The position numbers and the translations under genes were made by a program. Below, piece by piece: positions 1-64,000 of a DNA stretch of 64,000 bases (position 1 is the stretch's first letter; the number at the start of each line of letters is the position of its first letter). The notes below the pieces were generated by a model. The model searched no databases, was not told where the DNA came from, and saw nothing but the letters and a program-made list of their open reading frames with translations. This DNA is from Candidatus Hadarchaeales archaeon (lineage in GTDB: Archaea > Hadarchaeota > Hadarchaeia > Hadarchaeales > WYZ-LMO6): positions 124,001 through 188,000 of the forward strand of contig JAVYML010000002.1 of the NCBI GenBank assembly GCA_038736355.1, given 5' to 3'.

Positions 1-174
1 GCCGACCAGCTTGCCACCGCCGGAGAGCTTCTGATGGGAGAAGCGGGTGAAAGGATTCCGTTGGTGGTGGTGAGGGGACTACGGATAAAGGGCAAGGGCA
101 TACCCTCGCCAGCTGTCAGACCCGAGGAATGCCTCTATTTTTCCCTCCTGAGAAAAGGATTCAAACGCGGTTGA
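1..174 (+). CDS. cofE: F420-0:gamma-glutamyl ligase CofE, C-terminal fragment (5' cut by window edge)
   Basis: Only the last 57 codons are present, in frame from base 1 to TGA at 172-174. The segment reads ADQLATAGELLMGEAGE followed by a PLVVVRGL stretch, which resembles the conserved C-terminal part of CofE, the GTP-dependent enzyme that adds glutamates to coenzyme F420-0. The gene would imply F420-dependent redox chemistry, as in many archaea. Its 3' end overlaps the convergent ATPase gene by 14 bases. The call rests on a short stretch, so a related amide ligase cannot be excluded. Confidence 0.7.
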   Translation, partial: ADQLATAGELLMGEAGERIPLVVVRGLRIKGKGIPSPAVRPEECLYFSLLRKGFKRG

Positions 175-928
175 GAGGTTTTAGCTCCACTCCCCTCTTA
201 TCCGAATGTATCTCAAACATTTTTTCCTCCAAAAGGGTTCCGAGAAGCTTTTCGCAAACCATCACTTCCTTCCCGTGTTCTTTGCGGAAGGTGATAATGC
301 CATCGGCCTTCGAGAGGATATTGGCCTCGAGGGAAGGATCCAAAGTGCCAGGTACTAACAGGGCCAAGATCACGAATCCCCACTTCCTGCAAGCCTCTCC
401 CATTTCTTCCAAGAAAGCCAAAAACTCCACCTTCTCTTCTTCTGAAAAGAAGAGGGCGAAGTCGTTAAGAGGGAAGAAAATCAAAACGGAGTTGGAAGCT
501 TCCCTCTCCAAAAACTTGGAAAGATCGGAAAAGATTTTGGCCTTGGCATCCCTCACCACCTTCCCATCCGTTTGTTTGAGCCATCTCGCCAAGTCCATGA
601 AGGACTCGGGAAGTTCCCAGAAGGAGCGGAAAAAGGCCTTGGAGGAAAAAGTCTTGCAGAAATCCTCCGAGAATTTTCCACTAACATCTTGAAGCACGCT
701 CTGCTTGGTAGTGGCGAGGGTAAGATACCAGATGCGTTCGGGAAGGACTTGATTTTCATGTAGCTTGGAACCGTTGAGTCTTGCCAGCCTAACGGAAAGC
801 GTGTGGAGGAAGTCCTCCTTTCTGGTACCTGGAGGACCTACCAACACGATCAAAGAACCTAGAGGAAATCCTCCTTGAAACACCTTATCCAACGGTTCAA
901 AACCCGTGGGAACCCTAAGAATCATCAT
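161..928 (-). CDS. RecA/KaiC-superfamily ATPase-like protein with degenerate Walker A
   Basis: The 255-residue product opens like archaeal RecA/KaiC/GvpD-type ATPases: a TGFEPLDKVFQGGFPLGSLIVLVG core followed by a P-loop near residues 32-39 reading GPPGTRKE. The invariant lysine is kept, but the following Ser/Thr is Glu, so nucleotide hydrolysis may be lost or altered. A hydrophobic strand ending VLIFFPLND (about residues 148-156) occupies the Walker B position. An AGGAGGGTAAG Shine-Dalgarno sequence lies about nine bases before the ATG, supporting this start. It is probably a single-domain relative of the KaiC/Rad55 group of unknown role. Confidence 0.6.
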   Translation of the reverse strand: MMILRVPTGFEPLDKVFQGGFPLGSLIVLVGPPGTRKEDFLHTLSVRLARLNGSKLHENQVLPERIWYLTLATTKQSVLQDVSGKFSEDFCKTFSSKAFFRSFWELPESFMDLARWLKQTDGKVVRDAKAKIFSDLSKFLEREASNSVLIFFPLNDFALFFSEEEKVEFLAFLEEMGEACRKWGFVILALLVPGTLDPSLEANILSKADGIITFRKEHGKEVMVCEKLLGTLLEEKMFEIHSDKRGVELKPLNRV

Positions 929-1044
929 TTTTTTTCTTACCCTCCTTTCTTTAAAAGTATAGCCTATCTTATAAATTATTTCCGATTTTGAAATAGCCTC
1001 TTGACAAAAGCTTTAGAGAGAAGCCGTTCACCTCAGAAGGTCGA
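929..1044. promoter_or_regulatory. Divergent promoter region between ATPase and ion transporter
   Basis: This 116-base AT-rich gap separates two divergent genes. A TATA-like CTTATAAATT sits at about 969-978 and could serve the plus-strand transporter. On the minus strand a TTTTAAAG stretch precedes the strong AGGAGGG ribosome-binding site of the ATPase gene. Confidence 0.5.
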
Positions 1045-2292
1045 ATGGAAACTTCCAAGTGGGCCACGCTACTCATCTTTGTGTGTTGCTATGCCCTAGC
1101 GATTTCGCGCAAAACCAGACTTTCCCTGATCTCCCTTTCCTCCGCCCTTCTCCTCCTCTTGCTGGGGATTTTGAATCCGAGGGAGGCTTTCGAGTCCATC
1201 AGGTGGAGCGTCCTAGCGCTCTATTGGGGCTTCCTCCTTCTTTCCCTTTCCTTCTCGGAGAGCGGTCTCCCCTCCCTCCTCGCCCACCGTTTCCTCAAAG
1301 CTTCCAGAAGCGAGGGTAAGGCCCTCTTCCTCCTCTGTGGCCTCACCGCCCTCCTCTCGGCCTTCCTGGAGAACGTGGGGGTGGTTCTCATGATGGCTCC
1401 CATAGCCCTGGAGCTGGCGAGAAAAACCCGCACCTCACCCTTCTTGCCACTGGTTTCCGTGGCCCTTTCCTCTAACATGACCACCACCGTGAGCATGATT
1501 GCCGATCCCCCCTCCATCATCCTAGCCTCGGAAACCGGCATGCACTTCATGGACTTCTACTGGTTCAAGGGGAGACCGGGGTTGGGTACCCTTTCCGTGA
1601 TAGGGGTGATAACCGGTCTCCTCACCCATTACTTCCTGCACCTAAAGAGGAGAAAGAACCGTATCGAAGTGAAGGAGGAAAGGATGAAGGTAGACTATTC
1701 TCCCCTCCTCCTCTTCCTCGCAGGGATCCTCCTCCTCTGTCTGGAGCCCTACTTGAAGATAGGCCAGGGAACTATAGGCTTGGGAGTAGGACTGGGTTCC
1801 CTATTCCTGTGCTGGAGGAAGGCCGGAAAACTCCTCCGCGAGTTCGATTGGGATTCCCTCCTCTTCCTGCTCGGTATCTTCGTGGTGATAAGGGCCACCG
1901 AAAAAGTGGGGCTTCTCGAAGACCTAGCGGGAGGTCTGGAAGGCCTGAAGCTCGGTTCCCTCTCCATCCTCTTCTTGCTCACTTATCTTTCCATGGGGCT
2001 TTCTTCCTTCATGGACAACGTTCCCCTCACCATCCTGATGCTCCCTATCTGCAAGGACCTAGGGGGCTTGTTGGGCATGAGTTCCCTTCCCCTCATGTAT
2101 GGGGTACTGATAGGAACGGGAATAGGGGGAAACATAACACCCGTGGGTGCTGCTGCCAACCTCTTCGCCTGCAGGATTCTGGAGAAAAAGGGACACAGGG
2201 TAAAACTGAAGGAATACCTCAAGCTCAGCCTACCCCTTTCCCTCGTTTCCGTTTCCGTTTCCCTTCTCCTCCTTCAACTCTTCTGGATGTGA
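1045..2292 (+). CDS. ArsB/NhaD/CitM-type (IT superfamily) ion transporter
   Basis: A 415-residue polytopic membrane protein with about 10-12 hydrophobic segments. It shows hallmarks of the ion transporter superfamily (ArsB, NhaD, SLC13, P-protein): a first-half signature with [13 protein letters not shown] and [19 protein letters not shown], and a second-half repeat with [15 protein letters not shown] and [17 protein letters not shown]. These are the two inverted helical-hairpin motifs of the family. The substrate cannot be read from sequence; arsenite, sodium/proton exchange or carboxylates are all known in the family. Confidence 0.8.
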
Positions 2293-2332
2293 CCCGGAAA
2301 ACGATTTAGGCAGCACGGGGAAGAATAACAAG

Positions 2333-3781
2333 ATGACCGTAAAACTCAAGAGGATAGACGAGGTCAGGTGGGAAATCCCTCAAGATTACAAGCCTGGGAT
2401 GAGGGTACCTGCCCGCATCTACGCCGATGAGGAGATGATAAGGGAGATGGGGAAGGATCTGACGCTGGAGCAGGCCGCCAACGTTTCTTTCCTCCAGGGC
2501 ATCTACAAGTATAGCATCACCCTACCCGATGGTCACCAAGGTTACGGCTTCCCGATAGGTGGCGTTGCCGCCACGGACGCGGAAACTGGTGTGATCTCTC
2601 CCGGAGGGGTGGGCTATGACATCAACTGCGGTGTTAGGGTTCTTCGTACCAACCTCACGAAGGAAGAAGTGATCCCCAAGCTCCACCAACTCGTAGAGAC
2701 CCTCTTCAGGAATGTTCCCTCGGGACTGGGGAGCACGGGACACGTCAGACTCACCCCGCAGCAGCTGGACGAGGTCCTGGAGCTCGGTGCAAAATGGGCC
2801 GTGGAAAATGGCTTCGGTTGGAAGGAGGATTTGGAGAGGCTGGAGGAGGGAGGATGCATGGAAGGTGCCGATCCGAAGAAGGTGAGCACTGAGGCCAAGA
2901 AGAGGGGATTCCCACAGCTGGGCAGTTTGGGGAGCGGGAACCACTTCCTAGAAGTGCAGGTGGTGGACAGGATTTATGACCCCGAAGTGGCCAAAGTCTT
3001 CGGTCTGGAGAGGGAAGGGCAGGTAACCGTTATGATCCATACTGGTTCCAGGGGTTTGGGACACCAAGTCTGCTCCGACTACTTGAGGACGATGGAAAGG
3101 GCTGCCCATCATTACAAAATCCACCTCCCCGACAGGGAGTTGGTGAATGTGCCTTTCACCTCACCGGAGGGGGAAGCCTATTTCTCGGCCATGAAGGGTG
3201 CCGCCAACTTCGCTTGGGCCAACAGACAAATGATCACGCATTGGGTAAGGCAGAGTTTCGAACAGGTTTTTGGAAGGGAAGCTGAAGCCTTGGGCCTCCA
3301 CGTGATCTACGATGTGGCACATAACATAGCCAAGCTGGAAGAACACAAAGTGAACGGGGAGAAAAAGGAAGTAGTGGTGCACAGGAAAGGGGCCACGAGG
3401 GCCTTTGGCCCTGGACATCCCCAAGTCCCCTCTCTCTACAGGAAGGTAGGACAACCCGTCCTCATCCCAGGGGACATGGGGACAGCTTCCTATTTGCTGG
3501 TGGGGACGGAGAGAGCCATGGAAGAGAGCTTCGGCTCCACCGCTCACGGTGCGGGAAGACATCTCTCCAGGGCCGCTGCCCTCAGGCAATTCAGGGGAGA
3601 TGAAATAAGGAACGAATTGGGAGAGAGGGGTATCTACGTGAAGGCAGCCAAACTCTCCGTGATAGCCGAGGAAGCCCCCCAGGCCTACAAGAACGTGGAT
3701 AAGGTAGTGGAGATCACACACCGGGCAGGTCTCTCCCTGAAAGTAGCGAGACTCATCCCGGTGGGGGTGGCAAAGGGTTAA
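2333..3781 (+). CDS. rtcB: RNA-splicing ligase RtcB
   Basis: 482 residues, the normal intein-free length for RtcB, the GTP- and Mn-dependent ligase that joins 2',3'-cyclic phosphate (or 3'-phosphate) and 5'-OH RNA ends, including tRNA exon halves in archaea. Recognisable family blocks are [48 protein letters not shown] and the guanylylated-histidine block STAHGAGR near residue 403. Its stop codon directly abuts the ATG of the next gene, which suggests co-transcription with the SPOUT methyltransferase and ribosomal genes. Confidence 0.97.
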
Positions 3782-4618
3782 ATGGGTTCCATCTCCGTCC
3801 TTCTCCCCTCTTCCCTCGTTTCTGACAGTCAAAGCCAGCTCGAGAAAACCTTTAAGCTCGGGATGGTGGCCCGTGCCCTTGCCATCTTCAGGGTGGAGGA
3901 AGTGGTAATCTACAGGGATCGTGATCCACACGTGAAGGACCACAGGAAGGAGACCGACTTCATCTGTACAGTCCTCAGATACGCCGAAACCCCACAATAC
4001 TTGAGGAGACTCCTCTTCCCCAAGATGGAGACCCTCAGATACGTGGGAATCCTTCCACCCCTCAGAACGCCCCATCATCCCCTTCAGACCGAAAAAAACA
4101 CGCCTGGGGCCTTCAGGGAAGCGGTGGTGCTGAAGTCGGAGAAAGGGAGGAGCCTCCTGGAGCTCGGACTGAAGGAAAAGGGGGTTACGGAGAAAAGGCT
4201 GGAGGAAGGGAGGAGGGTGACCGTCAAGCTGGTGGAGAGGGTGGGGGAAGTTTGGAGGGTGGAGGTGGTACCGAGGGAAGGCACGGGAGAGTACTGGGGG
4301 TACAGGGTCTTGGAAAAGGGAAGCCTTTCGGAAGCCGTCAAAAGGTATGAGGCTTACTTTAAAATAGGGACGTCGAGATACGGTAAAAAACTGGAGGAGT
4401 TGAGGAGGAGTCTGAAGGAGATGAAACCGGAACGTCTCATGGTGGCCTTCGGAGGCCCCTATGCCGGTTTGCTCTCCATATGCGAGAGGGAAGGCAGGAG
4501 AGCGGAGGAACTCTTCCATCTCCTCGTGAACACCCTTCCCGGGCAGGGTGTGGCCACGGTGAGAACGGAGGAGGCCCTCCTCGCCACCCTAGCCCTCTTG
4601 AGAGCGGAGGTGGAATGA
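3782..4618 (+). CDS. SPOUT-class RNA methyltransferase (MTH1/C9orf114-like)
   Basis: 278 residues. The N-terminus (SISVLLPSSLVSDSQ, then KTFKLGMVARALAIFRVEEVVIYRD) is characteristic of the archaeal SPOUT methyltransferase family typified by MTH1, and the gene stands directly before rpl3, a conserved archaeal arrangement. The C-terminal part (RLMVAFGGPYAGLLSI then VNTLPGQGVATVRTEEALLATLALL) matches the knotted SAM-binding half; a central insert (about 90-170) would be the OB-like domain. It probably methylates rRNA. Start and stop abut both neighbours with no spacer. Confidence 0.85.
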   Translation: MGSISVLLPSSLVSDSQSQLEKTFKLGMVARALAIFRVEEVVIYRDRDPHVKDHRKETDFICTVLRYAETPQYLRRLLFPKMETLRYVGILPPLRTPHHPLQTEKNTPGAFREAVVLKSEKGRSLLELGLKEKGVTEKRLEEGRRVTVKLVERVGEVWRVEVVPREGTGEYWGYRVLEKGSLSEAVKRYEAYFKIGTSRYGKKLEELRRSLKEMKPERLMVAFGGPYAGLLSICEREGRRAEELFHLLVNTLPGQGVATVRTEEALLATLALLRAEVE

Positions 4619-5617
4619 ATGGGAAGGAGAGCCCATAGGCCTAGGAGGGGATCGCTGGCCTTCTCCCCGAGGGTGAGGGCGCCTTCCCCCATACCCCACA
4701 TCAGATCTTGGCCGGAGGAAAAGGAGGTGCGTTTACTGGGCTTCGCGGGATACAAGGCTGGAATGACCCATGTTTTTTATATAGACGACAAGAAAACCAG
4801 CCCCACGGCGGGAAAGGAGATCTTTTCACCAGCCACCGTGATAGAGACCCCTCCCCTGAAGGTCTGTGGAGTGCGCCTGCTGGAAAAGACCGATCATGGC
4901 CTCCGAACCCTCACCGAAGTCTGGGCGGATGACCTGCCCAAGGAGCTGGGTAGGAGGATCAAACTCCCGAAGAAGGCCTGTCAGGAGGAGGGAATGAAGA
5001 AGGCTGAAGAGCTGCTGAAGGAGGGAAGGGTCGCGGAAGTGAGGGTGCTCGTTTGTACCCAGCCCTGGCTCTGCTCTGGACCCAAGAAAAAACCCGACCT
5101 CTTCGAGGTGGGAGTGGGTGGACCCGATGTTCTTTCCAAATGGGAATACTGCAAGGGCCTGCTCGGAAAGGAAGTGAGGGTTTCGGAAGTCTTCAAACCA
5201 GGCGAATACGTGGACGCCACCGCCATCACGAAGGGCAAAGGTTTCCAGGGACCGGTCAAAAGGTGGGGGGTGAAGATCCTTCCCAGAAAAACCGATGACG
5301 GAAGAAGACAGGTGGGTACCCTGGGTCCCTGGACCCCTGCGAGGGTAATGTGGACGGTTCCAGCCGCTGGACAGATGGGATACCACCAGAGGACGGAGTT
5401 GAACAAACGCATCCTCAAGATAGGGAAGGGAGAAGAAGTGACCCCGCCAGGGGGCTTCAAAAGGTGGGGAACCGTGAAAAGCGATTACGTACTGGTGGCC
5501 GGATCCCTGCCCGGACCCACGAAGAGACTCATCCATCTGAGACCAGCCGCGAGGATGAGGGAAAGCCCGGGAGTCCCCGTGGTGACCTACATAGCGAGTG
5601 CGGGTGGGAAGAAATGA
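4619..5617 (+). CDS. rpl3: Ribosomal protein uL3 (L3)
   Basis: 332 residues, the expected archaeal/eukaryotic L3 length. Typical blocks are GRRAHRPRRGSLAFSPR at the N-terminus, LLGFAGYKAGMTHV, AITKGKGFQGPVKRWG and RRQVGTLGPW. L3 binds near the 3' end of 23S rRNA and helps shape the peptidyl-transferase centre. The ATG follows the previous stop directly, and the gene overlaps rpl4 by four bases (ATGA), indicating translational coupling. Confidence 0.98.
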   Translation: MGRRAHRPRRGSLAFSPRVRAPSPIPHIRSWPEEKEVRLLGFAGYKAGMTHVFYIDDKKTSPTAGKEIFSPATVIETPPLKVCGVRLLEKTDHGLRTLTEVWADDLPKELGRRIKLPKKACQEEGMKKAEELLKEGRVAEVRVLVCTQPWLCSGPKKKPDLFEVGVGGPDVLSKWEYCKGLLGKEVRVSEVFKPGEYVDATAITKGKGFQGPVKRWGVKILPRKTDDGRRQVGTLGPWTPARVMWTVPAAGQMGYHQRTELNKRILKIGKGEEVTPPGGFKRWGTVKSDYVLVAGSLPGPTKRLIHLRPAARMRESPGVPVVTYIASAGGKK

Positions 5618-6390
5618 AGGTCCCCGTTTTCTCCCTCGAAGGAAGCAGGATAGGGGAGGTGGAACTCCCCGAGGTCTTTCAGGAGGAATACAGACCGGAC
5701 CTCATAAAGAGAGCCGTGATCTCCTCCCAGACCGCCCGTCTTCAACCAAAGGGGGTTGATCCCATGGCCGGCAAGCGCACGACGGCGGAGACGTGGGGGA
5801 AGGGTTATGGGGTGGCCAGGGTACGGAGGGTGAAGGGAAGGGGATCACCAGCCTCAGGCACGGGTGCCTTTTCCCCCCACACGGTGGGGGGGAGAAGAGC
5901 CCATCCTCCCCTTCCTTGGAAGATCCTGAAGGAGAGGATCAACAAAAAGGAAAAGAAGCTCGCCTTCCGCTCGGCGGTAGCAGCCACGGCAAGGGTTGAA
6001 CTCGTGCGCTCGAGGGGCCATCTCGTGGAGAAAATACCTTCCCTCCCCCTGGTGGTGGAGGACAAACTCGAAGAACTCTCGGAGACGAAGAAGGTCAAGG
6101 AGGTCTTTCAAAAGCTTGGGCTCTGGGAGGAAGTGGAAAGGGTCTCCGAGAAGGAAAAGATAAGGGCTGGAAGGGGGAAGATGAGGGGAAGAAAATACAG
6201 GAGACCCGTTGGACCGCTGCTCGTCATCTCCGGGGACAAAGGGATAAAGAAGGGAGCAGGGAATCTTCCTGGGGTGGAGGTGGTGGAAGTGAGGAACCTG
6301 GGAGTGGAGGATCTGGCACCGGGGGGAATGCCGGCGAGACTCACGGTCTGGACCACCTCCGCCCTAGAAAGGCTGGAGGAGAGGGTATGA
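5614..6390 (+). CDS. rpl4: Ribosomal protein uL4 (L4)
   Basis: 258 residues from ATG 5614, which overlaps the rpl3 stop by four bases; the frame is open further upstream but only as a shadow of rpl3. The segment after residue 45 (DPMAGKRTTAETWGKGYGVARV) and the loop with HTVGGRRAHPP are typical of archaeal L4, whose extended loop lines the exit tunnel. It ends with an ATGA overlap into rpl23. Confidence 0.97.
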   Translation: MKVPVFSLEGSRIGEVELPEVFQEEYRPDLIKRAVISSQTARLQPKGVDPMAGKRTTAETWGKGYGVARVRRVKGRGSPASGTGAFSPHTVGGRRAHPPLPWKILKERINKKEKKLAFRSAVAATARVELVRSRGHLVEKIPSLPLVVEDKLEELSETKKVKEVFQKLGLWEEVERVSEKEKIRAGRGKMRGRKYRRPVGPLLVISGDKGIKKGAGNLPGVEVVEVRNLGVEDLAPGGMPARLTVWTTSALERLEERV

Positions 6391-6650
6391 AGGATCCCCA
6401 CAAGGTGATCCTCTATCCCCTTGCCACCGAAAAGGCCGTGAGGCTAATAGAGAAAGAAAACAAGCTAACCTTCGTGGTTTCAGAGGATGCCAACAAGATC
6501 GACGTGAAGAGGGCGGTGGAAGTGCTTTATGGGGTAGAGGTGGAAAGTGTGAGGATAGTGCGCGACCCGAAGGGCAGGAAAAAGGCTTACGTGAAACTCA
6601 CCCCAAGATTTATTGCGGATGAGGTGGCATCCAAATTGGGGGTGATCTGA
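6387..6650 (+). CDS. rpl23: Ribosomal protein uL23 (L23)
   Basis: 87 residues, typical for archaeal L23, which sits beside the peptide exit and docks SRP and chaperones. The signature YPLATEKAVRLIEKENKLTFVV and VKRAVEVLYGVEVESVR is clear. It starts in an ATGA overlap with rpl4, and its TGA overlaps the ATG of rpl2. Confidence 0.97.
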   Translation: MKDPHKVILYPLATEKAVRLIEKENKLTFVVSEDANKIDVKRAVEVLYGVEVESVRIVRDPKGRKKAYVKLTPRFIADEVASKLGVI

Positions 6651-7354
6651 TGGGAAAGATCATAAGGGCACAGCGAATAGGAAAGGGTTCCCCCACGTAC
6701 AGGGCCAAGAGCTGGAGGAGGGTGGGGGAGGTGAAGCTTCCCCCGACGCGTGCCACCAAGGGGGTGGTGGTGGACATCGTACACGAACCGGGGAGAGGCT
6801 ACCCCCTCATGCTGGTCAAGTTCAGGGAAGGCTTCAGGGTGGTCCTTCCCGCTCCCGAGGGGATAAAAGTGGGGGAGGAAATAGAATGTGGTCCCGGGGC
6901 GGGGGACAAGATAGGCAACATCAAAACTTTAGCGGAAATCCCGGAGGGAACCAAGATCTTCAACGTGGAAGCCCTTCCGGGGGATGGGGGGAAGTTCGCC
7001 AGAACTTCTGGCTCATATGCCGTTTTGGTGGCCAAGGAGGGGGGGAAGGCAATGGTGCAGCTGCCCTCGGGGGAAATAAGGGCCTTCGACCTGAGGTGCA
7101 GGGCCATCATAGGCACGGTCTCGGGAGGGGGCAGGATAGAAAAACCCTTCCTGAAGGCGGGGAAGAAACACCATGCCATGCTCGCGAAGGGGAAGCCCTA
7201 TCCACGCGTGAAGGGTGTGGCCATGAACGTGGTGGACCATCCCTTCGGAGGCGGAAGGGGGAGGCACGCTGGCAGACCCAAGATAGTTTCCAGGAATGCC
7301 CCTCCGGGACAGAAGGTGGGTCTCATAGCCGCCAGGAGAGTTGGAAAGAGGTAG
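6650..7354 (+). CDS. rpl2: Ribosomal protein uL2 (L2)
   Basis: 234 residues, as in other archaea. L2 is one of the oldest 50S proteins and supports subunit joining and the peptidyl-transferase centre. Visible signatures include KGVVVDIVHEPGRGYPL, GSYAVLVAKEGGKAMVQLPSGEIR and the C-terminal GVAMNVVDHPFGGGRG motif with its conserved histidine. It sits within the uninterrupted ribosomal operon. Confidence 0.98.
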   Translation: MGKIIRAQRIGKGSPTYRAKSWRRVGEVKLPPTRATKGVVVDIVHEPGRGYPLMLVKFREGFRVVLPAPEGIKVGEEIECGPGAGDKIGNIKTLAEIPEGTKIFNVEALPGDGGKFARTSGSYAVLVAKEGGKAMVQLPSGEIRAFDLRCRAIIGTVSGGGRIEKPFLKAGKKHHAMLAKGKPYPRVKGVAMNVVDHPFGGGRGRHAGRPKIVSRNAPPGQKVGLIAARRVGKR

Positions 7355-7360
7355 GGGAGG

Positions 7361-7768
7361 ATGCCGAAGAAGTTCACCTACAGGGGATACACCCTGGAAG
7401 AACTGAAGAAAATGCCCTTGGAGGATTTTGCCAAGCTCCTTCCCTCTCGCCAGCGTAGGTCCCTCCTCAGACTCCTGAGGGGTCTCCATCCTGAGGGAAA
7501 GAAACTCCTGACCAAGGTCAGGAAAGTCCTGCAAAAGGGGAACGGGGATACCATCATCCGCACCCACCTGAGGGAAATGATCATCCTCCCGGAGATGGTG
7601 GGGCTGAAGTTCGGAGTGTACAACGGAAAGGAATTCGTGGTGGTGGAAATAAAGCCGGAGATGATAGGGCACAGGCTGGGTGAGTTCAGCCAGACGAGGA
7701 AAAGGGTGATCCATGGGGCTCCGGGCATAGGCGCCACGCGCAGCTCGATGTTCGTCCCGCTGAAGTGA
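7361..7768 (+). CDS. rps19: Ribosomal protein uS19 (S19)
   Basis: 135 residues, the archaeal length with an N-terminal extension. The conserved core [25 protein letters not shown] and the tail [23 protein letters not shown] identify S19, a small-subunit head protein. An AGGGGAGG Shine-Dalgarno sequence overlaps the end of rpl2 just before the ATG. Confidence 0.97.
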
Positions 7769-7772
7769 TGGG

Positions 7773-8222
7773 ATGCCCAAGTTCGGTTATTCCTGCAAGG
7801 TGGAGGAACCCTGCGCCAAGGCCATGGGTAGGGAACTGAGGATTTCTCCCAAGGATGCCGTGGAAATCTGCAGGGAGATAAGGGGAATGAAGCTGCGCCA
7901 AGCCCAGGCTTACTTGGAAGAGGTGGTGAAAAAGAAAAGGGCCGTTCCCTTCAGGAGACATGCCAAAAAGGTGCCCCATCACAAGGGAACCAAGGGTGCC
8001 GGAGCCTATCCCGTCAAGGCGGCCAAGGCCATCCTGCAGGTCCTGAAGAACGCTGAGGCCAACGCCGTTTACAAGGGATTGAACGTGGAAAAGCTCAAGA
8101 TCGTGCATGCGAGTGCCAGCAAGGGAATAACCCTTCCCGGCATTCTGCCTAGGGCCTTTGGCAGGGCCACACCCTATAACAAGCCCCTTACGAACGTACA
8201 GATCGTCCTCAAGGAGGCTTGA
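7773..8222 (+). CDS. rpl22: Ribosomal protein uL22 (L22)
   Basis: 149 residues. The archaeal L22 pattern is clear: GRELRISPKDAVEICREIRGMKL, RRHAKKVPHHKG and a C-terminal RAFGRATPYNKPLTNVQIVL. L22 lines the exit tunnel. The gene is separated from rps19 by four bases and is followed at once by rps3. Confidence 0.97.
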   Translation: MPKFGYSCKVEEPCAKAMGRELRISPKDAVEICREIRGMKLRQAQAYLEEVVKKKRAVPFRRHAKKVPHHKGTKGAGAYPVKAAKAILQVLKNAEANAVYKGLNVEKLKIVHASASKGITLPGILPRAFGRATPYNKPLTNVQIVLKEA

Positions 8223-8223
8223 C

Positions 8224-8871
8224 TTGAGGGTGGATAAACTCTTCGTGAAGAGGGCAATAGAGTTCGCGGAACTCAACGATTACTTGGAGAAGGAACTGGA
8301 GCATGCGGGCTATGGAGGGGTGAGTATAAGCAAGGTACCCATGGGTACTAGGATTACCCTTTACGTGGAGCGACCTGGGGCCGTGATAGGAAAAAAGGGA
8401 AAGAGCGTACAGGAGCTGACGGACGAGCTGGCCAAGAAGTTCAAGCTCGAGAATCCCCAGATAGAAGTGGTGGGAATAGAAAAGCCAGAATTGAGTGCCC
8501 CCATCATGGCAAAGAGGATCGCCTTCGCCCTCGAAAGGGGGGCGAACTTCAGGACCCTCGGATACACCTTCATGAACAGGATCATGGAAGCTGGGGCCAG
8601 GGGGGTGGAAATCGTGATCTCCGGTAAGCTTGGAGGGGAGAGGGCGAAGAAGGTGAGGTTTTACCAGGGATATTTGAGTAAGGCGGGGGATCCCGCCCAC
8701 AAGCTGGTGAGCTACGGTTTCGCCTACGCCAAGCTAAAACCGGGTGTGGTGGGGGTGAAGGTGAGGATCATGCCTCCAGGTCCCATGCCGGATGAAATAA
8801 AGCTTAAATCCGAAACCCCACAAACTCAAGAGACTCCGGAGGGAGAAGATGGCGGTGCTGAGGGCGGATGA
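8224..8871 (+). CDS. rps3: Ribosomal protein uS3 (S3)
   Basis: 215 residues from TTG 8224 (GTG 8230 is an alternative). An AAGGAGG at 8211-8217 is well placed for either; the frame is open farther upstream only as a shadow of rpl22. The KH domain with [22 protein letters not shown] and the C-terminal [21 protein letters not shown] are diagnostic. S3 forms part of the mRNA entry site. An acidic tail ([12 protein letters not shown]) overlaps the start of rpl29 by 23 bases. Confidence 0.95.
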
Positions 8872-9061
8872 AATAAGGAGCATGAGCCTGGAGGAAATAA
8901 AGGCCAAGCTGAGGGAGCTCCGCGCCGAGCTGGCCAGGGAGAGGGCCATGAGGAAGGGGGGAGGACCCTCTGAAAATCCGATGAGGGCGAGGGAACTCAG
9001 ACGTGCTATAGCAAGGATTTTAACGGTGGTAAGAGAAAAGGAAAAGGTGAAAACTCCATAA
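8849..9061 (+). CDS. rpl29: Ribosomal protein uL29 (L29)
   Basis: 70 residues of two long helices, starting [26 protein letters not shown], the usual L29 pattern, with [27 protein letters not shown] completing the hairpin. L29 lies near L23 at the exit-tunnel rim. A GGAGGGAG Shine-Dalgarno sequence inside the rps3 tail precedes the ATG. Confidence 0.95.
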
Positions 9062-9372
9062 TGCAGGGGATCTGTCCACGTTGCGGCCTTCCTGCTGAAC
9101 TTTGCGTTTGCAAGGAGATCTCCAGGGAACAACAAAGGATAACCGTGTATTCCGAGAGCCGGAGGTTCGGGAAGGTGGTAACAGTGATCGAGGGACTGGA
9201 CGACAAGAAAAGCAACCTGAAGGAATTGCTCAAGAAGCTGAAGAGCAGGATGGCATGTGGAGGTACGATGAGGGAAAACGCCATAGAACTGCAGGGAGAT
9301 CATAAGAACAAGATAAAGGAAGTTCTGGTGGAGCTTGGGTTTTTACCCGAATCCATAGACATCATTGAGTGA
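9061..9372 (+). CDS. Translation initiation factor aIF1 (SUI1 family)
   Basis: 103 residues. The N-terminal CPRCGLPAELCVC Cys4 cluster and the SUI1 core (RFGKVVTVIEGLD, LLKKLKSRMACGGTMREN, IELQGDH) identify archaeal IF1, which monitors start-codon selection on the 30S subunit. Its position between rpl29 and the RNase P subunit gene is a familiar archaeal order. The ATG overlaps the rpl29 stop by one base. Confidence 0.95.
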   Translation: MQGICPRCGLPAELCVCKEISREQQRITVYSESRRFGKVVTVIEGLDDKKSNLKELLKKLKSRMACGGTMRENAIELQGDHKNKIKEVLVELGFLPESIDIIE

Positions 9373-9373
9373 G

Positions 9374-9643
9374 ATGCCCCTGCGCCCTTCCAACCTAGTA
9401 AGGCACGAACTGATCGGGTTGGAAGTGGAAATCGTGGAGAGCAGGGACCCGGGCTTGAGGGGACTGAAGGGGAAGGTGGTGGATGAGACGAAGAACATGC
9501 TTAAAATAAGGGTAGGGGGAAAGGTAAAAAGCGTGCCCAAGTCTATAGTCTGTTTGAAGTTCATCCTGCCGGGGGGAGAAGAAGTGGAAGTGGAAGGAAG
9601 GAGGCTGGTGGCCAGGCCCGAGGAGAGGGTGAGGAAGGTATGA
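9374..9643 (+). CDS. rnp1: RNase P protein component 1 (Pop4/Rpp29)
   Basis: About 89 residues from ATG 9374; a TTG at 9365 in the same frame is an alternative start. The Sm-like barrel sequence [39 protein letters not shown] is characteristic of archaeal Rnp1, which with other protein subunits assists the catalytic RNA in removing tRNA 5' leaders. It lies in its conserved position before rps17 and overlaps it by four bases. Confidence 0.93.
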
Positions 9644-9963
9644 GGAGCGTCCTAGGCGTTAAGCCACCGGAGAAATCCTGTTCCGATCCGCGCTGCCCTT
9701 TCCACGGAAGTCTTTCGGTCAGGGGAAAGGTGCTGGAGGGAACAGTGGTGAGCGACAAGAGGGCAAAGACCGTGACGGTGGAAATCCCGAGGGTCCAAAA
9801 GGTGAGGAAGTACGAAAGGTTCGAAAAGAGGACCTCCAAAATCCATGCCCATAATCCCCCCTGCATCAACGCCAGGATGGGGGATAGGGTGAAGATAGCC
9901 GAATGCAGGAGGCTGAGCAAAACCAAGGCCTTCGTGGTGATAGAAAAAATGGAGGGTGGTTGA
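9640..9963 (+). CDS. rps17: Ribosomal protein uS17 (S17)
   Basis: 107 residues. The archaeal S17 N-terminal motif [16 protein letters not shown] and the OB-fold core [16 protein letters not shown], followed by [37 protein letters not shown], are unmistakable. S17 is a primary 16S rRNA binding protein. It starts in an ATGA overlap with rnp1. Confidence 0.97.
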
Positions 9964-9964
9964 G

Positions 9965-10387
9965 ATGGGGAAGAGGACAGGAGGCATCATGGCCACAGGC
10001 ATGGTTTCGCCCGTGCGAGCCCTTCCCATAGGCGCCAGGCTGACCTGTGCAGATAACACGGGGGCCAAAGAGATCCAGATCATCTCGGTGGTGGGATTGA
10101 AAGGAACGAGGAGGAGGTTGGTCTCGGCCGGGGTGGGGGACCAAGTGGTGGCTTCCGTCAAGAAAGGAACTCCCGAACTCAGAAAGCAAATCGTGCGCGC
10201 CGTGGTGATAAGACAGAAGAAACCATACCTAAGGGCGGATGGGATCAGGATCAAGTTCGAGGATAACGCTGCCGCCATCATCACTCCAGACGGCTCACCG
10301 AAGGGCTCGGAGATCAGGGGGCCCATAGCCAAAGAAGCTGCCGAACGCTGGCCCAAACTGGCAGGAATAGCCACGATGGTGGTTTGA
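9965..10387 (+). CDS. rpl14: Ribosomal protein uL14 (L14)
   Basis: 140 residues from ATG 9965, two bases after the rps17 stop (a GTG at 9956 is in frame but would overlap rps17). The block [23 protein letters not shown] and the C-terminal [23 protein letters not shown] are typical archaeal L14. L14 lies at the subunit interface and the factor-binding side of the 50S. Confidence 0.97.
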
Positions 10388-10765
10388 ATGGTCAGCAAAA
10401 AACCAGGAAAGCAGAGGCTGAGGCTCTACACCCTTCCCCTCCACCGCAGACATGTCCTCCTCTCCGCCACCCTCAGCCCGGAACTGAGGAAGAAGTATGG
10501 CAGGAGATCCCTTCCCGTGAGGAAGGGGGATAGGGTGAGGATCATGAGGGGCGATTTCAAGAAGCTGGAAGGGGAGGTCTTGAAAGTGGATAGGAAGAAG
10601 GTAGCTGTGATAGTGGAAGGGGCTACCGTGAGGAAGGCGGATGGAACGGAAGTTCCAAGGAAGATCCATCCCTCCAACCTCATGATCGTGAAACTGGCTC
10701 AAGACAAGAAGAGGGAAAAAGCCCTCTCCAGGTCGGGATCTCAAAAAGCATCAACAAAACGCTAA
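10388..10765 (+). CDS. rpl24: Ribosomal protein uL24 (L24)
   Basis: 125 residues with the KOW motif VRKGDRVRIMRGDFKKLEGEV and the archaeal N-terminus LYTLPLHRRHVLLSATLS. L24 initiates 50S assembly. The ribosomal run ends here: S4e, L5, S14 and the following genes, which usually come next in archaea, are absent. An oligo-T tract follows the TAA directly. Confidence 0.96.
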   Translation: MVSKKPGKQRLRLYTLPLHRRHVLLSATLSPELRKKYGRRSLPVRKGDRVRIMRGDFKKLEGEVLKVDRKKVAVIVEGATVRKADGTEVPRKIHPSNLMIVKLAQDKKREKALSRSGSQKASTKR

Positions 10766-10772
10766 TTTTTTT
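10766..10772 (+). terminator. Oligo-T terminator after the ribosomal operon
   Basis: Seven T residues begin directly after the rpl24 stop codon and are followed by A8. Archaeal transcription commonly ends at such oligo-T runs without a stem, and the next gene is unrelated in function. Confidence 0.5.
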
Positions 10773-10801
10773 AAAAAAAACTTGAAAGAAAACAGGGAAA
10801 C

Positions 10802-11941
10802 ATGAAACAAAGAGGGATAGCACCCGTTTTGCTAGCAGTGATAGTGGGACTCGCGGTAGCAGCGGTAGCAGTGGTCGCGGGAACCGCGGTACTGAAGAGG
10901 GGTGGTGGGGAAACAGGTGTACCAGTCTATTCCGGGTCCAAAAAGACCCCCATGCCCCCGTACTTCGTTGGACACCTTTGGTACATGGAAGTAGAGGGAA
11001 TCACCATCCACACCTACTTCGTGGAGGGGAAAACTGCGAGCGAGATCCTGGATTGGTACCGGAGGGAAATGACTGAGAAGGGATACGAGAACTACGGGGC
11101 GTTCATGGGAGTCCTTCCCATACCGCCCTATGGTTCTTTCGAGTGGGGATGGATGGCGTTCAGGAAAGGGAATAGAGCGGTGGTGGTGGGTGCCTTCAGC
11201 GGGACCACGGGAGGTCAGACGGGATGCTGGTACGCCGTGGCGGAGGGACCGCTGGATAAGCTGATGCCACCTGGAGCACCTGGAGGAGGTCGGGAGCAGC
11301 TCCCCGGCTCCGACCAGGTGAGCGGTGTCGAGCCCATCAGCAGGTACCCAGGATCGATAATGCTATGGCATGAAACCTCAGGACCCTGGCCGGACCGAAT
11401 CTCGATTATTTACGGAAGCTCGGAAAACCAACACCGCGTTATAGGGAGTTGGTTCAAAACCCAGCTCACAGGGGCGGGATGGAGCATATTGGATGAAAGC
11501 GAAAGTGGAGAAAGAGTCGTCCTATGGCTCAGGAAAGGGGAGAACGAGGTGGGCCTCTACATATATCCTCCCGACGAAGAGAGGGCCTATTCCAGGATAG
11601 AAGTGGTTTTCGACTGCTGGAGGATCCCTGCAGGCGATCTCAAGCAAGCGAGGAGCGAGCCCGTCCAGAGGTATCCGGGAGCGGTGGTAATAGAATACTT
11701 CGACATGGTCATGGCAGGAATGAAGAACATCTCCATCAGTTACGTCAGCAGCTCGGGGGCGGACACGGTCTTCAACTGGTACCTGAGCTCCCTGCCCCAG
11801 CAGGGATGGCAAATCCTCACCTACTCCCCCAGCGAACGGGGTCTCTCCGCCAACAGAGGAAGTGAAACGCTGACGGTGAATGTCTCCCCCAACGAAAGGC
11901 AATACACGGAGATAGAAGTAGCATACTGGGGACCCGCATAA
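10802..11941 (+). CDS. Pilin-like signal protein with three related extracellular repeats
   Basis: 379 residues, function not recognised. The N-terminus KQRGIAPVLLAVIVGLAV resembles an archaeal class III (type IV pilin) signal: short basic leader, Gly before the likely cleavage point, then a long hydrophobic helix to about residue 32. The rest appears secreted and contains three related units of about 90-100 residues, starting near residues 36, 178 and 285. They share a [VP]-x-[SR]YPG-like start, a segment resembling SSGADTVFNWYLSSLPQQGW, and a final Y(S/T)xIEV strand. A surface or pilus-associated protein is plausible. Confidence 0.6.
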   Translation: MKQRGIAPVLLAVIVGLAVAAVAVVAGTAVLKRGGGETGVPVYSGSKKTPMPPYFVGHLWYMEVEGITIHTYFVEGKTASEILDWYRREMTEKGYENYGAFMGVLPIPPYGSFEWGWMAFRKGNRAVVVGAFSGTTGGQTGCWYAVAEGPLDKLMPPGAPGGGREQLPGSDQVSGVEPISRYPGSIMLWHETSGPWPDRISIIYGSSENQHRVIGSWFKTQLTGAGWSILDESESGERVVLWLRKGENEVGLYIYPPDEERAYSRIEVVFDCWRIPAGDLKQARSEPVQRYPGAVVIEYFDMVMAGMKNISISYVSSSGADTVFNWYLSSLPQQGWQILTYSPSERGLSANRGSETLTVNVSPNERQYTEIEVAYWGPA

Positions 11942-11945
11942 ACCC

Positions 11946-11963
11946 CTTCTTTTTTTCTTTTTT
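11946..11963 (+). terminator. Pyrimidine-rich terminator after the pilin-like gene
   Basis: A CTTCTTTTTTTCTTTTTT tract begins a few bases after the TAA of the pilin-like gene and precedes the unrelated histidine operon. T-rich tracts of this kind act as intrinsic terminators in archaea. Confidence 0.45.
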
Positions 11964-12002
11964 AAAGCAAACGGATAAGAGGGAGCAGGCCCTAGAGGGA
12001 AG

Positions 12003-12662
12003 ATGCGCATAGACCTGCACACCCACTCCCTCCTGAGCGATGGAAAGGTCCTGCCGGTGGAGCTGGCCAGGAGGGCGGAGGCCATGGGGCATGGGGTCCT
12101 CGCCATCACAGACCACGCCGATCCCTCCAACTTGGAGAGGCTCGTCCCCTCCCTGCTGAGGGCGGCCGAGGAGGTCAACAGGAACATGGAAATCAGGCTC
12201 GTGCCCGGAGTGGAGCTAACCCATCTCCCTCCCCAAAGCATAGGGAGGATGGCCAGACTGGCCAGGAAGCTTGGGGCGGCTTTGGTGGTGGTGCATGGGG
12301 AAAGTCCAGTGGAACCCGTTCCACCCGGGACCAACGAAGCGGCCATCGAGTGCGGGGAGGTGGACCTGCTCGCCCACCCTGGCTTCATAAGGAAAGAACT
12401 GGCGGAGAAGGCTGCCGAGAGGGGGATCTACCTGGAGCTCACCTCGAGGAGGGGACACTCCCTCACCAATGGCTGGGTGGCGAAGGTTGCCCTCAGGGTG
12501 GGATGCAAGCTGCTGGTGAACACGGATGCCCACGAGCCCGAAGAACTCCTCACCCAGGAGGATGCAAGGAAAGTGGCCATGGGGGCAGGACTGGAGGGTG
12601 AAGAAGCTCGGATGACGGTGGAGGAAAACCCGAAAGAACTTCTGAAGAGGTTGGGGTATTGA
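12003..12662 (+). CDS. PHP-domain phosphoesterase, likely histidinol-phosphate phosphatase
   Basis: 219 residues with a complete PHP metal site: DLHTHSLLSDGK at the N-terminus, ITDHAD near 38-43, a VVVHGES strand, LAHPGFI and NTDAHEP. The PHP fold houses histidinol-phosphate phosphatases of the HisK/HisJ type, and this gene begins the his operon, overlapping hisC by four bases. A role in dephosphorylating L-histidinol phosphate is inferred from that context; the sequence alone would also allow another phosphoester substrate. A GAGGGAAG ribosome-binding site precedes the ATG. Confidence 0.8.
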   Translation: MRIDLHTHSLLSDGKVLPVELARRAEAMGHGVLAITDHADPSNLERLVPSLLRAAEEVNRNMEIRLVPGVELTHLPPQSIGRMARLARKLGAALVVVHGESPVEPVPPGTNEAAIECGEVDLLAHPGFIRKELAEKAAERGIYLELTSRRGHSLTNGWVAKVALRVGCKLLVNTDAHEPEELLTQEDARKVAMGAGLEGEEARMTVEENPKELLKRLGY

Positions 12663-13729
12663 AGTTCTCTGAAAGGGTCAGGGAGTTCCTGGAGGCCGGA
12701 AGGGCCTACCCCTATGCGGGAGAATACGGGAGGAGGAAGGGACTGGTGAACCTCGCCTCCAACGAAAGCCCCTTCGGTCCCTCCCCCCTCGTCCTGAGGG
12801 CCCTCAGGAAAGCCCTCCCCTCCATCGGCCTTTACCCCGATCCCCGTCAAGAAGGGCTGAGGGCGGCCATAGGGAAATACGTGGGATTGGGGAAGGAAGA
12901 GGTGCTGCTGGGCAACGGTTCCGACGAGCTCATGGATCTCCTCTGCAGGGGCTTCCTCGACCCCGGCGATCGTGTTCTCATCCCCCTTCCCACCTTCAGC
13001 TTCTACGAGATCGGCGTGAGGCTGAGCGGAGGGATCCCCGTTTTCTACGAGGGAAAAAACATGGAATGGGATCCGGCCGAGCTGGCCTCCGCTTGCAGGG
13101 GGGCTAAGATGGTCTTCTTGGGAAGACCGAACAACCCGACGGGTGGATGCCTGGAAGAGGAAGGGGTGAAGGGTTTGCTGGAGACCGGAGCCCTCGTAGT
13201 CGTCGATGAGGCCTACGTGGAGTTCTCCTCGAAGGGCTCTTTGGCCGGGTGGATAAGGAAATGGAAAAATCTGGTGGTGCTGAGGACTTTCTCCAAAGCG
13301 TTCGGACTGGCGGGCTTGAGGGTGGGCTATCTGCTCGCCGGACCTGAGGTGGTTTCGGTGCTGGAGAGGTTGCGCCAGCCCTTCAACGTGAACCGATTGG
13401 CCCAGGTAGCAGCGGAAACTGCCCTGAAGGACCGGAAATACCTCAGGAAGGTGGTGGAGGAGGTGAGGAAGGAAAGGGAGCTCCTGAGGGAAGGTCTGCT
13501 CTCCCTCGGGTTGGGTGTTCTTCCCTCGGAGGCGAACTTCCTCATGGTAAACACCTCCCCATGGAAGATGGGGGGAGGGGAACTCTGTAGAAAACTTTAC
13601 GGGAAGGGGATCCTGATAAGGGACCTCTCGGGCTTCAGGGGGGCTGGAAAGGAATGGGTGAGGATAACGGTGGGAAGAAAGGAAGAAAATAAAAGACTAC
13701 TAGAAACGCTAAGGAAGGTGAGAGGATGA
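12659..13729 (+). CDS. hisC: Histidinol-phosphate aminotransferase HisC
   Basis: 356 residues, fold-type I PLP enzyme. LASNESPFGPS, the NNPTGG segment (GRPNNPTGG), VVDEAYVEF and the PLP-lysine block RTFSKAFGLAGLRVGY define HisC. It transaminates imidazole acetol phosphate with glutamate in histidine synthesis. It uses a TTG start inside the previous gene's stop (TTGA overlap) and ends in an ATGA overlap with hisG. Confidence 0.95.
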   Translation: MKFSERVREFLEAGRAYPYAGEYGRRKGLVNLASNESPFGPSPLVLRALRKALPSIGLYPDPRQEGLRAAIGKYVGLGKEEVLLGNGSDELMDLLCRGFLDPGDRVLIPLPTFSFYEIGVRLSGGIPVFYEGKNMEWDPAELASACRGAKMVFLGRPNNPTGGCLEEEGVKGLLETGALVVVDEAYVEFSSKGSLAGWIRKWKNLVVLRTFSKAFGLAGLRVGYLLAGPEVVSVLERLRQPFNVNRLAQVAAETALKDRKYLRKVVEEVRKERELLREGLLSLGLGVLPSEANFLMVNTSPWKMGGGELCRKLYGKGILIRDLSGFRGAGKEWVRITVGRKEENKRLLETLRKVRG

Positions 13730-14601
13730 GGGAAGCCAAACTCAGGATGAGTGTTCCCAAGGGGCATCTGGAAGAACCCACCGTCAGGCTCCTCCAGAAC
13801 TCCGGCATAGGGGTGGTGGGAAGGGACGGCAGGCAACTCTTCTGCCGGACCCATGATCCGGACCTTGAGCTGGTGTTCGTAAGGGCGGAAGACATCCCCG
13901 ATTTCGTGGCCGAGGGGGCCACCGATCTGGGCATCACGGGATACGACCTAGTATGCGAAAGCCAGAAGGAAAACGAGGTGGTGGAGTTGCTCGACCTGGG
14001 ATATGGTCGCACCAGGATGGTGATAGCCTCACCCGAGGGATCCGAAATAAGTTCTCCCTCCGATTACCGACCGGGACTGAGGGTGGCCACGGAGTTTCCC
14101 AACCTCACCCGCCGGTACTTTTCCCAAAAGGGAGTGGAGGTGGAGGTGGTGAACCTCACGGGGGCTGCGGAAATCGCCCCCCTAATAGGAGTGGCCGATC
14201 TGATCGTGGATGTGACGAGCACGGGCACCACCCTCCGAACCCACCGCCTCAGGGTGGTGGACACCATCCTAGAGAGCACGGCCAGGCTCATAGCCAACAG
14301 GAGAAGCTTGGAGGAGAAAGGCGAGAAAATAGAGGAGATAAGGACTGCCCTGAAGAGCGCCACGGAAGCTGAGGGAAGGAAGCTGATCCTCTTAAATCTC
14401 CCCGAGGACAGGCTGGAAGAGGTAAAGAGGATCCTGCCGGGCATGGCGGGTCCCACCGTTTCCAGGGTGGAGGCAAAGGAACCCATGCTCGCCGTTCAGG
14501 CCGTGGTCAAGGAATCGGAAGTGTATAAGGTGGTAAAGGAACTCAAAAAGGTTGGTGGAAGGGATATTCTCGTCCTCCCCATCGAACGCGTCCTTCCCTA
14601 G
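13726..14601 (+). CDS. hisG: ATP phosphoribosyltransferase HisG, long form
   Basis: 291 residues, the long form with a C-terminal regulatory ACT-like domain (about 215-291). Typical blocks are RMSVPKGHLEEPTVRLLQNSGI, FVRAEDIPDFVAEGATDLGITGYDL and the PRPP loop DLIVDVTSTGTTLR. It catalyses the first committed step of histidine synthesis and, being the long form, probably does not need HisZ and may be directly inhibited by histidine. Confidence 0.95.
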   Translation: MREAKLRMSVPKGHLEEPTVRLLQNSGIGVVGRDGRQLFCRTHDPDLELVFVRAEDIPDFVAEGATDLGITGYDLVCESQKENEVVELLDLGYGRTRMVIASPEGSEISSPSDYRPGLRVATEFPNLTRRYFSQKGVEVEVVNLTGAAEIAPLIGVADLIVDVTSTGTTLRTHRLRVVDTILESTARLIANRRSLEEKGEKIEEIRTALKSATEAEGRKLILLNLPEDRLEEVKRILPGMAGPTVSRVEAKEPMLAVQAVVKESEVYKVVKELKKVGGRDILVLPIERVLP

Positions 14602-14609
14602 GTGCTACC

Positions 14610-15317
14610 TTGCTGGTGATTCCCAGCGTGGACATCCTCAAGGGAGAATGCGTGAGGCTGAGGAGGGGTAGGGAGGAGGAGAAGAAGGTTTACGGTGATC
14701 CCCTCGTCTGGGCCAGGAAGTGGGAAGAGGAAGGGGCGAACCTCCTCCACGTGGTGGACTTGGATGCTGCCTTGGGGAAGGGAAATAACAGGGAAACCGT
14801 CCTCAGGATTCTCGGGGAAAGAAGGGCCAGGGTGCAGGTGGGAGGGGGGGTGAGGACCATCCGAGTGGCCGAGGAATACGTGGAGAGGGGGGCTTCGAGG
14901 GTGGTGGTGGGGACCTCGGCGGTGAAGGATCCTGGGTTCGTGAGGGAATTGGTGGAAAGGCTGGGTGGCGAAAGGGTGGTGGTGGCGCTGGATTCCAGAG
15001 GTGGAAAGGTGGTGGTGGGTGGATGGAAGGAGGAAACGGGAAGAGACGTGGTGGAGGTGGCTAGGGAAATGGAGGAAATGGGAGTGGGCTGTCTCCTTTA
15101 TACGGAAGTGGAGGCTGACGGTACCCTTTGTGGAATAGGGGAGAAGGTGGGAGAAATCCTCTCCAAGATAAGGCTGCCCGTTCTCCTCTCGGGAGGGGTG
15201 CGCTCGCTGGAAGATGTGAGGAAAGCCAAGGAAGCCGGGGCGGCAGGATTAATCATCGGAACCGCCTTGTACGAAGGTAGGTTCACGTTGAGGGAAGCCA
15301 TGGAGGTGGCCGAATGA
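14610..15317 (+). CDS. hisA: ProFAR isomerase HisA
   Basis: 235-residue TIM barrel from a TTG start (LVIPSVDILKGECVRL). The two phosphate-binding half-barrel loops are visible as VQVGGGVRT and LLSGGVRSLEDV, with the catalytic aspartates in VDIL and YTEVEADGT. It isomerises 5'-ProFAR to PRFAR. HisF, the paralogue, is not in this window. It overlaps hisB by four bases. Confidence 0.93.
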   Translation: MLVIPSVDILKGECVRLRRGREEEKKVYGDPLVWARKWEEEGANLLHVVDLDAALGKGNNRETVLRILGERRARVQVGGGVRTIRVAEEYVERGASRVVVGTSAVKDPGFVRELVERLGGERVVVALDSRGGKVVVGGWKEETGRDVVEVAREMEEMGVGCLLYTEVEADGTLCGIGEKVGEILSKIRLPVLLSGGVRSLEDVRKAKEAGAAGLIIGTALYEGRFTLREAMEVAE

Positions 15318-15886
15318 GGAAGTGCAGGCTGGGGAGGAAGACCGAAGAGACAGAGGTAACGGTTTACCTCGATCTGGATGGGAAGGGAAGGGCGGAGGTG
15401 GAAACGGGAATAAAGTTTTTGGACCACCTCCTTTCTCACCTGGCCAAGCACTCCGGCTTCGACCTCAGGGTGAAGGCTAGGGGAGACATGGAGCACCACG
15501 TGGCGGAGGATGTGATGATCGTGCTGGGACAATGCCTGGAAAAAGCGCTTGGGAAAAAGGAAGGAATAAGGAGGATGGGGGACGCCATCGTACCCATGGA
15601 TGAAACGCTGGTGATGGTCTCCGTTGACCTGAGCGGGAGGGGATATTCTTCCGTGGAAATGAAACTCAGATCCAAGAAGGTGGAGGACCTGGATGCCGAC
15701 CTCCTGGAACACCTCCTCCAAACCCTAGCCCAGAACGGGAAGTTCAACCTCCACGTGAAGGTGCTGAGGGGGAGGAACGACCACCACAAAGCCGAGGCGG
15801 TCTTCAAAGCGCTGGGGCTTGCCCTGGGGGAGGCCTGCAGTAGGAGGGGGAGGGGAATACCCAGCACGAAGGGTGTGCTCTCTTGA
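15314..15886 (+). CDS. hisB: Imidazoleglycerol-phosphate dehydratase HisB
   Basis: 190 residues. Both copies of the metal-binding repeat are present: FLDHLLSHLAKHSGFDL with MEHHVAEDVMIVLGQ, and LLEHLLQTLAQNGKFNLHVKV with NDHHKAEAVFKALG. This is the monofunctional archaeal type without a phosphatase domain, consistent with the separate PHP phosphatase at the head of the operon. Four-base overlaps on both sides. Confidence 0.95.
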   Translation: MRKCRLGRKTEETEVTVYLDLDGKGRAEVETGIKFLDHLLSHLAKHSGFDLRVKARGDMEHHVAEDVMIVLGQCLEKALGKKEGIRRMGDAIVPMDETLVMVSVDLSGRGYSSVEMKLRSKKVEDLDADLLEHLLQTLAQNGKFNLHVKVLRGRNDHHKAEAVFKALGLALGEACSRRGRGIPSTKGVLS

Positions 15887-17157
15887 AGCTCTTGGACTTG
15901 AAGGGGAAGCCCAGTGCCCTAGAGCTCAGGGAGAGGGGGCCCCTTTGGAAAGCCGTGCTCAAGAAGGTGGAGAGGATCGTGGAAGAGGTGAGGAAGGATG
16001 GAGACAGGGCCCTCCTGAGGCTCACCCTGCGCTACGATGGGGTAAAACTCAGGAGGGAGGACCTGAAGGTGGAAGAAGGGGAAATCTCCTCGGCCTATAG
16101 GGAGGTTGAACCGAAAACTTTGCGCTCGCTGGAAAGGGCTGCCGAGGTCCTGGAGAGATACCATCAAAGGCAACTCCCAAGGAGCTGGTCCATTTCCACC
16201 CTTCCCGGCATAAAGGCCGGGCAACTCTTCCTCCCGCTGGATTGCGTGGGGGCCTACGTGCCCGGGGGTCTGGCCCCCTATCCTTCCACCGCCCTCCACC
16301 TCCTCGTCCCGGCGAGGGTGGCGGGAGTGAGGAAGAGGGTGGTCTGTACCCCTCCCGGTCCCGGGGGGAAGGTCAACCCCCTCATCCTGGTAGCGGTGGA
16401 TCTGGCTGGGGGAGGGGAGATCTACAGGGTGGGTGGAGCCCAAGCCATAGCGGCGATGGCCCTGGGAACGGAAACCGTGCCCAAGGTGGAGAAGATAGTG
16501 GGTCCGGGAAACCTGTACGTGACCGCCGCCAAGCTCCTCCTCTCCTCCGAGGTGGGCATCGATTTCGCAGCGGGCCCCACCGAGCTGGCAGTGGTGGCCG
16601 ATGCCTCCGCCGATCCTTCCCTCTTGGCCTGGGATCTGTTGGCCCAAGCGGAACACGATCCCCAGACCAAGCTCTGGCTTCTTACCCCAGAAAGGGAGCT
16701 GGTGAAAAGGGTGGAGGAGGAGGTGGGGGAAGCGCTGAAAACCCTCCCCAGGAAGAAAGTGGTGGAGAGGGCCCTGGAAAGGGGGAGGGTGGTGATAACG
16801 GGGGATCTGGAAGAGGCAGTGGAGGTGGCCAACCTCCTCGCCCCTGAACACCTCCAACTGGCCGTGAGGAACCCGAGGAAATGGCTGAGAAAGGTGAGGT
16901 GCGCCGGGACCATCCTCCTGGGACAGAAGACCCCTCCCGCGGCCGGGGATTTCGCCGTGGGGCCCAGCCACGTGCTCCCCACCATGGGGGTTGCCCGATG
17001 GAGGGCGGGTCTCACCGTTTACGATTTCCTCAGGTGTCCCAGTGTTCAAGAGGTGAGCGGGAGGGGACTCAGGGAAGTGGTGGCCGTGGCGGAAAAGCTG
17101 GCGGAAGCGGAAGGTCTTTATGCCCATGCCGAGAGCCTGAGGAGGCGTCTGGAATGA
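15883..17157 (+). CDS. hisD: Histidinol dehydrogenase HisD
   Basis: 424 residues, full length, from a TTG start coupled to hisB. Recognisable parts include [68 protein letters not shown] and AEHDPQT. The zinc enzyme oxidises histidinol to histidine in two NAD-dependent steps. It overlaps hisI by four bases (ATGA). Confidence 0.96.
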
Positions 17158-17582
17158 GGCTGAAACCGGAACATGTGGAGGAGGTTCTCAAGGAGCTGAA
17201 CTTCAGGGAAGGACTGGTGACGGCGGTAGTACAGGACGAAAGAACCGGGGAAGTGCTGATGGTGGCCCATCAGGACCCGGAGGCGGTGAGGAAAACCCTC
17301 ACCACGGGACTGATGCATTACTGGAGCCGTTCGAGGAAAAAGTTGTGGTTGAAGGGGGAAAGTTCCGGTCATATACAGCGCCTGAAGGGGGTGAGGGTAG
17401 ACTGCGATGGCGATTCCCTCCTTTATAGGGTCGAACAAGTGGGCGGGGCCTGTCATGAGGGCTATCGCACCTGCTTCTTCAGGGGACTCAGGGGAGGAAA
17501 ACTGGTGGAGGTGGGGAAGAGGATCTTCGACCCGGAAAAGATTTACGGGGAGGAGAAAAAGCGGGGAAAGGCGGTGGGATGA
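17154..17582 (+). CDS. hisI: Phosphoribosyl-AMP cyclohydrolase HisI
   Basis: 142 residues from ATG 17154 in the hisD stop; longer readings upstream are shadows of hisD. The family signature is strong: [30 protein letters not shown] and [27 protein letters not shown], containing the zinc-binding cysteines and aspartates. There is no HisE domain fused to it, so phosphoribosyl-ATP pyrophosphohydrolase must be encoded elsewhere. Confidence 0.95.
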
Positions 17583-18760
17583 AGTACGTGGTCGTGGTGG
17601 GGGACGGGATGGCTGACCATCCCGTGCGCAAGCTGGGTGGGAAGACACCCTTGGAAGTGGCCCACAAACCCAACCTCGATTCCCTTTGCAGGAGGGGGAG
17701 GATGGGGATGCTCAAAACCGTACCCAACGGGATGCCCCCCGGTTCGGACGTGGCTAACCTCTCCATCCTGGGCTATAGGCCCGAGACCTGCTACACCGGA
17801 AGGGGCCCCCTGGAAGCCGCCGACTTGGGGGTGAAGCTGGGACCCAACGACGTGGCCTTCAGGTGCAACCTCATCACCGAAAGGGAGGGGAGGATGTACG
17901 ATTACTCCGCCGGCCATATCAGCACCGAAGAAGCCGCGGAACTCCTGAAGGAACTGGGGCGCAGGTTCAGGATGGGAGAGTTCCATGTGGGGATCACCTA
18001 CCGTCATGTATTCGTCCTCAGGAATTGCGATCCCAAACTGGAAACGGATCCCCCCCACGAAATCCCGGGGGAACCCATTTCCCAGCACCTCATCAGACCC
18101 CCCAACGATACCCTAGCCAAAAAACTCAACCGCATGATGCTGGAGTCCAAAAAAATCCTCTCCGAACATCCTGTCAACATGGCCAGGGAAATGCAGGGAA
18201 AGAATCCGGCCAACATGATCTGGTTGTGGAGCCAGGGGGGGAGGCCGAGGTTGCAGGAGTTCAAGAGGAAGTACGGATTGAAGGCAGCCCTCATCTCAGC
18301 CGTCCCTCTCATCCGTGGAATAGGGATCTACACGAACATGACGGTGATCAGGGTGCCGGGTGCCACGGGTTATTTCGACACGAACTACGAAGGGAAAGCC
18401 CTCTACGCCCTGAAGGCCCTCGAAACCCACGATTTCGTTTACGTACACGTGGAAGCACCTGATGAGGCAGGACATGAAGGAAACCTGGAGATGAAGATAA
18501 AGGCGATAGAGGATCTGGACCGCAGGCTCCTAGGCCCTCTCCTTGACGGTCTGCCCGAAGATTGTAGAATAGCCATCCTCCCGGACCATCCCACACCGAT
18601 AGAGGTCAAAACGCATGTGGCCGAACCCGTACCCTTCCTCATCCACGGCCCGGGCCTGAAAGGGGATGGGATGGACTTCTGCGAGAAGAGCGGGTCCAGG
18701 GGATCGTTTGGATTCCTGGAAGGGGAGCAATTCTTCAAAAGCTTCCTGGTCTCTAGGTAA
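17579..18760 (+). CDS. apgM: 2,3-bisphosphoglycerate-independent phosphoglycerate mutase ApgM (archaeal type)
   Basis: 393 residues of the alkaline-phosphatase-like superfamily. [12 protein letters not shown] at the N-terminus, [14 protein letters not shown] with the nucleophilic serine region, and the metal-binding [12 protein letters not shown] and [13 protein letters not shown] blocks identify archaeal ApgM, which interconverts 3- and 2-phosphoglycerate. It is coupled to hisI by an ATGA overlap although its role is glycolytic, so it is probably read from the his promoter. Confidence 0.95.
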
Positions 18761-18761
18761 T

Positions 18762-19850
18762 TCACCCCTCTCTTTCCAGCACCTCTATGATGGCATCCGC
18801 CATTTCCTTCGTTCCGACCGCCGAGGGATCGGAGGGATCAGGTTTCAGGTCGTAGGTAACCCTTTTCCCCTCCTCTATCACCCTTGCCACCGCCCTCTCC
18901 AATCTGGAAGCCGCTTCCCTTTCTCCCAAATGGTGAAGCATCATCACCCCACTGAGGATGGCGGCAGTGGGATTCACCTTGTTCTTTCCGGCGTATTTGG
19001 GGGCGCTCCCGTGGACGGGTTCGAAAACCGCCCCCCTCTCCCCCACGTTGGCACTCGGAACCATTCCCAGTCCACCCACCAGTCCCGCACACAGGTCGGA
19101 GAGGAGGTCCCCGTAGAGATTGGGACACACGATGACATCGTAAAGCTCCGGTTTCTGGACCAGCTGCATACACATGTTATCCACGATCCTATCCTCGAAC
19201 TCTATGTCGGGATATTCCTCGGCCACCCTTCTAGCGGTTTCCAGGAAGAGACCGTCGGAGAACTTGAGGATGTTGGCCTTGTGTACGGCTGTGACCTTTT
19301 TCCTCCCGTTCTTCCTCGCGTACTCGAAGGCAAACCTCACTATTCTCTCCGAGGCCCTTTCGGAGATGGACTTGAGGCTCACCCCGGAGTCCTCCCTCAG
19401 GGAAACCCCCTTGGATCTCCTCAAGAACTCCAGCAGCTGCCTCGTTTCTTCCTTCCCCCTCTCGAACTCCACCCCTATGTACAGGTCCTCCGTGTTCTCC
19501 CTTATCACCACCAGATCCACCCCCTCATACCTGCTCCTCACCCCCCTGTACCATCGACAGGGTCTGATGTTGGCGTAGAGGTCCAAGAGCTGCCTGAGGG
19601 CCACGTTCACGCTCCTGAAGCCTTTCCCCACGGGTGTGGTGATGGGTCCCTTGAGGGCCACTCCCGTCCTCCTCACGGATTCCAGTACTTCCTCCGGAAG
19701 GGGAGTGCCCTTTTCCTCCATGGCCTTCTCCCCCGCCTCCACCCTCTCCCACTCTATTCTCACCCCCGTGGCCTCGATACACCTGCGTGCCGCCTCCGTG
19801 ACCTCCGGACCTATCCCGTCCCCGGGGATGAGGGTGACGCGATGAACCAT
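18762..19850 (-). CDS. Isocitrate dehydrogenase, NADP-type by motif
   Basis: 362-residue beta-decarboxylating dehydrogenase. The substrate motif [19 protein letters not shown] carries the Ser and Asn that bind isocitrate in IDH, unlike isopropylmalate or homoisocitrate enzymes. [10 protein letters not shown] is the usual second block. The cofactor loop reads [14 protein letters not shown]; the Lys-Tyr pair matches the NADP-selective enzymes rather than the Asp-Ile of NAD types. Its ATG lies two bases from the stop of the upstream condensing enzyme, so the two are co-transcribed and probably consecutive in 2-oxoglutarate synthesis. Exact cofactor is an inference. Confidence 0.85.
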
Positions 19851-19852
19851 CT

Positions 19853-21163
19853 TCAGACCTCGAACCCAACCTTTCTCGCCAGCTGCCTGAACTCCTCGTC
19901 CCTGAGGGGCATCCTCCTGTTCCCGTTTACGAACTTCTCCCTGATGATCCCAACCAGCTGCTCCAACCTAGGATCCTTCTCCTCCACGGGCTTCCCGAGT
20001 ATTTCCTGCAGCCTCAGCCTTATTCCATGTTTGCCCGATCTCTTTCCTATGACGATGGTCCTGCGCTGCCCCACCAGCTCTGGGGGGAAAGGTTCGTAGG
20101 TCAAAGGGAGGGCGGAAATCCCCTGGAGGTGAATCCCCGATTCGTGGGCGAAGGCCGCATCCCCCACGATGGCCTTGTTGATGGGGAGATGGTAACCCGT
20201 GACGGAGGAGAAGAAGAGGGCCAACTCCCTGAGGGGTGCAAAATTCCACTTCTTGATGTCGTGGTGGAGGTAGCAGTTGAGCATGACCTTCTCCGTCTCG
20301 GCATTCCCTGCCCTGTCCCCCACCCCGAGGAAGGTCGTGCTCACATAGATCTTTTCGTAGAGTCCCGAGGCTGCCCTCACCGCTGCCATCGTGTTCTCCA
20401 CCGCATTACCCAAATCGTCGTGGGCGTGGATTTCCACATAGGGGATTTTGGTTTCCCTCCTGATGTGTCTGATCTTGGCGGGGATACCGTTGGGGAGGGT
20501 GGCAAGGGGGTCGGAGAGGCCCACTCCCACCGTGTCGCAGATGCGGTAAACGGTTGCTCCCGCTTCCGCCACTTCGTTGATGAAGAGCCTCTCGAATTCC
20601 CAATCGGCCCTGGTGCTGTCCTCACCATGCACGAAAACCGTAAGACCATGCTCCACCGCATAGGAAACCGTCTCCACCACCTTCTCCAGCAGCTGGAGGG
20701 GGGTTTGTTCCCATTTCTCGAAGTGGATGTAGGAAACCGGATGGGAGATCCCCACCTGCTCGAATCCCAGTGAAATGGCCATGTCCACGTCCTCCTTGGA
20801 AGCCCTGCACCAGGCCGCCATGATGTCGCCCAGGCCCTCGTCCCTCATCAGCCTTATGGCCTGCTGATCCGTCTTCGTGAAGGTCATCACCTCCAGCCTC
20901 TCCACACCTATTTCCCTGAGAAGACAGGCGATGCGGCAGGTCTCCTCTGGCTTCGGCGTGATCATCCCCGCCATCTGCAATCCCTCCCTCAGGGTGGTAT
21001 CGTCCACCACCACGTCCACGTTGAGGGGAACGGGACGATAAACCAGCCTTCTCAGCTGCTCCCACTTCTCCCCATCGAAATGGGGGGAAGAGAGCTCCCT
21101 CAGAAGCGAGATTTCCTCCAACCTTTTCTTCTGGAAGGGATCGTGCATCTTCGTGAACTCCAT
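19853..21163 (-). CDS. HMGL-family condensing enzyme: candidate (Re)-citrate or homocitrate synthase
   Basis: 436 residues of the isopropylmalate/homocitrate synthase TIM-barrel family. The catalytic opening reads [14 protein letters not shown] (usual form DTTLRDGEQ), and the metal site [19 protein letters not shown] keeps both histidines; [10 protein letters not shown] is the C-terminal family block. It is longer than most homocitrate synthases and lies directly upstream of an isocitrate-type dehydrogenase. That pairing favours citrate formation over lysine or leucine chemistry, as in clostridial Re-citrate synthase, but substrate is inferred. No aconitase is nearby. Confidence 0.65.
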
Positions 21164-21186
21164 ACGGGGGATTGACGTTCTCTTCT

Positions 21187-22236
21187 CTAATTAACTTTTC
21201 GAAATCCTTCCACCCTCAGCTTGGCGGGCCTATCCAGCTCTCCCTCCACCAAGAAGTCGACCCCCACCATTTCCTCCACCAGCTCCACGTTGGTGAGGGC
21301 GTGGAGGGTGAGACGTGTACTCCAAATTTCCGACCTCCCCCTCGCAAGGGCCAGGTAGGGAATTAGCTGATCCGTGAGGTATCTGTCCACCGCATGACCC
21401 GTCCTCAGCTCCTCCAGGAGCTGCTCGGCCGCCTCCTTCCCCACCCTTTCAGCGGGTTTCCCCGGCTTTCCCAGGGAGCTGCTCCCAAGGATCCCCCCCT
21501 CCGAGGTGAGGGCCCAAAGAACGATGCCGCTTCCCGGTCCTAACCCCTCCGAGACCTCCGTCCTTATCCTAGCCCCATAGCCCTCCCTGAGCAGGCGCAG
21601 CTTGGCGGCGTGGGCCTGCCTGCTGGCCACATGGGGGGGCAGACCCACGCAGTGGGAGATGCCTTCCACCCTCTCCACCCTCCCCGCAAGGGTGAGCGTG
21701 AGGGGCTTGAGCTCCCCTGCCGGTTGGGTCCTCGCCACCACTCTCCCCCCTCCCTTCGGATAGTGTCCCCTCTGGAGGCACTCCAGCTCCACCCTGTATC
21801 CCATCCTCGCCAGCATCGGGAGGGTCACGTGCTTGAAGTAGTCGACAGGTGGGGCGAGCGGATTGTCCGTCCCTCCCCTTATCTCCACCTCCGCGGGCTC
21901 CCGGGCGAAGGCCAGGGGTGGCAGGAGGACCTGCAGGATGAGCATGGTGCTTCCAGCCGTCCCTATGTCGAACCTGTACTTTCCACCCACGACCTCACCC
22001 GGCTCGAAGTAGATCTCCGTGGAGTTCAGTTCCGCGCCCTTCACCCTTGCCCCGCATATTTCCGCCAGCGCTTCCACACCCTTCAGATGCTGGGGTTGCA
22101 GGCCGGGCTTCTTGCGCTTGAGCCTGATGTTGTAAACCCTCACCGGCCTACCCATCACCGTCGCCAAGGCGAGGGCGGTACGGAGAACCGCCCCCCCTCC
22201 CTCTCCCCTCGACCCATCGATTTCCAGAGGTTCCAT
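21187..22236 (-). CDS. rtcA: RNA 3'-terminal phosphate cyclase RtcA
   Basis: 349 residues, full length. IDGSRGEGGGAVLRTALALA, GLQPQHLKGVEALAEI, GTAGSTMLILQVLLPPLAFA and the C-terminal GHAVDRYLTDQLIPYLALA (with the adenylylated His) are diagnostic. The enzyme converts RNA 3'-phosphate to 2',3'-cyclic phosphate using ATP, a substrate for the RtcB ligase encoded earlier in this window, though the genes are not adjacent. Confidence 0.96.
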   Translation of the reverse strand: MEPLEIDGSRGEGGGAVLRTALALATVMGRPVRVYNIRLKRKKPGLQPQHLKGVEALAEICGARVKGAELNSTEIYFEPGEVVGGKYRFDIGTAGSTMLILQVLLPPLAFAREPAEVEIRGGTDNPLAPPVDYFKHVTLPMLARMGYRVELECLQRGHYPKGGGRVVARTQPAGELKPLTLTLAGRVERVEGISHCVGLPPHVASRQAHAAKLRLLREGYGARIRTEVSEGLGPGSGIVLWALTSEGGILGSSSLGKPGKPAERVGKEAAEQLLEELRTGHAVDRYLTDQLIPYLALARGRSEIWSTRLTLHALTNVELVEEMVGVDFLVEGELDRPAKLRVEGFRKVN

Positions 22237-22293
22237 TAGAAACCCACTTCCCTTCTCCGTTATAGCTTTTCGGTGGGTTTACGAGGATAAGGG

Positions 22294-23152
<859 letters not shown>

Positions 23153-23184
23153 TTATTCCTCCCCTCCGAAAGAAAGAGGAGAAC

Positions 23185-24465
23185 ATGCAGATGAAGGAGG
23201 CCAGAAAGGGGAGGTCCACTCCGGAGATGAGGGCGGTGGCCAGGGACGAGGGTCTTCCCCTCTCGAGGGTGATAAGGGGGGTGGCGGAGGGCAGGATCGT
23301 CATACCCCACAATCCCCAGAGAAAGGAAAGGGTCCATCCGAAGGGAATAGGGGAGGGTCTGAGGGTGAAGGTGAACGCCAACGTGGGTTCCTCCCCCGAT
23401 TACGTGAAGGTGGAGGAGGAGGTGGAAAAGGCCAAGGTTGCCCAGGAGTACGGTGCGGACACCGTGATGGACCTGAGCATAGGCGGGGACCTCGATCTGA
23501 TAAGGAGGAGGATCCTGAGGGAGGTAAGCCTGCCCGTGGGAACGGTACCGATCTACCAGGCCGGGATAGAGGCCTCAAAAAGGGGAAGCCTGCTGGACAT
23601 GACCTCCGACGACATGTTCAATGCCATAAGGAGACACGCGAAGGACGGGGTGGACTTCGTGACGGTCCACTGCGGTGTGACGAAGGAGGTGGTGGAGAAA
23701 CTGGGAGGTAAGAGGGTCCTGGGGATAGTGAGCAGGGGAGGGGCCTTCCTGAGCGCCTGGATCCTCAAGAGGGGGGAGGAGAATCCCCTCTACAAAGAGT
23801 TCGATTACCTCCTGGAACTCGCCTCCGAATTCGACCTCGTCCTGAGCCTGGGTGACGGACTGAGGCCCGGGAGCATAGGGGATGCCTCCGATTACTTCCA
23901 GCTGTACGAACTCATGACCCTCGGCAGACTGGTGAAGAGGGCCAGGGAGAAGGGGGTCCAGACGATGGTGGAGGGGCCAGGACATCTGCCCCTCGACCAG
24001 GTTGAGTGGAACGTGAAGCTGGAAAAAGCCGTGTGCGGGGGCGCCCCCTTCTACGTGCTGGGACCGGTGGTTACAGATGTGGCCCCGGGATACGATCACC
24101 TCGTGGGGGCGATAGGTGGGGCGGTTGCGGGTATGGCCGGGGCCGACTTCCTCTGTTACGTCACCCCCTCCGAGCACCTCTGTCTACCCTCCGTGGAAGA
24201 TGTGAGGGAAGGGGTGATAGCCATGAAGATCGCCGCCCACGTGGCGGATGTGGCGAGGGGTATAGACCTGGAAAGGGAGCTGGAGATGGGAAAGGCTAGG
24301 AGGGATCTCGACTGGGAAAAACAGTTCAAGCTCTCCCTCTATCCCGAAAGGGCTAGGAAGATCAGGAGCGAGAGACCACCGAGGGTCGATCCCAACACCT
24401 GCAGCATGTGCTCGAAATTCTGCGTCATCAAGTTCCTGGGGGAAGTGCTGCAGGGGAAGGCCTGA
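23185..24465 (+). CDS. thiC: Phosphomethylpyrimidine synthase ThiC
   Basis: 426 residues, an archaeal-length ThiC. It converts aminoimidazole ribotide to HMP-phosphate for thiamine with a radical SAM cluster. Blocks seen: VNANVGSSPD, ADTVMDLSIGGDL, GTVPIYQA, DFVTVHCGVT, SRGGAFLSAWIL and VEGPGHLPLDQVE. The C-terminal cluster reads CSMCSKFC, i.e. CX2CX3C, one residue shorter than the CX2CX4C of bacterial ThiC; the codons confirm this. No thiamine riboswitch is obvious in the short 5' gap. Confidence 0.95.
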   Translation: MQMKEARKGRSTPEMRAVARDEGLPLSRVIRGVAEGRIVIPHNPQRKERVHPKGIGEGLRVKVNANVGSSPDYVKVEEEVEKAKVAQEYGADTVMDLSIGGDLDLIRRRILREVSLPVGTVPIYQAGIEASKRGSLLDMTSDDMFNAIRRHAKDGVDFVTVHCGVTKEVVEKLGGKRVLGIVSRGGAFLSAWILKRGEENPLYKEFDYLLELASEFDLVLSLGDGLRPGSIGDASDYFQLYELMTLGRLVKRAREKGVQTMVEGPGHLPLDQVEWNVKLEKAVCGGAPFYVLGPVVTDVAPGYDHLVGAIGGAVAGMAGADFLCYVTPSEHLCLPSVEDVREGVIAMKIAAHVADVARGIDLERELEMGKARRDLDWEKQFKLSLYPERARKIRSERPPRVDPNTCSMCSKFCVIKFLGEVLQGKA

Positions 24466-24468
24466 AGC

Positions 24469-25530
24469 TCAACCACCCAAGACTTCCGCCAGCTTCTCGA
24501 ACATCTCCTCTATGTCCCGGAGCGTGATGTACCCCATGTTCCCTATCCTGAAAGTCTTCTCCTTCAGTCTCCCGTAACCCTGGGCAAGCTCTACCCCCTT
24601 CTCCCTCATCCTCCGGTAGATCTCGAGCCCGCTCAGATGGGAAGGGGCATTGACGCAGAAGATGGTGGGGCTGGTGTACTCCTCCTCCGTGAAGAGGTTG
24701 AGACCCAAGTCCCTAATCCCCCTCAGGATCCTTTCCGCCCTCTCCCTGTATTCCTCGAAATACCTCTTCTTCCCCTTCTCCTCTATCATCCTCAAGACGC
24801 GGTTGAGTGCGAGGATCAGGGGGATGGGTGGGGTAACGGGGGTCTCGTCCTTTTCCTGGGAGCGTTCGTATCTCTCGAAGTCGAAGTACCAGCCCTTGTT
24901 CACCATCGTCCTGGACCTAGCCATGGCTTCCTCGGAGACCCAAACCACCGCCATGCCTGGGGGAAGACCGAGGCATTTCTGGGAGCCGGCAAAGCATACG
25001 TCCAGACCCAGTTCATCGGGAGAAAACTCCACGCCACCGAAAGCACTCACGGCGTCCACCAGGAGGAGCTTTCCATGCTCCTTTACCACCTCGGAGAGCT
25101 CGGGGAGGGGATTGAGGAGACCCAGACTCGTCTCGCAGTAAGTAATGGTCACGGCCTCCACGTCGGGATGTTTGCGAAGTTCCTCGTCCAGCCGTTCGGG
25201 AAGGGCTGGCTTCCCAAGCTCCGTCTGGAGGACTATGACCTCCCTCCCGTTGGTCTCAGCCACCTTCGCGTACCTCTCCCCAAACTCACCCGCCACCACG
25301 CAGAGGACCTTCTTCTTCACGCAGTTCCTGATGGAGGCCTCCATCGCCCCCGTACTCGAGCTGGCGAAGAGGAAGACCCTCTGCTCGGTATCCAGGAACC
25401 ATTTCAGTCTCCTCACGGTGTCGCGATGGAGACGGTGGTATTCCTCACTCCTATGACTGAACATCTGCCTGCCCATTTCTTCGAGCACTTCCGGGTAACA
25501 GGCCACCGGACCAGCCGTGAAGAGCTTCAC
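24469..25530 (-). CDS. Class V aminotransferase (serine/alanine-glyoxylate type)
   Basis: 353 residues from GTG 25530 with a GAGGGAT ribosome-binding site; the frame continues upstream through a tRNA on the other strand and is not coding there. KLFTAGPVACYPEVLEEMGRQMFSHRS, VDAVSAFGGVEF and the PLP-lysine block FAGSQKCLGLPPGMAVVW are typical of alanine-glyoxylate/serine-pyruvate aminotransferases. It could serve serine-glyoxylate, phosphonopyruvate or related transamination; the amino donor cannot be read from sequence. Confidence 0.85.
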   Translation of the reverse strand: MKLFTAGPVACYPEVLEEMGRQMFSHRSEEYHRLHRDTVRRLKWFLDTEQRVFLFASSSTGAMEASIRNCVKKKVLCVVAGEFGERYAKVAETNGREVIVLQTELGKPALPERLDEELRKHPDVEAVTITYCETSLGLLNPLPELSEVVKEHGKLLLVDAVSAFGGVEFSPDELGLDVCFAGSQKCLGLPPGMAVVWVSEEAMARSRTMVNKGWYFDFERYERSQEKDETPVTPPIPLILALNRVLRMIEEKGKKRYFEEYRERAERILRGIRDLGLNLFTEEEYTSPTIFCVNAPSHLSGLEIYRRMREKGVELAQGYGRLKEKTFRIGNMGYITLRDIEEMFEKLAEVLGG

Positions 25531-25569
25531 GGGTATCCCTCTTAAAGGGAAAAAGGGTATTAAAAGGAT

Positions 25570-25646
25570 GGGGCCGTGGGGTAGCTTGGCTAGCCTACCA
25601 GCTTGGGGTGCTGGCGACCTGGGTTCAAATCCCGGCGGCCCCACCA
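25570..25646 (+). tRNA. tRNA-Pro (anticodon GGG)
   Basis: A complete cloverleaf: acceptor GGGGCCG/CGGCCCC, anticodon stem CCAGC/GCTGG around the loop TTGGGGT (anticodon GGG), T-arm CTGGG-TTCAAAT-CCCGG, discriminator A, and an encoded CCA at 25644-25646. No intron is visible. The divergent aminotransferase starts 40 bases away. Confidence 0.95.
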
Positions 25647-25904
25647 AACCTGCTGCAGGTCCAACTGTTGAAATCACATCCTCCAGGCCCTCTCCCGTAG
25701 CCTAGTCACCTTAGGGGTCCAACCGCGAAGGGAGTGGCAAAGGCAACACGCACTCCCCCAAGATCTCCCGGCGAAGGTCGGGCATACCTGGACCGGCTCA
25801 GGAGCCCTCTCCGCGGGAGCTCAGCACATCCGGCGACCCAGGACCTCCCCCTGATCCCGAATCCGCAGGCATGCGTTCGTCCCCACCGTCCCCAAAGCAC
25901 CTAT
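25647..25904. other. GC-rich, hairpin-rich gap with no gene; possible structured RNA
   Basis: No credible protein gene lies in these 258 bases. The sequence is GC-rich and holds several short perfect stems, e.g. GGGAGTG (from 25730) with CACTCCC (25751-25757) and CTCCGCGGGAG around 25808-25818. I could not match it to the conserved cores of SRP RNA, RNase P RNA or 5S rRNA. It may be an uncharacterised RNA or a decayed segment beside the tRNA. Confidence 0.3.
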
Positions 25905-26441
25905 TTACCTACGACGGTTCCTTTCAGCCTTCCACCCTGTCCTCAGCTCCTCCAAAAGTCCGGGATTCGCCTCCTCAAGGATTTGCTCCACCAAGTGCCT
26001 GATGACCTCCCCCTCTATCGGCCTGAAGCAATGGTCGCAACTAAGAGCGTACTCCCGTCCGAAGTAGAGGTTCTCAAGCACGGATTCTCCTTCCTCAGCT
26101 TTCCACTTGGCCTTCACCCTCACCAAGAGTTCGGGGTTGGACCCTACCAGAATTCTATCGATTATGTATCGAACGAGATCCTCAGGCACACCCGCCGTGC
26201 AAACTGGACAAAAAAGGGAGATCTTTCCAGTGTAGAGTCCAACAAGCCAGGAAAAGTACTCTTCCTCTCCCTTCCTCCCGGCCCTCATTTCTTCCAGCAT
26301 CCCCGGATTGGCATCCAACAGGATCCGCTCCACCAACCACCTGAGCTTTTCCTTTCTCACTTCCTCTCCGCACTCGGGACACGGAAGGGAAAACTCACCA
26401 GACCATATCCTCCAAACCTTCATCTTCCTCACCTTCCTCAT
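25905..26441 (-). CDS. Triple zinc-ribbon repeat protein of unknown function
   Basis: 178 residues, not recognised. It consists of three tandem units, each beginning with a CxxC pair (CPECGEEV, CPVCTAGV, CDHCFRPI) and ending in a helix of the form L-V-E-x-I-L-x-x-A/S-N-P-G-L-L. The units start near residues 21, 78 and 134. Single CxxC pairs suggest zinc shared between repeats or a redox pair. The ATG overlaps the upstream 268-residue gene by 47 bases; an inner ATG at 26423 is an alternative start. It is the last gene of a four-gene minus-strand run. Confidence 0.6.
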   Translation of the reverse strand: MRKVRKMKVWRIWSGEFSLPCPECGEEVRKEKLRWLVERILLDANPGMLEEMRAGRKGEEEYFSWLVGLYTGKISLFCPVCTAGVPEDLVRYIIDRILVGSNPELLVRVKAKWKAEEGESVLENLYFGREYALSCDHCFRPIEGEVIRHLVEQILEEANPGLLEELRTGWKAERNRRR

Positions 26442-27201
26442 CCATGCGGAACATCAACATCTCGAGCTCGTGTACCAGCATCCGCAAACGTCCCTCCCAC
26501 CAGTTTCTCCTCCTCCTGAGCGTGCTTATGCTCTCGGGCCTATCGCGGATGGCCAGGTACTTGGCCAACACCAGGTCGTACGTGGGGAGCTTTTCACCCC
26601 CCTTCACCTGCACGCAAAAGCGCTCCCTTCCGTCCGGAGAAAGGACCTCACCGCTTTTCGTGAGCAGGTACTCCCTCCCGTTCGCCGCCTTCACCAAGAT
26701 CTTCCCCTCACTCAGAAGCTTTTCCGTCAGTTCCTCCCCCAGCACTTCCCTGAGCGTACGCAGCGCCCTTTCCTCGGCCTCCTTCTTGGATGAGAGGATG
26801 AACCTGGCCAGCTCCCAGGCCCTTTCAGGAGTGAGCTCCCAGAAGCCCAGCAAGCAGACCCTGATCCACCCCTCCAGTTCCCTCCAGTCCACCTCGAAGT
26901 CCCCCAAGAAGATTTTCCCATCCCTCACCTCCAAGATGCCGATGGGCAGGGAGCGATGCTCCAGCTCGAAGAGGCCTTCCATTCCCCTCTCGAGGTCCTC
27001 GGGGGAGGGATTCCGCTTCAGTCTCCTGCGGAACCCCTCCATATAGAGTCTGAGCCTCCCCTCCATCCTTGCCTTTCTCAGCCCTTCCAGAAAGTATTGC
27101 AGCTCCCCTACGGAGTGGTATTCCCGTCCATCCCGGAAGTACCTTGGCCCCCCTGGACCATACAGATGTATCTCCCCGACTTCCTCGACCTCCCGTGCCA
27201 A
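26395..27201 (-). CDS. Hypothetical protein, 268 residues
   Basis: I do not recognise a family. The product is charged and soluble, with predicted helices in the first half (residues 35-75 rich in Arg/Glu) and a beta-looking stretch ILVKAANGREYLLTKSGEVLS in the second, then a helical basic segment and an acidic tail (DEEGEEDEGLED). It lies between the triple zinc-ribbon gene, which it overlaps, and an 81-residue gene 15 bases upstream, so these are probably co-expressed. Confidence 0.55.
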   Translation of the reverse strand: MAREVEEVGEIHLYGPGGPRYFRDGREYHSVGELQYFLEGLRKARMEGRLRLYMEGFRRRLKRNPSPEDLERGMEGLFELEHRSLPIGILEVRDGKIFLGDFEVDWRELEGWIRVCLLGFWELTPERAWELARFILSSKKEAEERALRTLREVLGEELTEKLLSEGKILVKAANGREYLLTKSGEVLSPDGRERFCVQVKGGEKLPTYDLVLAKYLAIRDRPESISTLRRRRNWWEGRLRMLVHELEMLMFRMDEEGEEDEGLEDMVW

Positions 27202-27216
27202 GGCGACCCTCCCCGC

Positions 27217-27462
27217 TCAGCCCCCCGTCACGCGGGGAACCAGCAGGAGCTCCACCTCAACGGCACCCTTCCCGCTCTCCTCCTCCACCGCGTCCCTCAC
27301 GGCTTCGAGGTTCTCTCCCAGCAGTCGCGTTCCCTCCCCGGTTTTGATGGCCACCTGGTATCCATCCTCGAGTTCTGGTTGCAGACGGTCCCACAGCTCC
27401 TGCTCGGTGCATGCCAGACAGGTGTCTCCCGAGGCCCCCAACTTCCTGATCACCACCTTCAT
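27217..27462 (-). CDS. Hypothetical protein, 81 residues
   Basis: Small soluble protein starting KVVIRKLGASGDTCLAC, with a CLAC cysteine pair near residue 15-18 and a C-terminal strand VEVELLLVPRVTGG. No family recognised. A GGAGGGATG Shine-Dalgarno sequence precedes the ATG. It is the second gene of the four-gene run 27902 to 25905. Confidence 0.55.
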   Translation of the reverse strand: MKVVIRKLGASGDTCLACTEQELWDRLQPELEDGYQVAIKTGEGTRLLGENLEAVRDAVEEESGKGAVEVELLLVPRVTGG

Positions 27463-27482
27463 CCTTCATCCCTCCTTTTTTG

Positions 27483-27902
27483 TTAGAAGGAATTCCTTCT
27501 CCGGTAATAAGCGATGGAAGAAGGGAGTTCACCCGCAAAAAAGTTCATCTCCCGGTCCGAGCGCCCCCGCTCGAACCTCATGGACCTGTAGAACTCGCGA
27601 AATTCTTCGGTCTGGTAATAGATCTCCTCCCCCTTCGCGGTGACCTGATATCTGCGCGGGTAGCCCTCGAGGACTTCCACCCATCCCCTCACAACCATGA
27701 GCTCCAGGATCCGGCGCATCCTGTCCCGGCGCTGGTGGCTCCTCACTCCATACCTCATCAGCTGGTAGAGGGTGAAGGGCCCCTCATCCTTCCTAAGAAC
27801 CATGTACTCCAGCAACTCCAGTGCAGTGCACTCGGCCGGGAGATACTTGGTCCTACCCCCTCCTTTCTTCAAGGGAATCCCCCGTCTATTTAGGGGACCC
27901 AT
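27483..27902 (-). CDS. Winged-helix transcriptional regulator-like protein
   Basis: 139 residues. The middle part (ALELLEYMVLRKDEGPFTLYQLMRYGV, then RILELMVVRGWVEVLEGYPRRYQVTAKGEEIY) follows the helix-turn-helix plus beta-wing plan of archaeal winged-helix regulators. It may regulate the three genes after it or the divergent regulator at 27983. The specific family is uncertain. Confidence 0.6.
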   Translation of the reverse strand: MGPLNRRGIPLKKGGGRTKYLPAECTALELLEYMVLRKDEGPFTLYQLMRYGVRSHQRRDRMRRILELMVVRGWVEVLEGYPRRYQVTAKGEEIYYQTEEFREFYRSMRFERGRSDREMNFFAGELPSSIAYYRRRNSF

Positions 27903-27982
27903 ACTTTTATACGTTTCGGTAATCCCTAATCGTAAGGATTTTCCTAACTTTTTTAAGGAGGGAGGAAGCAGTTGGAAAGGGA
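27903..27982. promoter_or_regulatory. Divergent promoter between two winged-helix regulators
   Basis: An 80-base AT-rich gap with TATA-like ACTTTTATACG and TTTTTTAAGG segments, the GGAGGGAGG ribosome-binding site of the plus-strand gene, and an AATCC...GGATT inverted repeat that could be an operator. Both flanking genes look like DNA-binding proteins. Confidence 0.4.
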
Positions 27983-28576
27983 ATGCCCGAGATAAGTCCC
28001 TTCGCGAGCGTGGGGGTCTCGAACGTCTTCTTCAAGATGGTGCTAGGGGAAAACACGCCCAAGGCGATAGCGGAGGCCCTGGGGACCAAGCCCTCCACCG
28101 TGGTGGAGCACCTGCGCAGGCTGCAGGAGATGGGAGTGGTGAGGCTAGGGAAGAAGGAGGGGAAGTACCAGCATTACGAAATCGACTGGGGGAAGCTCGC
28201 AAAATCCTTCCTCAGGCACTCCTACACCCTTTCCCTGCTGAGGGTGGGTGGAAAGAGCGAGGAGCTGAGGGAGATGGAGGGGGTGGCGGAGGAGCTGGGG
28301 AAGATGGAGGAGTTCAGGGAGCTCCTGCGCCTCTATTTCGTGGAACTCGCCAAAAACATGGAGGAAGGGAAGTATCCCAGGCGCACCATCTGGGGGGCCA
28401 TCTACGGGTTCGAGGATTCGCTCGAGATCCTTCCCTCCCTGAAGGGAAGGCTGGGGGAGAAGGGGAGGAAGCTGACGAACCTGCTGGAGAGATGGGAGAG
28501 GAGCGCCAGGGAATTCAGATCCAGGGGACCCGCCTCGGCCTTCGAGAAGGCGATGCTCGAGCTCGGGAGGACTTGA
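27983..28576 (+). CDS. ArsR-like winged-helix transcriptional regulator
   Basis: 197 residues. The N-terminal 75 residues contain a clear HTH: VLGENTPKAIAEALGTKPSTVVEHLRRLQEMGVVRLGKKEGKYQHYEI, the ArsR/MarR-type recognition helix and wing. The C-terminal helical part (80-197) is of unknown function. Its 3' end overlaps the convergent FtsH-like gene by 62 bases, an unusually long overlap that would cause antisense transcription. Confidence 0.75.
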   Translation: MPEISPFASVGVSNVFFKMVLGENTPKAIAEALGTKPSTVVEHLRRLQEMGVVRLGKKEGKYQHYEIDWGKLAKSFLRHSYTLSLLRVGGKSEELREMEGVAEELGKMEEFRELLRLYFVELAKNMEEGKYPRRTIWGAIYGFEDSLEILPSLKGRLGEKGRKLTNLLERWERSAREFRSRGPASAFEKAMLELGRT

Positions 28577-29972
28577 GGGCGGGAAGGGCTGGGGCTAAAA
28601 CTTCCGCCCTTCCTCCTACCAACTCATCCACCTCATCCCCCAACAAATATTCCCTTTCCCACAGGGCCTTCGCCACTTCTTCCAGCCTCCTCCTACCCAA
28701 CCCCTTCAAGATCTGCCTGGTTTTGGTCAGGCAGGCCCTTCTGAACTCCTTCGCCTTGGCGTAAATCTCCTCCCTTTCCGACTCGGGGGTGGGCTTGAGG
28801 GCTCCGAAGGTCCCGCTCAAATCCTCCAGCGCCGGAATGTCATAGTTGGTGCATGTGTCCCTCTCCATGAAGTACTCGAGCGAGATTTCCGTGGCCTCTG
28901 CCGTGTCTTGGGGTTCGTCGAGCGTGGGGCTTCCCAACACCATCTCTTCAGCCGCCTTTCCGGCCAACAGGATGCAGACCCTCTTTTCGTACACCTCCGG
29001 ACCATGGGGACCAGGACCCCAGCAGGGCAGGGTACAACCCTTCCTGTAGTTCCTGGCCGGTACCACCACCAACCTCACGCCTACACCCAGCACCTTGGAC
29101 ACAACGGCATGCCCGGTCTCGTGGACACAGGTTGCCCACCTCTCCTCCTCGTTCTTCCAGCTCCCCTCCGGTGCCCCCATCACCTCCCTAACGAGGGCGG
29201 AGATCAGGTGTTTGGTCCTCACCTCTTTCTCCCCGGCCAGCGTGGCCTGCAGATGGGCCTCCTCCACCATTTCCTCTATGGCCGAAGGTTTGAGTTCGGG
29301 GAGGGCATTGGCCAACCTTTCCAAGTCCACCCCAACGGTGGGTTTTTTGGAGAGGTAGTACTCGAGGATCTCCTTCCTCCCTTCCTCGTCAAGGGTGAAT
29401 TCCACGATCCTGGAAAGCCTCCCGGCCCTCGTGAGGGCTTCGGGCAAAAGGGAAAGGGAGTTGGTGCAGGCCACCACGAAGACACCTTGGGGCCTCCCCT
29501 TGATCCCGTCCAGCTCGGAGAGAAGAGTCGTATAAACGGGAGAGGCCACGAGCATGCCCCTATCCTCCCTCGCCTTCTTGTCCAGGAGGGAGAGGAGCTC
29601 TTCGAAATGGAGGAGGATTATCCTTCCTTCCCTCTCGTGGTATTCCCTAGCTAGGGAAAAGAGCGAAACGATGTCCTCCGTGGTCCACTCGTCCCCACAC
29701 CTGGGGAAGCGTGTTCCATCCACGAGCTTCGCCCCGCTCTCGGTGGCCAGGATCCTCGCTGAAAGGGTCTTTCCCATTCCAGGGGGGCCACTGAAGATCA
29801 CCCCAACCGGAAGCCTGTATTCCCTTTCCCGGAGCTCTTTGTACCTGCGGAGAAGGGAGATGAGTTCTGAGAGCTCCCTGGACACATGGGGCATCCCCTT
29901 GAGCTGCTCCAGCCTGGCCGGATCGAAGTTTTCCCCCTCGAAGTACTCCCTCCTGCGCCTCTCGAGGGTCAT
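28515..29972 (-). CDS. Soluble FtsH-like AAA+ zinc metalloprotease
   Basis: 485 residues. AAA domain: Walker A GPPGMGKT (62-69), a Walker B position reading ILLHFEEL with Glu in place of Asp, sensor TN in VVACTNSLSLLPEAL, and second-region-of-homology arginines in TRAGRLSR. The C-terminal peptidase has HETGH (284-288) and the third-ligand region EPQDTAEATEISLEYF, as in FtsH. No transmembrane helix is seen at the N-terminus, where FtsH has two. Classical FtsH is generally missing from archaea, so a soluble version is notable. Possible substrates are unknown. Confidence 0.85.
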   Translation of the reverse strand: MTLERRRREYFEGENFDPARLEQLKGMPHVSRELSELISLLRRYKELREREYRLPVGVIFSGPPGMGKTLSARILATESGAKLVDGTRFPRCGDEWTTEDIVSLFSLAREYHEREGRIILLHFEELLSLLDKKAREDRGMLVASPVYTTLLSELDGIKGRPQGVFVVACTNSLSLLPEALTRAGRLSRIVEFTLDEEGRKEILEYYLSKKPTVGVDLERLANALPELKPSAIEEMVEEAHLQATLAGEKEVRTKHLISALVREVMGAPEGSWKNEEERWATCVHETGHAVVSKVLGVGVRLVVVPARNYRKGCTLPCWGPGPHGPEVYEKRVCILLAGKAAEEMVLGSPTLDEPQDTAEATEISLEYFMERDTCTNYDIPALEDLSGTFGALKPTPESEREEIYAKAKEFRRACLTKTRQILKGLGRRRLEEVAKALWEREYLLGDEVDELVGGRAEVLAPALPALKSSRARASPSRRPRRVPWI

Positions 29973-30070
29973 CGGAGGAGGAGGGAAACACGAGGACTTT
30001 AAAGTTGGAGGAAAACTTTTCCGTCAAGATGGTGGGAAGACGTTTATCCCTCGAAGCCTGATATATCCAC

Positions 30071-30568
30071 ATGGTCCAAGGGGACACCAGGAGGGTCCCA
30101 GGCTGGGACAACGCCCCCGTCCCCATCTGCCACGGGGGGGACCTAAGGGCCCTCACGTTCTGCTGCCATCCCGATTATCCCCTGACCTTCTCAGCCATCT
30201 GCCTCAGGGAGAAGGCTCTGAAGGAGGCAGGGCTCCCCTCCGGGAAATACGTGGAGATCAAGGACTGGTTCTCCGAACAAGTGGGCTGGGATTCCCCGGA
30301 CGTGTGCTTCGGCTCCCTCTCCTACTGCTGCATGAGGAGGAGGGGATGCCCCGGGGAAAGGGACCGCGTCCTCATGGAACTCTATGGCAGACCCTTCGAG
30401 AGGGCCCTGGAGGAGTACTTCCTGAGGAAAAGGATCTTGGCCGTACACCTCCTCCGAGAAGCCTCCAACCAGGGTGCCGTGGGGAGGCTTGTGGAAAGGG
30501 AGATCAGGGACCTCTCGCGGATTGAAAGAGGGGACCTGATTTCCCTCCTCCGCCTGAAACCCCCCTGA
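30071..30568 (+). CDS. Probable methanogenesis marker protein 9 family
   Basis: 165 residues, cysteine-rich. PICHGGDLRALTFCCHPDYPL and DVCFGSLSYCCMRRRGCPG resemble, from memory, the methanogenesis marker 9 family found in methanogens and relatives; the cysteine spacing suggests a metal or iron-sulfur site. Function is unknown. The C-terminal 60 residues are helical. A GATATATC TATA-like element lies about 10 bases before the ATG, so the start or promoter assignment is unsure. Confidence 0.6.
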   Translation: MVQGDTRRVPGWDNAPVPICHGGDLRALTFCCHPDYPLTFSAICLREKALKEAGLPSGKYVEIKDWFSEQVGWDSPDVCFGSLSYCCMRRRGCPGERDRVLMELYGRPFERALEEYFLRKRILAVHLLREASNQGAVGRLVEREIRDLSRIERGDLISLLRLKPP

Positions 30569-30626
30569 CCCTCCGGGACAAAAGTTTTCATCCATCCTTT
30601 ATTACCGGGCGCTAAGAGTCTGCTCG

Positions 30627-30776
30627 ATGAAGGAAACCTTGGCCACCCTCCTCACCACCTCAACCCTGGCAGTGATCACCGCCATGTTCTGGCCCGAGTG
30701 CACACTCCTGTGGGCCATTCCTGCGGCGGTGATGCTGGGGATAGTGGCGGCCTCAAAGAAATCGGGAAAAAGATAA
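30627..30776 (+). CDS. Small two-helix membrane protein, 49 residues
   Basis: ATG 30627 to TAA 30776. The peptide has two hydrophobic stretches, TLATLLTTSTLAVITAMFW and LLWAIPAAVMLGIVAA, separated by PECT, and a basic end (SKKSGKR). The reading is in an otherwise empty gap, uses the same codon style as its neighbours, and is hydrophobic in one frame only. No function can be assigned. Confidence 0.5.
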   Translation: MKETLATLLTTSTLAVITAMFWPECTLLWAIPAAVMLGIVAASKKSGKR

Positions 30777-30872
30777 GCGGGAAAACCGGGCGAATCGGTC
30801 CTGACCGAAACCCGCCAGTTTGATCCAGACGCGATTCACGGTGACTCCTTTACCCGGTCCTGGGAAAGAGGG

Positions 30873-31730
30873 ATGATGGAGCTCCTGAGGGAGTTCGACC
30901 CCTGGAGGGATCCCCTCTGTACCTGTCCACCCAAGCTCTCCCTCAATCCCTACACGGGCTGCTCCCACGCCTGTCTTTACTGCTACATCACCTCCTACAT
31001 CCCGCGCGGGTTCGAGTGCCGGCCCAAGAAGGACCTCCTGCGCAGACTGGAGAGGGAGGTGGAAAAGCTGGAGGGAAGGCCCCTGATTTCCATGTGCAAC
31101 AGCAGCGATCCCTACCCACCCATGGAGAGGGAACTCCTGCTCACCAGGGGGTGTCTGGAAAGGTTGGTGGGAAGGGCGAGGGTACTCCTCGTAACCAAGT
31201 CGGATCTGGTGGTAAGGGACTTGGATCTCCTCTCCCGCCTTCCCTGCGCCGTGAGCATGACCCTCACCACCCTCAGGCCCGGGCTTGCCCGCAGGCTGGA
31301 GCCGGGCGCCCCTCCCCCGGAGAGGAGGCTGAAAGCCCTGAGGGAGCTGTCCGATGCCGGCGTGCCCGTGAGCGTGAGGTTGGACCCCATCATCCCCGGT
31401 CTGAACGAGGCTGAAATCCAAACCATCGTAGAGGCGGCTGCTTCGGTGGGAGTAAAACATGTGACCTCCTCCACCTTCAAACCGAGGGCGGACAGCTGGG
31501 AAAGGATGAGGAGGGGCTTCCCCAACCTCTTCCCCTACCTGAGGGAACTCTATTCCAAGGGGGAGAGGAGGAAGAGGAGCCTCTACCTCCCGAGCGAAAT
31601 GAGGAGGGAACTCATGGGGAGGGTAAGGGAGGCCTGTCTTTCCCTCGGTCTGACCTTCTCCACCTGCAGGGAGGGCTTTCCCGAACTCCAAACTTCTGAG
31701 AGTTGCGACGGGAGCCACTTGATAAAATGA
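30873..31730 (+). CDS. Radical SAM protein of the SplB (spore photoproduct lyase)-like family
   Basis: 285 residues. The cluster motif is NPYTGCSHACLYCYITSY (CxxxCxxC), followed by SMCNSSDPYPPMERE, VSMTLTTLRPGLARRLEPGAPPPERRL and VSVRLDPIIPGLNE. These segments are typical of the SplB/Rv2578c-like radical SAM proteins common in archaea; they are distinct from true spore photoproduct lyase and their substrate is unknown. It ends one base before the convergent hypothetical gene. Confidence 0.85.
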   Translation: MMELLREFDPWRDPLCTCPPKLSLNPYTGCSHACLYCYITSYIPRGFECRPKKDLLRRLEREVEKLEGRPLISMCNSSDPYPPMERELLLTRGCLERLVGRARVLLVTKSDLVVRDLDLLSRLPCAVSMTLTTLRPGLARRLEPGAPPPERRLKALRELSDAGVPVSVRLDPIIPGLNEAEIQTIVEAAASVGVKHVTSSTFKPRADSWERMRRGFPNLFPYLRELYSKGERRKRSLYLPSEMRRELMGRVREACLSLGLTFSTCREGFPELQTSESCDGSHLIK

Positions 31731-31731
31731 T

Positions 31732-32412
31732 TCAATCCGTTTCTGGGAGGAGACATACCGCCGCCCCTATGGCCAGACCCGCGGAAACCCTAACGTCCAA
31801 TTTCCTCAGCTTCGGGAGGAGCCCTCCCTCGCATATGAACCTGACGGGATCGAGATAGAGCAGGAACTCCCTTTCCTTCCCCTCGATCCTCCAATACCTC
31901 TTCGCGTCCTTCCTTATCCTCTCCACGCGCTCCTCCAGTACCTCCTCCGGCTCCTGGGTCCAAAGTTTCTCCGCGCTCTCCACGCTCCAACGGTAGAAAT
32001 CCAGCACCGTATAATCGGCGATCCTCAAATGGAGCTTCCAGTCCCTGTCCGTGAGCTTCCCGGAAACCCTCACGCTCCCCACCTCCAGGGGTCTGAGGGA
32101 TTCGACAGAATCCCCATCCAGAACGAAGAGGGGGCTCACGTAAGTGGAGGAGAGCACGATCGCCTCGGCAACACCTTCACCGAGTCTCCTACCCAAGAGT
32201 CTGGCAAGTTTGATGAGCTCTCCGTCGGGATAGACGAGCTCCACGAAGGGCTTCTTCACCTCCATCTTTCCGGAGAGGGAAGGGATGACCCCCAAGTTCC
32301 TGTACTTGAAACGTTCGGTCAGCCAACGGATGCGTTCCAGGGCCTCTTCGGAATCCGAGAAGAGGAGGACCCCCCTCAGGTTCTTGACGGTGGCCGCATA
32401 CCTGGCGAGCAT
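31732..32412 (-). CDS. Hypothetical protein, 226 residues
   Basis: No family recognised. The N-terminal 60 residues (NLRGVLLFSDSEEALERIRWLTERF) look alpha/beta; the middle contains a hydrophobic strand VAEAIVLSSTYVSPLFVLDG; and the C-terminus ends with a hydrophobic VSAGLAIGAAVCLLPE. Length and codon use are normal for the region. It is divergent from the cyclo-ligase homologue with a 37-base gap. Confidence 0.6.
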   Translation of the reverse strand: MLARYAATVKNLRGVLLFSDSEEALERIRWLTERFKYRNLGVIPSLSGKMEVKKPFVELVYPDGELIKLARLLGRRLGEGVAEAIVLSSTYVSPLFVLDGDSVESLRPLEVGSVRVSGKLTDRDWKLHLRIADYTVLDFYRWSVESAEKLWTQEPEEVLEERVERIRKDAKRYWRIEGKEREFLLYLDPVRFICEGGLLPKLRKLDVRVSAGLAIGAAVCLLPETD

Positions 32413-32449
32413 CCGCTTTCTATTTTGTTCAGGAAAAATTTAGCTGAAG

Positions 32450-33145
32450 ATGGAGGAGAAGGAAAAAATCCGCCGGAGGATCTGGAAGCTCCTCGAGGAG
32501 AAGGGTGTAGCCACCTTCCCGAAACCCATCGTGGGAAGGATTCCCAACTTCTTGGGAAGCGAAAGGGCTGCCGAGCTCCTCCGCTCCTCCGAAATCTATT
32601 CCAGGGCAGAGGTGGTCTTCGTGAGTCCCGACTCACCCCAGCTTCCCGTCAGGAGGATGGTTTTGGAGGATGGGAAGAAGCTGATAATGGCCTCCCCGAG
32701 GCTCAAGAGGGGCTTCTTGGAAATCGAAGGGGATCCATCGAAGGCCACCCTTTCCCGGGCGATGGAGTGGGGGAAGGAGGTGATGCCCTGGGACCTAAAA
32801 ATAGATTTGATGGTGGAAGGATCCGTGGCCGTTGACCCTTTCGGGGGAAGGGTGGGGAAGGGAGGGGGCTTCGGGGATCTCGAATTCGCCATCCTGCTGG
32901 AAACCGGGGCCATAGGAAGGGAAACACCCATCGCCACCACGGTTCATGAGTTCCAGATAGTCGAAAACGTACCCATGGAATCCCACGATGTGCCCGTGGA
33001 TTGGATCTTCACTCCAAAGCGTCTCCTCGAGGTAAAGGTGAAACGCCCAAAACCCAAGGGAATCCTCTGGGAACTCCTCGAGCCCTCCAAGATGGAGGAA
33101 ATCCCCATCCTTTCCATCCTGAAGGAGAGGAGGGAGATGGGTTGA
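32450..33145 (+). CDS. 5-formyltetrahydrofolate cyclo-ligase-like protein
   Basis: 231 residues. The N-terminal pattern RRRIWKLLEEKGVATFPKPIVGRIPNFLGSERAAELL, then VFVSPDSPQLPVRRMVLEDGKKLIMASPRL, and VDPFGGRVGKGGGFGDLEFAIL match the archaeal branch of the MTHFS/MTHFSD family. In bacteria the enzyme makes methenyl-folate from 5-formyl-folate; in archaea the pterin substrate is less certain. It overlaps the following SRA-like gene by four bases. Confidence 0.8.
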   Translation: MEEKEKIRRRIWKLLEEKGVATFPKPIVGRIPNFLGSERAAELLRSSEIYSRAEVVFVSPDSPQLPVRRMVLEDGKKLIMASPRLKRGFLEIEGDPSKATLSRAMEWGKEVMPWDLKIDLMVEGSVAVDPFGGRVGKGGGFGDLEFAILLETGAIGRETPIATTVHEFQIVENVPMESHDVPVDWIFTPKRLLEVKVKRPKPKGILWELLEPSKMEEIPILSILKERREMG

Positions 33146-33594
33146 TTTCCTACCAGGAGATGTGCAGGAAGGAAGGCCTGAGGCTGAGAAGGGGGATGTA
33201 TTACCGTCCCGGGAAATACAGCCTGGTGCTGGTTTCTCCCATGGCATCCTACGAGGATACCTGGCGGGAAGGGGGGAGGATCCTCCTTTACCAAGGGCAT
33301 GACGCCCCCAAGAAGGGTAGGGACCTAGATCAACCCTACAGAACGAAAACAGGAAAACTCACCCAAAATGGTCTCTTCTTCGAAGCGGTGAAGGCCTTCA
33401 AGCTCGGGAAGAGGAAGGCGGAGGTGGTGAAGGTATACGAGAAGGTAGCAACCGGGATTTGGAGGGAAAGGGGCCTCTTCAGGCTAGTGGATGGATGGAG
33501 GGAAAGGAAAAGAGGTCGTGTGATCTTTAGGTTCAAGCTGGAGAAAATTGCAAACGATAGCTATACTCAAAAGGAGAAGGGGGAAAGGTCTTGA
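33142..33594 (+). CDS. Stand-alone SRA/YDG-like domain protein (HNH-nuclease N-domain type)
   Basis: 150 residues from TTG 33142, coupled to the previous stop (TTGA). The core RPGKYSLVLVSPMASYEDTW, GGRILLYQGHDAPKKGRD, LDQPYRTKTGKLTQNGLF and VVKVYEKVATGIWRERGLFRLVDGW resembles the SRA-like N-terminal domain of HNH restriction-type endonucleases. No HNH motif follows, so it would bind DNA, perhaps modified bases, without cutting. Assignment is by pattern memory only. Confidence 0.55.
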   Translation: MISYQEMCRKEGLRLRRGMYYRPGKYSLVLVSPMASYEDTWREGGRILLYQGHDAPKKGRDLDQPYRTKTGKLTQNGLFFEAVKAFKLGKRKAEVVKVYEKVATGIWRERGLFRLVDGWRERKRGRVIFRFKLEKIANDSYTQKEKGERS

Positions 33595-33783
33595 TGGGAT
33601 ACCCCACCCCAGCCGAACCATATTTTTGGGGACCTAGATCTTCGTCTGGAATCCTTGGAAGCCCTATGCACCGTCGAATCCGCGTATGCCCCAAGACAAC
33701 GTTTTATTTTGTCTTCAGCCAAAAACCGAATTAGAGCCAGATTAGACTAGGATTTGGAGAAGGTACAGTTTCGGTGAAAGGCG

Positions 33784-33890
33784 AAAGGTTGTGAACTTCT
33801 TTATAAATCCCCCCCGCAGAAACCGAAGTTCACAAACCGAGACCCAAAACCTTTAAGGATGGGCGAGAAAAATTCGAGAGAAAGAGGGGG
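33784..33890 (+). promoter_or_regulatory. Leader and promoter of CRISPR array 1
   Basis: This segment abuts the first repeat and recurs before array 2 and at the third locus. A perfect 9-base inverted repeat (GTGAACTTC at 33791-33799, GAAGTTCAC at 33825-33833) encloses a TATA box CTTTATAAAT (33799-33808), so transcription would start near the right arm. A second conserved block, AACCTTTAAGGATGGGCGAG, lies closer to the repeat. Upstream, 33595-33783 holds no gene I can recognise. Confidence 0.85.
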
Positions 33891-36382
33891 GTTTCAGTAG
33901 GATGCCCCTGAAAATGGGGATTGAAAGTTTGTTTAAATAAACGCTTTTTGAGTTGCCACGGGCGTTTCAGTAGGATGCCCCTGAAAATGGGGATTGAAAG
34001 TACCTCCCAGCTTTGCGCATCCAGAACGCATAATAGGTTTCAGTAGGATGCCCCTGAAAATGGGGATTGAAAGTTATTCATCTGCACCGTGTATTACCTG
34101 AGTATGGGGTTTCAGTAGGATGCCCCTGAAAATGGGGATTGAAAGTCTGCGGCACCAGATGGTATAGTGCCACCCGTTTCCGGTTTCAGTAGGATGCCCC
34201 TGAAAATGGGGATTGAAAGAAATTCCTCCGGCTTTGGCCATTTCGCCGATATAGTGTTTCAGTAGGATGCCCCTGAAAATGGGGATTGAAAGGGAGGAGG
34301 TAAATTATGGAAAAACCGGTTTTCGGTTGTTTCAGTAGGATGCCCCTGAAAATGGGGATTGAAAGCATCGGGAAAAACCAAGCTTTTACCCAAAAGTGGA
34401 ATATGTTTCAGTAGGATGCCCCTGAAAATGGGGATTGAAAGAATGAAGAAATTTCACTAAGGTTAACAACGGCGTTTCAGTAGGATGCCCCTGAAAATGG
34501 GGATTGAAAGGGTTCCTTCGTTCGATAGCCAGAGCCAGAATTTCAGGTGTTTCAGTAGGATGCCCCTGAAAATGGGGATTGAAAGTTCAGGATGCCGATA
34601 TTCCACTTTTAGGCAAAAGTGTTTCAGTAGGATGCCCCTGAAAATGGGGATTGAAAGCGTGGTATGGGCCAAGCCTATGGTATTACCCCAGCGTTTCAGT
34701 AGGATGCCCCTGAAAATGGGGATTGAAAGGGTGATGCGGCTCCGGTGGGACATAATCCGGCGGTTTCAGTAGGATGCCCCTGAAAATGGGGATTGAAAGC
34801 TCACTTGCACTTACAGGCATCCTTACATCACCTCCGTTTCAGTAGGATGCCCCTGAAAATGGGGATTGAAAGGAAGGAAAATTAAATGACATCGGCATCG
34901 GAAGCCATAGTTTCAGTAGGATGCCCCTGAAAATGGGGATTGAAAGAGGAGGACCGCCTTCCCTTCCGCCAGTTGGAGGACGTTTCAGTAGGATGCCCCT
35001 GAAAATGGGGATTGAAAGAGGTGGCCCAGAGGGGCCAGGAAACTGGAGGGCTGACGTTTCAGTAGGATGCCCCTGAAAATGGGGATTGAAAGAATTCCTC
35101 CATTGGCAAACCGTATTTTTCCCATAGCGTTTCAGTAGGATGCCCCTGAAAATGGGGATTGAAAGTTAATCTCGAACCCGTGACCCTCCCCGCCCCTAAG
35201 CGTTTCAGTAGGATGCCCCTGAAAATGGGGATTGAAAGTTGCCTACCACAGCGGCCACATACCTGATTTCCAGGTTTCAGTAGGATGCCCCTGAAAATGG
35301 GGATTGAAAGCGACTCTGAAGAAGGTGGGTGAAGTGATTGGTTGTCATTTCAGTAGGATGCCCCTGAAAATGGGGATTGAAAGGTTTCAACGACCAAATA
35401 GTAGATACTCTTGTCTTTCGTTTCAGTAGGATGCCCCTGAAAATGGGGATTGAAAGATTACTCCCGTAAGCTGGCCTGTCGCCCCGGGAGTGGTTTCAGT
35501 AGGATGCCCCTGAAAATGGGGATTGAAAGTCCTCCCGTGGGTGATTCCATAAGTATCCCCGGGGGCGTTTCAGTAGGATGCCCCTGAAAATGGGGATTGA
35601 AAGTCCGAAAGGAGGAAGGAGGAAAGGAAGGCCGATCGTTTCAGTAGGATGCCCCTGAAAATGGGGATTGAAAGGGTGATTTCACAAACCTTCCGGTTTC
35701 GATACTTCTCGTTTCAGTAGGATGCCCCTGAAAATGGGGATTGAAAGTGCAACCGGAAGCCCAAGCATATGGTCAGGTCTGGAGTTTCAGTAGGATGCCC
35801 CTGAAAATGGGGATTGAAAGTCCTTCAAAGCTAAAAGCCGTTAATACTCCAACCGAGTTTCAGTAGGATGCCCCTGAAAATGGGGATTGAAAGGGACATA
35901 GCTCTTTCGTCATTTCGCAACCCCAGCAGTTTCAGTAGGATGCCCCTGAAAATGGGGATTGAAAGGAACGGCCGGGGGGGCCAACGAGGCGGAGCTGGCC
36001 GTTTCAGTAGGATGCCCCTGAAAATGGGGATTGAAAGCCAAGTCCCGATAGAACGCCTTGAGCCATCTCCTAAGTTTCAGTAGGATGCCCCTGAAAATGG
36101 GGATTGAAAGCGTAGTACACATAGATAGTGTTGTCACTATTCTCCAGTTTCAGTAGGATGCCCCTGAAAATGGGGATTGAAAGGGAAAATTTCAGCTCCT
36201 TAATACTTTCCGTATCGAAGTTTCAGTAGGATGCCCCTGAAAATGGGGATTGAAAGTTAAGCACGGTCAAGACATAATTGTAGGCTCTCCCGGTTTCAGT
36301 AGGATGCCCCTGAAAATGGGGATTGAAAGCTCCTCTCATTTACTCCATCATCGGGAGTTTTAGACGTTTCAGTAGATGCTTC
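33891..36382 (+). CRISPR. CRISPR array 1: 34 full repeats plus a truncated terminal repeat
   Basis: The repeat is 37 nt, beginning GTTTCAGTAGGATGCCCC and ending TGGGGATTGAAAG; repeat starts are 69-76 bases apart, giving 34 spacers of 32-39 nt. The ATTGAAAG end is the usual Cas6 5' handle, and CCCC/GGGG can form a small stem. Repeats are identical except that the copy at 35347 begins with A. The distal copy at 36366 keeps only about 14 matching bases and lacks one G, marking the old end. The leader at left sets transcription on the plus strand. Confidence 0.98.
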
Positions 36383-36473
36383 TCCGATCCCCCTCCAAAT
36401 CCGTGACCGAAATCCCAGAATCTGGAGGAGTGCCTTTTTCGTATCCAACCACAAATTCCCTGAGCTTGTGATC

Positions 36474-37367
36474 TCAGGCTAGGGCCCTTCCCATCCCCAG
36501 CCCCACCACGCCCACCAGCACCATGAGGATGCCCAGCACGGCCAAGAGCTTGGCCCTTCTTTCCATCTCCCCGAACTCCCTGTAATAGAGGACTCCCCAC
36601 AGAACCGCCACCACCGTGCTGGCGGTGCCTATGGGGAAGGCCACGGCCACGCCCAGGGAAGGGGCGGCCGAAAAGTTCATGAGGTTTCCCCCCATCCAGA
36701 GGAAACCAGCCAGAAAACCCAAGAGATGCTCCCTCCTTCCCCCTCCCCACCAGGGACCCAGGAGACCCTCCCAGAGGGTGCGGAGGAAGTAAACCATCCA
36801 GGCCCCCACCGCGATGAGGGCGCAGTACTGGAAGGGGGTGATCCCCGCCTTCAGGGAAGCTGCCACCCCCGCTCCCCCGAAGGTCCCGAAACACAGGGCA
36901 CCGAGAAGGGCCCACCTCACCCCCCTCCATCCCCCCTTTCCCTCGAGGGATCTCCCGAGCAGGAAGGCCCCCGAAAGCATGCATAAAAGACCCGCCGAGG
37001 CCACGGCCAGGGGGAGGCCCCCTTCCATCTCCCCGAAGAGGAGGACTCCCCAGAAGAAGGCCACGGCCGCGGAAAGGTTCAGGAAGGAATAGGAGTAGGC
37101 CAGGCCGAGCTCCCTTATCGCCGAGAGCCCGGCGTAGTTCCCCGCCGCCCAAACCATTCCGGAGAGGAGGGGAAGGAGGATTTCCGGTCCCCAGCTCCCC
37201 CCTCCTTCCAGAAGGAAGACCGCCCAGGAGAGGAGCAGGCCCCCCAAAAGGAGGTCGTTGGAGAACTCCCAGGGGCCGAACCTCCTGAGGTGCTTGAGGG
37301 GGTTGCAGTAGGTTCCCCAGAGGAAGGCGGAGAAGAGGCTGAGGAGAAAGGCCGTGCGGTCGATCAA
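36474..37367 (-). CDS. GRP/DMT-superfamily sugar transporter-like protein
   Basis: 297 residues with about ten transmembrane helices in two related halves, the plan of drug/metabolite transporters. LFSAFLWGTYCNPLKHL near the N-terminus, GNYAGLSAIRELGLAYSYSFLNLSAAVAFFWGVLLFGE, and in the second half GGNLMNFSAAPSLGVAVAFPIGTASTVVAVLWGVLYYREF resemble the glucose/rhamnose-type (GRP) branch and TMEM144. The substrate is unknown. The gene ends about 90 bases beyond the array 1 terminal repeat; a CCTGAG/CTCAGG inverted repeat spans its stop. Confidence 0.75.
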   Translation of the reverse strand: MIDRTAFLLSLFSAFLWGTYCNPLKHLRRFGPWEFSNDLLLGGLLLSWAVFLLEGGGSWGPEILLPLLSGMVWAAGNYAGLSAIRELGLAYSYSFLNLSAAVAFFWGVLLFGEMEGGLPLAVASAGLLCMLSGAFLLGRSLEGKGGWRGVRWALLGALCFGTFGGAGVAASLKAGITPFQYCALIAVGAWMVYFLRTLWEGLLGPWWGGGRREHLLGFLAGFLWMGGNLMNFSAAPSLGVAVAFPIGTASTVVAVLWGVLYYREFGEMERRAKLLAVLGILMVLVGVVGLGMGRALA

Positions 37368-37454
37368 ACCATCACCTTACCCCTTTTACCTTGAACCCAT
37401 CTAAAAAAGGGGGTTGCCCATCCTCAAAACCCTATAACGGGAGGTTCAAGGAAT

Positions 37455-37796
37455 TCAGCAGGTAAGGTGCAGGGCTGCAGCCACCCTCTTGGTCTTGGAG
37501 AGTCTGTTGAAGCTCTCCACGGCCTTTCCCGTTTCCTCGGCCACCAGCTCTATCCCCTTTTCCCCCAACACCCTCACCGTCTCCTCGGGAACCTCCATTT
37601 CTCCGGAGTATCCCCTTCCCACCACCAGTATCTGTGGCTTCTCTTCCATTACCTCCTTCAAATCTTCGGGACATACCCTATGCCCCTTTTTCCTCCACCA
37701 TCTTTCGATGCGGTCGGGGAGGATGAGGACATCGTGGGTGTAGACCCTACCGTTTATAACTATCCTTCCGAACTCGTACGAATCCACCCTGAACAT
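37455..37796 (-). CDS. MTH938/NDUFAF3-like domain protein
   Basis: 113 residues with the family core: FGRIVINGRVYTHDVLILPDRIERWWRKKGH, PQILVVGRGYSGEMEVPEE and a terminal TKRVAAALHLTC. The Mth938-like fold is shared with the mitochondrial complex I assembly factor NDUFAF3, but the archaeal role is undefined. The next upstream gene (MBL fold) ends on the base where this gene starts, so the two form an operon. Confidence 0.85.
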   Translation of the reverse strand: MFRVDSYEFGRIVINGRVYTHDVLILPDRIERWWRKKGHRVCPEDLKEVMEEKPQILVVGRGYSGEMEVPEETVRVLGEKGIELVAEETGKAVESFNRLSKTKRVAAALHLTC

Positions 37797-38482
37797 CAGA
37801 TCTTGTACACCTTGCCGGGCTCCGGGAGGATCACCTTCACCCCCCGAAGCTCATCCTTGGCCCTCTTCTCGAATTCCTCCGCTTCCTCCGGGGAGCAGTG
37901 AAAAGGAACCGCTACCCTGCATCCCAGTGCCCTGGCCATACGGAGGGCATCCTCAACCGAAGCCGTTGGGGAAGGAGCACCGGCTGGCAGAAAGGCCACG
38001 TCGGCCCTGTATTTTCCCACTTCGGCTGTGAAGGAAGAATCGGAGCCGTGGAAGAAGGTGAGCCCCCCTGATTCCACCAGGAACATCAAAGGTTCCTCTG
38101 CCGGGTGCTCCGCTTCTATACCCCTCACCTTGGCCCCTTCAACTTCTGCGGTTTCGCCTGCCCTCAACAGCACGAGCTTTCCCACCCTTCCTTTCAAGGC
38201 AGGATAGCTTCCCGAATTGCACACCACTGTTCCCCCCGAGGCCCTTTGTAGTTCTATCAGGTGGGAGGGTTCGAAGTGGTCGAAGTGTTCATGCGTGATG
38301 AGGAAGAGCTGTGGCTTCCAGGCCGAGAGGTCTTCCTTCCTCACCACCTCCGCGGGATCGAAAAGGAAACGGTGGTTGGCGGTGCTCACGGCGAGGGCGG
38401 AGAACTCGAAATAGACGAATCCCAGTTCACCCCTAGAGAGGTGGAGTCTGGCCAGACCACCCAGCCCCTCTCCCAGTCTCAT
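37796..38482 (-). CDS. MBL-fold metal-dependent hydrolase (UlaG-like)
   Basis: 228 residues. The metallo-beta-lactamase motif LITHEHFDHFEP (HxHxDH) and later metal-site segments GIEAEHPAEE, FFHGSDSSF and VAVPFHC are present, so the two-metal site looks complete. UlaG-type archaeal homologues are common and mostly uncharacterised. It is divergent from fumarase with about 60 bases between. Confidence 0.8.
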   Translation of the reverse strand: MRLGEGLGGLARLHLSRGELGFVYFEFSALAVSTANHRFLFDPAEVVRKEDLSAWKPQLFLITHEHFDHFEPSHLIELQRASGGTVVCNSGSYPALKGRVGKLVLLRAGETAEVEGAKVRGIEAEHPAEEPLMFLVESGGLTFFHGSDSSFTAEVGKYRADVAFLPAGAPSPTASVEDALRMARALGCRVAVPFHCSPEEAEEFEKRAKDELRGVKVILPEPGKVYKI

Positions 38483-38545
38483 CTTTCCTATTCAGGTTGT
38501 GGGGTAATAAATAGTGCCTTTATTCCCCCCGCCCAAAGGAAGGTG

Positions 38546-39391
38546 ATGTCCCTTCAGACCAAGCTGGAAGTAGTTTGTCTGGAACTCCTGAAGAAAACGA
38601 GCACCGACCTCCCACCCGATGTGGAACAGGCCCTCGAGAAGGCGGAAAAAGGGGAAAGGGATCCCGTGGCCAGGGCCAACCTCAGGGCCATTCTCGAGAA
38701 CCTGAGGGTGGCGAGGGAAAGGGGGGTTCCCCTCTGCCAGGACACGGGACTTCCCCTCTTCTACTTCTGGATGGATCCTTCCCTCCCCCTCGATCCCTTC
38801 GAAGCCGCCAGGAAGGCCGTGAAGAGGGCCACGCGAGAGGGCTTCCTCCGCCCCAACACTGTCCATCCCCTCTCCAGAAAGAACGAGGGTAACAACTTGG
38901 GAAAGGAAATGCCGAGGGTGAAGGTCTTCCGGAGGAGGGGGGAAGAAGTGGAGGTGACCGTCCTGCTCAAGGGGGCGGGATCGGAGAACTGCAGCAAACT
39001 GGCCATGCTCGCGCCCGAGAAGGGACTTGAGGGAATAAAGGAGCTGGTGGTGAAAGCGGTGGCGGAGGCGGGAGGAAAGCCCTGTCCCCCCATCATCCTC
39101 GGGGTTGGAATAGGGGGAAACGCGGAACTCTCGATGGAACTGGCCAACCTCTCCCTCCTCCGTCCCCTTCCGGAAAGGCACCGTGAGCCCTCCCTCAGGA
39201 GGCTGGAAGAGGAGCTGGAGAAAAGGATCAACCGCCTGGGTCTTGGTCCCATGGGGCTGGGGGGAAAAACCACCTGCCTGGGGGTGAAGGTGGAATATGC
39301 CCACACCCACACCGCCAGCCTCCCCGTTTCCCTGAGCTTCCTCTGCTGGGCGGCGAGGAGGGCTTCCGCCTCCCTGGAGGTGAGGGGATGA
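38546..39391 (+). CDS. Class I fumarate hydratase, alpha subunit
   Basis: 281 residues from ATG 38546 (AGGAAGGTG ribosome-binding site); the longer open frame upstream is a shadow of the MBL gene. The three Fe-S ligating cysteines are visible in LCQDTGLPLF, GAGSENCSKLAML and GGKPCPPIILGVGIGG. It adds water to fumarate together with the beta subunit, which follows with a four-base overlap. A related two-subunit L-tartrate dehydratase is the alternative. Confidence 0.88.
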   Translation: MSLQTKLEVVCLELLKKTSTDLPPDVEQALEKAEKGERDPVARANLRAILENLRVARERGVPLCQDTGLPLFYFWMDPSLPLDPFEAARKAVKRATREGFLRPNTVHPLSRKNEGNNLGKEMPRVKVFRRRGEEVEVTVLLKGAGSENCSKLAMLAPEKGLEGIKELVVKAVAEAGGKPCPPIILGVGIGGNAELSMELANLSLLRPLPERHREPSLRRLEEELEKRINRLGLGPMGLGGKTTCLGVKVEYAHTHTASLPVSLSFLCWAARRASASLEVRG

Positions 39392-39948
39392 AGGAGCTCA
39401 GCCTCCCGGCTTCCAGGAAGGATACGGGATGGCTCAGGGCCGGGGACCTGGTCTTCCTGACGGGCGAGGTGGTGACGGCCAGGGACCAGGCGCACCTGAG
39501 GCTGGCCGAGCTCCTGAGGAAGGGGAAGGATCCTCCCCTGAACCTGAAGGACGGGGCCCTCTACCACTGCGGACCCCTCGCCAAGAGGGAGGGAAGGGAG
39601 TGGAGGATCCTCTCGGCTGGTCCCACCACCAGCTCACGCATGGATTCCCTCCTTCCCCTCCTTCTGCCATGGCTGGGGGTGAGGGTGGTGATAGGGAAGG
39701 GAGGAGTGGGGAGGGAAACGGCGGAGATCATGAAGAAGCGGGGATGCGTGTACCTGGCCTTTCCGGGGGGATGTGGTGCCTTAGCAGCCAGGGCGGTGGA
39801 GGAAGTGAGGGGGGTACACTGGCTGGAGCTGGGCATACCGGAGGCCATGTGGGTACTGAGGGTAAGGGGCCTCGGCCCGATGGTGGTGGCGATCGACAAC
39901 AGGGGAAGAAATCTTTACGAGGAGGTGAGGAGGGGGATGGTGATTTGA
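39388..39948 (+). CDS. Class I fumarate hydratase, beta subunit
   Basis: 186 residues. LRAGDLVFLTGEVVTARDQAHLRL, ALYHCGPL, SAGPTTSSRMD, VVIGKGGVGRETAEIMKKRGCVYL and GGCGALAA are characteristic of the C-terminal domain of class I fumarases encoded separately in archaea. It is coupled to the alpha subunit (ATGA) and to queE (TTGA). Confidence 0.9.
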   Translation: MKELSLPASRKDTGWLRAGDLVFLTGEVVTARDQAHLRLAELLRKGKDPPLNLKDGALYHCGPLAKREGREWRILSAGPTTSSRMDSLLPLLLPWLGVRVVIGKGGVGRETAEIMKKRGCVYLAFPGGCGALAARAVEEVRGVHWLELGIPEAMWVLRVRGLGPMVVAIDNRGRNLYEEVRRGMVI

Positions 39949-40697
39949 AGGGGTACGTGGGGGAGATCTTCAGCTCCGTACAGGGGGAAGGTCTGCTCGT
40001 GGGAAGGAGGCAGGTTTTCGTGAGGTTCGCCGGGTGCAGCCTGCGCTGTTCTTACTGCGACACGAAGGAGTACAGGAATCCCCATCCTCCCCTCTGCAGG
40101 GTGGAACTCTCTCCCGGGGGCCGTTTCAAAAGGTTGAGAAACCCCCTCTCCACCGAGGGGGTGGTAAAGGAGGTCATGGGTCTCTCCGCCCCCGACATCC
40201 ACTCGGTTTCCCTCACGGGAGGGGAACCGCTGGAGGCGGGGGATTTCCTGGTGGAAGTGGCCTCCTCCCTCGAAAGGGCGGGATTTCCCCTCTACCTGGA
40301 GACGAACGGTTCCCATCCTGAGATCCTCGAGAGGGTCCTTCCCTACCTCCGGTATCTCTCCCTCTGCGTGAAGCTGAGGGGACAGGGGAGCGTGCCGGAG
40401 GGGGAATGGGAAGGGCTCTTCGAGAGGGAGCTGGACTGTGCCAGGCAGGCTTCCGAAGCAAAGATAAGGGCCTTCCTGAAGGTGGTGGTGAGGGGAAAGG
40501 AGGACCTAGAGGGTTTCGGGGAGGTTTGCGAGCGCCTGGCGGAGCTGAACCTCCCCCTCGTCCTCCAGCCCGCCACGGGGAGGGGGGGTGCGGTCCCCAT
40601 GCAAGAGCTCCTCCCCTTCTCCAGGATGGCCGCTGAAAGGGGGATAAGGGAAATAGCCCTAATACCTCAGGTACACAGGCTTTGGGGGATGAGATGA
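39945..40697 (+). CDS. queE: 7-carboxy-7-deazaguanine synthase QueE
   Basis: 250 residues from TTG 39945. The N-terminal GEIFSSVQGEGLLVGRRQVFVRFAGCSLRCSYCDT carries the CxxxCxxC radical SAM cluster, and SLTGGEPLEAGDF and LYLETNGS follow. It converts 6-carboxytetrahydropterin to CDG, the precursor of archaeosine and queuosine. An insert of about 25 residues between the cluster motif and TEGVVKEVM is typical for archaeal/QueE types. It overlaps queD by four bases. Confidence 0.93.
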   Translation: MKGYVGEIFSSVQGEGLLVGRRQVFVRFAGCSLRCSYCDTKEYRNPHPPLCRVELSPGGRFKRLRNPLSTEGVVKEVMGLSAPDIHSVSLTGGEPLEAGDFLVEVASSLERAGFPLYLETNGSHPEILERVLPYLRYLSLCVKLRGQGSVPEGEWEGLFERELDCARQASEAKIRAFLKVVVRGKEDLEGFGEVCERLAELNLPLVLQPATGRGGAVPMQELLPFSRMAAERGIREIALIPQVHRLWGMR

Positions 40698-41155
40698 GGA
40701 TAGAGCTGGAGGCCGGGCACTTCTCGGCCGTACACTTCATCACGGAACACGAAAAGTGCGAGCATCTCCACGGACACAACTGGAGGGTGAGGGTGGCGGT
40801 GGAGGGGGAACTGGATCAGAGGGGAATGGTCGTGGACTTTTTGGAACTGAGGGAGAAGATGGGTGAGATCCTGAAAAAGTACGATCACAGGGTGCTCCTT
40901 CCCACCCTCAATCCCTCGGTGAGATTGGAGGAGGAGGGTGAAAACCTGAGGGTGAGGGCGGGAAACAGGACCTTCCTCTTCCCCCTCGAGGATGTGGTGA
41001 GGCTTCCCGTGGTGAACATAACCGTGGAAGAGCTCGCGAGGCTCATGGGGGAAGAACTGGCCGGAAAGCTTTCTGGATCCAACCTCCGCAGGTTAACCGT
41101 CACGGTCTCGGAGGCCCCCGGTCAGGAGGCCGTCTTCGAACATTCCTTCGGGTAG
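40694..41155 (+). CDS. queD: 6-carboxytetrahydropterin synthase QueD (PTPS family)
   Basis: 153 residues from ATG 40694, in the queE stop. AGHFSAVHFI, HEKCEHLHGHNWRVRVAVEG (Cys plus the HGH zinc ligands), GMVVDFLELR, YDHRVLL and PVVNITVEELA are typical. It supplies the substrate of QueE, so the pair feeds archaeosine synthesis. A PTPS with a folate-related role is the alternative, made less likely by linkage. Confidence 0.92.
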   Translation: MRIELEAGHFSAVHFITEHEKCEHLHGHNWRVRVAVEGELDQRGMVVDFLELREKMGEILKKYDHRVLLPTLNPSVRLEEEGENLRVRAGNRTFLFPLEDVVRLPVVNITVEELARLMGEELAGKLSGSNLRRLTVTVSEAPGQEAVFEHSFG

Positions 41156-41161
41156 GAAGCG

Positions 41162-41908
41162 GTGATAGAGGTCCTACTCTTCCCTGCCGGTCTCTCCGTT
41201 TCCCTCCTTTGTTCCAGCATAGGTCTGGGAGGGGGCATCTTCATGGTCCCCCTCCTCCTCTGGCTGGGACTTCCCACCCAGGTCGCGATAGGCACCAGCC
41301 TCTTCGCCATCACCGTGGTAGCATGCTCCTCCACGCTCGCCTACGCCCTCCAGCGCAGGATAGACTACAGGACGGGATTGCTGCTGGACTCACTCGATGT
41401 TCCGGGGGCGGTGGTTGGGGCATATCTTACCACCCTCCTGGCCGGGAAAACCCTTTCGCGCCTCTTCGGCTCGATGCTCCTCGGGGTGGCCTGTCACCTC
41501 TGGCTCAGGAAAAAGACGGGGAGGAAGGTTCCTCCCCCCATCACCCCATCCCTCCTGGTGATGACGATGGTGGGAAGTTTCACCAGCGGGCTGGTCTCGG
41601 GGATGTTCGGAATAGGGGGAGGGATAGTGGACGAAATCGTCATGCTCCTAGCCCTGGGCATGTCCATCAAACTCTCCGCCGGGACTGCCATGTTCGGGAT
41701 GTCCCTTACCACCCTTCCGGCCTTCCTTTCCCACTTCTTCCTCGACCACTTTTCCCCTCCCCACGGCCTGCCACTGGCGGCGGGGTGCGCGGTGGGAGGA
41801 CCGATGGGGGCAATGGTCTCCAAGAAACTGAATACAAGGACATTACAGAGGTTGTTGGGGGTGGTGGTGCTGGTGGTGGGAATCAGGCTTATTCTCTGGG
41901 GAAGATAG
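41162..41908 (+). CDS. TauE/SafE-family membrane permease
   Basis: 248 residues from GTG 41162, with about eight transmembrane helices. The internally repeated motif SIGLGGGIFMVPLLLWLG (first half) and SGMFGIGGGIVDEIVMLLALG (second half) is diagnostic of TauE/SafE transporters, which move sulfite, organosulfonates or other small anions. It follows queD by six bases, but a functional link is not evident. Confidence 0.85.
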   Translation: MIEVLLFPAGLSVSLLCSSIGLGGGIFMVPLLLWLGLPTQVAIGTSLFAITVVACSSTLAYALQRRIDYRTGLLLDSLDVPGAVVGAYLTTLLAGKTLSRLFGSMLLGVACHLWLRKKTGRKVPPPITPSLLVMTMVGSFTSGLVSGMFGIGGGIVDEIVMLLALGMSIKLSAGTAMFGMSLTTLPAFLSHFFLDHFSPPHGLPLAAGCAVGGPMGAMVSKKLNTRTLQRLLGVVVLVVGIRLILWGR

Positions 41909-41949
41909 ACTCCGCTTCCCCAGATGTCGTCTAATCAAACGAAATCCGT

Positions 41950-42063
41950 TCAGCACTTATGCTTGGAGAAGCAGGAGGTGCAGAGCCTTTTACCACAACT
42001 CGAACAGGTCATTATCTTCGAGGCATCCTTCACGTTCTTTCCGCATTGGACACACTTCGGCAC
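41950..42063 (-). CDS. 37-residue zinc-finger miniprotein
   Basis: GTG 42063 to TGA 41950. The peptide contains CVQC (4-7), CSSC (20-23), CTSC (28-31) and a terminal HKC (35-37): eight potential metal ligands in 37 residues, spaced like a two-zinc cross-brace finger (B-box/AN1 style). A GGGGGTGA ribosome-binding site lies just upstream, and a TAA in frame before it makes this the only start. Function unknown; it could bind RNA, DNA or protein. Confidence 0.6.
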   Translation of the reverse strand: MPKCVQCGKNVKDASKIMTCSSCGKRLCTSCFSKHKC

Positions 42064-42134
42064 TCTCTCACCCCCTTAGTTGTTTTCTTCTTGCCAAGAA
42101 ATAAGAATAAATCCGTATCCCTCAGGAGTTCGTT

Positions 42135-42212
42135 GGGGTCGTGGGGTAGCCTGGTCTATCCTCCTGGCTTTGGGAGCCAGGGACCTGGGTTCAAATCCCG
42201 GCGACCCCACCA
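42135..42212 (+). tRNA. tRNA-Pro (anticodon TGG)
   Basis: Complete cloverleaf with acceptor GGGGTCG/CGACCCC, anticodon stem CTGGC/GCCAG around TTTGGGA (anticodon TGG), T-arm CTGGG-TTCAAAT-CCCGG, discriminator A and encoded CCA (42210-42212). It stands directly before the cas6/array 2 block, a typical insertion-side position. Confidence 0.95.
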
Positions 42213-42279
42213 AGGCCCTTTGGGAAATGGTTTTTCAACAAAGTTTATTTGTACTCTGACAACACTTAAAAAGGCCGAT

Positions 42280-43206
42280 ATGCTCAAATTCTCATCCATA
42301 ACTTTGTACCTCAATTTTCCCTCTCAAACGAGGCTTCCCCGCTGGATGGGCTCGGCTTTCAGGGGTGGCCTCGGCCAACATCTCAAGCGGACAGTGTGCT
42401 ATCATCCGTTACGGGAGTGCGAAAGCTGCGAGCGTTCATCCGAATGCCTTTTCTATGCGGCCTATCAAAAATCCTCCGCGAAGAAAGGTCGTGGCCCTCC
42501 TCCACGACCGATCATCCTCGTCCCTCCGTTTTTCGGAAAGGAAATGGGATTCGCAGATGGGGTAAGACTCGAATTGAAGCTTCTGATGTTTGGCGATTAC
42601 ATCCGCTATTTTCCGCACACCATCCTAGCCCTCCAGCAATTCGGGAGCTACGGACTGGACGACGCAAGACACATAGGACAAAACAAGTTCGAGGTGGTGG
42701 AAGCTAGGTGCGAGCTCTCGGGCGGGATAGTCTACGATGGGAGCAAGATATATCCCTCAAACATTAAAGCGGTGGATGTCGTTGATCTACCACCTGTGAA
42801 GCATAGGCACTTACGAGTGGGCTTTAAAACCCCCATCGAACTCCCCCTTGGCTTCCCACCCTCTCCCCAGCATCTCCTGAAGCTCATCCGCCAGAGGCTG
42901 GTTCTCCTCGTCAACGAGTATGGGAGCGGAAAGCGTGTCCCAGAGCCTAAGTGCGAAGGAAAGGTCAAACAGGTTGCAAAGCATTACCATAGGCTAATAG
43001 GTTGCTCCCAGCGCTCGGGCAGGAGGGAATTCTGGAACTGCTGGACCGGCATAGCCGAGTACGAATTCGAAAAGATCGACAAAACTGGTGAGTGGCTGCT
43101 CGGCGTGGGAGGGGTGCTGGGGGCTGGGGCCAAGTCCTCCTTCGGGATGGGCTTCTTGGATCTCCGTGGGAAGAATCAACTAGGACCCAGTCCTGCGGGG
43201 ACTTGA
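42280..43206 (+). CDS. cas6: CRISPR repeat endoribonuclease Cas6 (copy 1)
   Basis: 308 residues from ATG 42280; the open frame before it runs through the tRNA and is not coding. RLPRWMGSAFRGGLGQHLKRTVC begins the RAMP-like fold, a cysteine cluster CESCERSSEC follows, and the C-terminus has the glycine-rich GVGGVLGAGAKSSFGMGF loop of Cas6. It should cut the 37-nt repeat to leave an AUUGAAAG handle. It is co-oriented with array 2, whose leader begins two bases after its stop. A paralogue lies at 53543. Confidence 0.9.
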   Translation: MLKFSSITLYLNFPSQTRLPRWMGSAFRGGLGQHLKRTVCYHPLRECESCERSSECLFYAAYQKSSAKKGRGPPPRPIILVPPFFGKEMGFADGVRLELKLLMFGDYIRYFPHTILALQQFGSYGLDDARHIGQNKFEVVEARCELSGGIVYDGSKIYPSNIKAVDVVDLPPVKHRHLRVGFKTPIELPLGFPPSPQHLLKLIRQRLVLLVNEYGSGKRVPEPKCEGKVKQVAKHYHRLIGCSQRSGRREFWNCWTGIAEYEFEKIDKTGEWLLGVGGVLGAGAKSSFGMGFLDLRGKNQLGPSPAGT

Positions 43207-43208
43207 GT

Positions 43209-43307
43209 TGTGAACTTCTTTATAAATCCCTCCTGCAGAAACCGAAGTTCACAAACCGGGGCCCGAAACCTTTAAAGATGGGGGGCGAGAAACAAAAGAA
43301 AGGGGGG
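43209..43307 (+). promoter_or_regulatory. Leader and promoter of CRISPR array 2
   Basis: Near-identical to the array 1 leader: GTGAACTTC (43210-43218) and GAAGTTCAC (43244-43252) flank the TATA box CTTTATAAAT (43218-43227), and the conserved AACCTTTAAAGATGGGGGGC block precedes the first repeat. It begins two bases after the cas6 stop, so homology to the other leaders starts where coding ends. Confidence 0.85.
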
Positions 43308-44946
43308 GTTTCAGTAGGATGCCCCTGAAAATGGGGATTGAAAGACTGGTTGGCGGTCTTGGTGGATGGGGATGTATGGTGTTTCAGTAGGATGCCCCTG
43401 AAAATGGGGATTGAAAGTCAGCCAGTGGAAGGGAAGGCCTTACGTGCGCACGTACGTTTCAGTAGGATGCCCCTGAAAATGGGGATTGAAAGGTGAATTT
43501 TTTGTTTACTACGTCATAAATTCCTGCCGTTTCAGTAGGATGCCCCTGAAAATGGGGATTGAAAGAAAACGGGCAACTATATGCCGCCAGTTTTGTAGGT
43601 GTTTCAGTAGGATGCCCCTGAAAATGGGGATTGAAAGAGCTGGAAAAGAACGGTAAAGTGGTAAGAAGTCAAGTTTCAGTAGGATGCCCCTGAAAATGGG
43701 GATTGAAAGCGCTGTTCTTCGTCGGGGAATGGGCCCCGCGCTTCGGTTTCAGTAGGATGCCCCTGAAAATGGGGATTGAAAGCTAGCTTTATTTTCTGCT
43801 CCGGCCGTATGAACACACCGTTTCAGTAGGATGCCCCTGAAAATGGGGATTGAAAGTCATTACCGGATCCGGCTCCAGATCCCTCATTTCGTTTCAGTAG
43901 GATGCCCCTGAAAATGGGGATTGAAAGTCTGACTCCTTATCACCAATTTTTTCGCTTGTTATGTTTCAGTAGGATGCCCCTGAAAATGGGGATTGAAAGG
44001 GACAATAGGGCTAGACAACATTCTGGCAACGGCAAGTTTCAGTAGGATGCCCCTGAAAATGGGGATTGAAAGAGGAGTGGTACCAGTACTCATATGATTT
44101 CTCATACCGGTTTCAGTAGGATGCCCCTGAAAATGGGGATTGAAAGTTCACTCTATCGATTGTCCATTCTTTTTCCCTGGCTGTTTCAGTAGGATGCCCC
44201 TGAAAATGGGGATTGAAAGCACGCATAACCTTCCCCCAAACCACCCGGGGGCCGTGTTTCAGTAGGATGCCCCTGAAAATGGGGATTGAAAGATACGCCC
44301 AATAACGCAGTTCAGCGCAACGTATCCGTTTCAGTAGGATGCCCCTGAAAATGGGGATTGAAAGGTTTTCTCCTTCCCGGGGGGAGATTTCCGGGTCTTG
44401 TTTCAGTAGGATGCCCCTGAAAATGGGGATTGAAAGTGCACACCGTTCCCTTGGGGTCGTAGGGCACGGAGGGTTTCAGTAGGATGCCCCTGAAAATGGG
44501 GATTGAAAGCCGCCGGCGGGGGCGATAAAAGCCCACGGTTTATGCGTTTCAGTAGGATGCCCCTGAAAATGGGGATTGAAAGTCAGCTCCGAATCGATGT
44601 CCAAGTTCGTGTATCAAGGTTTCAGTAGGATGCCCCTGAAAATGGGGATTGAAAGAACCTGGAAGCCTCGATACTATTGTCCCAATTGTCGGTGTTTCAG
44701 TAGGATGCCCCTGAAAATGGGGATTGAAAGTTCTTTCCGAAAATCGCTTCACCTTCACTCCCAACGTTTCAGTAGGATGCCCCTGAAAATGGGGATTGAA
44801 AGTCATTTCGTGATTTAAGAAGCTTTTCAAATATTTCGTTTCAGTAGGATGCCCCTGAAAATGGGGATTGAAAGACTTCCACCAGCTTTCTTGTTCCATA
44901 ACGGGTTTCGTTTCAGTAGGATGCCCCTGAAAATGGGGATTGAAAA
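43308..44946 (+). CRISPR. CRISPR array 2: 23 repeats, 22 spacers
   Basis: Same 37-nt repeat and orientation as array 1, with repeat starts 71-75 bases apart. The distal repeat at 44910 ends in A instead of G and is followed by a run of A. I saw no spacer shared with array 1. Both arrays are probably served by one set of acquisition proteins and Cas6 enzymes. Confidence 0.98.
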
Positions 44947-45255
44947 AAAAGAGGATCACTGGCTCGGAAGTGAAAGCAAGAGTTTCAGCCTCTCCCAAAG
45001 TTATATAAATACCTCTTCACGACCCTGCGTACCTCAACACTCACCGTTGCTCCCAATCCTATCCCTCGCTTTCTGAGCCCTAGGTTTCCTCTTTGTGAGC
45101 TCCTTTGATGTGATATACTCAGATGCCTTTTAGCTCCTCCGAGGCAGCCTTCAGAAAATGTGAAGATATGTGAATGGAACAATGAGAATACCGGACTTTC
45201 AAGCCCACACGGGTGAAAGACCCTACACTTGAATTTCCGCTTAAATTCCCGAAAA
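44947..45255. other. Gene-free gap after array 2
   Basis: No convincing gene on either strand. A TATATAAAT element (about 45002-45010) is the only promoter-like feature, and nothing plausible follows it. The minus-strand effector operon ends at the right border. Confidence 0.4.
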
Positions 45256-46137
45256 TCACGTGCCAGGATTCAGCCAATTTATAAAATTGTCTAAGTCCAG
45301 CTTCTCTCCAGTGAAAGGATCGGCCAGCTTTGCCCCGTCATCTCCCCGCAAGTCGGCAATCCAAAATTCACCACTCCTCAGCTCCAACTCACCCATCCCC
45401 ACGCTTTTCCTCGCCCCAAGTGAAAGCCCCACCGACTTAATTAAACTAAGCGTTTCCGCGAGAAGTTTCGCCTCCAAACTACCGGGCTCAAGATTGTCTA
45501 CTATGAACCATAGTCCCAGCTTGGAAGGCTTGACTGATTCCAAAAAGTATAAGTGGTGCTCGCTCGCCCTCCCACTCTTTCTGTCAATCCCGACTCCCGG
45601 TTTGTCCTGGATGCTCGCCTCCAAAGGAATATCCAGAAATCTGAGCTTCGAGGCAATCTTCTGCCCTCCCATCAGCCTGTACAGGGGGTGCCTTACCGTC
45701 GCGTACTCCACCGCAATTTTCTTTAATGTTTCCCTGTTTTCCGGTAGCAGCTCTAGCTTTGCCCAGTCCTCCTCACTCTTCACCCCCAGCCGCTCCAACT
45801 CGTCCTCCAAGCCAAGCGAGCGAAGCAGGGGGAGGATTCCCCTTTGTTGCAGCACCCACTGGACTGCCTGATCAACCTGCTCCTTCAGGCATTCGAGCTT
45901 CCCCTCCCCTATTTCGAACGCGTCCGGAAGACCCGGAACGCTCACGGTCCTCGCAACCTGCTCCACAAGCTTTCGAATGGCACCCTTGACGGAAGATGCT
46001 GGAATCAGAACCTTCTCCCCGATTTTAAGGATCTCCCTCCTGACCTCCTCCCCCCCGGCCCCAATGTGCAAAAGCGACCTACCTTCGAATTCTAGCCTTC
46101 CAATCACCCTATTCTTCAACGGCAGGAGATGGCTCAT
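45256..46137 (-). CDS. Type III RAMP protein (Cas7/Csm5-like), last gene of the effector operon
   Basis: 293 residues from ATG 46137, overlapping the previous gene by four bases; the longer open frame is a shadow. LLHIGAGGEEVRREILKIGEKVLIPASSVKGAIRKLVEQVA is the RAMP pattern (variant IPASSVKG loop), and the C-terminal SVGLSLGARKSVGMGELELRSG supplies the glycine-rich loop. The middle is helical and longer than in plain Cas7. It is probably a backbone or capping subunit of the interference complex. Confidence 0.75.
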   Translation of the reverse strand: MSHLLPLKNRVIGRLEFEGRSLLHIGAGGEEVRREILKIGEKVLIPASSVKGAIRKLVEQVARTVSVPGLPDAFEIGEGKLECLKEQVDQAVQWVLQQRGILPLLRSLGLEDELERLGVKSEEDWAKLELLPENRETLKKIAVEYATVRHPLYRLMGGQKIASKLRFLDIPLEASIQDKPGVGIDRKSGRASEHHLYFLESVKPSKLGLWFIVDNLEPGSLEAKLLAETLSLIKSVGLSLGARKSVGMGELELRSGEFWIADLRGDDGAKLADPFTGEKLDLDNFINWLNPGT

Positions 46138-47207
46138 GTTCCCTCCACCGGATGCCCAGCCAGCGGGAGGAGCTGGTTCACGCAGCACAATGTCTCGCCT
46201 CCCCATTTCTCCACGGTCCCCAGGATTCCCAGGGAGGCAATGGCCTCCCAACTCACATTCCCAACCACTCTTGCCCTCAAGATACTCCCTTGATAACATA
46301 CACTGTAAAAGGTCGGCCTGCTCCTCCCCCTGAGCATGTCCCATCCCGCCTCATATGGCCCAGCCCTTCCATAAACTTTTTCTATCACAAGGGAGCCCTC
46401 AGCAGGTCTACCGATTCTATTCCCTATCGGTTCCAGCTCAATCATGGTCGGGAAGGGAGTAACCCTCTGGCCGCCTCCCAGAAGGGGGGAGAGAGCGTAC
46501 AACACAAGAATCCCATCGATGGAAGCCTTTCTGCAGTATTCTTCGAGCTTTTTCACGTCCAGCTCCCGCAGACTCAGCCTGGCTTCCCCGAATCCTCTAG
46601 TCACCCCTCTTCCGATCCAGATTTCCAGCGGATTAGGAATTTCGTACGGAGTGGCAAGATAGGCCCAGAACATTTGCCCACTTTCAAGCGCGTCGTACTC
46701 GTAGAGCATGCCTCCCTCAACCGAGGCCCTGTCCTTGTTTACACCAGCACATACGGAGGAGGTGAAACTGACCTTCACTCTCTCACCGTTTGGAAGAGCT
46801 GGTCCCGGATGCAGGCTTTCGAGGCTCACATGACCATACCTGCAGCTTGTCGGAATGGTTGGTTCTTTCCCTTTCTCGATCTCCATGCGAGCCTCCCTTC
46901 CCCGATTCTCGCAAGGATTCTTCTCCGGTTTGCATAGTTTACACTTGAAGAAGAAGGGATGAGCAGGCCAGCTCCGCTGCCCGTCGACGAGTGGATAGGC
47001 AGGCGTGCAGATGAGGGAGGGATCATCCGCCTCCTTTTCGAGCTCGCTCCGCGAGATTTTGTCATGATAGTAGAGGGAGGATAGAATTGCCCCCCTCAAG
47101 GTTGTTCCGGGTATAAACTCGAGAGCTGCCTTGAATCCGCGCTCGGTTCTGCGGGAAGTTATAAGTGCCGGAGATCTCAGTTCAATCCGGACCTCGTAAA
47201 ACTTCAT
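46134..47207 (-). CDS. csx10: Csx10-like (Cas5-group) RAMP protein of type III-D
   Basis: 357 residues from ATG 47207, four-base overlap with the previous cas7. The opening FYEVRIELRSPALITSRRTERGFKAALEFIPGTTLRGAILSSLYY, two cysteine pairs (CKLC about residue 92-95, plus CENRG), RYGHVS, and the terminal-half IGRGVTRGFGEARLSLREL fit Csx10, which replaces Cas5 in type III-D. It would cap the crRNA 5' handle next to Cas10. Subtype assignment rests largely on this protein. Confidence 0.7.
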   Translation of the reverse strand: MKFYEVRIELRSPALITSRRTERGFKAALEFIPGTTLRGAILSSLYYHDKISRSELEKEADDPSLICTPAYPLVDGQRSWPAHPFFFKCKLCKPEKNPCENRGREARMEIEKGKEPTIPTSCRYGHVSLESLHPGPALPNGERVKVSFTSSVCAGVNKDRASVEGGMLYEYDALESGQMFWAYLATPYEIPNPLEIWIGRGVTRGFGEARLSLRELDVKKLEEYCRKASIDGILVLYALSPLLGGGQRVTPFPTMIELEPIGNRIGRPAEGSLVIEKVYGRAGPYEAGWDMLRGRSRPTFYSVCYQGSILRARVVGNVSWEAIASLGILGTVEKWGGETLCCVNQLLPLAGHPVEGT

Positions 47208-47818
47208 ATTTTCCCCTCCCACAAAAATTTCTCGAGTTCTTCCACGAGTTTAAGCCACCTTCCCTCCACTCTTCCCCGAAGCCCAGCCGTCCCGCCTATC
47301 TTCAGGTCGAGGAGGGATTTTCTCCCGGCCCTTCCCGTTCTGAGTTCCGCAAGCGCGAGGAGCAGAAGCCCGAGAAGCCCAGCCCCATCCTCCATGACCC
47401 TTATCGTCCCCCTGAAGCTTCCACCATATGAGTGCTCCTGGGTAAAAAGGCCTCCCTCTTCGGCCTTATTGCTTTTGTCGTCAATCCTGACCCTCGTGAA
47501 CCAGAGGAGTTCATGTTTTCCGACAGCCTCCAGGTTCCCTACGATGAGTTTTCCCTGCGATCTCACGGATCCGAAAAGTTTACAGACGTCACAGGAGCCA
47601 CAGAGTTCTTCGGGCCTTATCTTGCTGCAAGAGGAAAACCCATACGTTTCAGCTACTCTCGATGCAGCCGACCTCAGAAGGCCCTTGAAGGTCGAACCCG
47701 GAATGAAAATCTTTCCCCTCTCCTTTATGAAGGGAACGTCTGGCCCAAAAACCTCGACCGTCCCCCCACCAACCGTGAAGAGCCCGACGGGTCTGGCCTC
47801 GACCTCGAATTCTATCAT
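47204..47818 (-). CDS. Cas7-type (Csm3-like) RAMP protein
   Basis: 204 residues. GKIFIPGSTFKGLLRSAASR is the RAMP nucleic-acid-binding loop, CGSCDVCKLFGSVRSQGKL the CxxCxxFG zinc-like motif found in other RAMPs here, and RVRIDDKSNKAEEGGLFTQEH the Csm3/Cmr4-like segment containing acidic residues. Probably a backbone Cas7 subunit that binds crRNA and may cut target RNA. It has four-base overlaps with cas10 and csx10. Confidence 0.8.
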   Translation of the reverse strand: MIEFEVEARPVGLFTVGGGTVEVFGPDVPFIKERGKIFIPGSTFKGLLRSAASRVAETYGFSSCSKIRPEELCGSCDVCKLFGSVRSQGKLIVGNLEAVGKHELLWFTRVRIDDKSNKAEEGGLFTQEHSYGGSFRGTIRVMEDGAGLLGLLLLALAELRTGRAGRKSLLDLKIGGTAGLRGRVEGRWLKLVEELEKFLWEGKI

Positions 47819-50427
47819 GCAATTCCCCCCAGTGCAAATTTTATCAGCAGTTCAACGTCACCGAACGCCGCCTTTCCCCACCCCTCCGCGCACGCGTCCA
47901 CGGCCATCCTCCATTCTTCCCTATTTTTCAACCTAATCTGCTGCCTCCTCATGTAGAGTTTTGAGACCTCGTTTAGCAGCTCCTCGTCCGCCCCCCCACC
48001 CAGAATTCTCTTCGCAGCCTCGACAGCCTCCTTGATGCAACGCCTAACCCTCTTCGCAAGCTTCTTAACCTTATTATCTTCCCTATCTTCCCTCGAGGTA
48101 TCCAGCGCCCACCTATACCAGTCCCCGTGCGAGCCCCCACCGGAAAGCTTTTGAAGGATCTCGCCCAGCCTTCCCCCATTTTCAACCACGAAAGGCTGAA
48201 GAGTCATCTTCTTCCCTTCCAGCTCTTTTCTCCGGTAACGAACGGCGGTAGAGGAGAGAGGAACCTCGCAAACATCGTAGCAAATGGCCCCCCGACTCAC
48301 CTTTTCCCTCGTCCTGCTCTTCGCTTCCCTTTCCAGCTCATCCGCAGCATCTATCAGGGACCAAACCGGCGCCTTCGCACCCCCTGCTGCCAACCCAGCC
48401 GAAAGTCCCCTCACCTCCCCCATGTAGGTCCTGAACCTGGAGACGAGCGAGTGGGTGAAGATGGGTGCATACCAGGAGCTCATGAGCGCGAGGGAGTCGT
48501 CCCCTCCCATATACAGCAGTCCGAGCTCGAGTCTCGCGATGGCCTTTCTCGCCTCCTGCCCATCCTTCCCGCTCAAGGCGGTGTAAAGTTCGCGGGCCGA
48601 ATCCTCGAAGGCCCTCTTGAGAGAAATATCTATCCTCGCACTCCTTTCACAGGCATCCGTTATGGAGATGGCGGAGGCCATGAAAGCCCCCATGCAGACC
48701 CCATCCACCTTCAGAACAGCGTAATTCCTCTGCTCGACACCCCTTCGAATTTCCTCCAGATCGTGACCGGCGATGATTTCCATCAGTTTGACCGAGGCAT
48801 CCTTCCACTCACTTTTAAAGATCTCCTTGGGCGAACCTAACCCCTCTCCTGGGAGGAAGATCTTCGTTTCCCATCTCTCCTTGAAATGGAATTCGTCCCC
48901 GAGTTTTATCAAATCGTTACAAACCTTACAGTAGTCCTCCACCTCCGCAATCCTTGTGAAGCAGCACTTGCACTTTTTCGCATCGCCCCTCTCCACCCGC
49001 GCCTCTTCACGCGAGGAGATCTTCTGGAGGCCCATCTCCCTCGCCATACTTTCGAGCAGGTCTGGGAAGAAGGCTAAGAACTGGGCGGTTACCATCCTGA
49101 GCTCAAGGGGGATTTTTTCCCTCGCAAGAACGCCGGTATACTTCTTAACTGCCCCCTCGATCTCCCCCTTCAGTACCTCCGGGAAGACGAAGTACAGGTT
49201 GCCCCCGCCGGAATAAAGGAACGCCTCCATCGGGAACCAGGCCCTCCGCTGAAGCTCCTGCTGGATGAAGGCCGGAACGTGAACCAGGACCGCCGTCTCG
49301 ATCACATAGCTGGCGGCCGCGACCGCCTTCAGCTCGGTTGGAGTTCGGATGAATCTCTGGATCCCTCCGAGGTCGACACATCCAAACCAAATCCCCTCCA
49401 CCGGGGCGTAATAGTAACCGGGCGGGAGCGGGAGGGTTCTGACGAAAAGATTGCCCCCCTCCCCCGTATCCCTCCGAACCTTCTCGACGAATTCCTCGCT
49501 AAGCGACCTTATGGAGCCGGGAGAACTTCTTTCTAGCTCCACCCAGAAGTCCCAACCCTCAAGCTCCTGAACCTCCGGTTTTCTCCCGAGCCTTCCCGAG
49601 ACGATTTCCTGAAGATATCCGCTTATCCGGTCGGTCGCCGAGGACAATCTGTCCGCCTCCCTGATTATCCTTCCCCCCTCCTTCTCGCCCCTGTGGTGAT
49701 CCCTCACCAACCTCACAATTTCCTCCCTCTCCTCCGGGTCCAGGAAGTCGGTGAACCACTCCGCGATTTCGGCCGAACGCGCGACATGCTCCTTCGGGGC
49801 GAAGGGCTTGCCGACATCGTGGAGGAGAGCCGAAAGCCTTACCAGCGCCGCCTCCCTCCTCCCCAAACCCCGCTGGACGGCTAGGGCCCAGGAGAGCGCG
49901 GAGGTCGTGAGCAGGTGTGGAATGAGGCCCGCGCAGTTTGCCACGGGGCGGGTGTCCGCAGGCAAGTGGAACCAGCATCTCTCAACCCTTTCCCTTGCCC
50001 CCTCGACGATCTTCAGCAATTCCTCAAGCTGCGGCCTGAACTCCCTGTAAATCATGTACAGGTGGCTGGCAAATTCAATGGGGTTGTCTCTGAACTCCTT
50101 GAGTCTTGTTTCTGACACGAGCCTCCAAGCGAGGTAGGCTTTAAGCGGGCTCGGCAGGAGCGAGATCGGCTCGCGGAGAAGGGGAACTTTAAGGAAAAGA
50201 ACCAGCAAATCCGCAACGAGTTCGAGCCTCGCTTCTCCCCTTACCTCCAGCGCGTTGACCGCCCGCGTGATGAAGTCCTTCGCAAGCTTTAGGGTCTTCC
50301 CCCATTCCTCGACATCTTTTTCGCTCAATTCCCTGACCGACAGAGTGCCATTTTCCCAGTAGGGGACGATGAAGGACTTGTAAACCGGATACGGCCACTC
50401 GGCTTTCCGAAAAACGTTCGCGGTCAT
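47815..50427 (-). CDS. cas10: Cas10, large subunit with intact HD and GGDD motifs
   Basis: 870 residues. The HD domain carries LLHDVGKP (H203-D204) and a following VRDHHRGEKEGGRIIREADRLS. The first palm has YSGGGNLYFVFPE (about 405-416), inactive in its acidic pair; a zinc knuckle with CKCC and CKVC lies at 486-503; and the second palm has LLYMGGDDSLAL (GGDD 641-644), the cyclase site for cyclic oligoadenylates. Both nuclease and signalling functions therefore look intact. The start is coupled to the upstream RAMP gene (ATGA), and three CARF-type genes nearby fit the signalling role. Confidence 0.93.
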   Translation of the reverse strand: MTANVFRKAEWPYPVYKSFIVPYWENGTLSVRELSEKDVEEWGKTLKLAKDFITRAVNALEVRGEARLELVADLLVLFLKVPLLREPISLLPSPLKAYLAWRLVSETRLKEFRDNPIEFASHLYMIYREFRPQLEELLKIVEGARERVERCWFHLPADTRPVANCAGLIPHLLTTSALSWALAVQRGLGRREAALVRLSALLHDVGKPFAPKEHVARSAEIAEWFTDFLDPEEREEIVRLVRDHHRGEKEGGRIIREADRLSSATDRISGYLQEIVSGRLGRKPEVQELEGWDFWVELERSSPGSIRSLSEEFVEKVRRDTGEGGNLFVRTLPLPPGYYYAPVEGIWFGCVDLGGIQRFIRTPTELKAVAAASYVIETAVLVHVPAFIQQELQRRAWFPMEAFLYSGGGNLYFVFPEVLKGEIEGAVKKYTGVLAREKIPLELRMVTAQFLAFFPDLLESMAREMGLQKISSREEARVERGDAKKCKCCFTRIAEVEDYCKVCNDLIKLGDEFHFKERWETKIFLPGEGLGSPKEIFKSEWKDASVKLMEIIAGHDLEEIRRGVEQRNYAVLKVDGVCMGAFMASAISITDACERSARIDISLKRAFEDSARELYTALSGKDGQEARKAIARLELGLLYMGGDDSLALMSSWYAPIFTHSLVSRFRTYMGEVRGLSAGLAAGGAKAPVWSLIDAADELEREAKSRTREKVSRGAICYDVCEVPLSSTAVRYRRKELEGKKMTLQPFVVENGGRLGEILQKLSGGGSHGDWYRWALDTSREDREDNKVKKLAKRVRRCIKEAVEAAKRILGGGADEELLNEVSKLYMRRQQIRLKNREEWRMAVDACAEGWGKAAFGDVELLIKFALGGIA

Positions 50428-51386
50428 CTTTTTGGACTCACCTCCTCTATATCCTTAAGCTCTCCCTCATATGCGCGCCTCGCCAACTCCACGAGCTCCT
50501 TCACGAGCCGGTCGTCGGCCTGCACCTCGTCGCCTGCTTTGATCTCAGTCGAATCCAACTTCAGTTGCTCCGAGAACTGGGATAATTTAAGTGCGTCAAG
50601 TCTGTATCTTATTTTTCCAATCGGCCCCACATACTTCAGCCTTCCCATGAGGACCTCCCTCCCGATTCTCCCATCCCTGAGACCCATTCCCCACAGAACC
50701 AGTCCCAATTCTTCCGGCTTCAGGTTCATGAACCGCACCTTCCCAGTAAAAACGGAACCGACCTTCGCAATCAACAATTTCAACCCGTACTGAAATTGCT
50801 GTGGGGAGAGCCTGCCCTCACTAAGGGTAAAGTCGCTGAACTCGAGCAGACCGATCAGACCGGTCGTCCCAAAGAGATCGCAGAGAAGGCATACCTTCTC
50901 CTGCTCCCCCCTCACGAAATCGCACTGCGACCCTTTTCCTTTCCTAGGAACGATTCTATTCTGTTTCACCGAGGACTCCCATATCTTGAAATGCCTCCAG
51001 GACCCGTCCTTCGAGGGGCCTTTCTGAAACCTTCCCGTCTCCGTGAAACAAGATCTGAACCGGCCATCCTTTTCCTTAAAGGAAAGCTCCAGCCTTGCCC
51101 TAACGTTCCCCTTTACGCTTGAGCCCGGTATGACAGCCCTTCCCTCGATCGAGGGGAAGGGCCAGTAGTCAAGTTCTATGGTCTGGGCTAGCTCCCTTGC
51201 CGCCGCTAGAAAGTCCGCCTTCTTCGGCAGCTCCTGCAGTTCCTCCTCATCTGCTTTTATTGGAAGTTGACCCGAGCCCACATGAAGACCGCTCACAACT
51301 TCGATGGAAACGCGTAGCTCCCCGCAAAGTCCTATAAACCTTCCCCTCGTCCTAGGCTCTTCTTGGATTACGTTGAACTCCCTCAT
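50424..51386 (-). CDS. Type III RAMP protein (Cas7 superfamily)
   Basis: 320 residues from ATG 51386; an earlier start at 51497 would read a tryptophan-rich shadow of the upstream gene. LRVSIEVVSGLHVGSGQ, GRAVIPGSSVKGNVRARLEL and VCLLCDLFGTTGLIGLLEFSDF (CxxCxxFG) show the RAMP fold with a large insertion between residues 105 and 160. The C-terminal 40 residues are acidic and helical. It is translationally coupled to cas10. Confidence 0.75.
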   Translation of the reverse strand: MREFNVIQEEPRTRGRFIGLCGELRVSIEVVSGLHVGSGQLPIKADEEELQELPKKADFLAAARELAQTIELDYWPFPSIEGRAVIPGSSVKGNVRARLELSFKEKDGRFRSCFTETGRFQKGPSKDGSWRHFKIWESSVKQNRIVPRKGKGSQCDFVRGEQEKVCLLCDLFGTTGLIGLLEFSDFTLSEGRLSPQQFQYGLKLLIAKVGSVFTGKVRFMNLKPEELGLVLWGMGLRDGRIGREVLMGRLKYVGPIGKIRYRLDALKLSQFSEQLKLDSTEIKAGDEVQADDRLVKELVELARRAYEGELKDIEEVSPKR

Positions 51387-52206
51387 ATAGTTTAACCACC
51401 TCCCATAATTGAGCCAGCTTCCGTAGGACCCTCCAAGCTGCGTCTCCTCTCGCCACCAACCAATCGTTCTCCACCTCCATTTCCTCGACCTCCACATCTC
51501 TATCCAGCGGATCGAGAGCAGTCATTTTCTTCCCGGTTCCCCTAACATCTCGATTTCTGATCTCGATCTCCTCCAACCTCACTTCTCCAAAGCCCCTCGT
51601 CTTGAACCCTCCAATCTTCACCTCTCCCTCGTGCAGGCAAAGAAGGACTCTCGAGAGCAAACCGAGCGCGAAGTTAGGTAGGTTGAGGCAACGAATGCTC
51701 GACTTAAACTTTGCCCTCGGCTCAACATATTCTATATCGAAAAGGTTCTCCGCTTTCCCGGATTTCCTGCCGATTCGAATTCCCCTCCTAACACCCAGCC
51801 TGAATGGATAAAGCTGCTGACCGTCCCAGGGGAAAGCATCCAAAAAACTCACAAGTCCCTTGTACCCCTGTGTTCCAAAAATTTTGCACAAAAGACAAGC
51901 CTGCTTCGCAAACTTTTCGATATCTTTCTCCCGCCCAACCTCGCATCTATTTCCGGACAGCTCGCAGACTCTCAGCCCCTTCCACGCAAGGAGTTTTGCG
52001 CAAAAACTTCTGAAGACTCCCTTCAGGCTGGATCCCGGAATATATGGCACTTCCCCGAACTCGGAAGGAATTCTAAGAACAGCGAGATCGGATAGTGCTT
52101 CGAGTGGAGGTTCTCCGCCGCATCCGATTCTTAAAGGAGCTTCGTTTGTCAGAATAAAGTTGAAGGAAGTTTCCCTAAGAATGTTGGCATGTGAAATCCA
52201 TTGCAT
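51352..52206 (-). CDS. Csx7-like RAMP protein (Cas7 superfamily), copy 2
   Basis: 284 residues. APLRIGCGGEPPLEALSDLAVLRI, EVPYIPGSSLKGVFRSFCAKLL, ACLLCKIFGTQGYKGLVSFLDAFP, and GGFKTRGFGEVRLEEIEIRN follow the Csx7/SSO1426-type RAMP layout, similar to the neighbouring 226-residue protein. The C-terminal 70 residues are an extra charged helical extension. It starts one base after the stop of that neighbour. Confidence 0.75.
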   Translation of the reverse strand: MQWISHANILRETSFNFILTNEAPLRIGCGGEPPLEALSDLAVLRIPSEFGEVPYIPGSSLKGVFRSFCAKLLAWKGLRVCELSGNRCEVGREKDIEKFAKQACLLCKIFGTQGYKGLVSFLDAFPWDGQQLYPFRLGVRRGIRIGRKSGKAENLFDIEYVEPRAKFKSSIRCLNLPNFALGLLSRVLLCLHEGEVKIGGFKTRGFGEVRLEEIEIRNRDVRGTGKKMTALDPLDRDVEVEEMEVENDWLVARGDAAWRVLRKLAQLWEVVKLYEGVQRNPRRA

Positions 52207-52207
52207 G

Positions 52208-52888
52208 TTATTGTACTCTACCCTCTTTTTTCAAAACGAACCCTTTTTCGGTCAAGGTATACGTGGCGTAATTCAAGTCCTCCAAAACTGTTAGGCCGGA
52301 CCCTACTGTGCTCCTCGCCCCGACATGCAGTCCCGTAGTTCTGAACATACGGAAGAGTGTCTCCAAGATTTTTCCTCTCTTGTCCGTATTCTCCTCGAAA
52401 ACCGGGATGTTTATGATATCGACCCGAAAATCCCACCTGCAACCCGGGACCACCAACTCCTCGAAGAAAGGCCCGTGTGCTACGCTTCCGAAGTTTCTAT
52501 CAATCGCGACTCCAGGCTTGACGAAGATTGGTGCTTCACCCTGAGGATATGCGTCATAGACCTTTATATGGCTCATTAACTCCTGATTCCCAAAAATCCC
52601 GCAAATCTCGCAAAAGTCACCCTCCTTCTCAGCTTTCGGAAGATCCCAGGGAGGATGGGGGGTAATTCCGAAGGAGGGTGCGAGGATTTCCGCCGTGGCT
52701 CGTAAAACCCCTTTCAGGCTTGATCCCGGTATACAGGCTACTTCCCCCACTCTGAAAACGGCTATGTCAACCGCTGCCTCGAGAGACGCCTCCCTTCCCG
52801 TCCCCACGCGGAGCGGAGTATGGTTTATAAGGATCCCCCTGATTTTGGTAAGACTCTTAAGTTTGTCGAAGTCTCTATAATCTGGCAT
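52208..52888 (-). CDS. Csx7-like RAMP protein (Cas7 superfamily), copy 1
   Basis: 226 residues, the most compact RAMP of the operon. TPLRVGTGREASLEAAVDIAVFRV, EVACIPGSSLKGVLRATAEIL, FCEICGIFGNQELMSHIKVYDAYP, AIDRNFGSVAHGPFFEE and LHVGARSTVGSGL match the Csx7 (SSO1426) family. It likely forms part of the crRNA-binding backbone. It overlaps the Cas11-like gene by 14 bases. Confidence 0.8.
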   Translation of the reverse strand: MPDYRDFDKLKSLTKIRGILINHTPLRVGTGREASLEAAVDIAVFRVGEVACIPGSSLKGVLRATAEILAPSFGITPHPPWDLPKAEKEGDFCEICGIFGNQELMSHIKVYDAYPQGEAPIFVKPGVAIDRNFGSVAHGPFFEELVVPGCRWDFRVDIINIPVFEENTDKRGKILETLFRMFRTTGLHVGARSTVGSGLTVLEDLNYATYTLTEKGFVLKKEGRVQ

Positions 52889-53279
52889 CTACATCCCTAA
52901 AGACAGAGCTGGCGAATTCTTTAAGAGTTGATCTGATCTGCTCCTCTGTCTGCTCCTCTGTAGAAGCCTCCAGAATCCACTTTGCAAACACAAGCATTTT
53001 GCGGGCTTCTGTTCTGCTTCCGTTGGCTTTGTAAATTTGGTGAAGAATAGATGCCACCCGCTTCGCGAATTCCTCCGTGAGAAGAGCCTTCCCTCGCTCC
53101 TTTCGGTGGGACTGCCTTAAAGCAAACACAGCTGTTACATACAGAGCGAGACGAGGATCCCCTACGCTTTCAAGTGAAGCAATCAGCCTTTCGAGCTGGT
53201 TCTTTTCTATCTTCTCAGAGAGAGCTAAAGTTCCTATTTCGGTACCCCAGTTTATCAAATCCTCCTCTGTGGGAGGCAT
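52875..53279 (-). CDS. Small helical effector subunit, Cas11-like
   Basis: 134 residues, predicted all-helical and charged, first gene of the effector operon. No sequence motif defines it; the call rests on size, helicity and position directly before the RAMP genes, where type III systems encode Csm2/Cmr5-like Cas11 subunits that line the target strand. An ATTTTTTAAAGG promoter-like element lies about 30 bases upstream of the ATG. Confidence 0.6.
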   Translation of the reverse strand: MPPTEEDLINWGTEIGTLALSEKIEKNQLERLIASLESVGDPRLALYVTAVFALRQSHRKERGKALLTEEFAKRVASILHQIYKANGSRTEARKMLVFAKWILEASTEEQTEEQIRSTLKEFASSVFRDVDARL

Positions 53280-53542
53280 CGTTTATATTTGGTACTGCCT
53301 TTAAAAAATCTTACGTTTTAAGTTTCAAATTTTCTCAAAGCTCTGAAACCCAATCCTGATGGTGATTTTTTACTTTCAGGGTCTTTACTAATAACGCTTG
53401 GTGAACAGGACGAAGTTATAATCTCGCTTCATCATCGACTCTGCTGATAACCCTCCCTCCTAACTCTTTCGAGACTTAAAAGGTTAGAAACGACTCCCTC
53501 CAGAGATGACTACTGTGAGGTCAGAAAGTAGTGTTTGTGATA
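53280..53542. promoter_or_regulatory. Gap with the effector operon promoter
   Basis: 263 bases, AT-rich, without a credible gene. On the minus strand ATTTTTTAAAGG and CCAAATATAAACG lie within 40 bases of the Cas11-like ATG and are candidate promoter elements for the whole type III operon. The cas6 copy 2 gene ends at the right border. Confidence 0.4.
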
Positions 53543-54430
53543 TTACTTGATTTGGCTAAGTTCAAAAAAACCCATTCCAAAAGAGAACTTAGACCCGGCC
53601 CCCAGAACCCTTCCAACCGAAAGCAACCAGCGCCCGACCTCATCGATTTTCTCGAAGTGATATTCTGCGGTTCCCATCCACCCCTGCAATTCCCTCTTTC
53701 CCGATCTCATCGACCTGCCAGGAAGCCTCACGAGTTTGCTCTCAACAATCCTCCCGCTTCCCTCGCAAGAAAAATCCGGGACCTTCCTTCCATCCCCGTA
53801 CTCGTTCACGAGAAGGATTAGCCGATGCCTAATCAGCTCCAAGAAATCGAAGGGTGAGGAGGGAAGCCCCTTTGGGAGCTCGATAGGAACCTTAAACTCA
53901 ACCCTCACCCCATTCCCCTTAAAGGGCTCAAGCTCCCGAACCTCCACAGACTTAAGGTTCTTCACGTATATTATCCCATCCCCGAAAACCTTTTGCCCGC
54001 TGAACCAGCATCTTCCCTCCGTTATCCTGAAGCGGTTGAAGCCAAGCCTTCTGAGGTTCCCGAGCCCGTCTACCCCCAGCCACTGGAGGGTGAGAATCAG
54101 GTGGGGAAAAAATCTTATGTAATCTCCAAGCAGAACAAGATCGACCTCCATTTTTATCCTCCCTTTCATGGGTCTGCCAAAGGGTGGGATCACGGCAATG
54201 GGCCGGGGGGGAGGGGTCCTTCCCCTTTTAGCAAAGGGACGCATGAAAGCAATGTAGAACGGGCATTCGTCCGAAAGGTTGCATTTTTCGCATTCTTTGC
54301 TGGGACAATAGCAGACGAGGGGGCGGAGGTGCTGTCCTAGTCCTCCCCTGAAGGTTGACCCAAGCCAACCGGGAAGCCTGACAGGGGAAGAGAAAAGGAG
54401 GCTGAGTCTGGCCCTTGCTACATTCAGCAT
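53543..54430 (-). CDS. cas6: CRISPR repeat endoribonuclease Cas6 (copy 2)
   Basis: 295 residues from ATG 54430, chosen by alignment to the N-terminus of copy 1; a TTG at 54448 would add six residues. RLPGWLGSTFRGGLGQHLRPLVCYCPSKECEKCNLSDEC, LLGDYIRFFPHLILTLQ, LIRHRLILLVNEYGDGRKVP and the terminal GRVLGAGSKFSFGMGF parallel copy 1 throughout. It differs in a run of basic residues (LVRLPGRSMRSGKRE). It lies upstream of the effector operon on the same strand. Confidence 0.9.
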   Translation of the reverse strand: MLNVARARLSLLFSSPVRLPGWLGSTFRGGLGQHLRPLVCYCPSKECEKCNLSDECPFYIAFMRPFAKRGRTPPPRPIAVIPPFGRPMKGRIKMEVDLVLLGDYIRFFPHLILTLQWLGVDGLGNLRRLGFNRFRITEGRCWFSGQKVFGDGIIYVKNLKSVEVRELEPFKGNGVRVEFKVPIELPKGLPSSPFDFLELIRHRLILLVNEYGDGRKVPDFSCEGSGRIVESKLVRLPGRSMRSGKRELQGWMGTAEYHFEKIDEVGRWLLSVGRVLGAGSKFSFGMGFFELSQIK

Positions 54431-54448
54431 CATATATATTGGTAACAA

Positions 54449-54784
54449 GTACGTATTTAGCCGACCGCCCTGATAAAGACCTTGAAAATACTCTGATATT
54501 GCACGATCGTGGTGAATGCGAGAAAGTTTTTAGTTTAAATTATAAGAACTCAGAGCCATACAGAAGAAACTGATCCTCCCAGCGAATATTGAGGGATATT
54601 TTTTCAGAGAATCACTCAAGACCAAATTCGCTGTTGCAAAGGAGTACCCGGACTAGCGCGGAGGAAGGGGGAAAGGTAGTCTATAGAGGAACATCTCTCA
54701 CACCAAGAGTTCCACCGAAGGAGATCGTCGGGGCTCTGAAGGGAGTGAAAAAGTCTGGCTCAACCGAAGCTCCGCCTTTTTTGT
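54449..54784. other. Gene-poor gap between cas6 copy 2 and csx1
   Basis: 336 bases. A plus-strand open frame from 54589 runs into the csx1 3' end (VVYRGTSLTPRVPPKEIVGALK), but it has no recognisable family and I do not call it. The rest is AT-rich with no clear structure. Confidence 0.35.
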
Positions 54785-56065
54785 TCAGTGGAGCAATCCT
54801 TCCAGATGGTTCGCTATTTCTTTCCGTTGATTTTTTCTGTATCGAAGCTCCAGCTTCCCTGAGTACCGCAGTTCCGTGACATTATACTCCAACCCAGCAT
54901 GTGCCAAAAAGTTGCGCCGATCGAAAGAAGGAGAGATTCGTTCACCAGAAAAGAGAGTTCTGAGCAACTTCCATTTGTTGAGTTCTTTTTTCCTAGCTTC
55001 CGCTTCCTCCTTTATCTTCGCCAGTTCATGAGAGATCAATGCCTCCTTCGAACGCTCATACCCAAATATCTTTCTCATCTTCTCTTCCAGCTCCTCCAGA
55101 ACTACAGCTCCTTTCCTCTCGATGTTAAAGGACTTGGCAGCGAGCCAAAGCTTAACGCAATTCGTGAAATCAGGAGTGAAGCTTACCTTCCTCTCAACTT
55201 CTCCGGATCTTATTTCCACGTTTTTCCTCCACTCTTTCACGGCCAAAGACAACTTTTTCTCCAGCCGTTGAGGGTTGGGACAAAAAGTGTAAAGGCAAAG
55301 CGGAAGGCCGTTCACTATTCCACTGAGAAAGGCATTGAGTTCTTTGCTATTAGAAACTTTGGCGGCTTTTGAAACCTTTTTACAAAATTCTGTATCCTTC
55401 TTATGTTCCTCTCTGACCGCGAGAAGGCGGGCTTCTCCCTTCCCACCTAACCTATTAGGGCTTAAGCTGGGATACACATCCCCATATTCAATACGGTGTA
55501 TTGTCAAGGATGATTTTTCCTTGGTTTCGGGGATAAAAGGTTCGGCATTGTAGATGGAAAACTTAATGTTTTTGGTGTACGCCAGAATACCAAGGACATG
55601 CTCCAAAGCTTCATGAAGAAGAACTGGGGCGAAATTCAACCCGTGCGTGATGTCAAGATGAACTTCACATTGTTTTTCCAGTCCTATTAACTCTCTCGAG
55701 AGCTCAAAGAAGACATAGTGGTAGAAATCTGTCATCTCTCCCTTAAATTTCAGCTCGAAGCTCCCCACACCAGGGGCAACAATTATCTTTACTTCTTCCA
55801 AAATTTCGAGCTCCTTTTGTATGAAGTCGCGGTAACGTTCCTCTATCATTCTGCAGAGTTCCTGGTAATCTGAGCATACTTTTTCTGCAACAGTGTCTAA
55901 AACCACTATCACTATCCTCTCTGGTTTGATGTGTTCGACGAGGACAGGGAGAGAACTTCTAGAGGTTCTTGAGGTTTCCTTTAGCCTATATTCCACCTTC
56001 TTCCAACTGAATTCTCCTCCCGTTCTCCAAGGCTTTCCCCAGCTGGACACTAGAATGGATCGCAT
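54785..56065 (-). CDS. csx1: Csx1: CARF-HEPN ribonuclease of type III CRISPR
   Basis: 426 residues. The N-terminal CARF domain shows ILVSSWGKP at the start and the ligand-loop block VHLDITHGLNFAPVLLHEALEHV near residues 136-156, typical of Csx1. The C-terminal HEPN domain has RNFLAH (R384-x4-H389), the RNase active site. Cyclic oligoadenylate from Cas10 should activate its RNA cleavage. It is divergent from the next CARF gene with only 46 bases between. The region is noticeably AT-richer than the housekeeping genes. Confidence 0.88.
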   Translation of the reverse strand: MRSILVSSWGKPWRTGGEFSWKKVEYRLKETSRTSRSSLPVLVEHIKPERIVIVVLDTVAEKVCSDYQELCRMIEERYRDFIQKELEILEEVKIIVAPGVGSFELKFKGEMTDFYHYVFFELSRELIGLEKQCEVHLDITHGLNFAPVLLHEALEHVLGILAYTKNIKFSIYNAEPFIPETKEKSSLTIHRIEYGDVYPSLSPNRLGGKGEARLLAVREEHKKDTEFCKKVSKAAKVSNSKELNAFLSGIVNGLPLCLYTFCPNPQRLEKKLSLAVKEWRKNVEIRSGEVERKVSFTPDFTNCVKLWLAAKSFNIERKGAVVLEELEEKMRKIFGYERSKEALISHELAKIKEEAEARKKELNKWKLLRTLFSGERISPSFDRRNFLAHAGLEYNVTELRYSGKLELRYRKNQRKEIANHLEGLLH

Positions 56066-56111
56066 CGTTTAAACTCAATCTTTATAACCTCGGTGGATAT
56101 TAAAAAAAAGT
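56066..56111. promoter_or_regulatory. Short divergent promoter for csx1 and the CARF-winged-helix gene
   Basis: 46 bases holding TATA-like AAACTCAATCTTTATAACC (minus side) and a TATTAAAAAAAAG stretch before the plus-strand TTG start. The short gap implies joint control of both CARF genes. Confidence 0.45.
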
Positions 56112-56921
56112 TTGACGATAAACGCCCACATAGTGACTACGGGAACTTCCACGCTGACCAATGCGAGGAAGGAAATGGGGAAGGAGCCCACGGAGGAAGA
56201 ACTCCTTTCCTTTGTCAAGCGTGATCCCAGGAGGGCCAGTGCGGAATTGAACACACTCCTCCCCCTTCTAGAGGAGAGAAAAGACATGCAGCACTACGTG
56301 TATCTGTTACATTCCGACACGGAGGAAGGGAGGCTCTGCGCAAGGGTGCTCCAAAGTTTTTTGTCCCAGCTCAAGCTGAGGATTTGCGCCAAATCTGTGG
56401 AAATAGCTGGGCTTGGAGATCCAAAGAAATTTCGGAATGGACTGGCCAATCTTTTGGAAAAGGTTGTGAGATTGATAAAAAGTCACTATCTCCAAAAAGA
56501 CATGGTTTACGTTCACGCGACCGGAGGATTCAAACCAGAAACCGCTATAGCGCTTCTGGCCTCCAATTTACCAGGAGTCGGGGCTCCCGTCCTGTATATC
56601 CATGAGTCCTTTAGAGAGGTGGTGAGGCTTCCGGCCATGCCGGTTTGGCTGAGGGGGAAAGAGAAGTTCAGAAAGCTGATGGATCGTATGTGCAGGAGTA
56701 GGAAAGTACACCAGCTACAATTGGAAAGGGAATTCATGAAGGAAACGGTTTCGGAAGCGGAAAGACTTGGGTGGATAGAAAGGAGGGGAGATGAACTCGA
56801 GATAACCCCAATGGGTCACTTGCTTTGGGAGAGGTTTGTTCATTTGGGCTTGTATGGACCGAAAAAGAGAACCCGCCATAGAAAAGTTAAGAATGATTCG
56901 GCTAAGAATGCCACGGTTTAA
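56112..56921 (+). CDS. CARF plus winged-helix protein (APE2256-like)
   Basis: 269 residues from TTG 56112. NAHIVTTGTSTLTNARKEMGKEP at the start and VYVHATGGFKPETAIALLASNLPGVGAPVLYIHESF (about 128-165) form the two ligand-binding blocks of the APE2256-type CARF domain. The C-terminus FMKETVSEAERLGWIERRGDELEITPMGHLLWERF is a winged helix. Relatives act as ring nucleases or ligand-controlled regulators in type III systems; which applies here cannot be told from sequence. Confidence 0.8.
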   Translation: MTINAHIVTTGTSTLTNARKEMGKEPTEEELLSFVKRDPRRASAELNTLLPLLEERKDMQHYVYLLHSDTEEGRLCARVLQSFLSQLKLRICAKSVEIAGLGDPKKFRNGLANLLEKVVRLIKSHYLQKDMVYVHATGGFKPETAIALLASNLPGVGAPVLYIHESFREVVRLPAMPVWLRGKEKFRKLMDRMCRSRKVHQLQLEREFMKETVSEAERLGWIERRGDELEITPMGHLLWERFVHLGLYGPKKRTRHRKVKNDSAKNATV

Positions 56922-57130
56922 ACGAGTTCTAAAATATCACCGATCCAGTATCGTTCTCCACGCGCCTTCGGGATTCTGTTACTACAGAAAGTCACGTATC
57001 CGATTTTTCCCCTTCGCGGTTATCCCCCTTTCCAAAGTTTCGTGAAACTAACCTTATTTAAGCAAACCTTGAGAATCACGAAATACTGCGGTGGGATGGT
57101 AACATTTGAACCAGACTGGGAACTTTCAAC
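56922..57130. other. Gap 3' of the CARF-winged-helix gene
   Basis: No gene recognised. AT-rich sequence leading into the Cas10 relic; possibly further decayed cas sequence, but no frame could be followed. Confidence 0.3.
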
Positions 57131-57310
57131 CTAGGAACTTCTATTATAACTTCTTCTCGATGGGATCCTTGAGATAGTTTGTGAATAGAACCCGCATTCC
57201 ATCAGCCGAGGAAAAGCATCGGCTCTTTGGATGATCTTTCCGCATTTTACCTGATGGTGATCGAGTCGTTTTCTGATGTCATGTAGAAGCGAGGCAAGTC
57301 CCAGAAGAGG
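57131..57310 (-). pseudogene. Relic of a Cas10 HD domain
   Basis: A 59-codon open stretch, bounded by TGA at 57311 and TAG at 57131, reads PLLGLASLLHDIRKRLDHHQ then VKCGKIIQRADAFPRLMECGF. The order LLHDI, HH, KIIQRAD is that of a Cas10 HD domain, with the segment between the HD and HH motifs largely deleted and no start codon. It differs from the intact cas10 of this window, so it looks like the remains of another type III locus. Confidence 0.6.
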
Positions 57311-57342
57311 TCATCCCTTTTCTACCCAAGTTTTCCTCTTTT

Positions 57343-58317
57343 TTAGAGCCCAAGCGAGCGAGGAGATACTTTGATCAACTTTCCATCTTTCATTTCCCAC
57401 AGGATATTCAACTCAGTTGCCCACCTTTTCCATTTAGAAAAATTCTTAACTTCTTTATGGATTTTGTTCCCCAAATTCGCTATGCTTTCTAAAAAGGGTC
57501 CGCGTGAAACCCTGTCCCCTTCTATGGTTATAAGCCTCCCGCGAAGTTTAGCGATGAACTGCTTGGGAAGATCCAATCTCTCGAGCATTTGCTCTAACTC
57601 ACCCATACCCATATCGCCTTTGGCGAGCCTGCTGTTCAACTCGTTTATAAGCTCTCCAATGGCCAGCTGAAAAAGGGGAAATTCCCGCCACTTTCTCATA
57701 GCATTTTCGACATATTCCCTAGGGTCTCGCATGTTGGGCCTCTCAGTTTCCGGATGTAGAAGTAATACATCGTTCTGAAAAATGTAGTAGTACCGTGCGG
57801 ATATGGCGTGGAAAGTCCCTCCCAGTAGCAAGGCCATATTTATTGGATTAGTTCCTCCAATCATGTTAATCCAAACTTCTTTCTCGCGAAGCGCGTAGAG
57901 AGTTGTACCTATTTTTTCAAAACAATCCTCAAAATCTTCGTGATTAACTTCTACGAAGTAGATGTCTTTAATCCATTCGCCGTCGTAAAAAGGACGAAAC
58001 TTTTCATCCTCAAGTTCTTTCCATAGATTTCGGAGATATTTCCACATAGATTGCGGGAACACTCTTCCGCTTCCAAACCACTTATCTTCGATTTCTATTT
58101 TTGCGGTCCCCGTAATAACGGATCGTGAAGTGAATATGATGATACACTCAGGGGCTCCTCTGCTCCCTTGTTTAAGCTCTCCCGAGGTTTCAAAAAACCT
58201 TTTGGCATTTTCGTTTCCAAGAACCGCCGATTTCAAAAAGAGGTAGATGTAAGTAAGAGGAACAGTCACAACTCCAGGACGCAACCCCATTCCGCTAAGA
58301 TGGTAGACTCCCATCAA
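57343..58317 (-). CDS. CARF-like CRISPR accessory protein with unknown output domain
   Basis: 324 residues. VWINMIGGTNPINMALLLGG (about 148-167) resembles the conserved ligand loop of CARF proteins, preceded by alternating strands and helices (ECIIIFTSRSVITG, KDIYFVEVNHEDF). The C-terminal 120 residues are helical and charged; I see neither a HEPN RxxxxH pair nor a PD-(D/E)xK or HTH pattern I can trust. A TTTTATATC TATA box about 25 bases before the ATG suggests a leaderless mRNA. It could be a new CARF effector. Confidence 0.6.
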   Translation of the reverse strand: MMGVYHLSGMGLRPGVVTVPLTYIYLFLKSAVLGNENAKRFFETSGELKQGSRGAPECIIIFTSRSVITGTAKIEIEDKWFGSGRVFPQSMWKYLRNLWKELEDEKFRPFYDGEWIKDIYFVEVNHEDFEDCFEKIGTTLYALREKEVWINMIGGTNPINMALLLGGTFHAISARYYYIFQNDVLLLHPETERPNMRDPREYVENAMRKWREFPLFQLAIGELINELNSRLAKGDMGMGELEQMLERLDLPKQFIAKLRGRLITIEGDRVSRGPFLESIANLGNKIHKEVKNFSKWKRWATELNILWEMKDGKLIKVSPRSLGL

Positions 58318-58489
58318 AGGGGTTTAAGTTTTCGATATAAAATCCCTCTCTGAGTTAGCCTGAAGAGCACCTCAAGAGGAAAGGTTAGTTAGAGGCGCGA
58401 ATAGAGTTTGAAAGAATGCTCAAACTCGTAAGCCTTTTCCGCTGGTCTCAAATATTCCCTTACTCGATTGAAGTTTGGATCAACTAGAA

Positions 58490-58526
58490 CTTTCAATCCC
58501 CATTTTCAGGGGCATCCTACTGAAAC
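58490..58526 (-). CRISPR. Solitary CRISPR repeat behind a full leader (spacerless locus)
   Basis: One exact copy of the 37-nt repeat on the minus strand, directly after the third leader copy. No second repeat follows within the expected 73 bases, where sequence reads TTCTAGTTGATCC and onward. An inverted repeat GAGTTTGA/TCAAACTC lies further on (about 58405-58430). The locus looks like an empty or freshly reset array that could still acquire spacers. Confidence 0.9.
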
Positions 58527-58644
58527 CCCTTTCTTTTGTTTTTCGTCCCCCCATCTTTAAAGGTTTCGGGCCCCGGTTTGTGAACTTCGGTTCCTGCGGG
58601 GGGGATTTATAAAGAAGTTCACAACCTTTCGCCTTTTACCGAAA
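58527..58644 (-). promoter_or_regulatory. Third CRISPR leader copy
   Basis: Minus-strand copy of the array leaders: the inverted repeat arms lie at 58614-58622 and 58580-58588 around the TATA box (about 58605-58614), and the CCTTTAAAGATGGGGGG block at 58547-58563. Homology to the array 1 leader extends upstream through GTTTCGGTAAAAGGCGAAAGG to the cas4 stop codon. Confidence 0.85.
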
Positions 58645-59244
58645 CTATACCCTCTTGCAAAACTTCGCCACCTCACAGTACCCGCAATACTCTGGACTGG
58701 CAGCCCTGGGAACCTGATCGGAAGCTATCATCTCTCGTATCTTCTCCAAATCCCTCTTCAAAGCCTCCTTCTCCTCGGGTAGAATGTTCAACCAAAAGGT
58801 CCGGTGGGAGGGCAGGAGGTAAATGAGGCCCCTCCTGATTCTCACCCCCAGCGACCTTTCAAGCAGCACGGCATAAGCCAGCATCTGCTTCCTCCACGCC
58901 CTCGAAACGTAGGGCAAATCCGAATACTTCACATCGACCGGCACCATCTCCCCGCTCTTTAGTCTCACCACCGTGTCCGCCTTCCCGAAAAGCCCCATCT
59001 CCCGATCCTCCAGGGGGAGGTCGTGCAGGATCCGATCCACCTCTTCTGGGGAAAACCCGTAGATCCTCTTCCTGCGTCCGGTCCTCCCCGGCTCCCTACC
59101 GTGCTGCTCACCCCCAAGCTCCACCTTCTTCCTCTCCGGTGGATACAACCCCAGCTTCCTGATGAAGTAGAGCTTCCTCGGGCAGTAAAAGTACTGGTAT
59201 ACTTCCCAGGCACTTATCTCACCAGCGCTGCCAAAACCCTTCAT
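58645..59244 (-). CDS. cas4: CRISPR-associated exonuclease Cas4
   Basis: 199 residues from ATG 59244 (GGAGAGGT just upstream; GTG 59259 would add five residues). EISAWEVYQYFYCPRKLYF gives the first Fe-S cysteine, GLFGKADTVVRL and VPVDVKYSDLP the RecB-like nuclease core with Asp and Lys, and CGYCEVAKFC the remaining cysteines. Cas4 trims prespacers and checks the PAM together with Cas1-Cas2. It overlaps cas1. Confidence 0.93.
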   Translation of the reverse strand: MKGFGSAGEISAWEVYQYFYCPRKLYFIRKLGLYPPERKKVELGGEQHGREPGRTGRRKRIYGFSPEEVDRILHDLPLEDREMGLFGKADTVVRLKSGEMVPVDVKYSDLPYVSRAWRKQMLAYAVLLERSLGVRIRRGLIYLLPSHRTFWLNILPEEKEALKRDLEKIREMIASDQVPRAASPEYCGYCEVAKFCKRV

Positions 59245-60238
59245 ACCTCTCCAGCTCACCCCTCAGGAACCTCGCCAGCTTCCTGGCCTGGTGGAGGAAG
59301 AGCCCACCCCAAGTGAGCCTAAGGTCCTCGAACCTCACCTCTTCTTCCAGCCTCCTGAGAAGCTCCTGAAGGTAGAACCTCCTGACCTCCTCCCCCATCT
59401 GGCACACCCCATCCACCACCTCAAAACCCTCCTTGGAGACCATCCTCTTGCTCACCATTCCCACCACCATCCTGTCCACCACATGGGGCCTGAACTCCTC
59501 CATCAAATCCAAAACCAAGCTCGGCCTGCCCGGTCTATCGGCGTGCAGGAAACCCCCGTAGGGATCCAGCCCTGCGTAATGCACCGCCCTCCATACCTCC
59601 CCCAGCAAAATCCCGTAGCCGTAGTTCAGCATGGCGTTCACGGGATCTGTGGCGTATCTCCCGCTCCTCCCTCCAAAGCCCCACCCCTCGAAGATTCCCG
59701 CCAAGGCTTCCCAGTAGAGCTGGGCCCCCCTCCCCTCCAGGTTCATTATTCTCTCCCTCACTTCATCCACCTTCTTCCCCTCCACCTCCTCCAGCTCAGG
59801 CAGGAGCTTCACCATCTCCTCCGCCGCGGTTCGCAACCTCTCCGCCAGGGAAGGAACCGTTTCCACCCTCTTCTTGGCCAGTGTCTGGAGGACGGCGACC
59901 TGGTTCTTCAGCTTCGCCCTTATCACGGCCTTGGCCACCCCCACCCCCCTCTCATCCCCGTAGGCCAGATACTGTTCCCTCCTCGTGCTCACCGTCCTCA
60001 TCTCGGGGGAGGAGAGCCTGGCCTTAACCTCACCCCGAAAGTCCACGATGAGCACGTCCACCCCGTGTTCCGCTAGCAGCCTCAGGGCGTCCGTGCTCAC
60101 CACTCCCTTTCCCGAGATGATCACCTGCTCCAGCTCCTGGGGCTGGAGGCGCGCCACGGTCTTCCCGCCCTCCCTCACCACTATGGTCTCCCCCTTCCTT
60201 CCCACGAACTTCCCGAAGCCGTCCACCACCAGCCTCAC
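59219..60238 (-). CDS. cas1: CRISPR integrase Cas1
   Basis: 339 residues from GTG 60238, which overlaps the csa1 stop (GTGA) and gives the typical start RLVVDGFGKFVGRKGETIVV. Catalytic blocks are MNLEGRGAQLYWEAL (Glu), DPVNAMLNYGYGILLGEV, LHADRPGRPSLVLDLMEEFRP (His and acidic residues). Complete and presumably active in integrating spacers at the shared leader-repeat junctions. Confidence 0.95.
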   Translation of the reverse strand: MRLVVDGFGKFVGRKGETIVVREGGKTVARLQPQELEQVIISGKGVVSTDALRLLAEHGVDVLIVDFRGEVKARLSSPEMRTVSTRREQYLAYGDERGVGVAKAVIRAKLKNQVAVLQTLAKKRVETVPSLAERLRTAAEEMVKLLPELEEVEGKKVDEVRERIMNLEGRGAQLYWEALAGIFEGWGFGGRSGRYATDPVNAMLNYGYGILLGEVWRAVHYAGLDPYGGFLHADRPGRPSLVLDLMEEFRPHVVDRMVVGMVSKRMVSKEGFEVVDGVCQMGEEVRRFYLQELLRRLEEEVRFEDLRLTWGGLFLHQARKLARFLRGELERYEGFWQRW

Positions 60239-61119
60239 GCGCACACCTCCGAGAAGGGGCATGCCTGCCTGCACTCCGCCGGCCTGCCCGGATCCTTCTT
60301 CTGGGCCACCAGCTCCAGCTTCCTGTCCCTCTCCTCCAACCACCAGTTCCTCAGGTCATCGTTGATGAAGAAGAGGTCCCGATTCACCACCACCCTGCCG
60401 TTCCTGAAGCCCACGTGGACGGAGCACCCCACGTCCACGGGCACCTCGTAAAGGCTCTCGAAGACCAGGGCATAACCCGTTGGGTAGAGGCGGTAGAAAT
60501 CCCTGGGGGATCCTCCCACCTTCACGTCGAAGATGAGGTGCCTTAGGTAGTCGTAGCAGTCCACGCTGAGCGTACCGCTCAGGCCCAGCAGCCTCCCGTC
60601 CAGCTTGTGCTCCACCAGGAAGGGGAGGGCCACCGCCAGCACGTGGGGCTCGTCCGCGTACGGGTGGGCGGCCCTCGTTTCCAGGTAGGCGGCCCTGGCT
60701 TGGCTCAGCACCAGCTCCCAGAGGGGCTCCAGGCAGGAGCGGAGGGCCCTGGCGTTCTCCACCTCTCCCCTCCTCCCCAGCTCCCCCTCCCACCACTCCT
60801 CGAAGCTCAGGTCGAACCTCCCCTGCCTGCAGGACCCGAAGAGGTGCTCCAGCAGGTTGTGGGCCATGGCCCCAAGCAGGATCTCCTGCGTGGGCTTCCC
60901 CTGCTTTTTCTCCACGTACATCAGGTAGACGTCCCTGCCCGTGGGGCAGAACTTCCCGCAGACGGAGAACATGGAAATGCGCTCCGGGTAGTATGGCTTC
61001 AGCGGTTCCCTCCACCAGTTCCATCCCCTCAGCTCGGGGGTCACCCCCACCTCCCTCGCCAGGGGGAGAACGCGGTTGAGGAGGAACTTGTGCTCCTGGG
61101 CGGAGAGGAAGAACACCAC
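60235..61119 (-). CDS. csa1: Cas4-family protein Csa1
   Basis: 294 residues. The Csa1 pattern is seen: CGKFCPTGRDVYLMYVEKKQGKPTQEILLGAMAHNLLEHLFG near residues 54-95, GLSGTLSVDCYD and LIFDVKVGGSPRDFYRLYPTGYALVFE (nuclease core), and terminal cysteines in CRQACPFSEVC. Csa1 is the second Cas4-like nuclease of archaeal type I-A adaptation modules, here linked to a type III effector instead. Confidence 0.85.
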   Translation of the reverse strand: MVFFLSAQEHKFLLNRVLPLAREVGVTPELRGWNWWREPLKPYYPERISMFSVCGKFCPTGRDVYLMYVEKKQGKPTQEILLGAMAHNLLEHLFGSCRQGRFDLSFEEWWEGELGRRGEVENARALRSCLEPLWELVLSQARAAYLETRAAHPYADEPHVLAVALPFLVEHKLDGRLLGLSGTLSVDCYDYLRHLIFDVKVGGSPRDFYRLYPTGYALVFESLYEVPVDVGCSVHVGFRNGRVVVNRDLFFINDDLRNWWLEERDRKLELVAQKKDPGRPAECRQACPFSEVCA

Positions 61120-61163
61120 TGGCCTCCCTTAAAGCTCGCCCTCCGTACCTTTTTCCCTTTCCC

Positions 61164-61451
61164 TCACACGAGCTTTACCCTGTCCTCCTCCACCAAGGAG
61201 GGGACTGGCCTTTCGGAGACTATCCTGCACAGCCTGGCACAGCGCTCGCACAGGGGTATGACGTAGATCGAGTCCCTCTCCCCTCCTATGAACTTCGGAA
61301 GCTCCTTCACCAGGACTTCCCTGTCGTGGGCATTCAGCTCCCCCTTGAAGGCGCTGTACTGGATCCTCTGCAGGCCGTAGTCGAAGAGACGGTCGGCCAG
61401 CTTGGTGCGGATGTCGTCAGAGCTTATGTCGTAGATGACAAGGGTCAGCAT
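61164..61451 (-). CDS. cas2: CRISPR-associated Cas2
   Basis: 95 residues from ATG 61451 (a TTG at 61454 adds one residue). LTLVIYDISSDDIRTKLADRLFDYGLQRIQYSAFKGEL is the ferredoxin-like Cas2 start with the conserved Asp, and SIYVIPLCERC the fourth strand. It forms the integration complex with Cas1. Its ATG overlaps the stop of the ATPase relic upstream. Confidence 0.95.
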   Translation of the reverse strand: MLTLVIYDISSDDIRTKLADRLFDYGLQRIQYSAFKGELNAHDREVLVKELPKFIGGERDSIYVIPLCERCARLCRIVSERPVPSLVEEDRVKLV

Positions 61452-61725
61452 CAATGCATCCTCACCAGCCCGACTTGAAATACCCTCCGTATGATCGGGT
61501 CTACGATGGAGTAGACCTCCCCTTTTTTCTCAAGGAAACCGCCTTTACGAGTTCCTGAAGTTCGAGAGGATGTTGTCGGCCACTTTTTCCCTCCTCCATT
61601 TCCAAGCTTCTCTTGAGGTTTACCCAGGAAGCCTCCTCCATCCAGGCAGCGGCCCGCATGATCGCGAAGTACCTCCTGCTCCCACGCCTCCTTACCCTGA
61701 GGAAGTTGGAGAACTCTAGCCCCAA
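61451..61725 (-). pseudogene. Frameshifted C-terminal relic of an archaeal AAA ATPase
   Basis: The first part reads RRRGSRRYFAIMRAAA, then ASWVNLKRSLEMEEGKSG and LQELVKAVSL; after a one-base shift at an A6G4 run (near 61526-61535) it continues GEVYSIVDPIIRRVFQVGL to a TGA at 61451-61453. The combined sequence resembles the winged-helix end of archaeal ATPases (PF01637 type). The N-terminal ATPase domain is missing. Confidence 0.5.
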
Positions 61726-61950
61726 GTTCGGAAGCTGTTTTAATCGTGGGATCTAGACCTCATCGGACACCCTCCGGTCTCCGCTTTAGCCCCGAAAAGG
61801 GTAAGCCAGCCAACGATCCCTCCCAATTCCCGGAACGGCTGAATCGATCACCGCATGATTGGCCTCAAGGCTACCTAAGAACTTCCCGCTGGATCGCGGC
61901 ATAAGAAGTCTTTTTCTTCGGCTTAAAGGTGTCCGGGCATCCAAAACCAG
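61726..61950. other. Gap without recognised gene
   Basis: 225 bases between the ATPase relic and the PIN-like gene. No frame gives a recognisable protein, and no clear RNA or repeat is visible. Confidence 0.3.
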
Positions 61951-62328
61951 TCAAGCCCGCCTTGCCCCCTTCCTCCTCCTCGTACGGGCACGCCCCTTCC
62001 GGTATCCACCCCAGGGGAGCGCCCTGGGCGGTGGAACCTCTGAGGGAAGGAACCTGGGTCCATCCCGGAGCTCCCTGAGCTTCTCGTCCACGATCCTGGC
62101 TATGTCCCCGAAACCCACCAACACGCATGGTACCCCCTTTAGTTTGGCCAACTCCGAAACTCTCTGCTCCTGTGTCACCAGCACCAGTCCCTTCTTCACG
62201 GCATGCTCCACCACCCTCTCATCCTCCGCCCCCCTTAACCCTTCCTCCTCCACCGTGTACACTTCCCAGCCTAGGAGCTTGAGGAAGGGTTTGAGTCCGC
62301 TGTACATTTCATCCAGAAGGACCCTCAT
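61951..62328 (-). CDS. PIN-like (DUF5615-type) putative nuclease
   Basis: 125 residues from ATG 62328. RVLLDEMYSGLKPFLKLLGWEVYTVEEEGLRGAEDERVVEHAVKKGLVLVTQEQRVSELAKLKGVPCVLVG follows the DUF5615/Mut7-C PIN-like pattern: LLDE at the start, GAEDE in the middle and LVT-x-[DE] after it. In the family these acids coordinate metal. The last 25 residues are a basic tail (RRRKGARRA). Toxin-like or RNA-processing roles are both possible; no antitoxin gene is evident. Confidence 0.65.
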   Translation of the reverse strand: MRVLLDEMYSGLKPFLKLLGWEVYTVEEEGLRGAEDERVVEHAVKKGLVLVTQEQRVSELAKLKGVPCVLVGFGDIARIVDEKLRELRDGPRFLPSEVPPPRALPWGGYRKGRARTRRRKGARRA

Positions 62329-62388
62329 TCCCCTCCCTTTGGTCGCTTGGGTAAAAATTTTCTCTCGGAGACACAAAGTGGAGTAACA

Positions 62389-62428
62389 CATATAAAAGGA
62401 TGAAGGAAAAAAGGGTAGGGGGTTTGGG
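62389..62428 (+). promoter_or_regulatory. Promoter of the alpha/beta hydrolase gene
   Basis: A TATATAAAAGGA TATA box (about 62389-62400) lies roughly 30 bases before the GTG start, with a GGTAGGGGG purine tract between as a possible ribosome-binding site. Confidence 0.55.
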
Positions 62429-63202
62429 GTGCCCTTTGCTGAGGTGGGCGGAATAAAAATCTTCTACGAGAAGGTGGGAAACGGCTTCCCCGTTTACCTT
62501 CTCCACGGGGCCGTCCTCACGCACTCCCTCTGGAAACCACAGCTGGAGGTCCTCAAGGAAAGATACACGGCGATCGCCCCAGACCTGCCAGGACACGGAA
62601 AATCCAACCCCATATCCTCAGACGAGCCCTCCATCAGGGGTTACTCGGAAGTGGTGGCTGGACTGATGGACTACCTGGGGACGAAGGAAGCGGTGGTGGT
62701 GGGCCACTCGATGGGTGGAGCCGTGGCCCTACAGTTCACCCTGGACCATCCGGAAAAGGTCAGGGCTCTCATCCTCGCCAACACCGGTGCCAAGCTGGGA
62801 GTTTCACCCCTCCTCCTTCAGGTACTCAGGGAAAACTTCAGGGGGGCCATGGAAGCCGGATGGAAAAGCATGCTGGGTGGAAAGGGGAGGAGGATGGAAA
62901 GGGAGCTGGAAGGGCTCAGGAGGGAAATGGAGGACACGGAACCCAAGGTTGGGGTGGCGGACTTCGAGGCCTGCAATGCCTTCGATTGCAGGAGCAGGCT
63001 CCACGAGATCAAGAAGCCCACCCTCATCATAGGAGGCTACGACGATACCCTCACCCCTCCCTGGTACCACGAGTACCTCCACAAGAATATCCAGGGTTCT
63101 TCCCTCGCCCTCCTAAGGGACGTGGGACATCTCTCCATGGTGGAGGACCCGTCCTCCTTCAACTCCCTCCTCCTAGACTTCCTGGGGAGGACGGTGGGAT
63201 AG
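62429..63202 (+). CDS. Alpha/beta-hydrolase family protein
   Basis: 257 residues from GTG 62429. The fold is clear: VYLLHGAVLTHSLWKPQ oxyanion region, APDLPGHGKSNP, nucleophile elbow VVGHSMGGAVAL (Ser in GHSMGG), IIGGYDDTLTP with the acid, and LLRDVGHLSMVEDP with the catalytic His. The triad is complete; the substrate (ester, lactone or thioester) is unknown. The 3' end overlaps convergent ksgA by 30 bases. Confidence 0.88.
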   Translation: MPFAEVGGIKIFYEKVGNGFPVYLLHGAVLTHSLWKPQLEVLKERYTAIAPDLPGHGKSNPISSDEPSIRGYSEVVAGLMDYLGTKEAVVVGHSMGGAVALQFTLDHPEKVRALILANTGAKLGVSPLLLQVLRENFRGAMEAGWKSMLGGKGRRMERELEGLRREMEDTEPKVGVADFEACNAFDCRSRLHEIKKPTLIIGGYDDTLTPPWYHEYLHKNIQGSSLALLRDVGHLSMVEDPSSFNSLLLDFLGRTVG

Positions 63203-64000
63203 GTCCTTCTCCATTCCCGCGAGGAGGTTGGCGAGACGGGCCAATTCTTCGGGGGGAAGATCCCTCACCCTGGCCTCCGCCAGCTCTGCGGGAAGGAAGG
63301 AATCCAGCGCTTCCCTCCTCTCCTTCTTCTCCAGCCTAAGCCTTGGGAAGAGTTCCGTGAAGGAGTGATAGAGGGCATTCCTCACCTTCTGCCTGGGATG
63401 GTGGAAGAGCACCCTCAGCACCCTCCGAAAACCCTCTTCGCTCTCCACCTCGAAGGGAGGAGTTTTTCTGGGCCTGAGCCTCACCACCGCCGACCTCACC
63501 TTGGGACGGGGGAAGAAGGCGGAGGGGGGAACTTCTTCGAGGATCTCCACCTGTGCCCGATAGAAGACGCTCACGGTCAGACGTCCGTAATCTTCCGATC
63601 CCGGTCTGGCCACGAGTCTCTTCGCGAACTCCAGCTGGTACATGAGCACCGCCACCTCGAAATCCTCCTCCAAAAGTCTGAAGGTGAGTTCCGAGGAGAG
63701 CGAATACGGCAGGTTCGAAACCACCTTGTTGAAAGGGGGGAGGGGGAGTTTCAGCACGTCCCCCACAAGGATCCTCACGTTCCCAAGGCCCTTCTCCCTG
63801 AGCACTTCCCTCAGGATGGAGACCAGGCGGGGATCCCTCTCTACCGCTATCACCTCTCCGGCCCTCTCTGCTAGGAGGAGGGTGAGACCCCCCGTCCCGG
63901 CGCCCACCTCCAGCACCGTATCCTCCCTATCAACCTCCGCGTATTCCACCATCCTCCGCAACAGATCCCAGTCCAGCACCAGGTGCTGGCCGTATCTCCT
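63173..64000 (-). CDS. ksgA: 16S rRNA adenine dimethyltransferase KsgA/RsmA, 5' end cut by window edge
   Basis: At least 276 residues; the frame remains open to base 64000, where it reads RRYGQHLVLDWDLLRRMV, the family N-terminus, so the true start lies just outside. SAM-binding VLEVGAGTGGLTLLLAERAGEVIAVERDPRL, VVSNLPYSLSSELTFRLL (NLPY catalytic motif) and VPPSAFFPRPKVRSAVVRL are diagnostic. It dimethylates two adjacent adenines in the 3' hairpin of 16S rRNA. Confidence 0.95.
   Translation of the reverse strand, partial: RRYGQHLVLDWDLLRRMVEYAEVDREDTVLEVGAGTGGLTLLLAERAGEVIAVERDPRLVSILREVLREKGLGNVRILVGDVLKLPLPPFNKVVSNLPYSLSSELTFRLLEEDFEVAVLMYQLEFAKRLVARPGSEDYGRLTVSVFYRAQVEILEEVPPSAFFPRPKVRSAVVRLRPRKTPPFEVESEEGFRRVLRVLFHHPRQKVRNALYHSFTELFPRLRLEKKERREALDSFLPAELAEARVRDLPPEELARLANLLAGMEKDLSHRPPQEV

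What the first reader, a model, noticed from the sequence alone, without database searches (positions are those of the whole stretch)
58490..58644. A third CRISPR leader with one repeat and no spacer, next to cas4
The leader of arrays 1 and 2 occurs a third time, inverted, followed by one perfect repeat and then unique sequence. A conserved promoter, the TATA-enclosing inverted repeat and the leader-repeat junction are all kept. This is either an acquisition-ready empty array or a single repeat RNA with another role, such as an anchor for Cas6 or a tracr-like regulator. Homology with leader 1 extends to the cas4 stop codon, suggesting the locus came from a duplication.
Basis: seen in the sequence. 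Interest (0 to 1): 0.78.

Follow-up and report, generated by a model that had tools for sequence, protein, structure and literature searches.

The report
Emptied CRISPR array beside cas4
A heat-loving archaeon (Hadarchaeota) keeps, right behind its CRISPR adaptation genes, an intact CRISPR start site (leader plus one repeat) with no stored virus memory, at a spot where relatives carry normal memory arrays; it is most simply an array that was emptied and could be refilled.

Summary
On the minus strand cas4 stops at 58645-58647. A full leader (58527-58644) and one perfect 37-nt repeat (58490-58526) follow, then unique sequence. The genome has only three such leaders.

Relatives explain it. In Hadarchaeota genome G005, DNA homology (75.5%, 2,972 nt) runs without a break from cas2 through csa1, cas1, cas4 and the leader to the last base of the first repeat, where G005 has an array of at least 11 spacers. 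Genomes G010 and G027 also have cas4, leader, array. The solo is therefore the old adaptation-operon array site, now without spacers, in a type III-D locus.

Its 9+25+9-nt TATA-enclosing dyad is perfect, as in working arrays. It is decayed in two control relics: a leader with one repeat in G001, which has no detected cas1 or cas4, and a repeatless leader fossil in G005.

Array 1 carries a decayed 17-nt copy of the cas4 3' end, so copying went from the cas4 site to array 1.

Tracr-like, creR-like and decoy-RNA roles lack support. Array collapse and refilling are already described in Legionella, so this is a new archaeal example of a known kind. Raw reads could still show an assembly or strain artefact.

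The parts
58490..58526 (-). single perfect 37-nt CRISPR repeat GTTTCAGTAGGATGCCCCTGAAAATGGGGATTGAAAG
58527..58644 (-). CRISPR leader between the cas4 stop codon and the repeat
58614..58622 (-). first arm of the leader dyad, GTGAACTTC
58606..58613 (-). TATA box TTTATAAA enclosed by the dyad (predicted leader promoter)
   Evidence: promoter role inferred
58580..58588 (-). second arm of the leader dyad, GAAGTTCAC, 25 nt from the first arm
58625..58643 (-). upstream leader element TTCGGTAAAAGGCGAAAGG, shared with array 1 and all G005 leaders
58318..58489 (-). unique sequence after the repeat: no second repeat, no genomic homolog, no trailer homology
57343..58317 (-). CARF3/Csx1-like CARF protein gene downstream of the solo repeat (own TATA-like element just upstream)
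58645..59259 (-). cas4
59219..60343 (-). cas1
60235..61119 (-). csa1 (Cas4a-type)
61164..61454 (-). cas2
33762..36379 (+). array 1: leader (with decayed cas4-end copy at its left edge), 34 repeats, then a degenerate truncated repeat at about 36366
43207..44988 (+). array 2: leader, 23 repeats (last with one mismatch), then a degenerate repeat start at 44982
45256..54448 (-). type III-D effector operon (Csm3-like RAMPs, Csx10/Cas5, Cas10, Csm2-like) and Cas6

Best explanation
This is the adaptation-operon CRISPR array of a Hadarchaeota type III-D locus, reduced to its leader and one repeat. Shown: it lies at the site where relatives keep a multi-spacer array directly behind cas4, its leader elements and repeat are intact, and array 1 derives from this site. 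Inferred: an older array collapsed by recombination between repeats (or by replacement with a leader-repeat unit). The Cas1-Cas2-Cas4-Csa1 set encoded next to it can still insert a new spacer at the leader-repeat junction, duplicate the single repeat and refill the array. Its leader promoter should meanwhile make a short transcript with one Cas6 site and no functional guide.
For: Continuous 75.5% DNA homology over 2,972 nt from cas2 to the last base of the first repeat in G005, where at least 11 spacers follow. The same cas4-leader-array order in G010 and, with a diverged leader, G027. III-D operon colinear in G005 at 77-93% protein identity. The dyad arms, 25-nt spacing and repeat are perfect, as in live-array leaders, while two relics decayed: the G001 leader plus one repeat with no detected cas1/cas4 (3 arm mismatches, spacing 23, altered repeat), and the G005 repeatless fossil. 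Array 1 carries a decayed cas4 3' end (1 of 2000 null). Literature: leader plus one repeat can acquire spacers and collapsed arrays can refill (PMC8047081 section 7; PMC7056967; PMC9602844); repeat-repeat deletion in Sulfolobus (PMC3025118).
Against: No scar proves a past array here: no terminal-repeat remnant (p=0.10) and no trailer homology. A never-filled or re-seeded leader-repeat is equally compatible with the sequence. The leader just before the repeat differs from arrays 1 and 2, so acquisition competence is inferred. Neither raw reads nor sister strains could be inspected. Perfect leader retention could simply mean recent collapse rather than selection.
Confidence: 0.72

Rival explanations
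1. Assembly or strain-variant artefact: the real array beside cas4 was skipped by the assembler, or only a minority of cells has lost it.
For: Relatives all have arrays here. The genome is a 4-contig draft, and G005 itself breaks inside this array.
Against: Two longer arrays with identical repeats were assembled in full in the same contig, and the site lies mid-contig (440 kb) with clean unique flanks.
Confidence: 0.13
2. Founder or re-seeded unit: leader plus repeat was placed or converted here without spacers and has not yet acquired any, rather than having collapsed.
For: Leader-repeat units group by genome, not by site (post-dyad leader 69-80% within G000, 96-98% within G005, 46-51% between), so units are copied between loci. 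The solo has no terminal-repeat relic.
Against: The upstream side is positionally orthologous to filled arrays, and array 1 carries the cas4 tail, so copying went outward from this site.
Confidence: 0.2
3. creR/CreA-like regulatory RNA: the repeat plus the following sequence forms a crRNA-like RNA that steers Cas proteins to a cas or CARF3 promoter.
For: Intact promoter-like leader, a single repeat and an adjacent CARF gene; creR RNAs are known for types I and V-A (PMC12737573).
Against: The first 8 nt after the repeat match nowhere else in the window. No type I Cas7 family match and no Cas3 over cut-off in the genome. The post-repeat sequence is not conserved in relatives.
Confidence: 0.04
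4. Promoter capture: the leader promoter reads through the single repeat into the CARF3 gene, putting a Cas6-cleavable repeat in its 5' UTR.
For: CARF3 lies 172 nt downstream on the same strand with no T-run longer than 4 between.
Against: CARF3 has its own TATA-like element just upstream (sequence). The pairing of leader and CARF3 is not seen in G010, and G005's contig ends inside the array.
Confidence: 0.1
5. Dead relic leader that Cas1-Cas2 no longer uses.
For: It holds no spacers, while arrays 1 and 2 hold 33 and 22.
Against: Dyad, TATA and repeat are all intact, unlike the two relics.
Confidence: 0.15

Closest known systems
Collapsed (depleted) CRISPR array of Legionella pneumophila type I-F and its refilling (PMC7056967; reviewed in PMC8047081)
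   Same: Leader plus a single repeat beside cas genes, with other arrays of the same repeat in the cell.
   Different: Here archaeal type III-D; the remaining repeat is the consensus, without a terminal-repeat scar; found in a genome, not made in the lab; refilling not observed.
Engineered leader plus single repeat acquisition sites (aCRISPR in Acinetobacter type I-F, PMC9602844)
   Same: Same minimal anatomy, shown there to acquire spacers.
   Different: Natural, archaeal, with a different leader architecture and no test of activity.
Solitary repeat units / Racr anti-CRISPR RNAs of viruses (PMC10651486)
   Same: One repeat downstream of a promoter.
   Different: Those lie in viral genomes away from cas genes; this has a full leader and abuts cas4.
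creR / CreA crRNA-like regulators (PMC12737573)
   Same: Repeat-containing RNA near cas genes.
   Different: No guide match in the window and no type I effector found here; type V-A was not searched.

Membership tests
CRISPR array site of this system (leader plus repeat) | leader homologous to the leaders of bona fide arrays in the same genome | tested here: met
CRISPR array site of this system (leader plus repeat) | consensus repeat at the leader-repeat junction | tested here: met
   37/37
CRISPR array site of this system (leader plus repeat) | at least two repeats flanking a spacer | tested here: not met
   no second repeat
Collapsed array | positional ortholog of a multi-spacer array | tested here: met
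   G005 continuous homology; G010 and G027 gene order
Collapsed array | scar: remaining repeat is a terminal-repeat variant, or trailer sequence retained | tested here: inconclusive
   repeat is consensus; trailer of the G005 ortholog lies beyond its contig end
Collapsed array | same-species strains with spacers at the site | not testable with these tools
   no second genome of the species with this locus held
Acquisition-competent leader | conserved leader elements intact | tested here: met
   dyad, spacing and TATA
Acquisition-competent leader | spacer integration observed | not testable with these tools
   needs reads or an assay
creR/CreA-like RNA | guide-like sequence matching a cas or toxin promoter | tested here: not met
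   no 8-nt seed match in the window
creR/CreA-like RNA | type I or V-A effector in the genome | tested here: inconclusive
   type I not found: PF01905 absent, no Cas3 over cut-off; type V-A not searched
Racr / viral solitary repeat unit | lies in a virus or provirus, away from cas genes | tested here: not met
   abuts cas4 in the adaptation operon
tracrRNA | anti-repeat complementary to the array repeat, with a type II/V effector | tested here: not met
   the copy is in repeat, not anti-repeat, orientation to its leader; the linked effector is III-D

The most novel reading that the evidence does not exclude
The cas4-side leader-repeat is a master unit, normally kept spacerless in this lineage, from which the genome's other arrays were seeded and with which they are homogenised; array 1 still carries the tail of cas4 as a mark of its origin. 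Leader-repeat units would then be copied between loci as modules, giving the concerted evolution seen within each genome.
Probability: 0.1. Interest if true: 0.6.

Novelty: new member of a known kind. Interest (0 to 1): 0.36.

Why it matters
Total loss of a CRISPR memory bank followed by refilling has mostly been shown with engineered bacteria. A natural, intact leader plus one repeat at a site where relatives hold arrays offers an archaeal case in which collapse and refilling can be tracked in environmental reads. The copied cas4 tail in array 1 gives a rare direction arrow for how new arrays arise. For annotators it is a reminder that array finders needing two repeats miss such sites.

Tried and rejected
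Degenerate second repeat after the solo repeat: not supported (p=0.10). Trailer of arrays 1 and 2, or of relatives, downstream of the solo: none. Special RNA fold of repeat plus downstream: ordinary (z=-0.55). The sequence after the repeat as a spacer: no match to phage records, and its central 20 nt not found in viral contigs. creR-like targeting: no seed, no type I effector. Exact repeat in other genomes or viral contigs: none. Same-genus genomes G001 and G002 as sister loci: cas4 absent; G001 has a non-syntenic decayed leader plus repeat. CARF3 homolog in G037: no direct repeats in its 4-kb locus.

Full report
WHAT IS THERE. On the minus strand the order is cas2 (61164-61454), csa1 (60235-61119), cas1 (59219-60343), cas4 (58645-59259), then the leader (58527-58644) and one perfect 37-nt repeat (58490-58526). 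After 172 nt of unique sequence comes a CARF3/Csx1-like gene (57343-58317). Beyond lie a ring nuclease, Csx1, Cas6 and a type III-D effector operon, with array 2 converging on it. The genome (G000, 1.27 Mb, 4 contigs) belongs to an order whose member G010 is a Hadesarchaea MAG. The leader occurs only three times in it: array 1, array 2 and this site.

WHAT IT IS. The decisive evidence comes from a relative in another family of the same order, G005. DNA homology (75.5% over 2,972 nt) runs without a break from cas2 through csa1, cas1, cas4 and the leader to the last base of the first repeat (window 61450-58490 against L035 12872-15834). In G005 that repeat is followed by at least 11 spacers up to the contig end. 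The G005 III-D operon is colinear, with proteins about 77-93% identical. The trailer of array 2 is 82% and 93% identical in two stretches to the trailer of G005's array behind tRNA-Phe. G010 has cas4 overlapping the leader and then a long array. G027 has cas4, a diverged leader and at least three repeats. So the cas4-side array is an old feature of this adaptation operon, and the window's copy is the exception in having no spacer.

IS IT ALIVE OR DEAD. All seven array leaders compared (window arrays 1 and 2, three in G005, one each in G010 and G018) keep a dyad GTGAACTTC-25 nt-GAAGTTCAC enclosing a TATA box, with at most one arm mismatch and exact spacing. The solo has it perfectly. Two other relics serve as decay controls. 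G001 (same genus, no cas1 or cas4 detected) has a leader with a single repeat in which both arms, the spacing and the repeat have changed. G005 has a repeatless leader top after tRNA-Glu that has lost the dyad. The window's solo resembles live leaders. This fits either present use or recent emptying; the two cannot be told apart here.

WHERE COPIES COME FROM. It in fact reaches about 17 nt into cas4: array 1's upstream edge TTTGGAGAAGGTACAG matches cas4's end TTTGCAAGAGGGTATAG (anchored extension reached by 1 of 2000 random places). Since that stretch is coding in cas4 and meaningless beside array 1, copying went from the cas4 site to array 1. More generally, leader-repeat units group by genome and not by site. 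Between the dyad and the repeat, identity is 69-80% within G000, 96-98% within G005 and 46-51% between them, although the cas4 site is the same in both. Units are therefore copied or converted between loci within a genome.

HOW IT MOST LIKELY WORKS. Shown: orthologous site, intact leader and repeat, no second repeat. Inferred: recombination between repeats removed the spacers (such deletions are known in Sulfolobus, PMC3025118, and whole-array collapse in Legionella, PMC7056967), and Cas1-Cas2 with Cas4 and Csa1 can start a new array by copying the one repeat (single-repeat acquisition, PMC8047081 section 7; PMC9602844). The remaining repeat is the consensus rather than a degenerate terminal form. 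The crossover must then have used an intact last repeat, as G010's array ends with, or the unit was re-seeded.

ALTERNATIVES. An assembly or strain artefact cannot be excluded without reads, though two longer arrays in the same contig assembled fully. A regulatory crRNA-like role is unlikely: the first 8 nt after the repeat match nowhere else in the window, the genome has no DevR/Cas7 match and no Cas3 over cut-off, and the fold is ordinary. Read-through of the leader promoter into CARF3 is possible, as there is no T-run longer than 4 in between, and it is testable by RNA 5' ends. The decoy-RNA reading (Racr, PMC10651486) does not fit a leader-bearing repeat abutting cas4. The confidences given to the rivals are not exclusive: the founder, promoter-capture and relic readings overlap with the main one.

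VERDICT. A correct and nicely seen feature with a mostly ordinary explanation: a spacerless but intact array site. It is a new archaeal example of array collapse or re-seeding, with the extra value that one of the genome's other arrays appears to have come from it.

Noticed in passing
G001 C7:8261-8382 (L061 1501-1622): Second leader plus single repeat in the phylum, decayed, in a same-genus genome with no cas1 or cas4 hit but with an array at C36.
   Followed up: partly
G018 C44:29858-29895 (L081); G003 C10:12464 (L091 7464-7500); G013 C94 (L064); G004 C2 (L066): Solitary leaderless repeats: perfect in G018, one mismatch to G010's repeat in G003 and lying beside broken cas6 pieces, degenerate in G013 and G004.
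   Followed up: partly
G005 C4:13413-13571, 73984-74140 and 71535-71566: Two arrays start within a few bases of the 3' ends of tRNA-Phe and tRNA-Leu, and a repeatless leader fossil lies behind tRNA-Glu, as if leader-repeat units landed behind tRNA genes.
   Followed up: partly
L034 about 10345-10318 (-), G005 tRNA-Phe array: The degenerate terminal repeat GTTTAGTAGGATGCCCCTGAAGGAGAC keeps the window-type repeat rather than G005's own, suggesting the window's repeat is the older version.
   Followed up: no
window 36366 and 44982: Arrays 1 and 2 each end in a truncated degenerate repeat after a last spacer; array 1's keeps GTTTCAGTAG and array 2's GTTTCAG.
   Followed up: yes
window 41959-43206 (+): A second, Cas6-like gene immediately upstream of array 2's leader, distinct from Cas6 at 53543-54448; G005 has its relative at the start of contig C4.
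   Followed up: partly
L034 9739-10236 (+), G005: Broken CARF3 relative lying antisense at the trailer of the tRNA-Phe array.
   Followed up: partly
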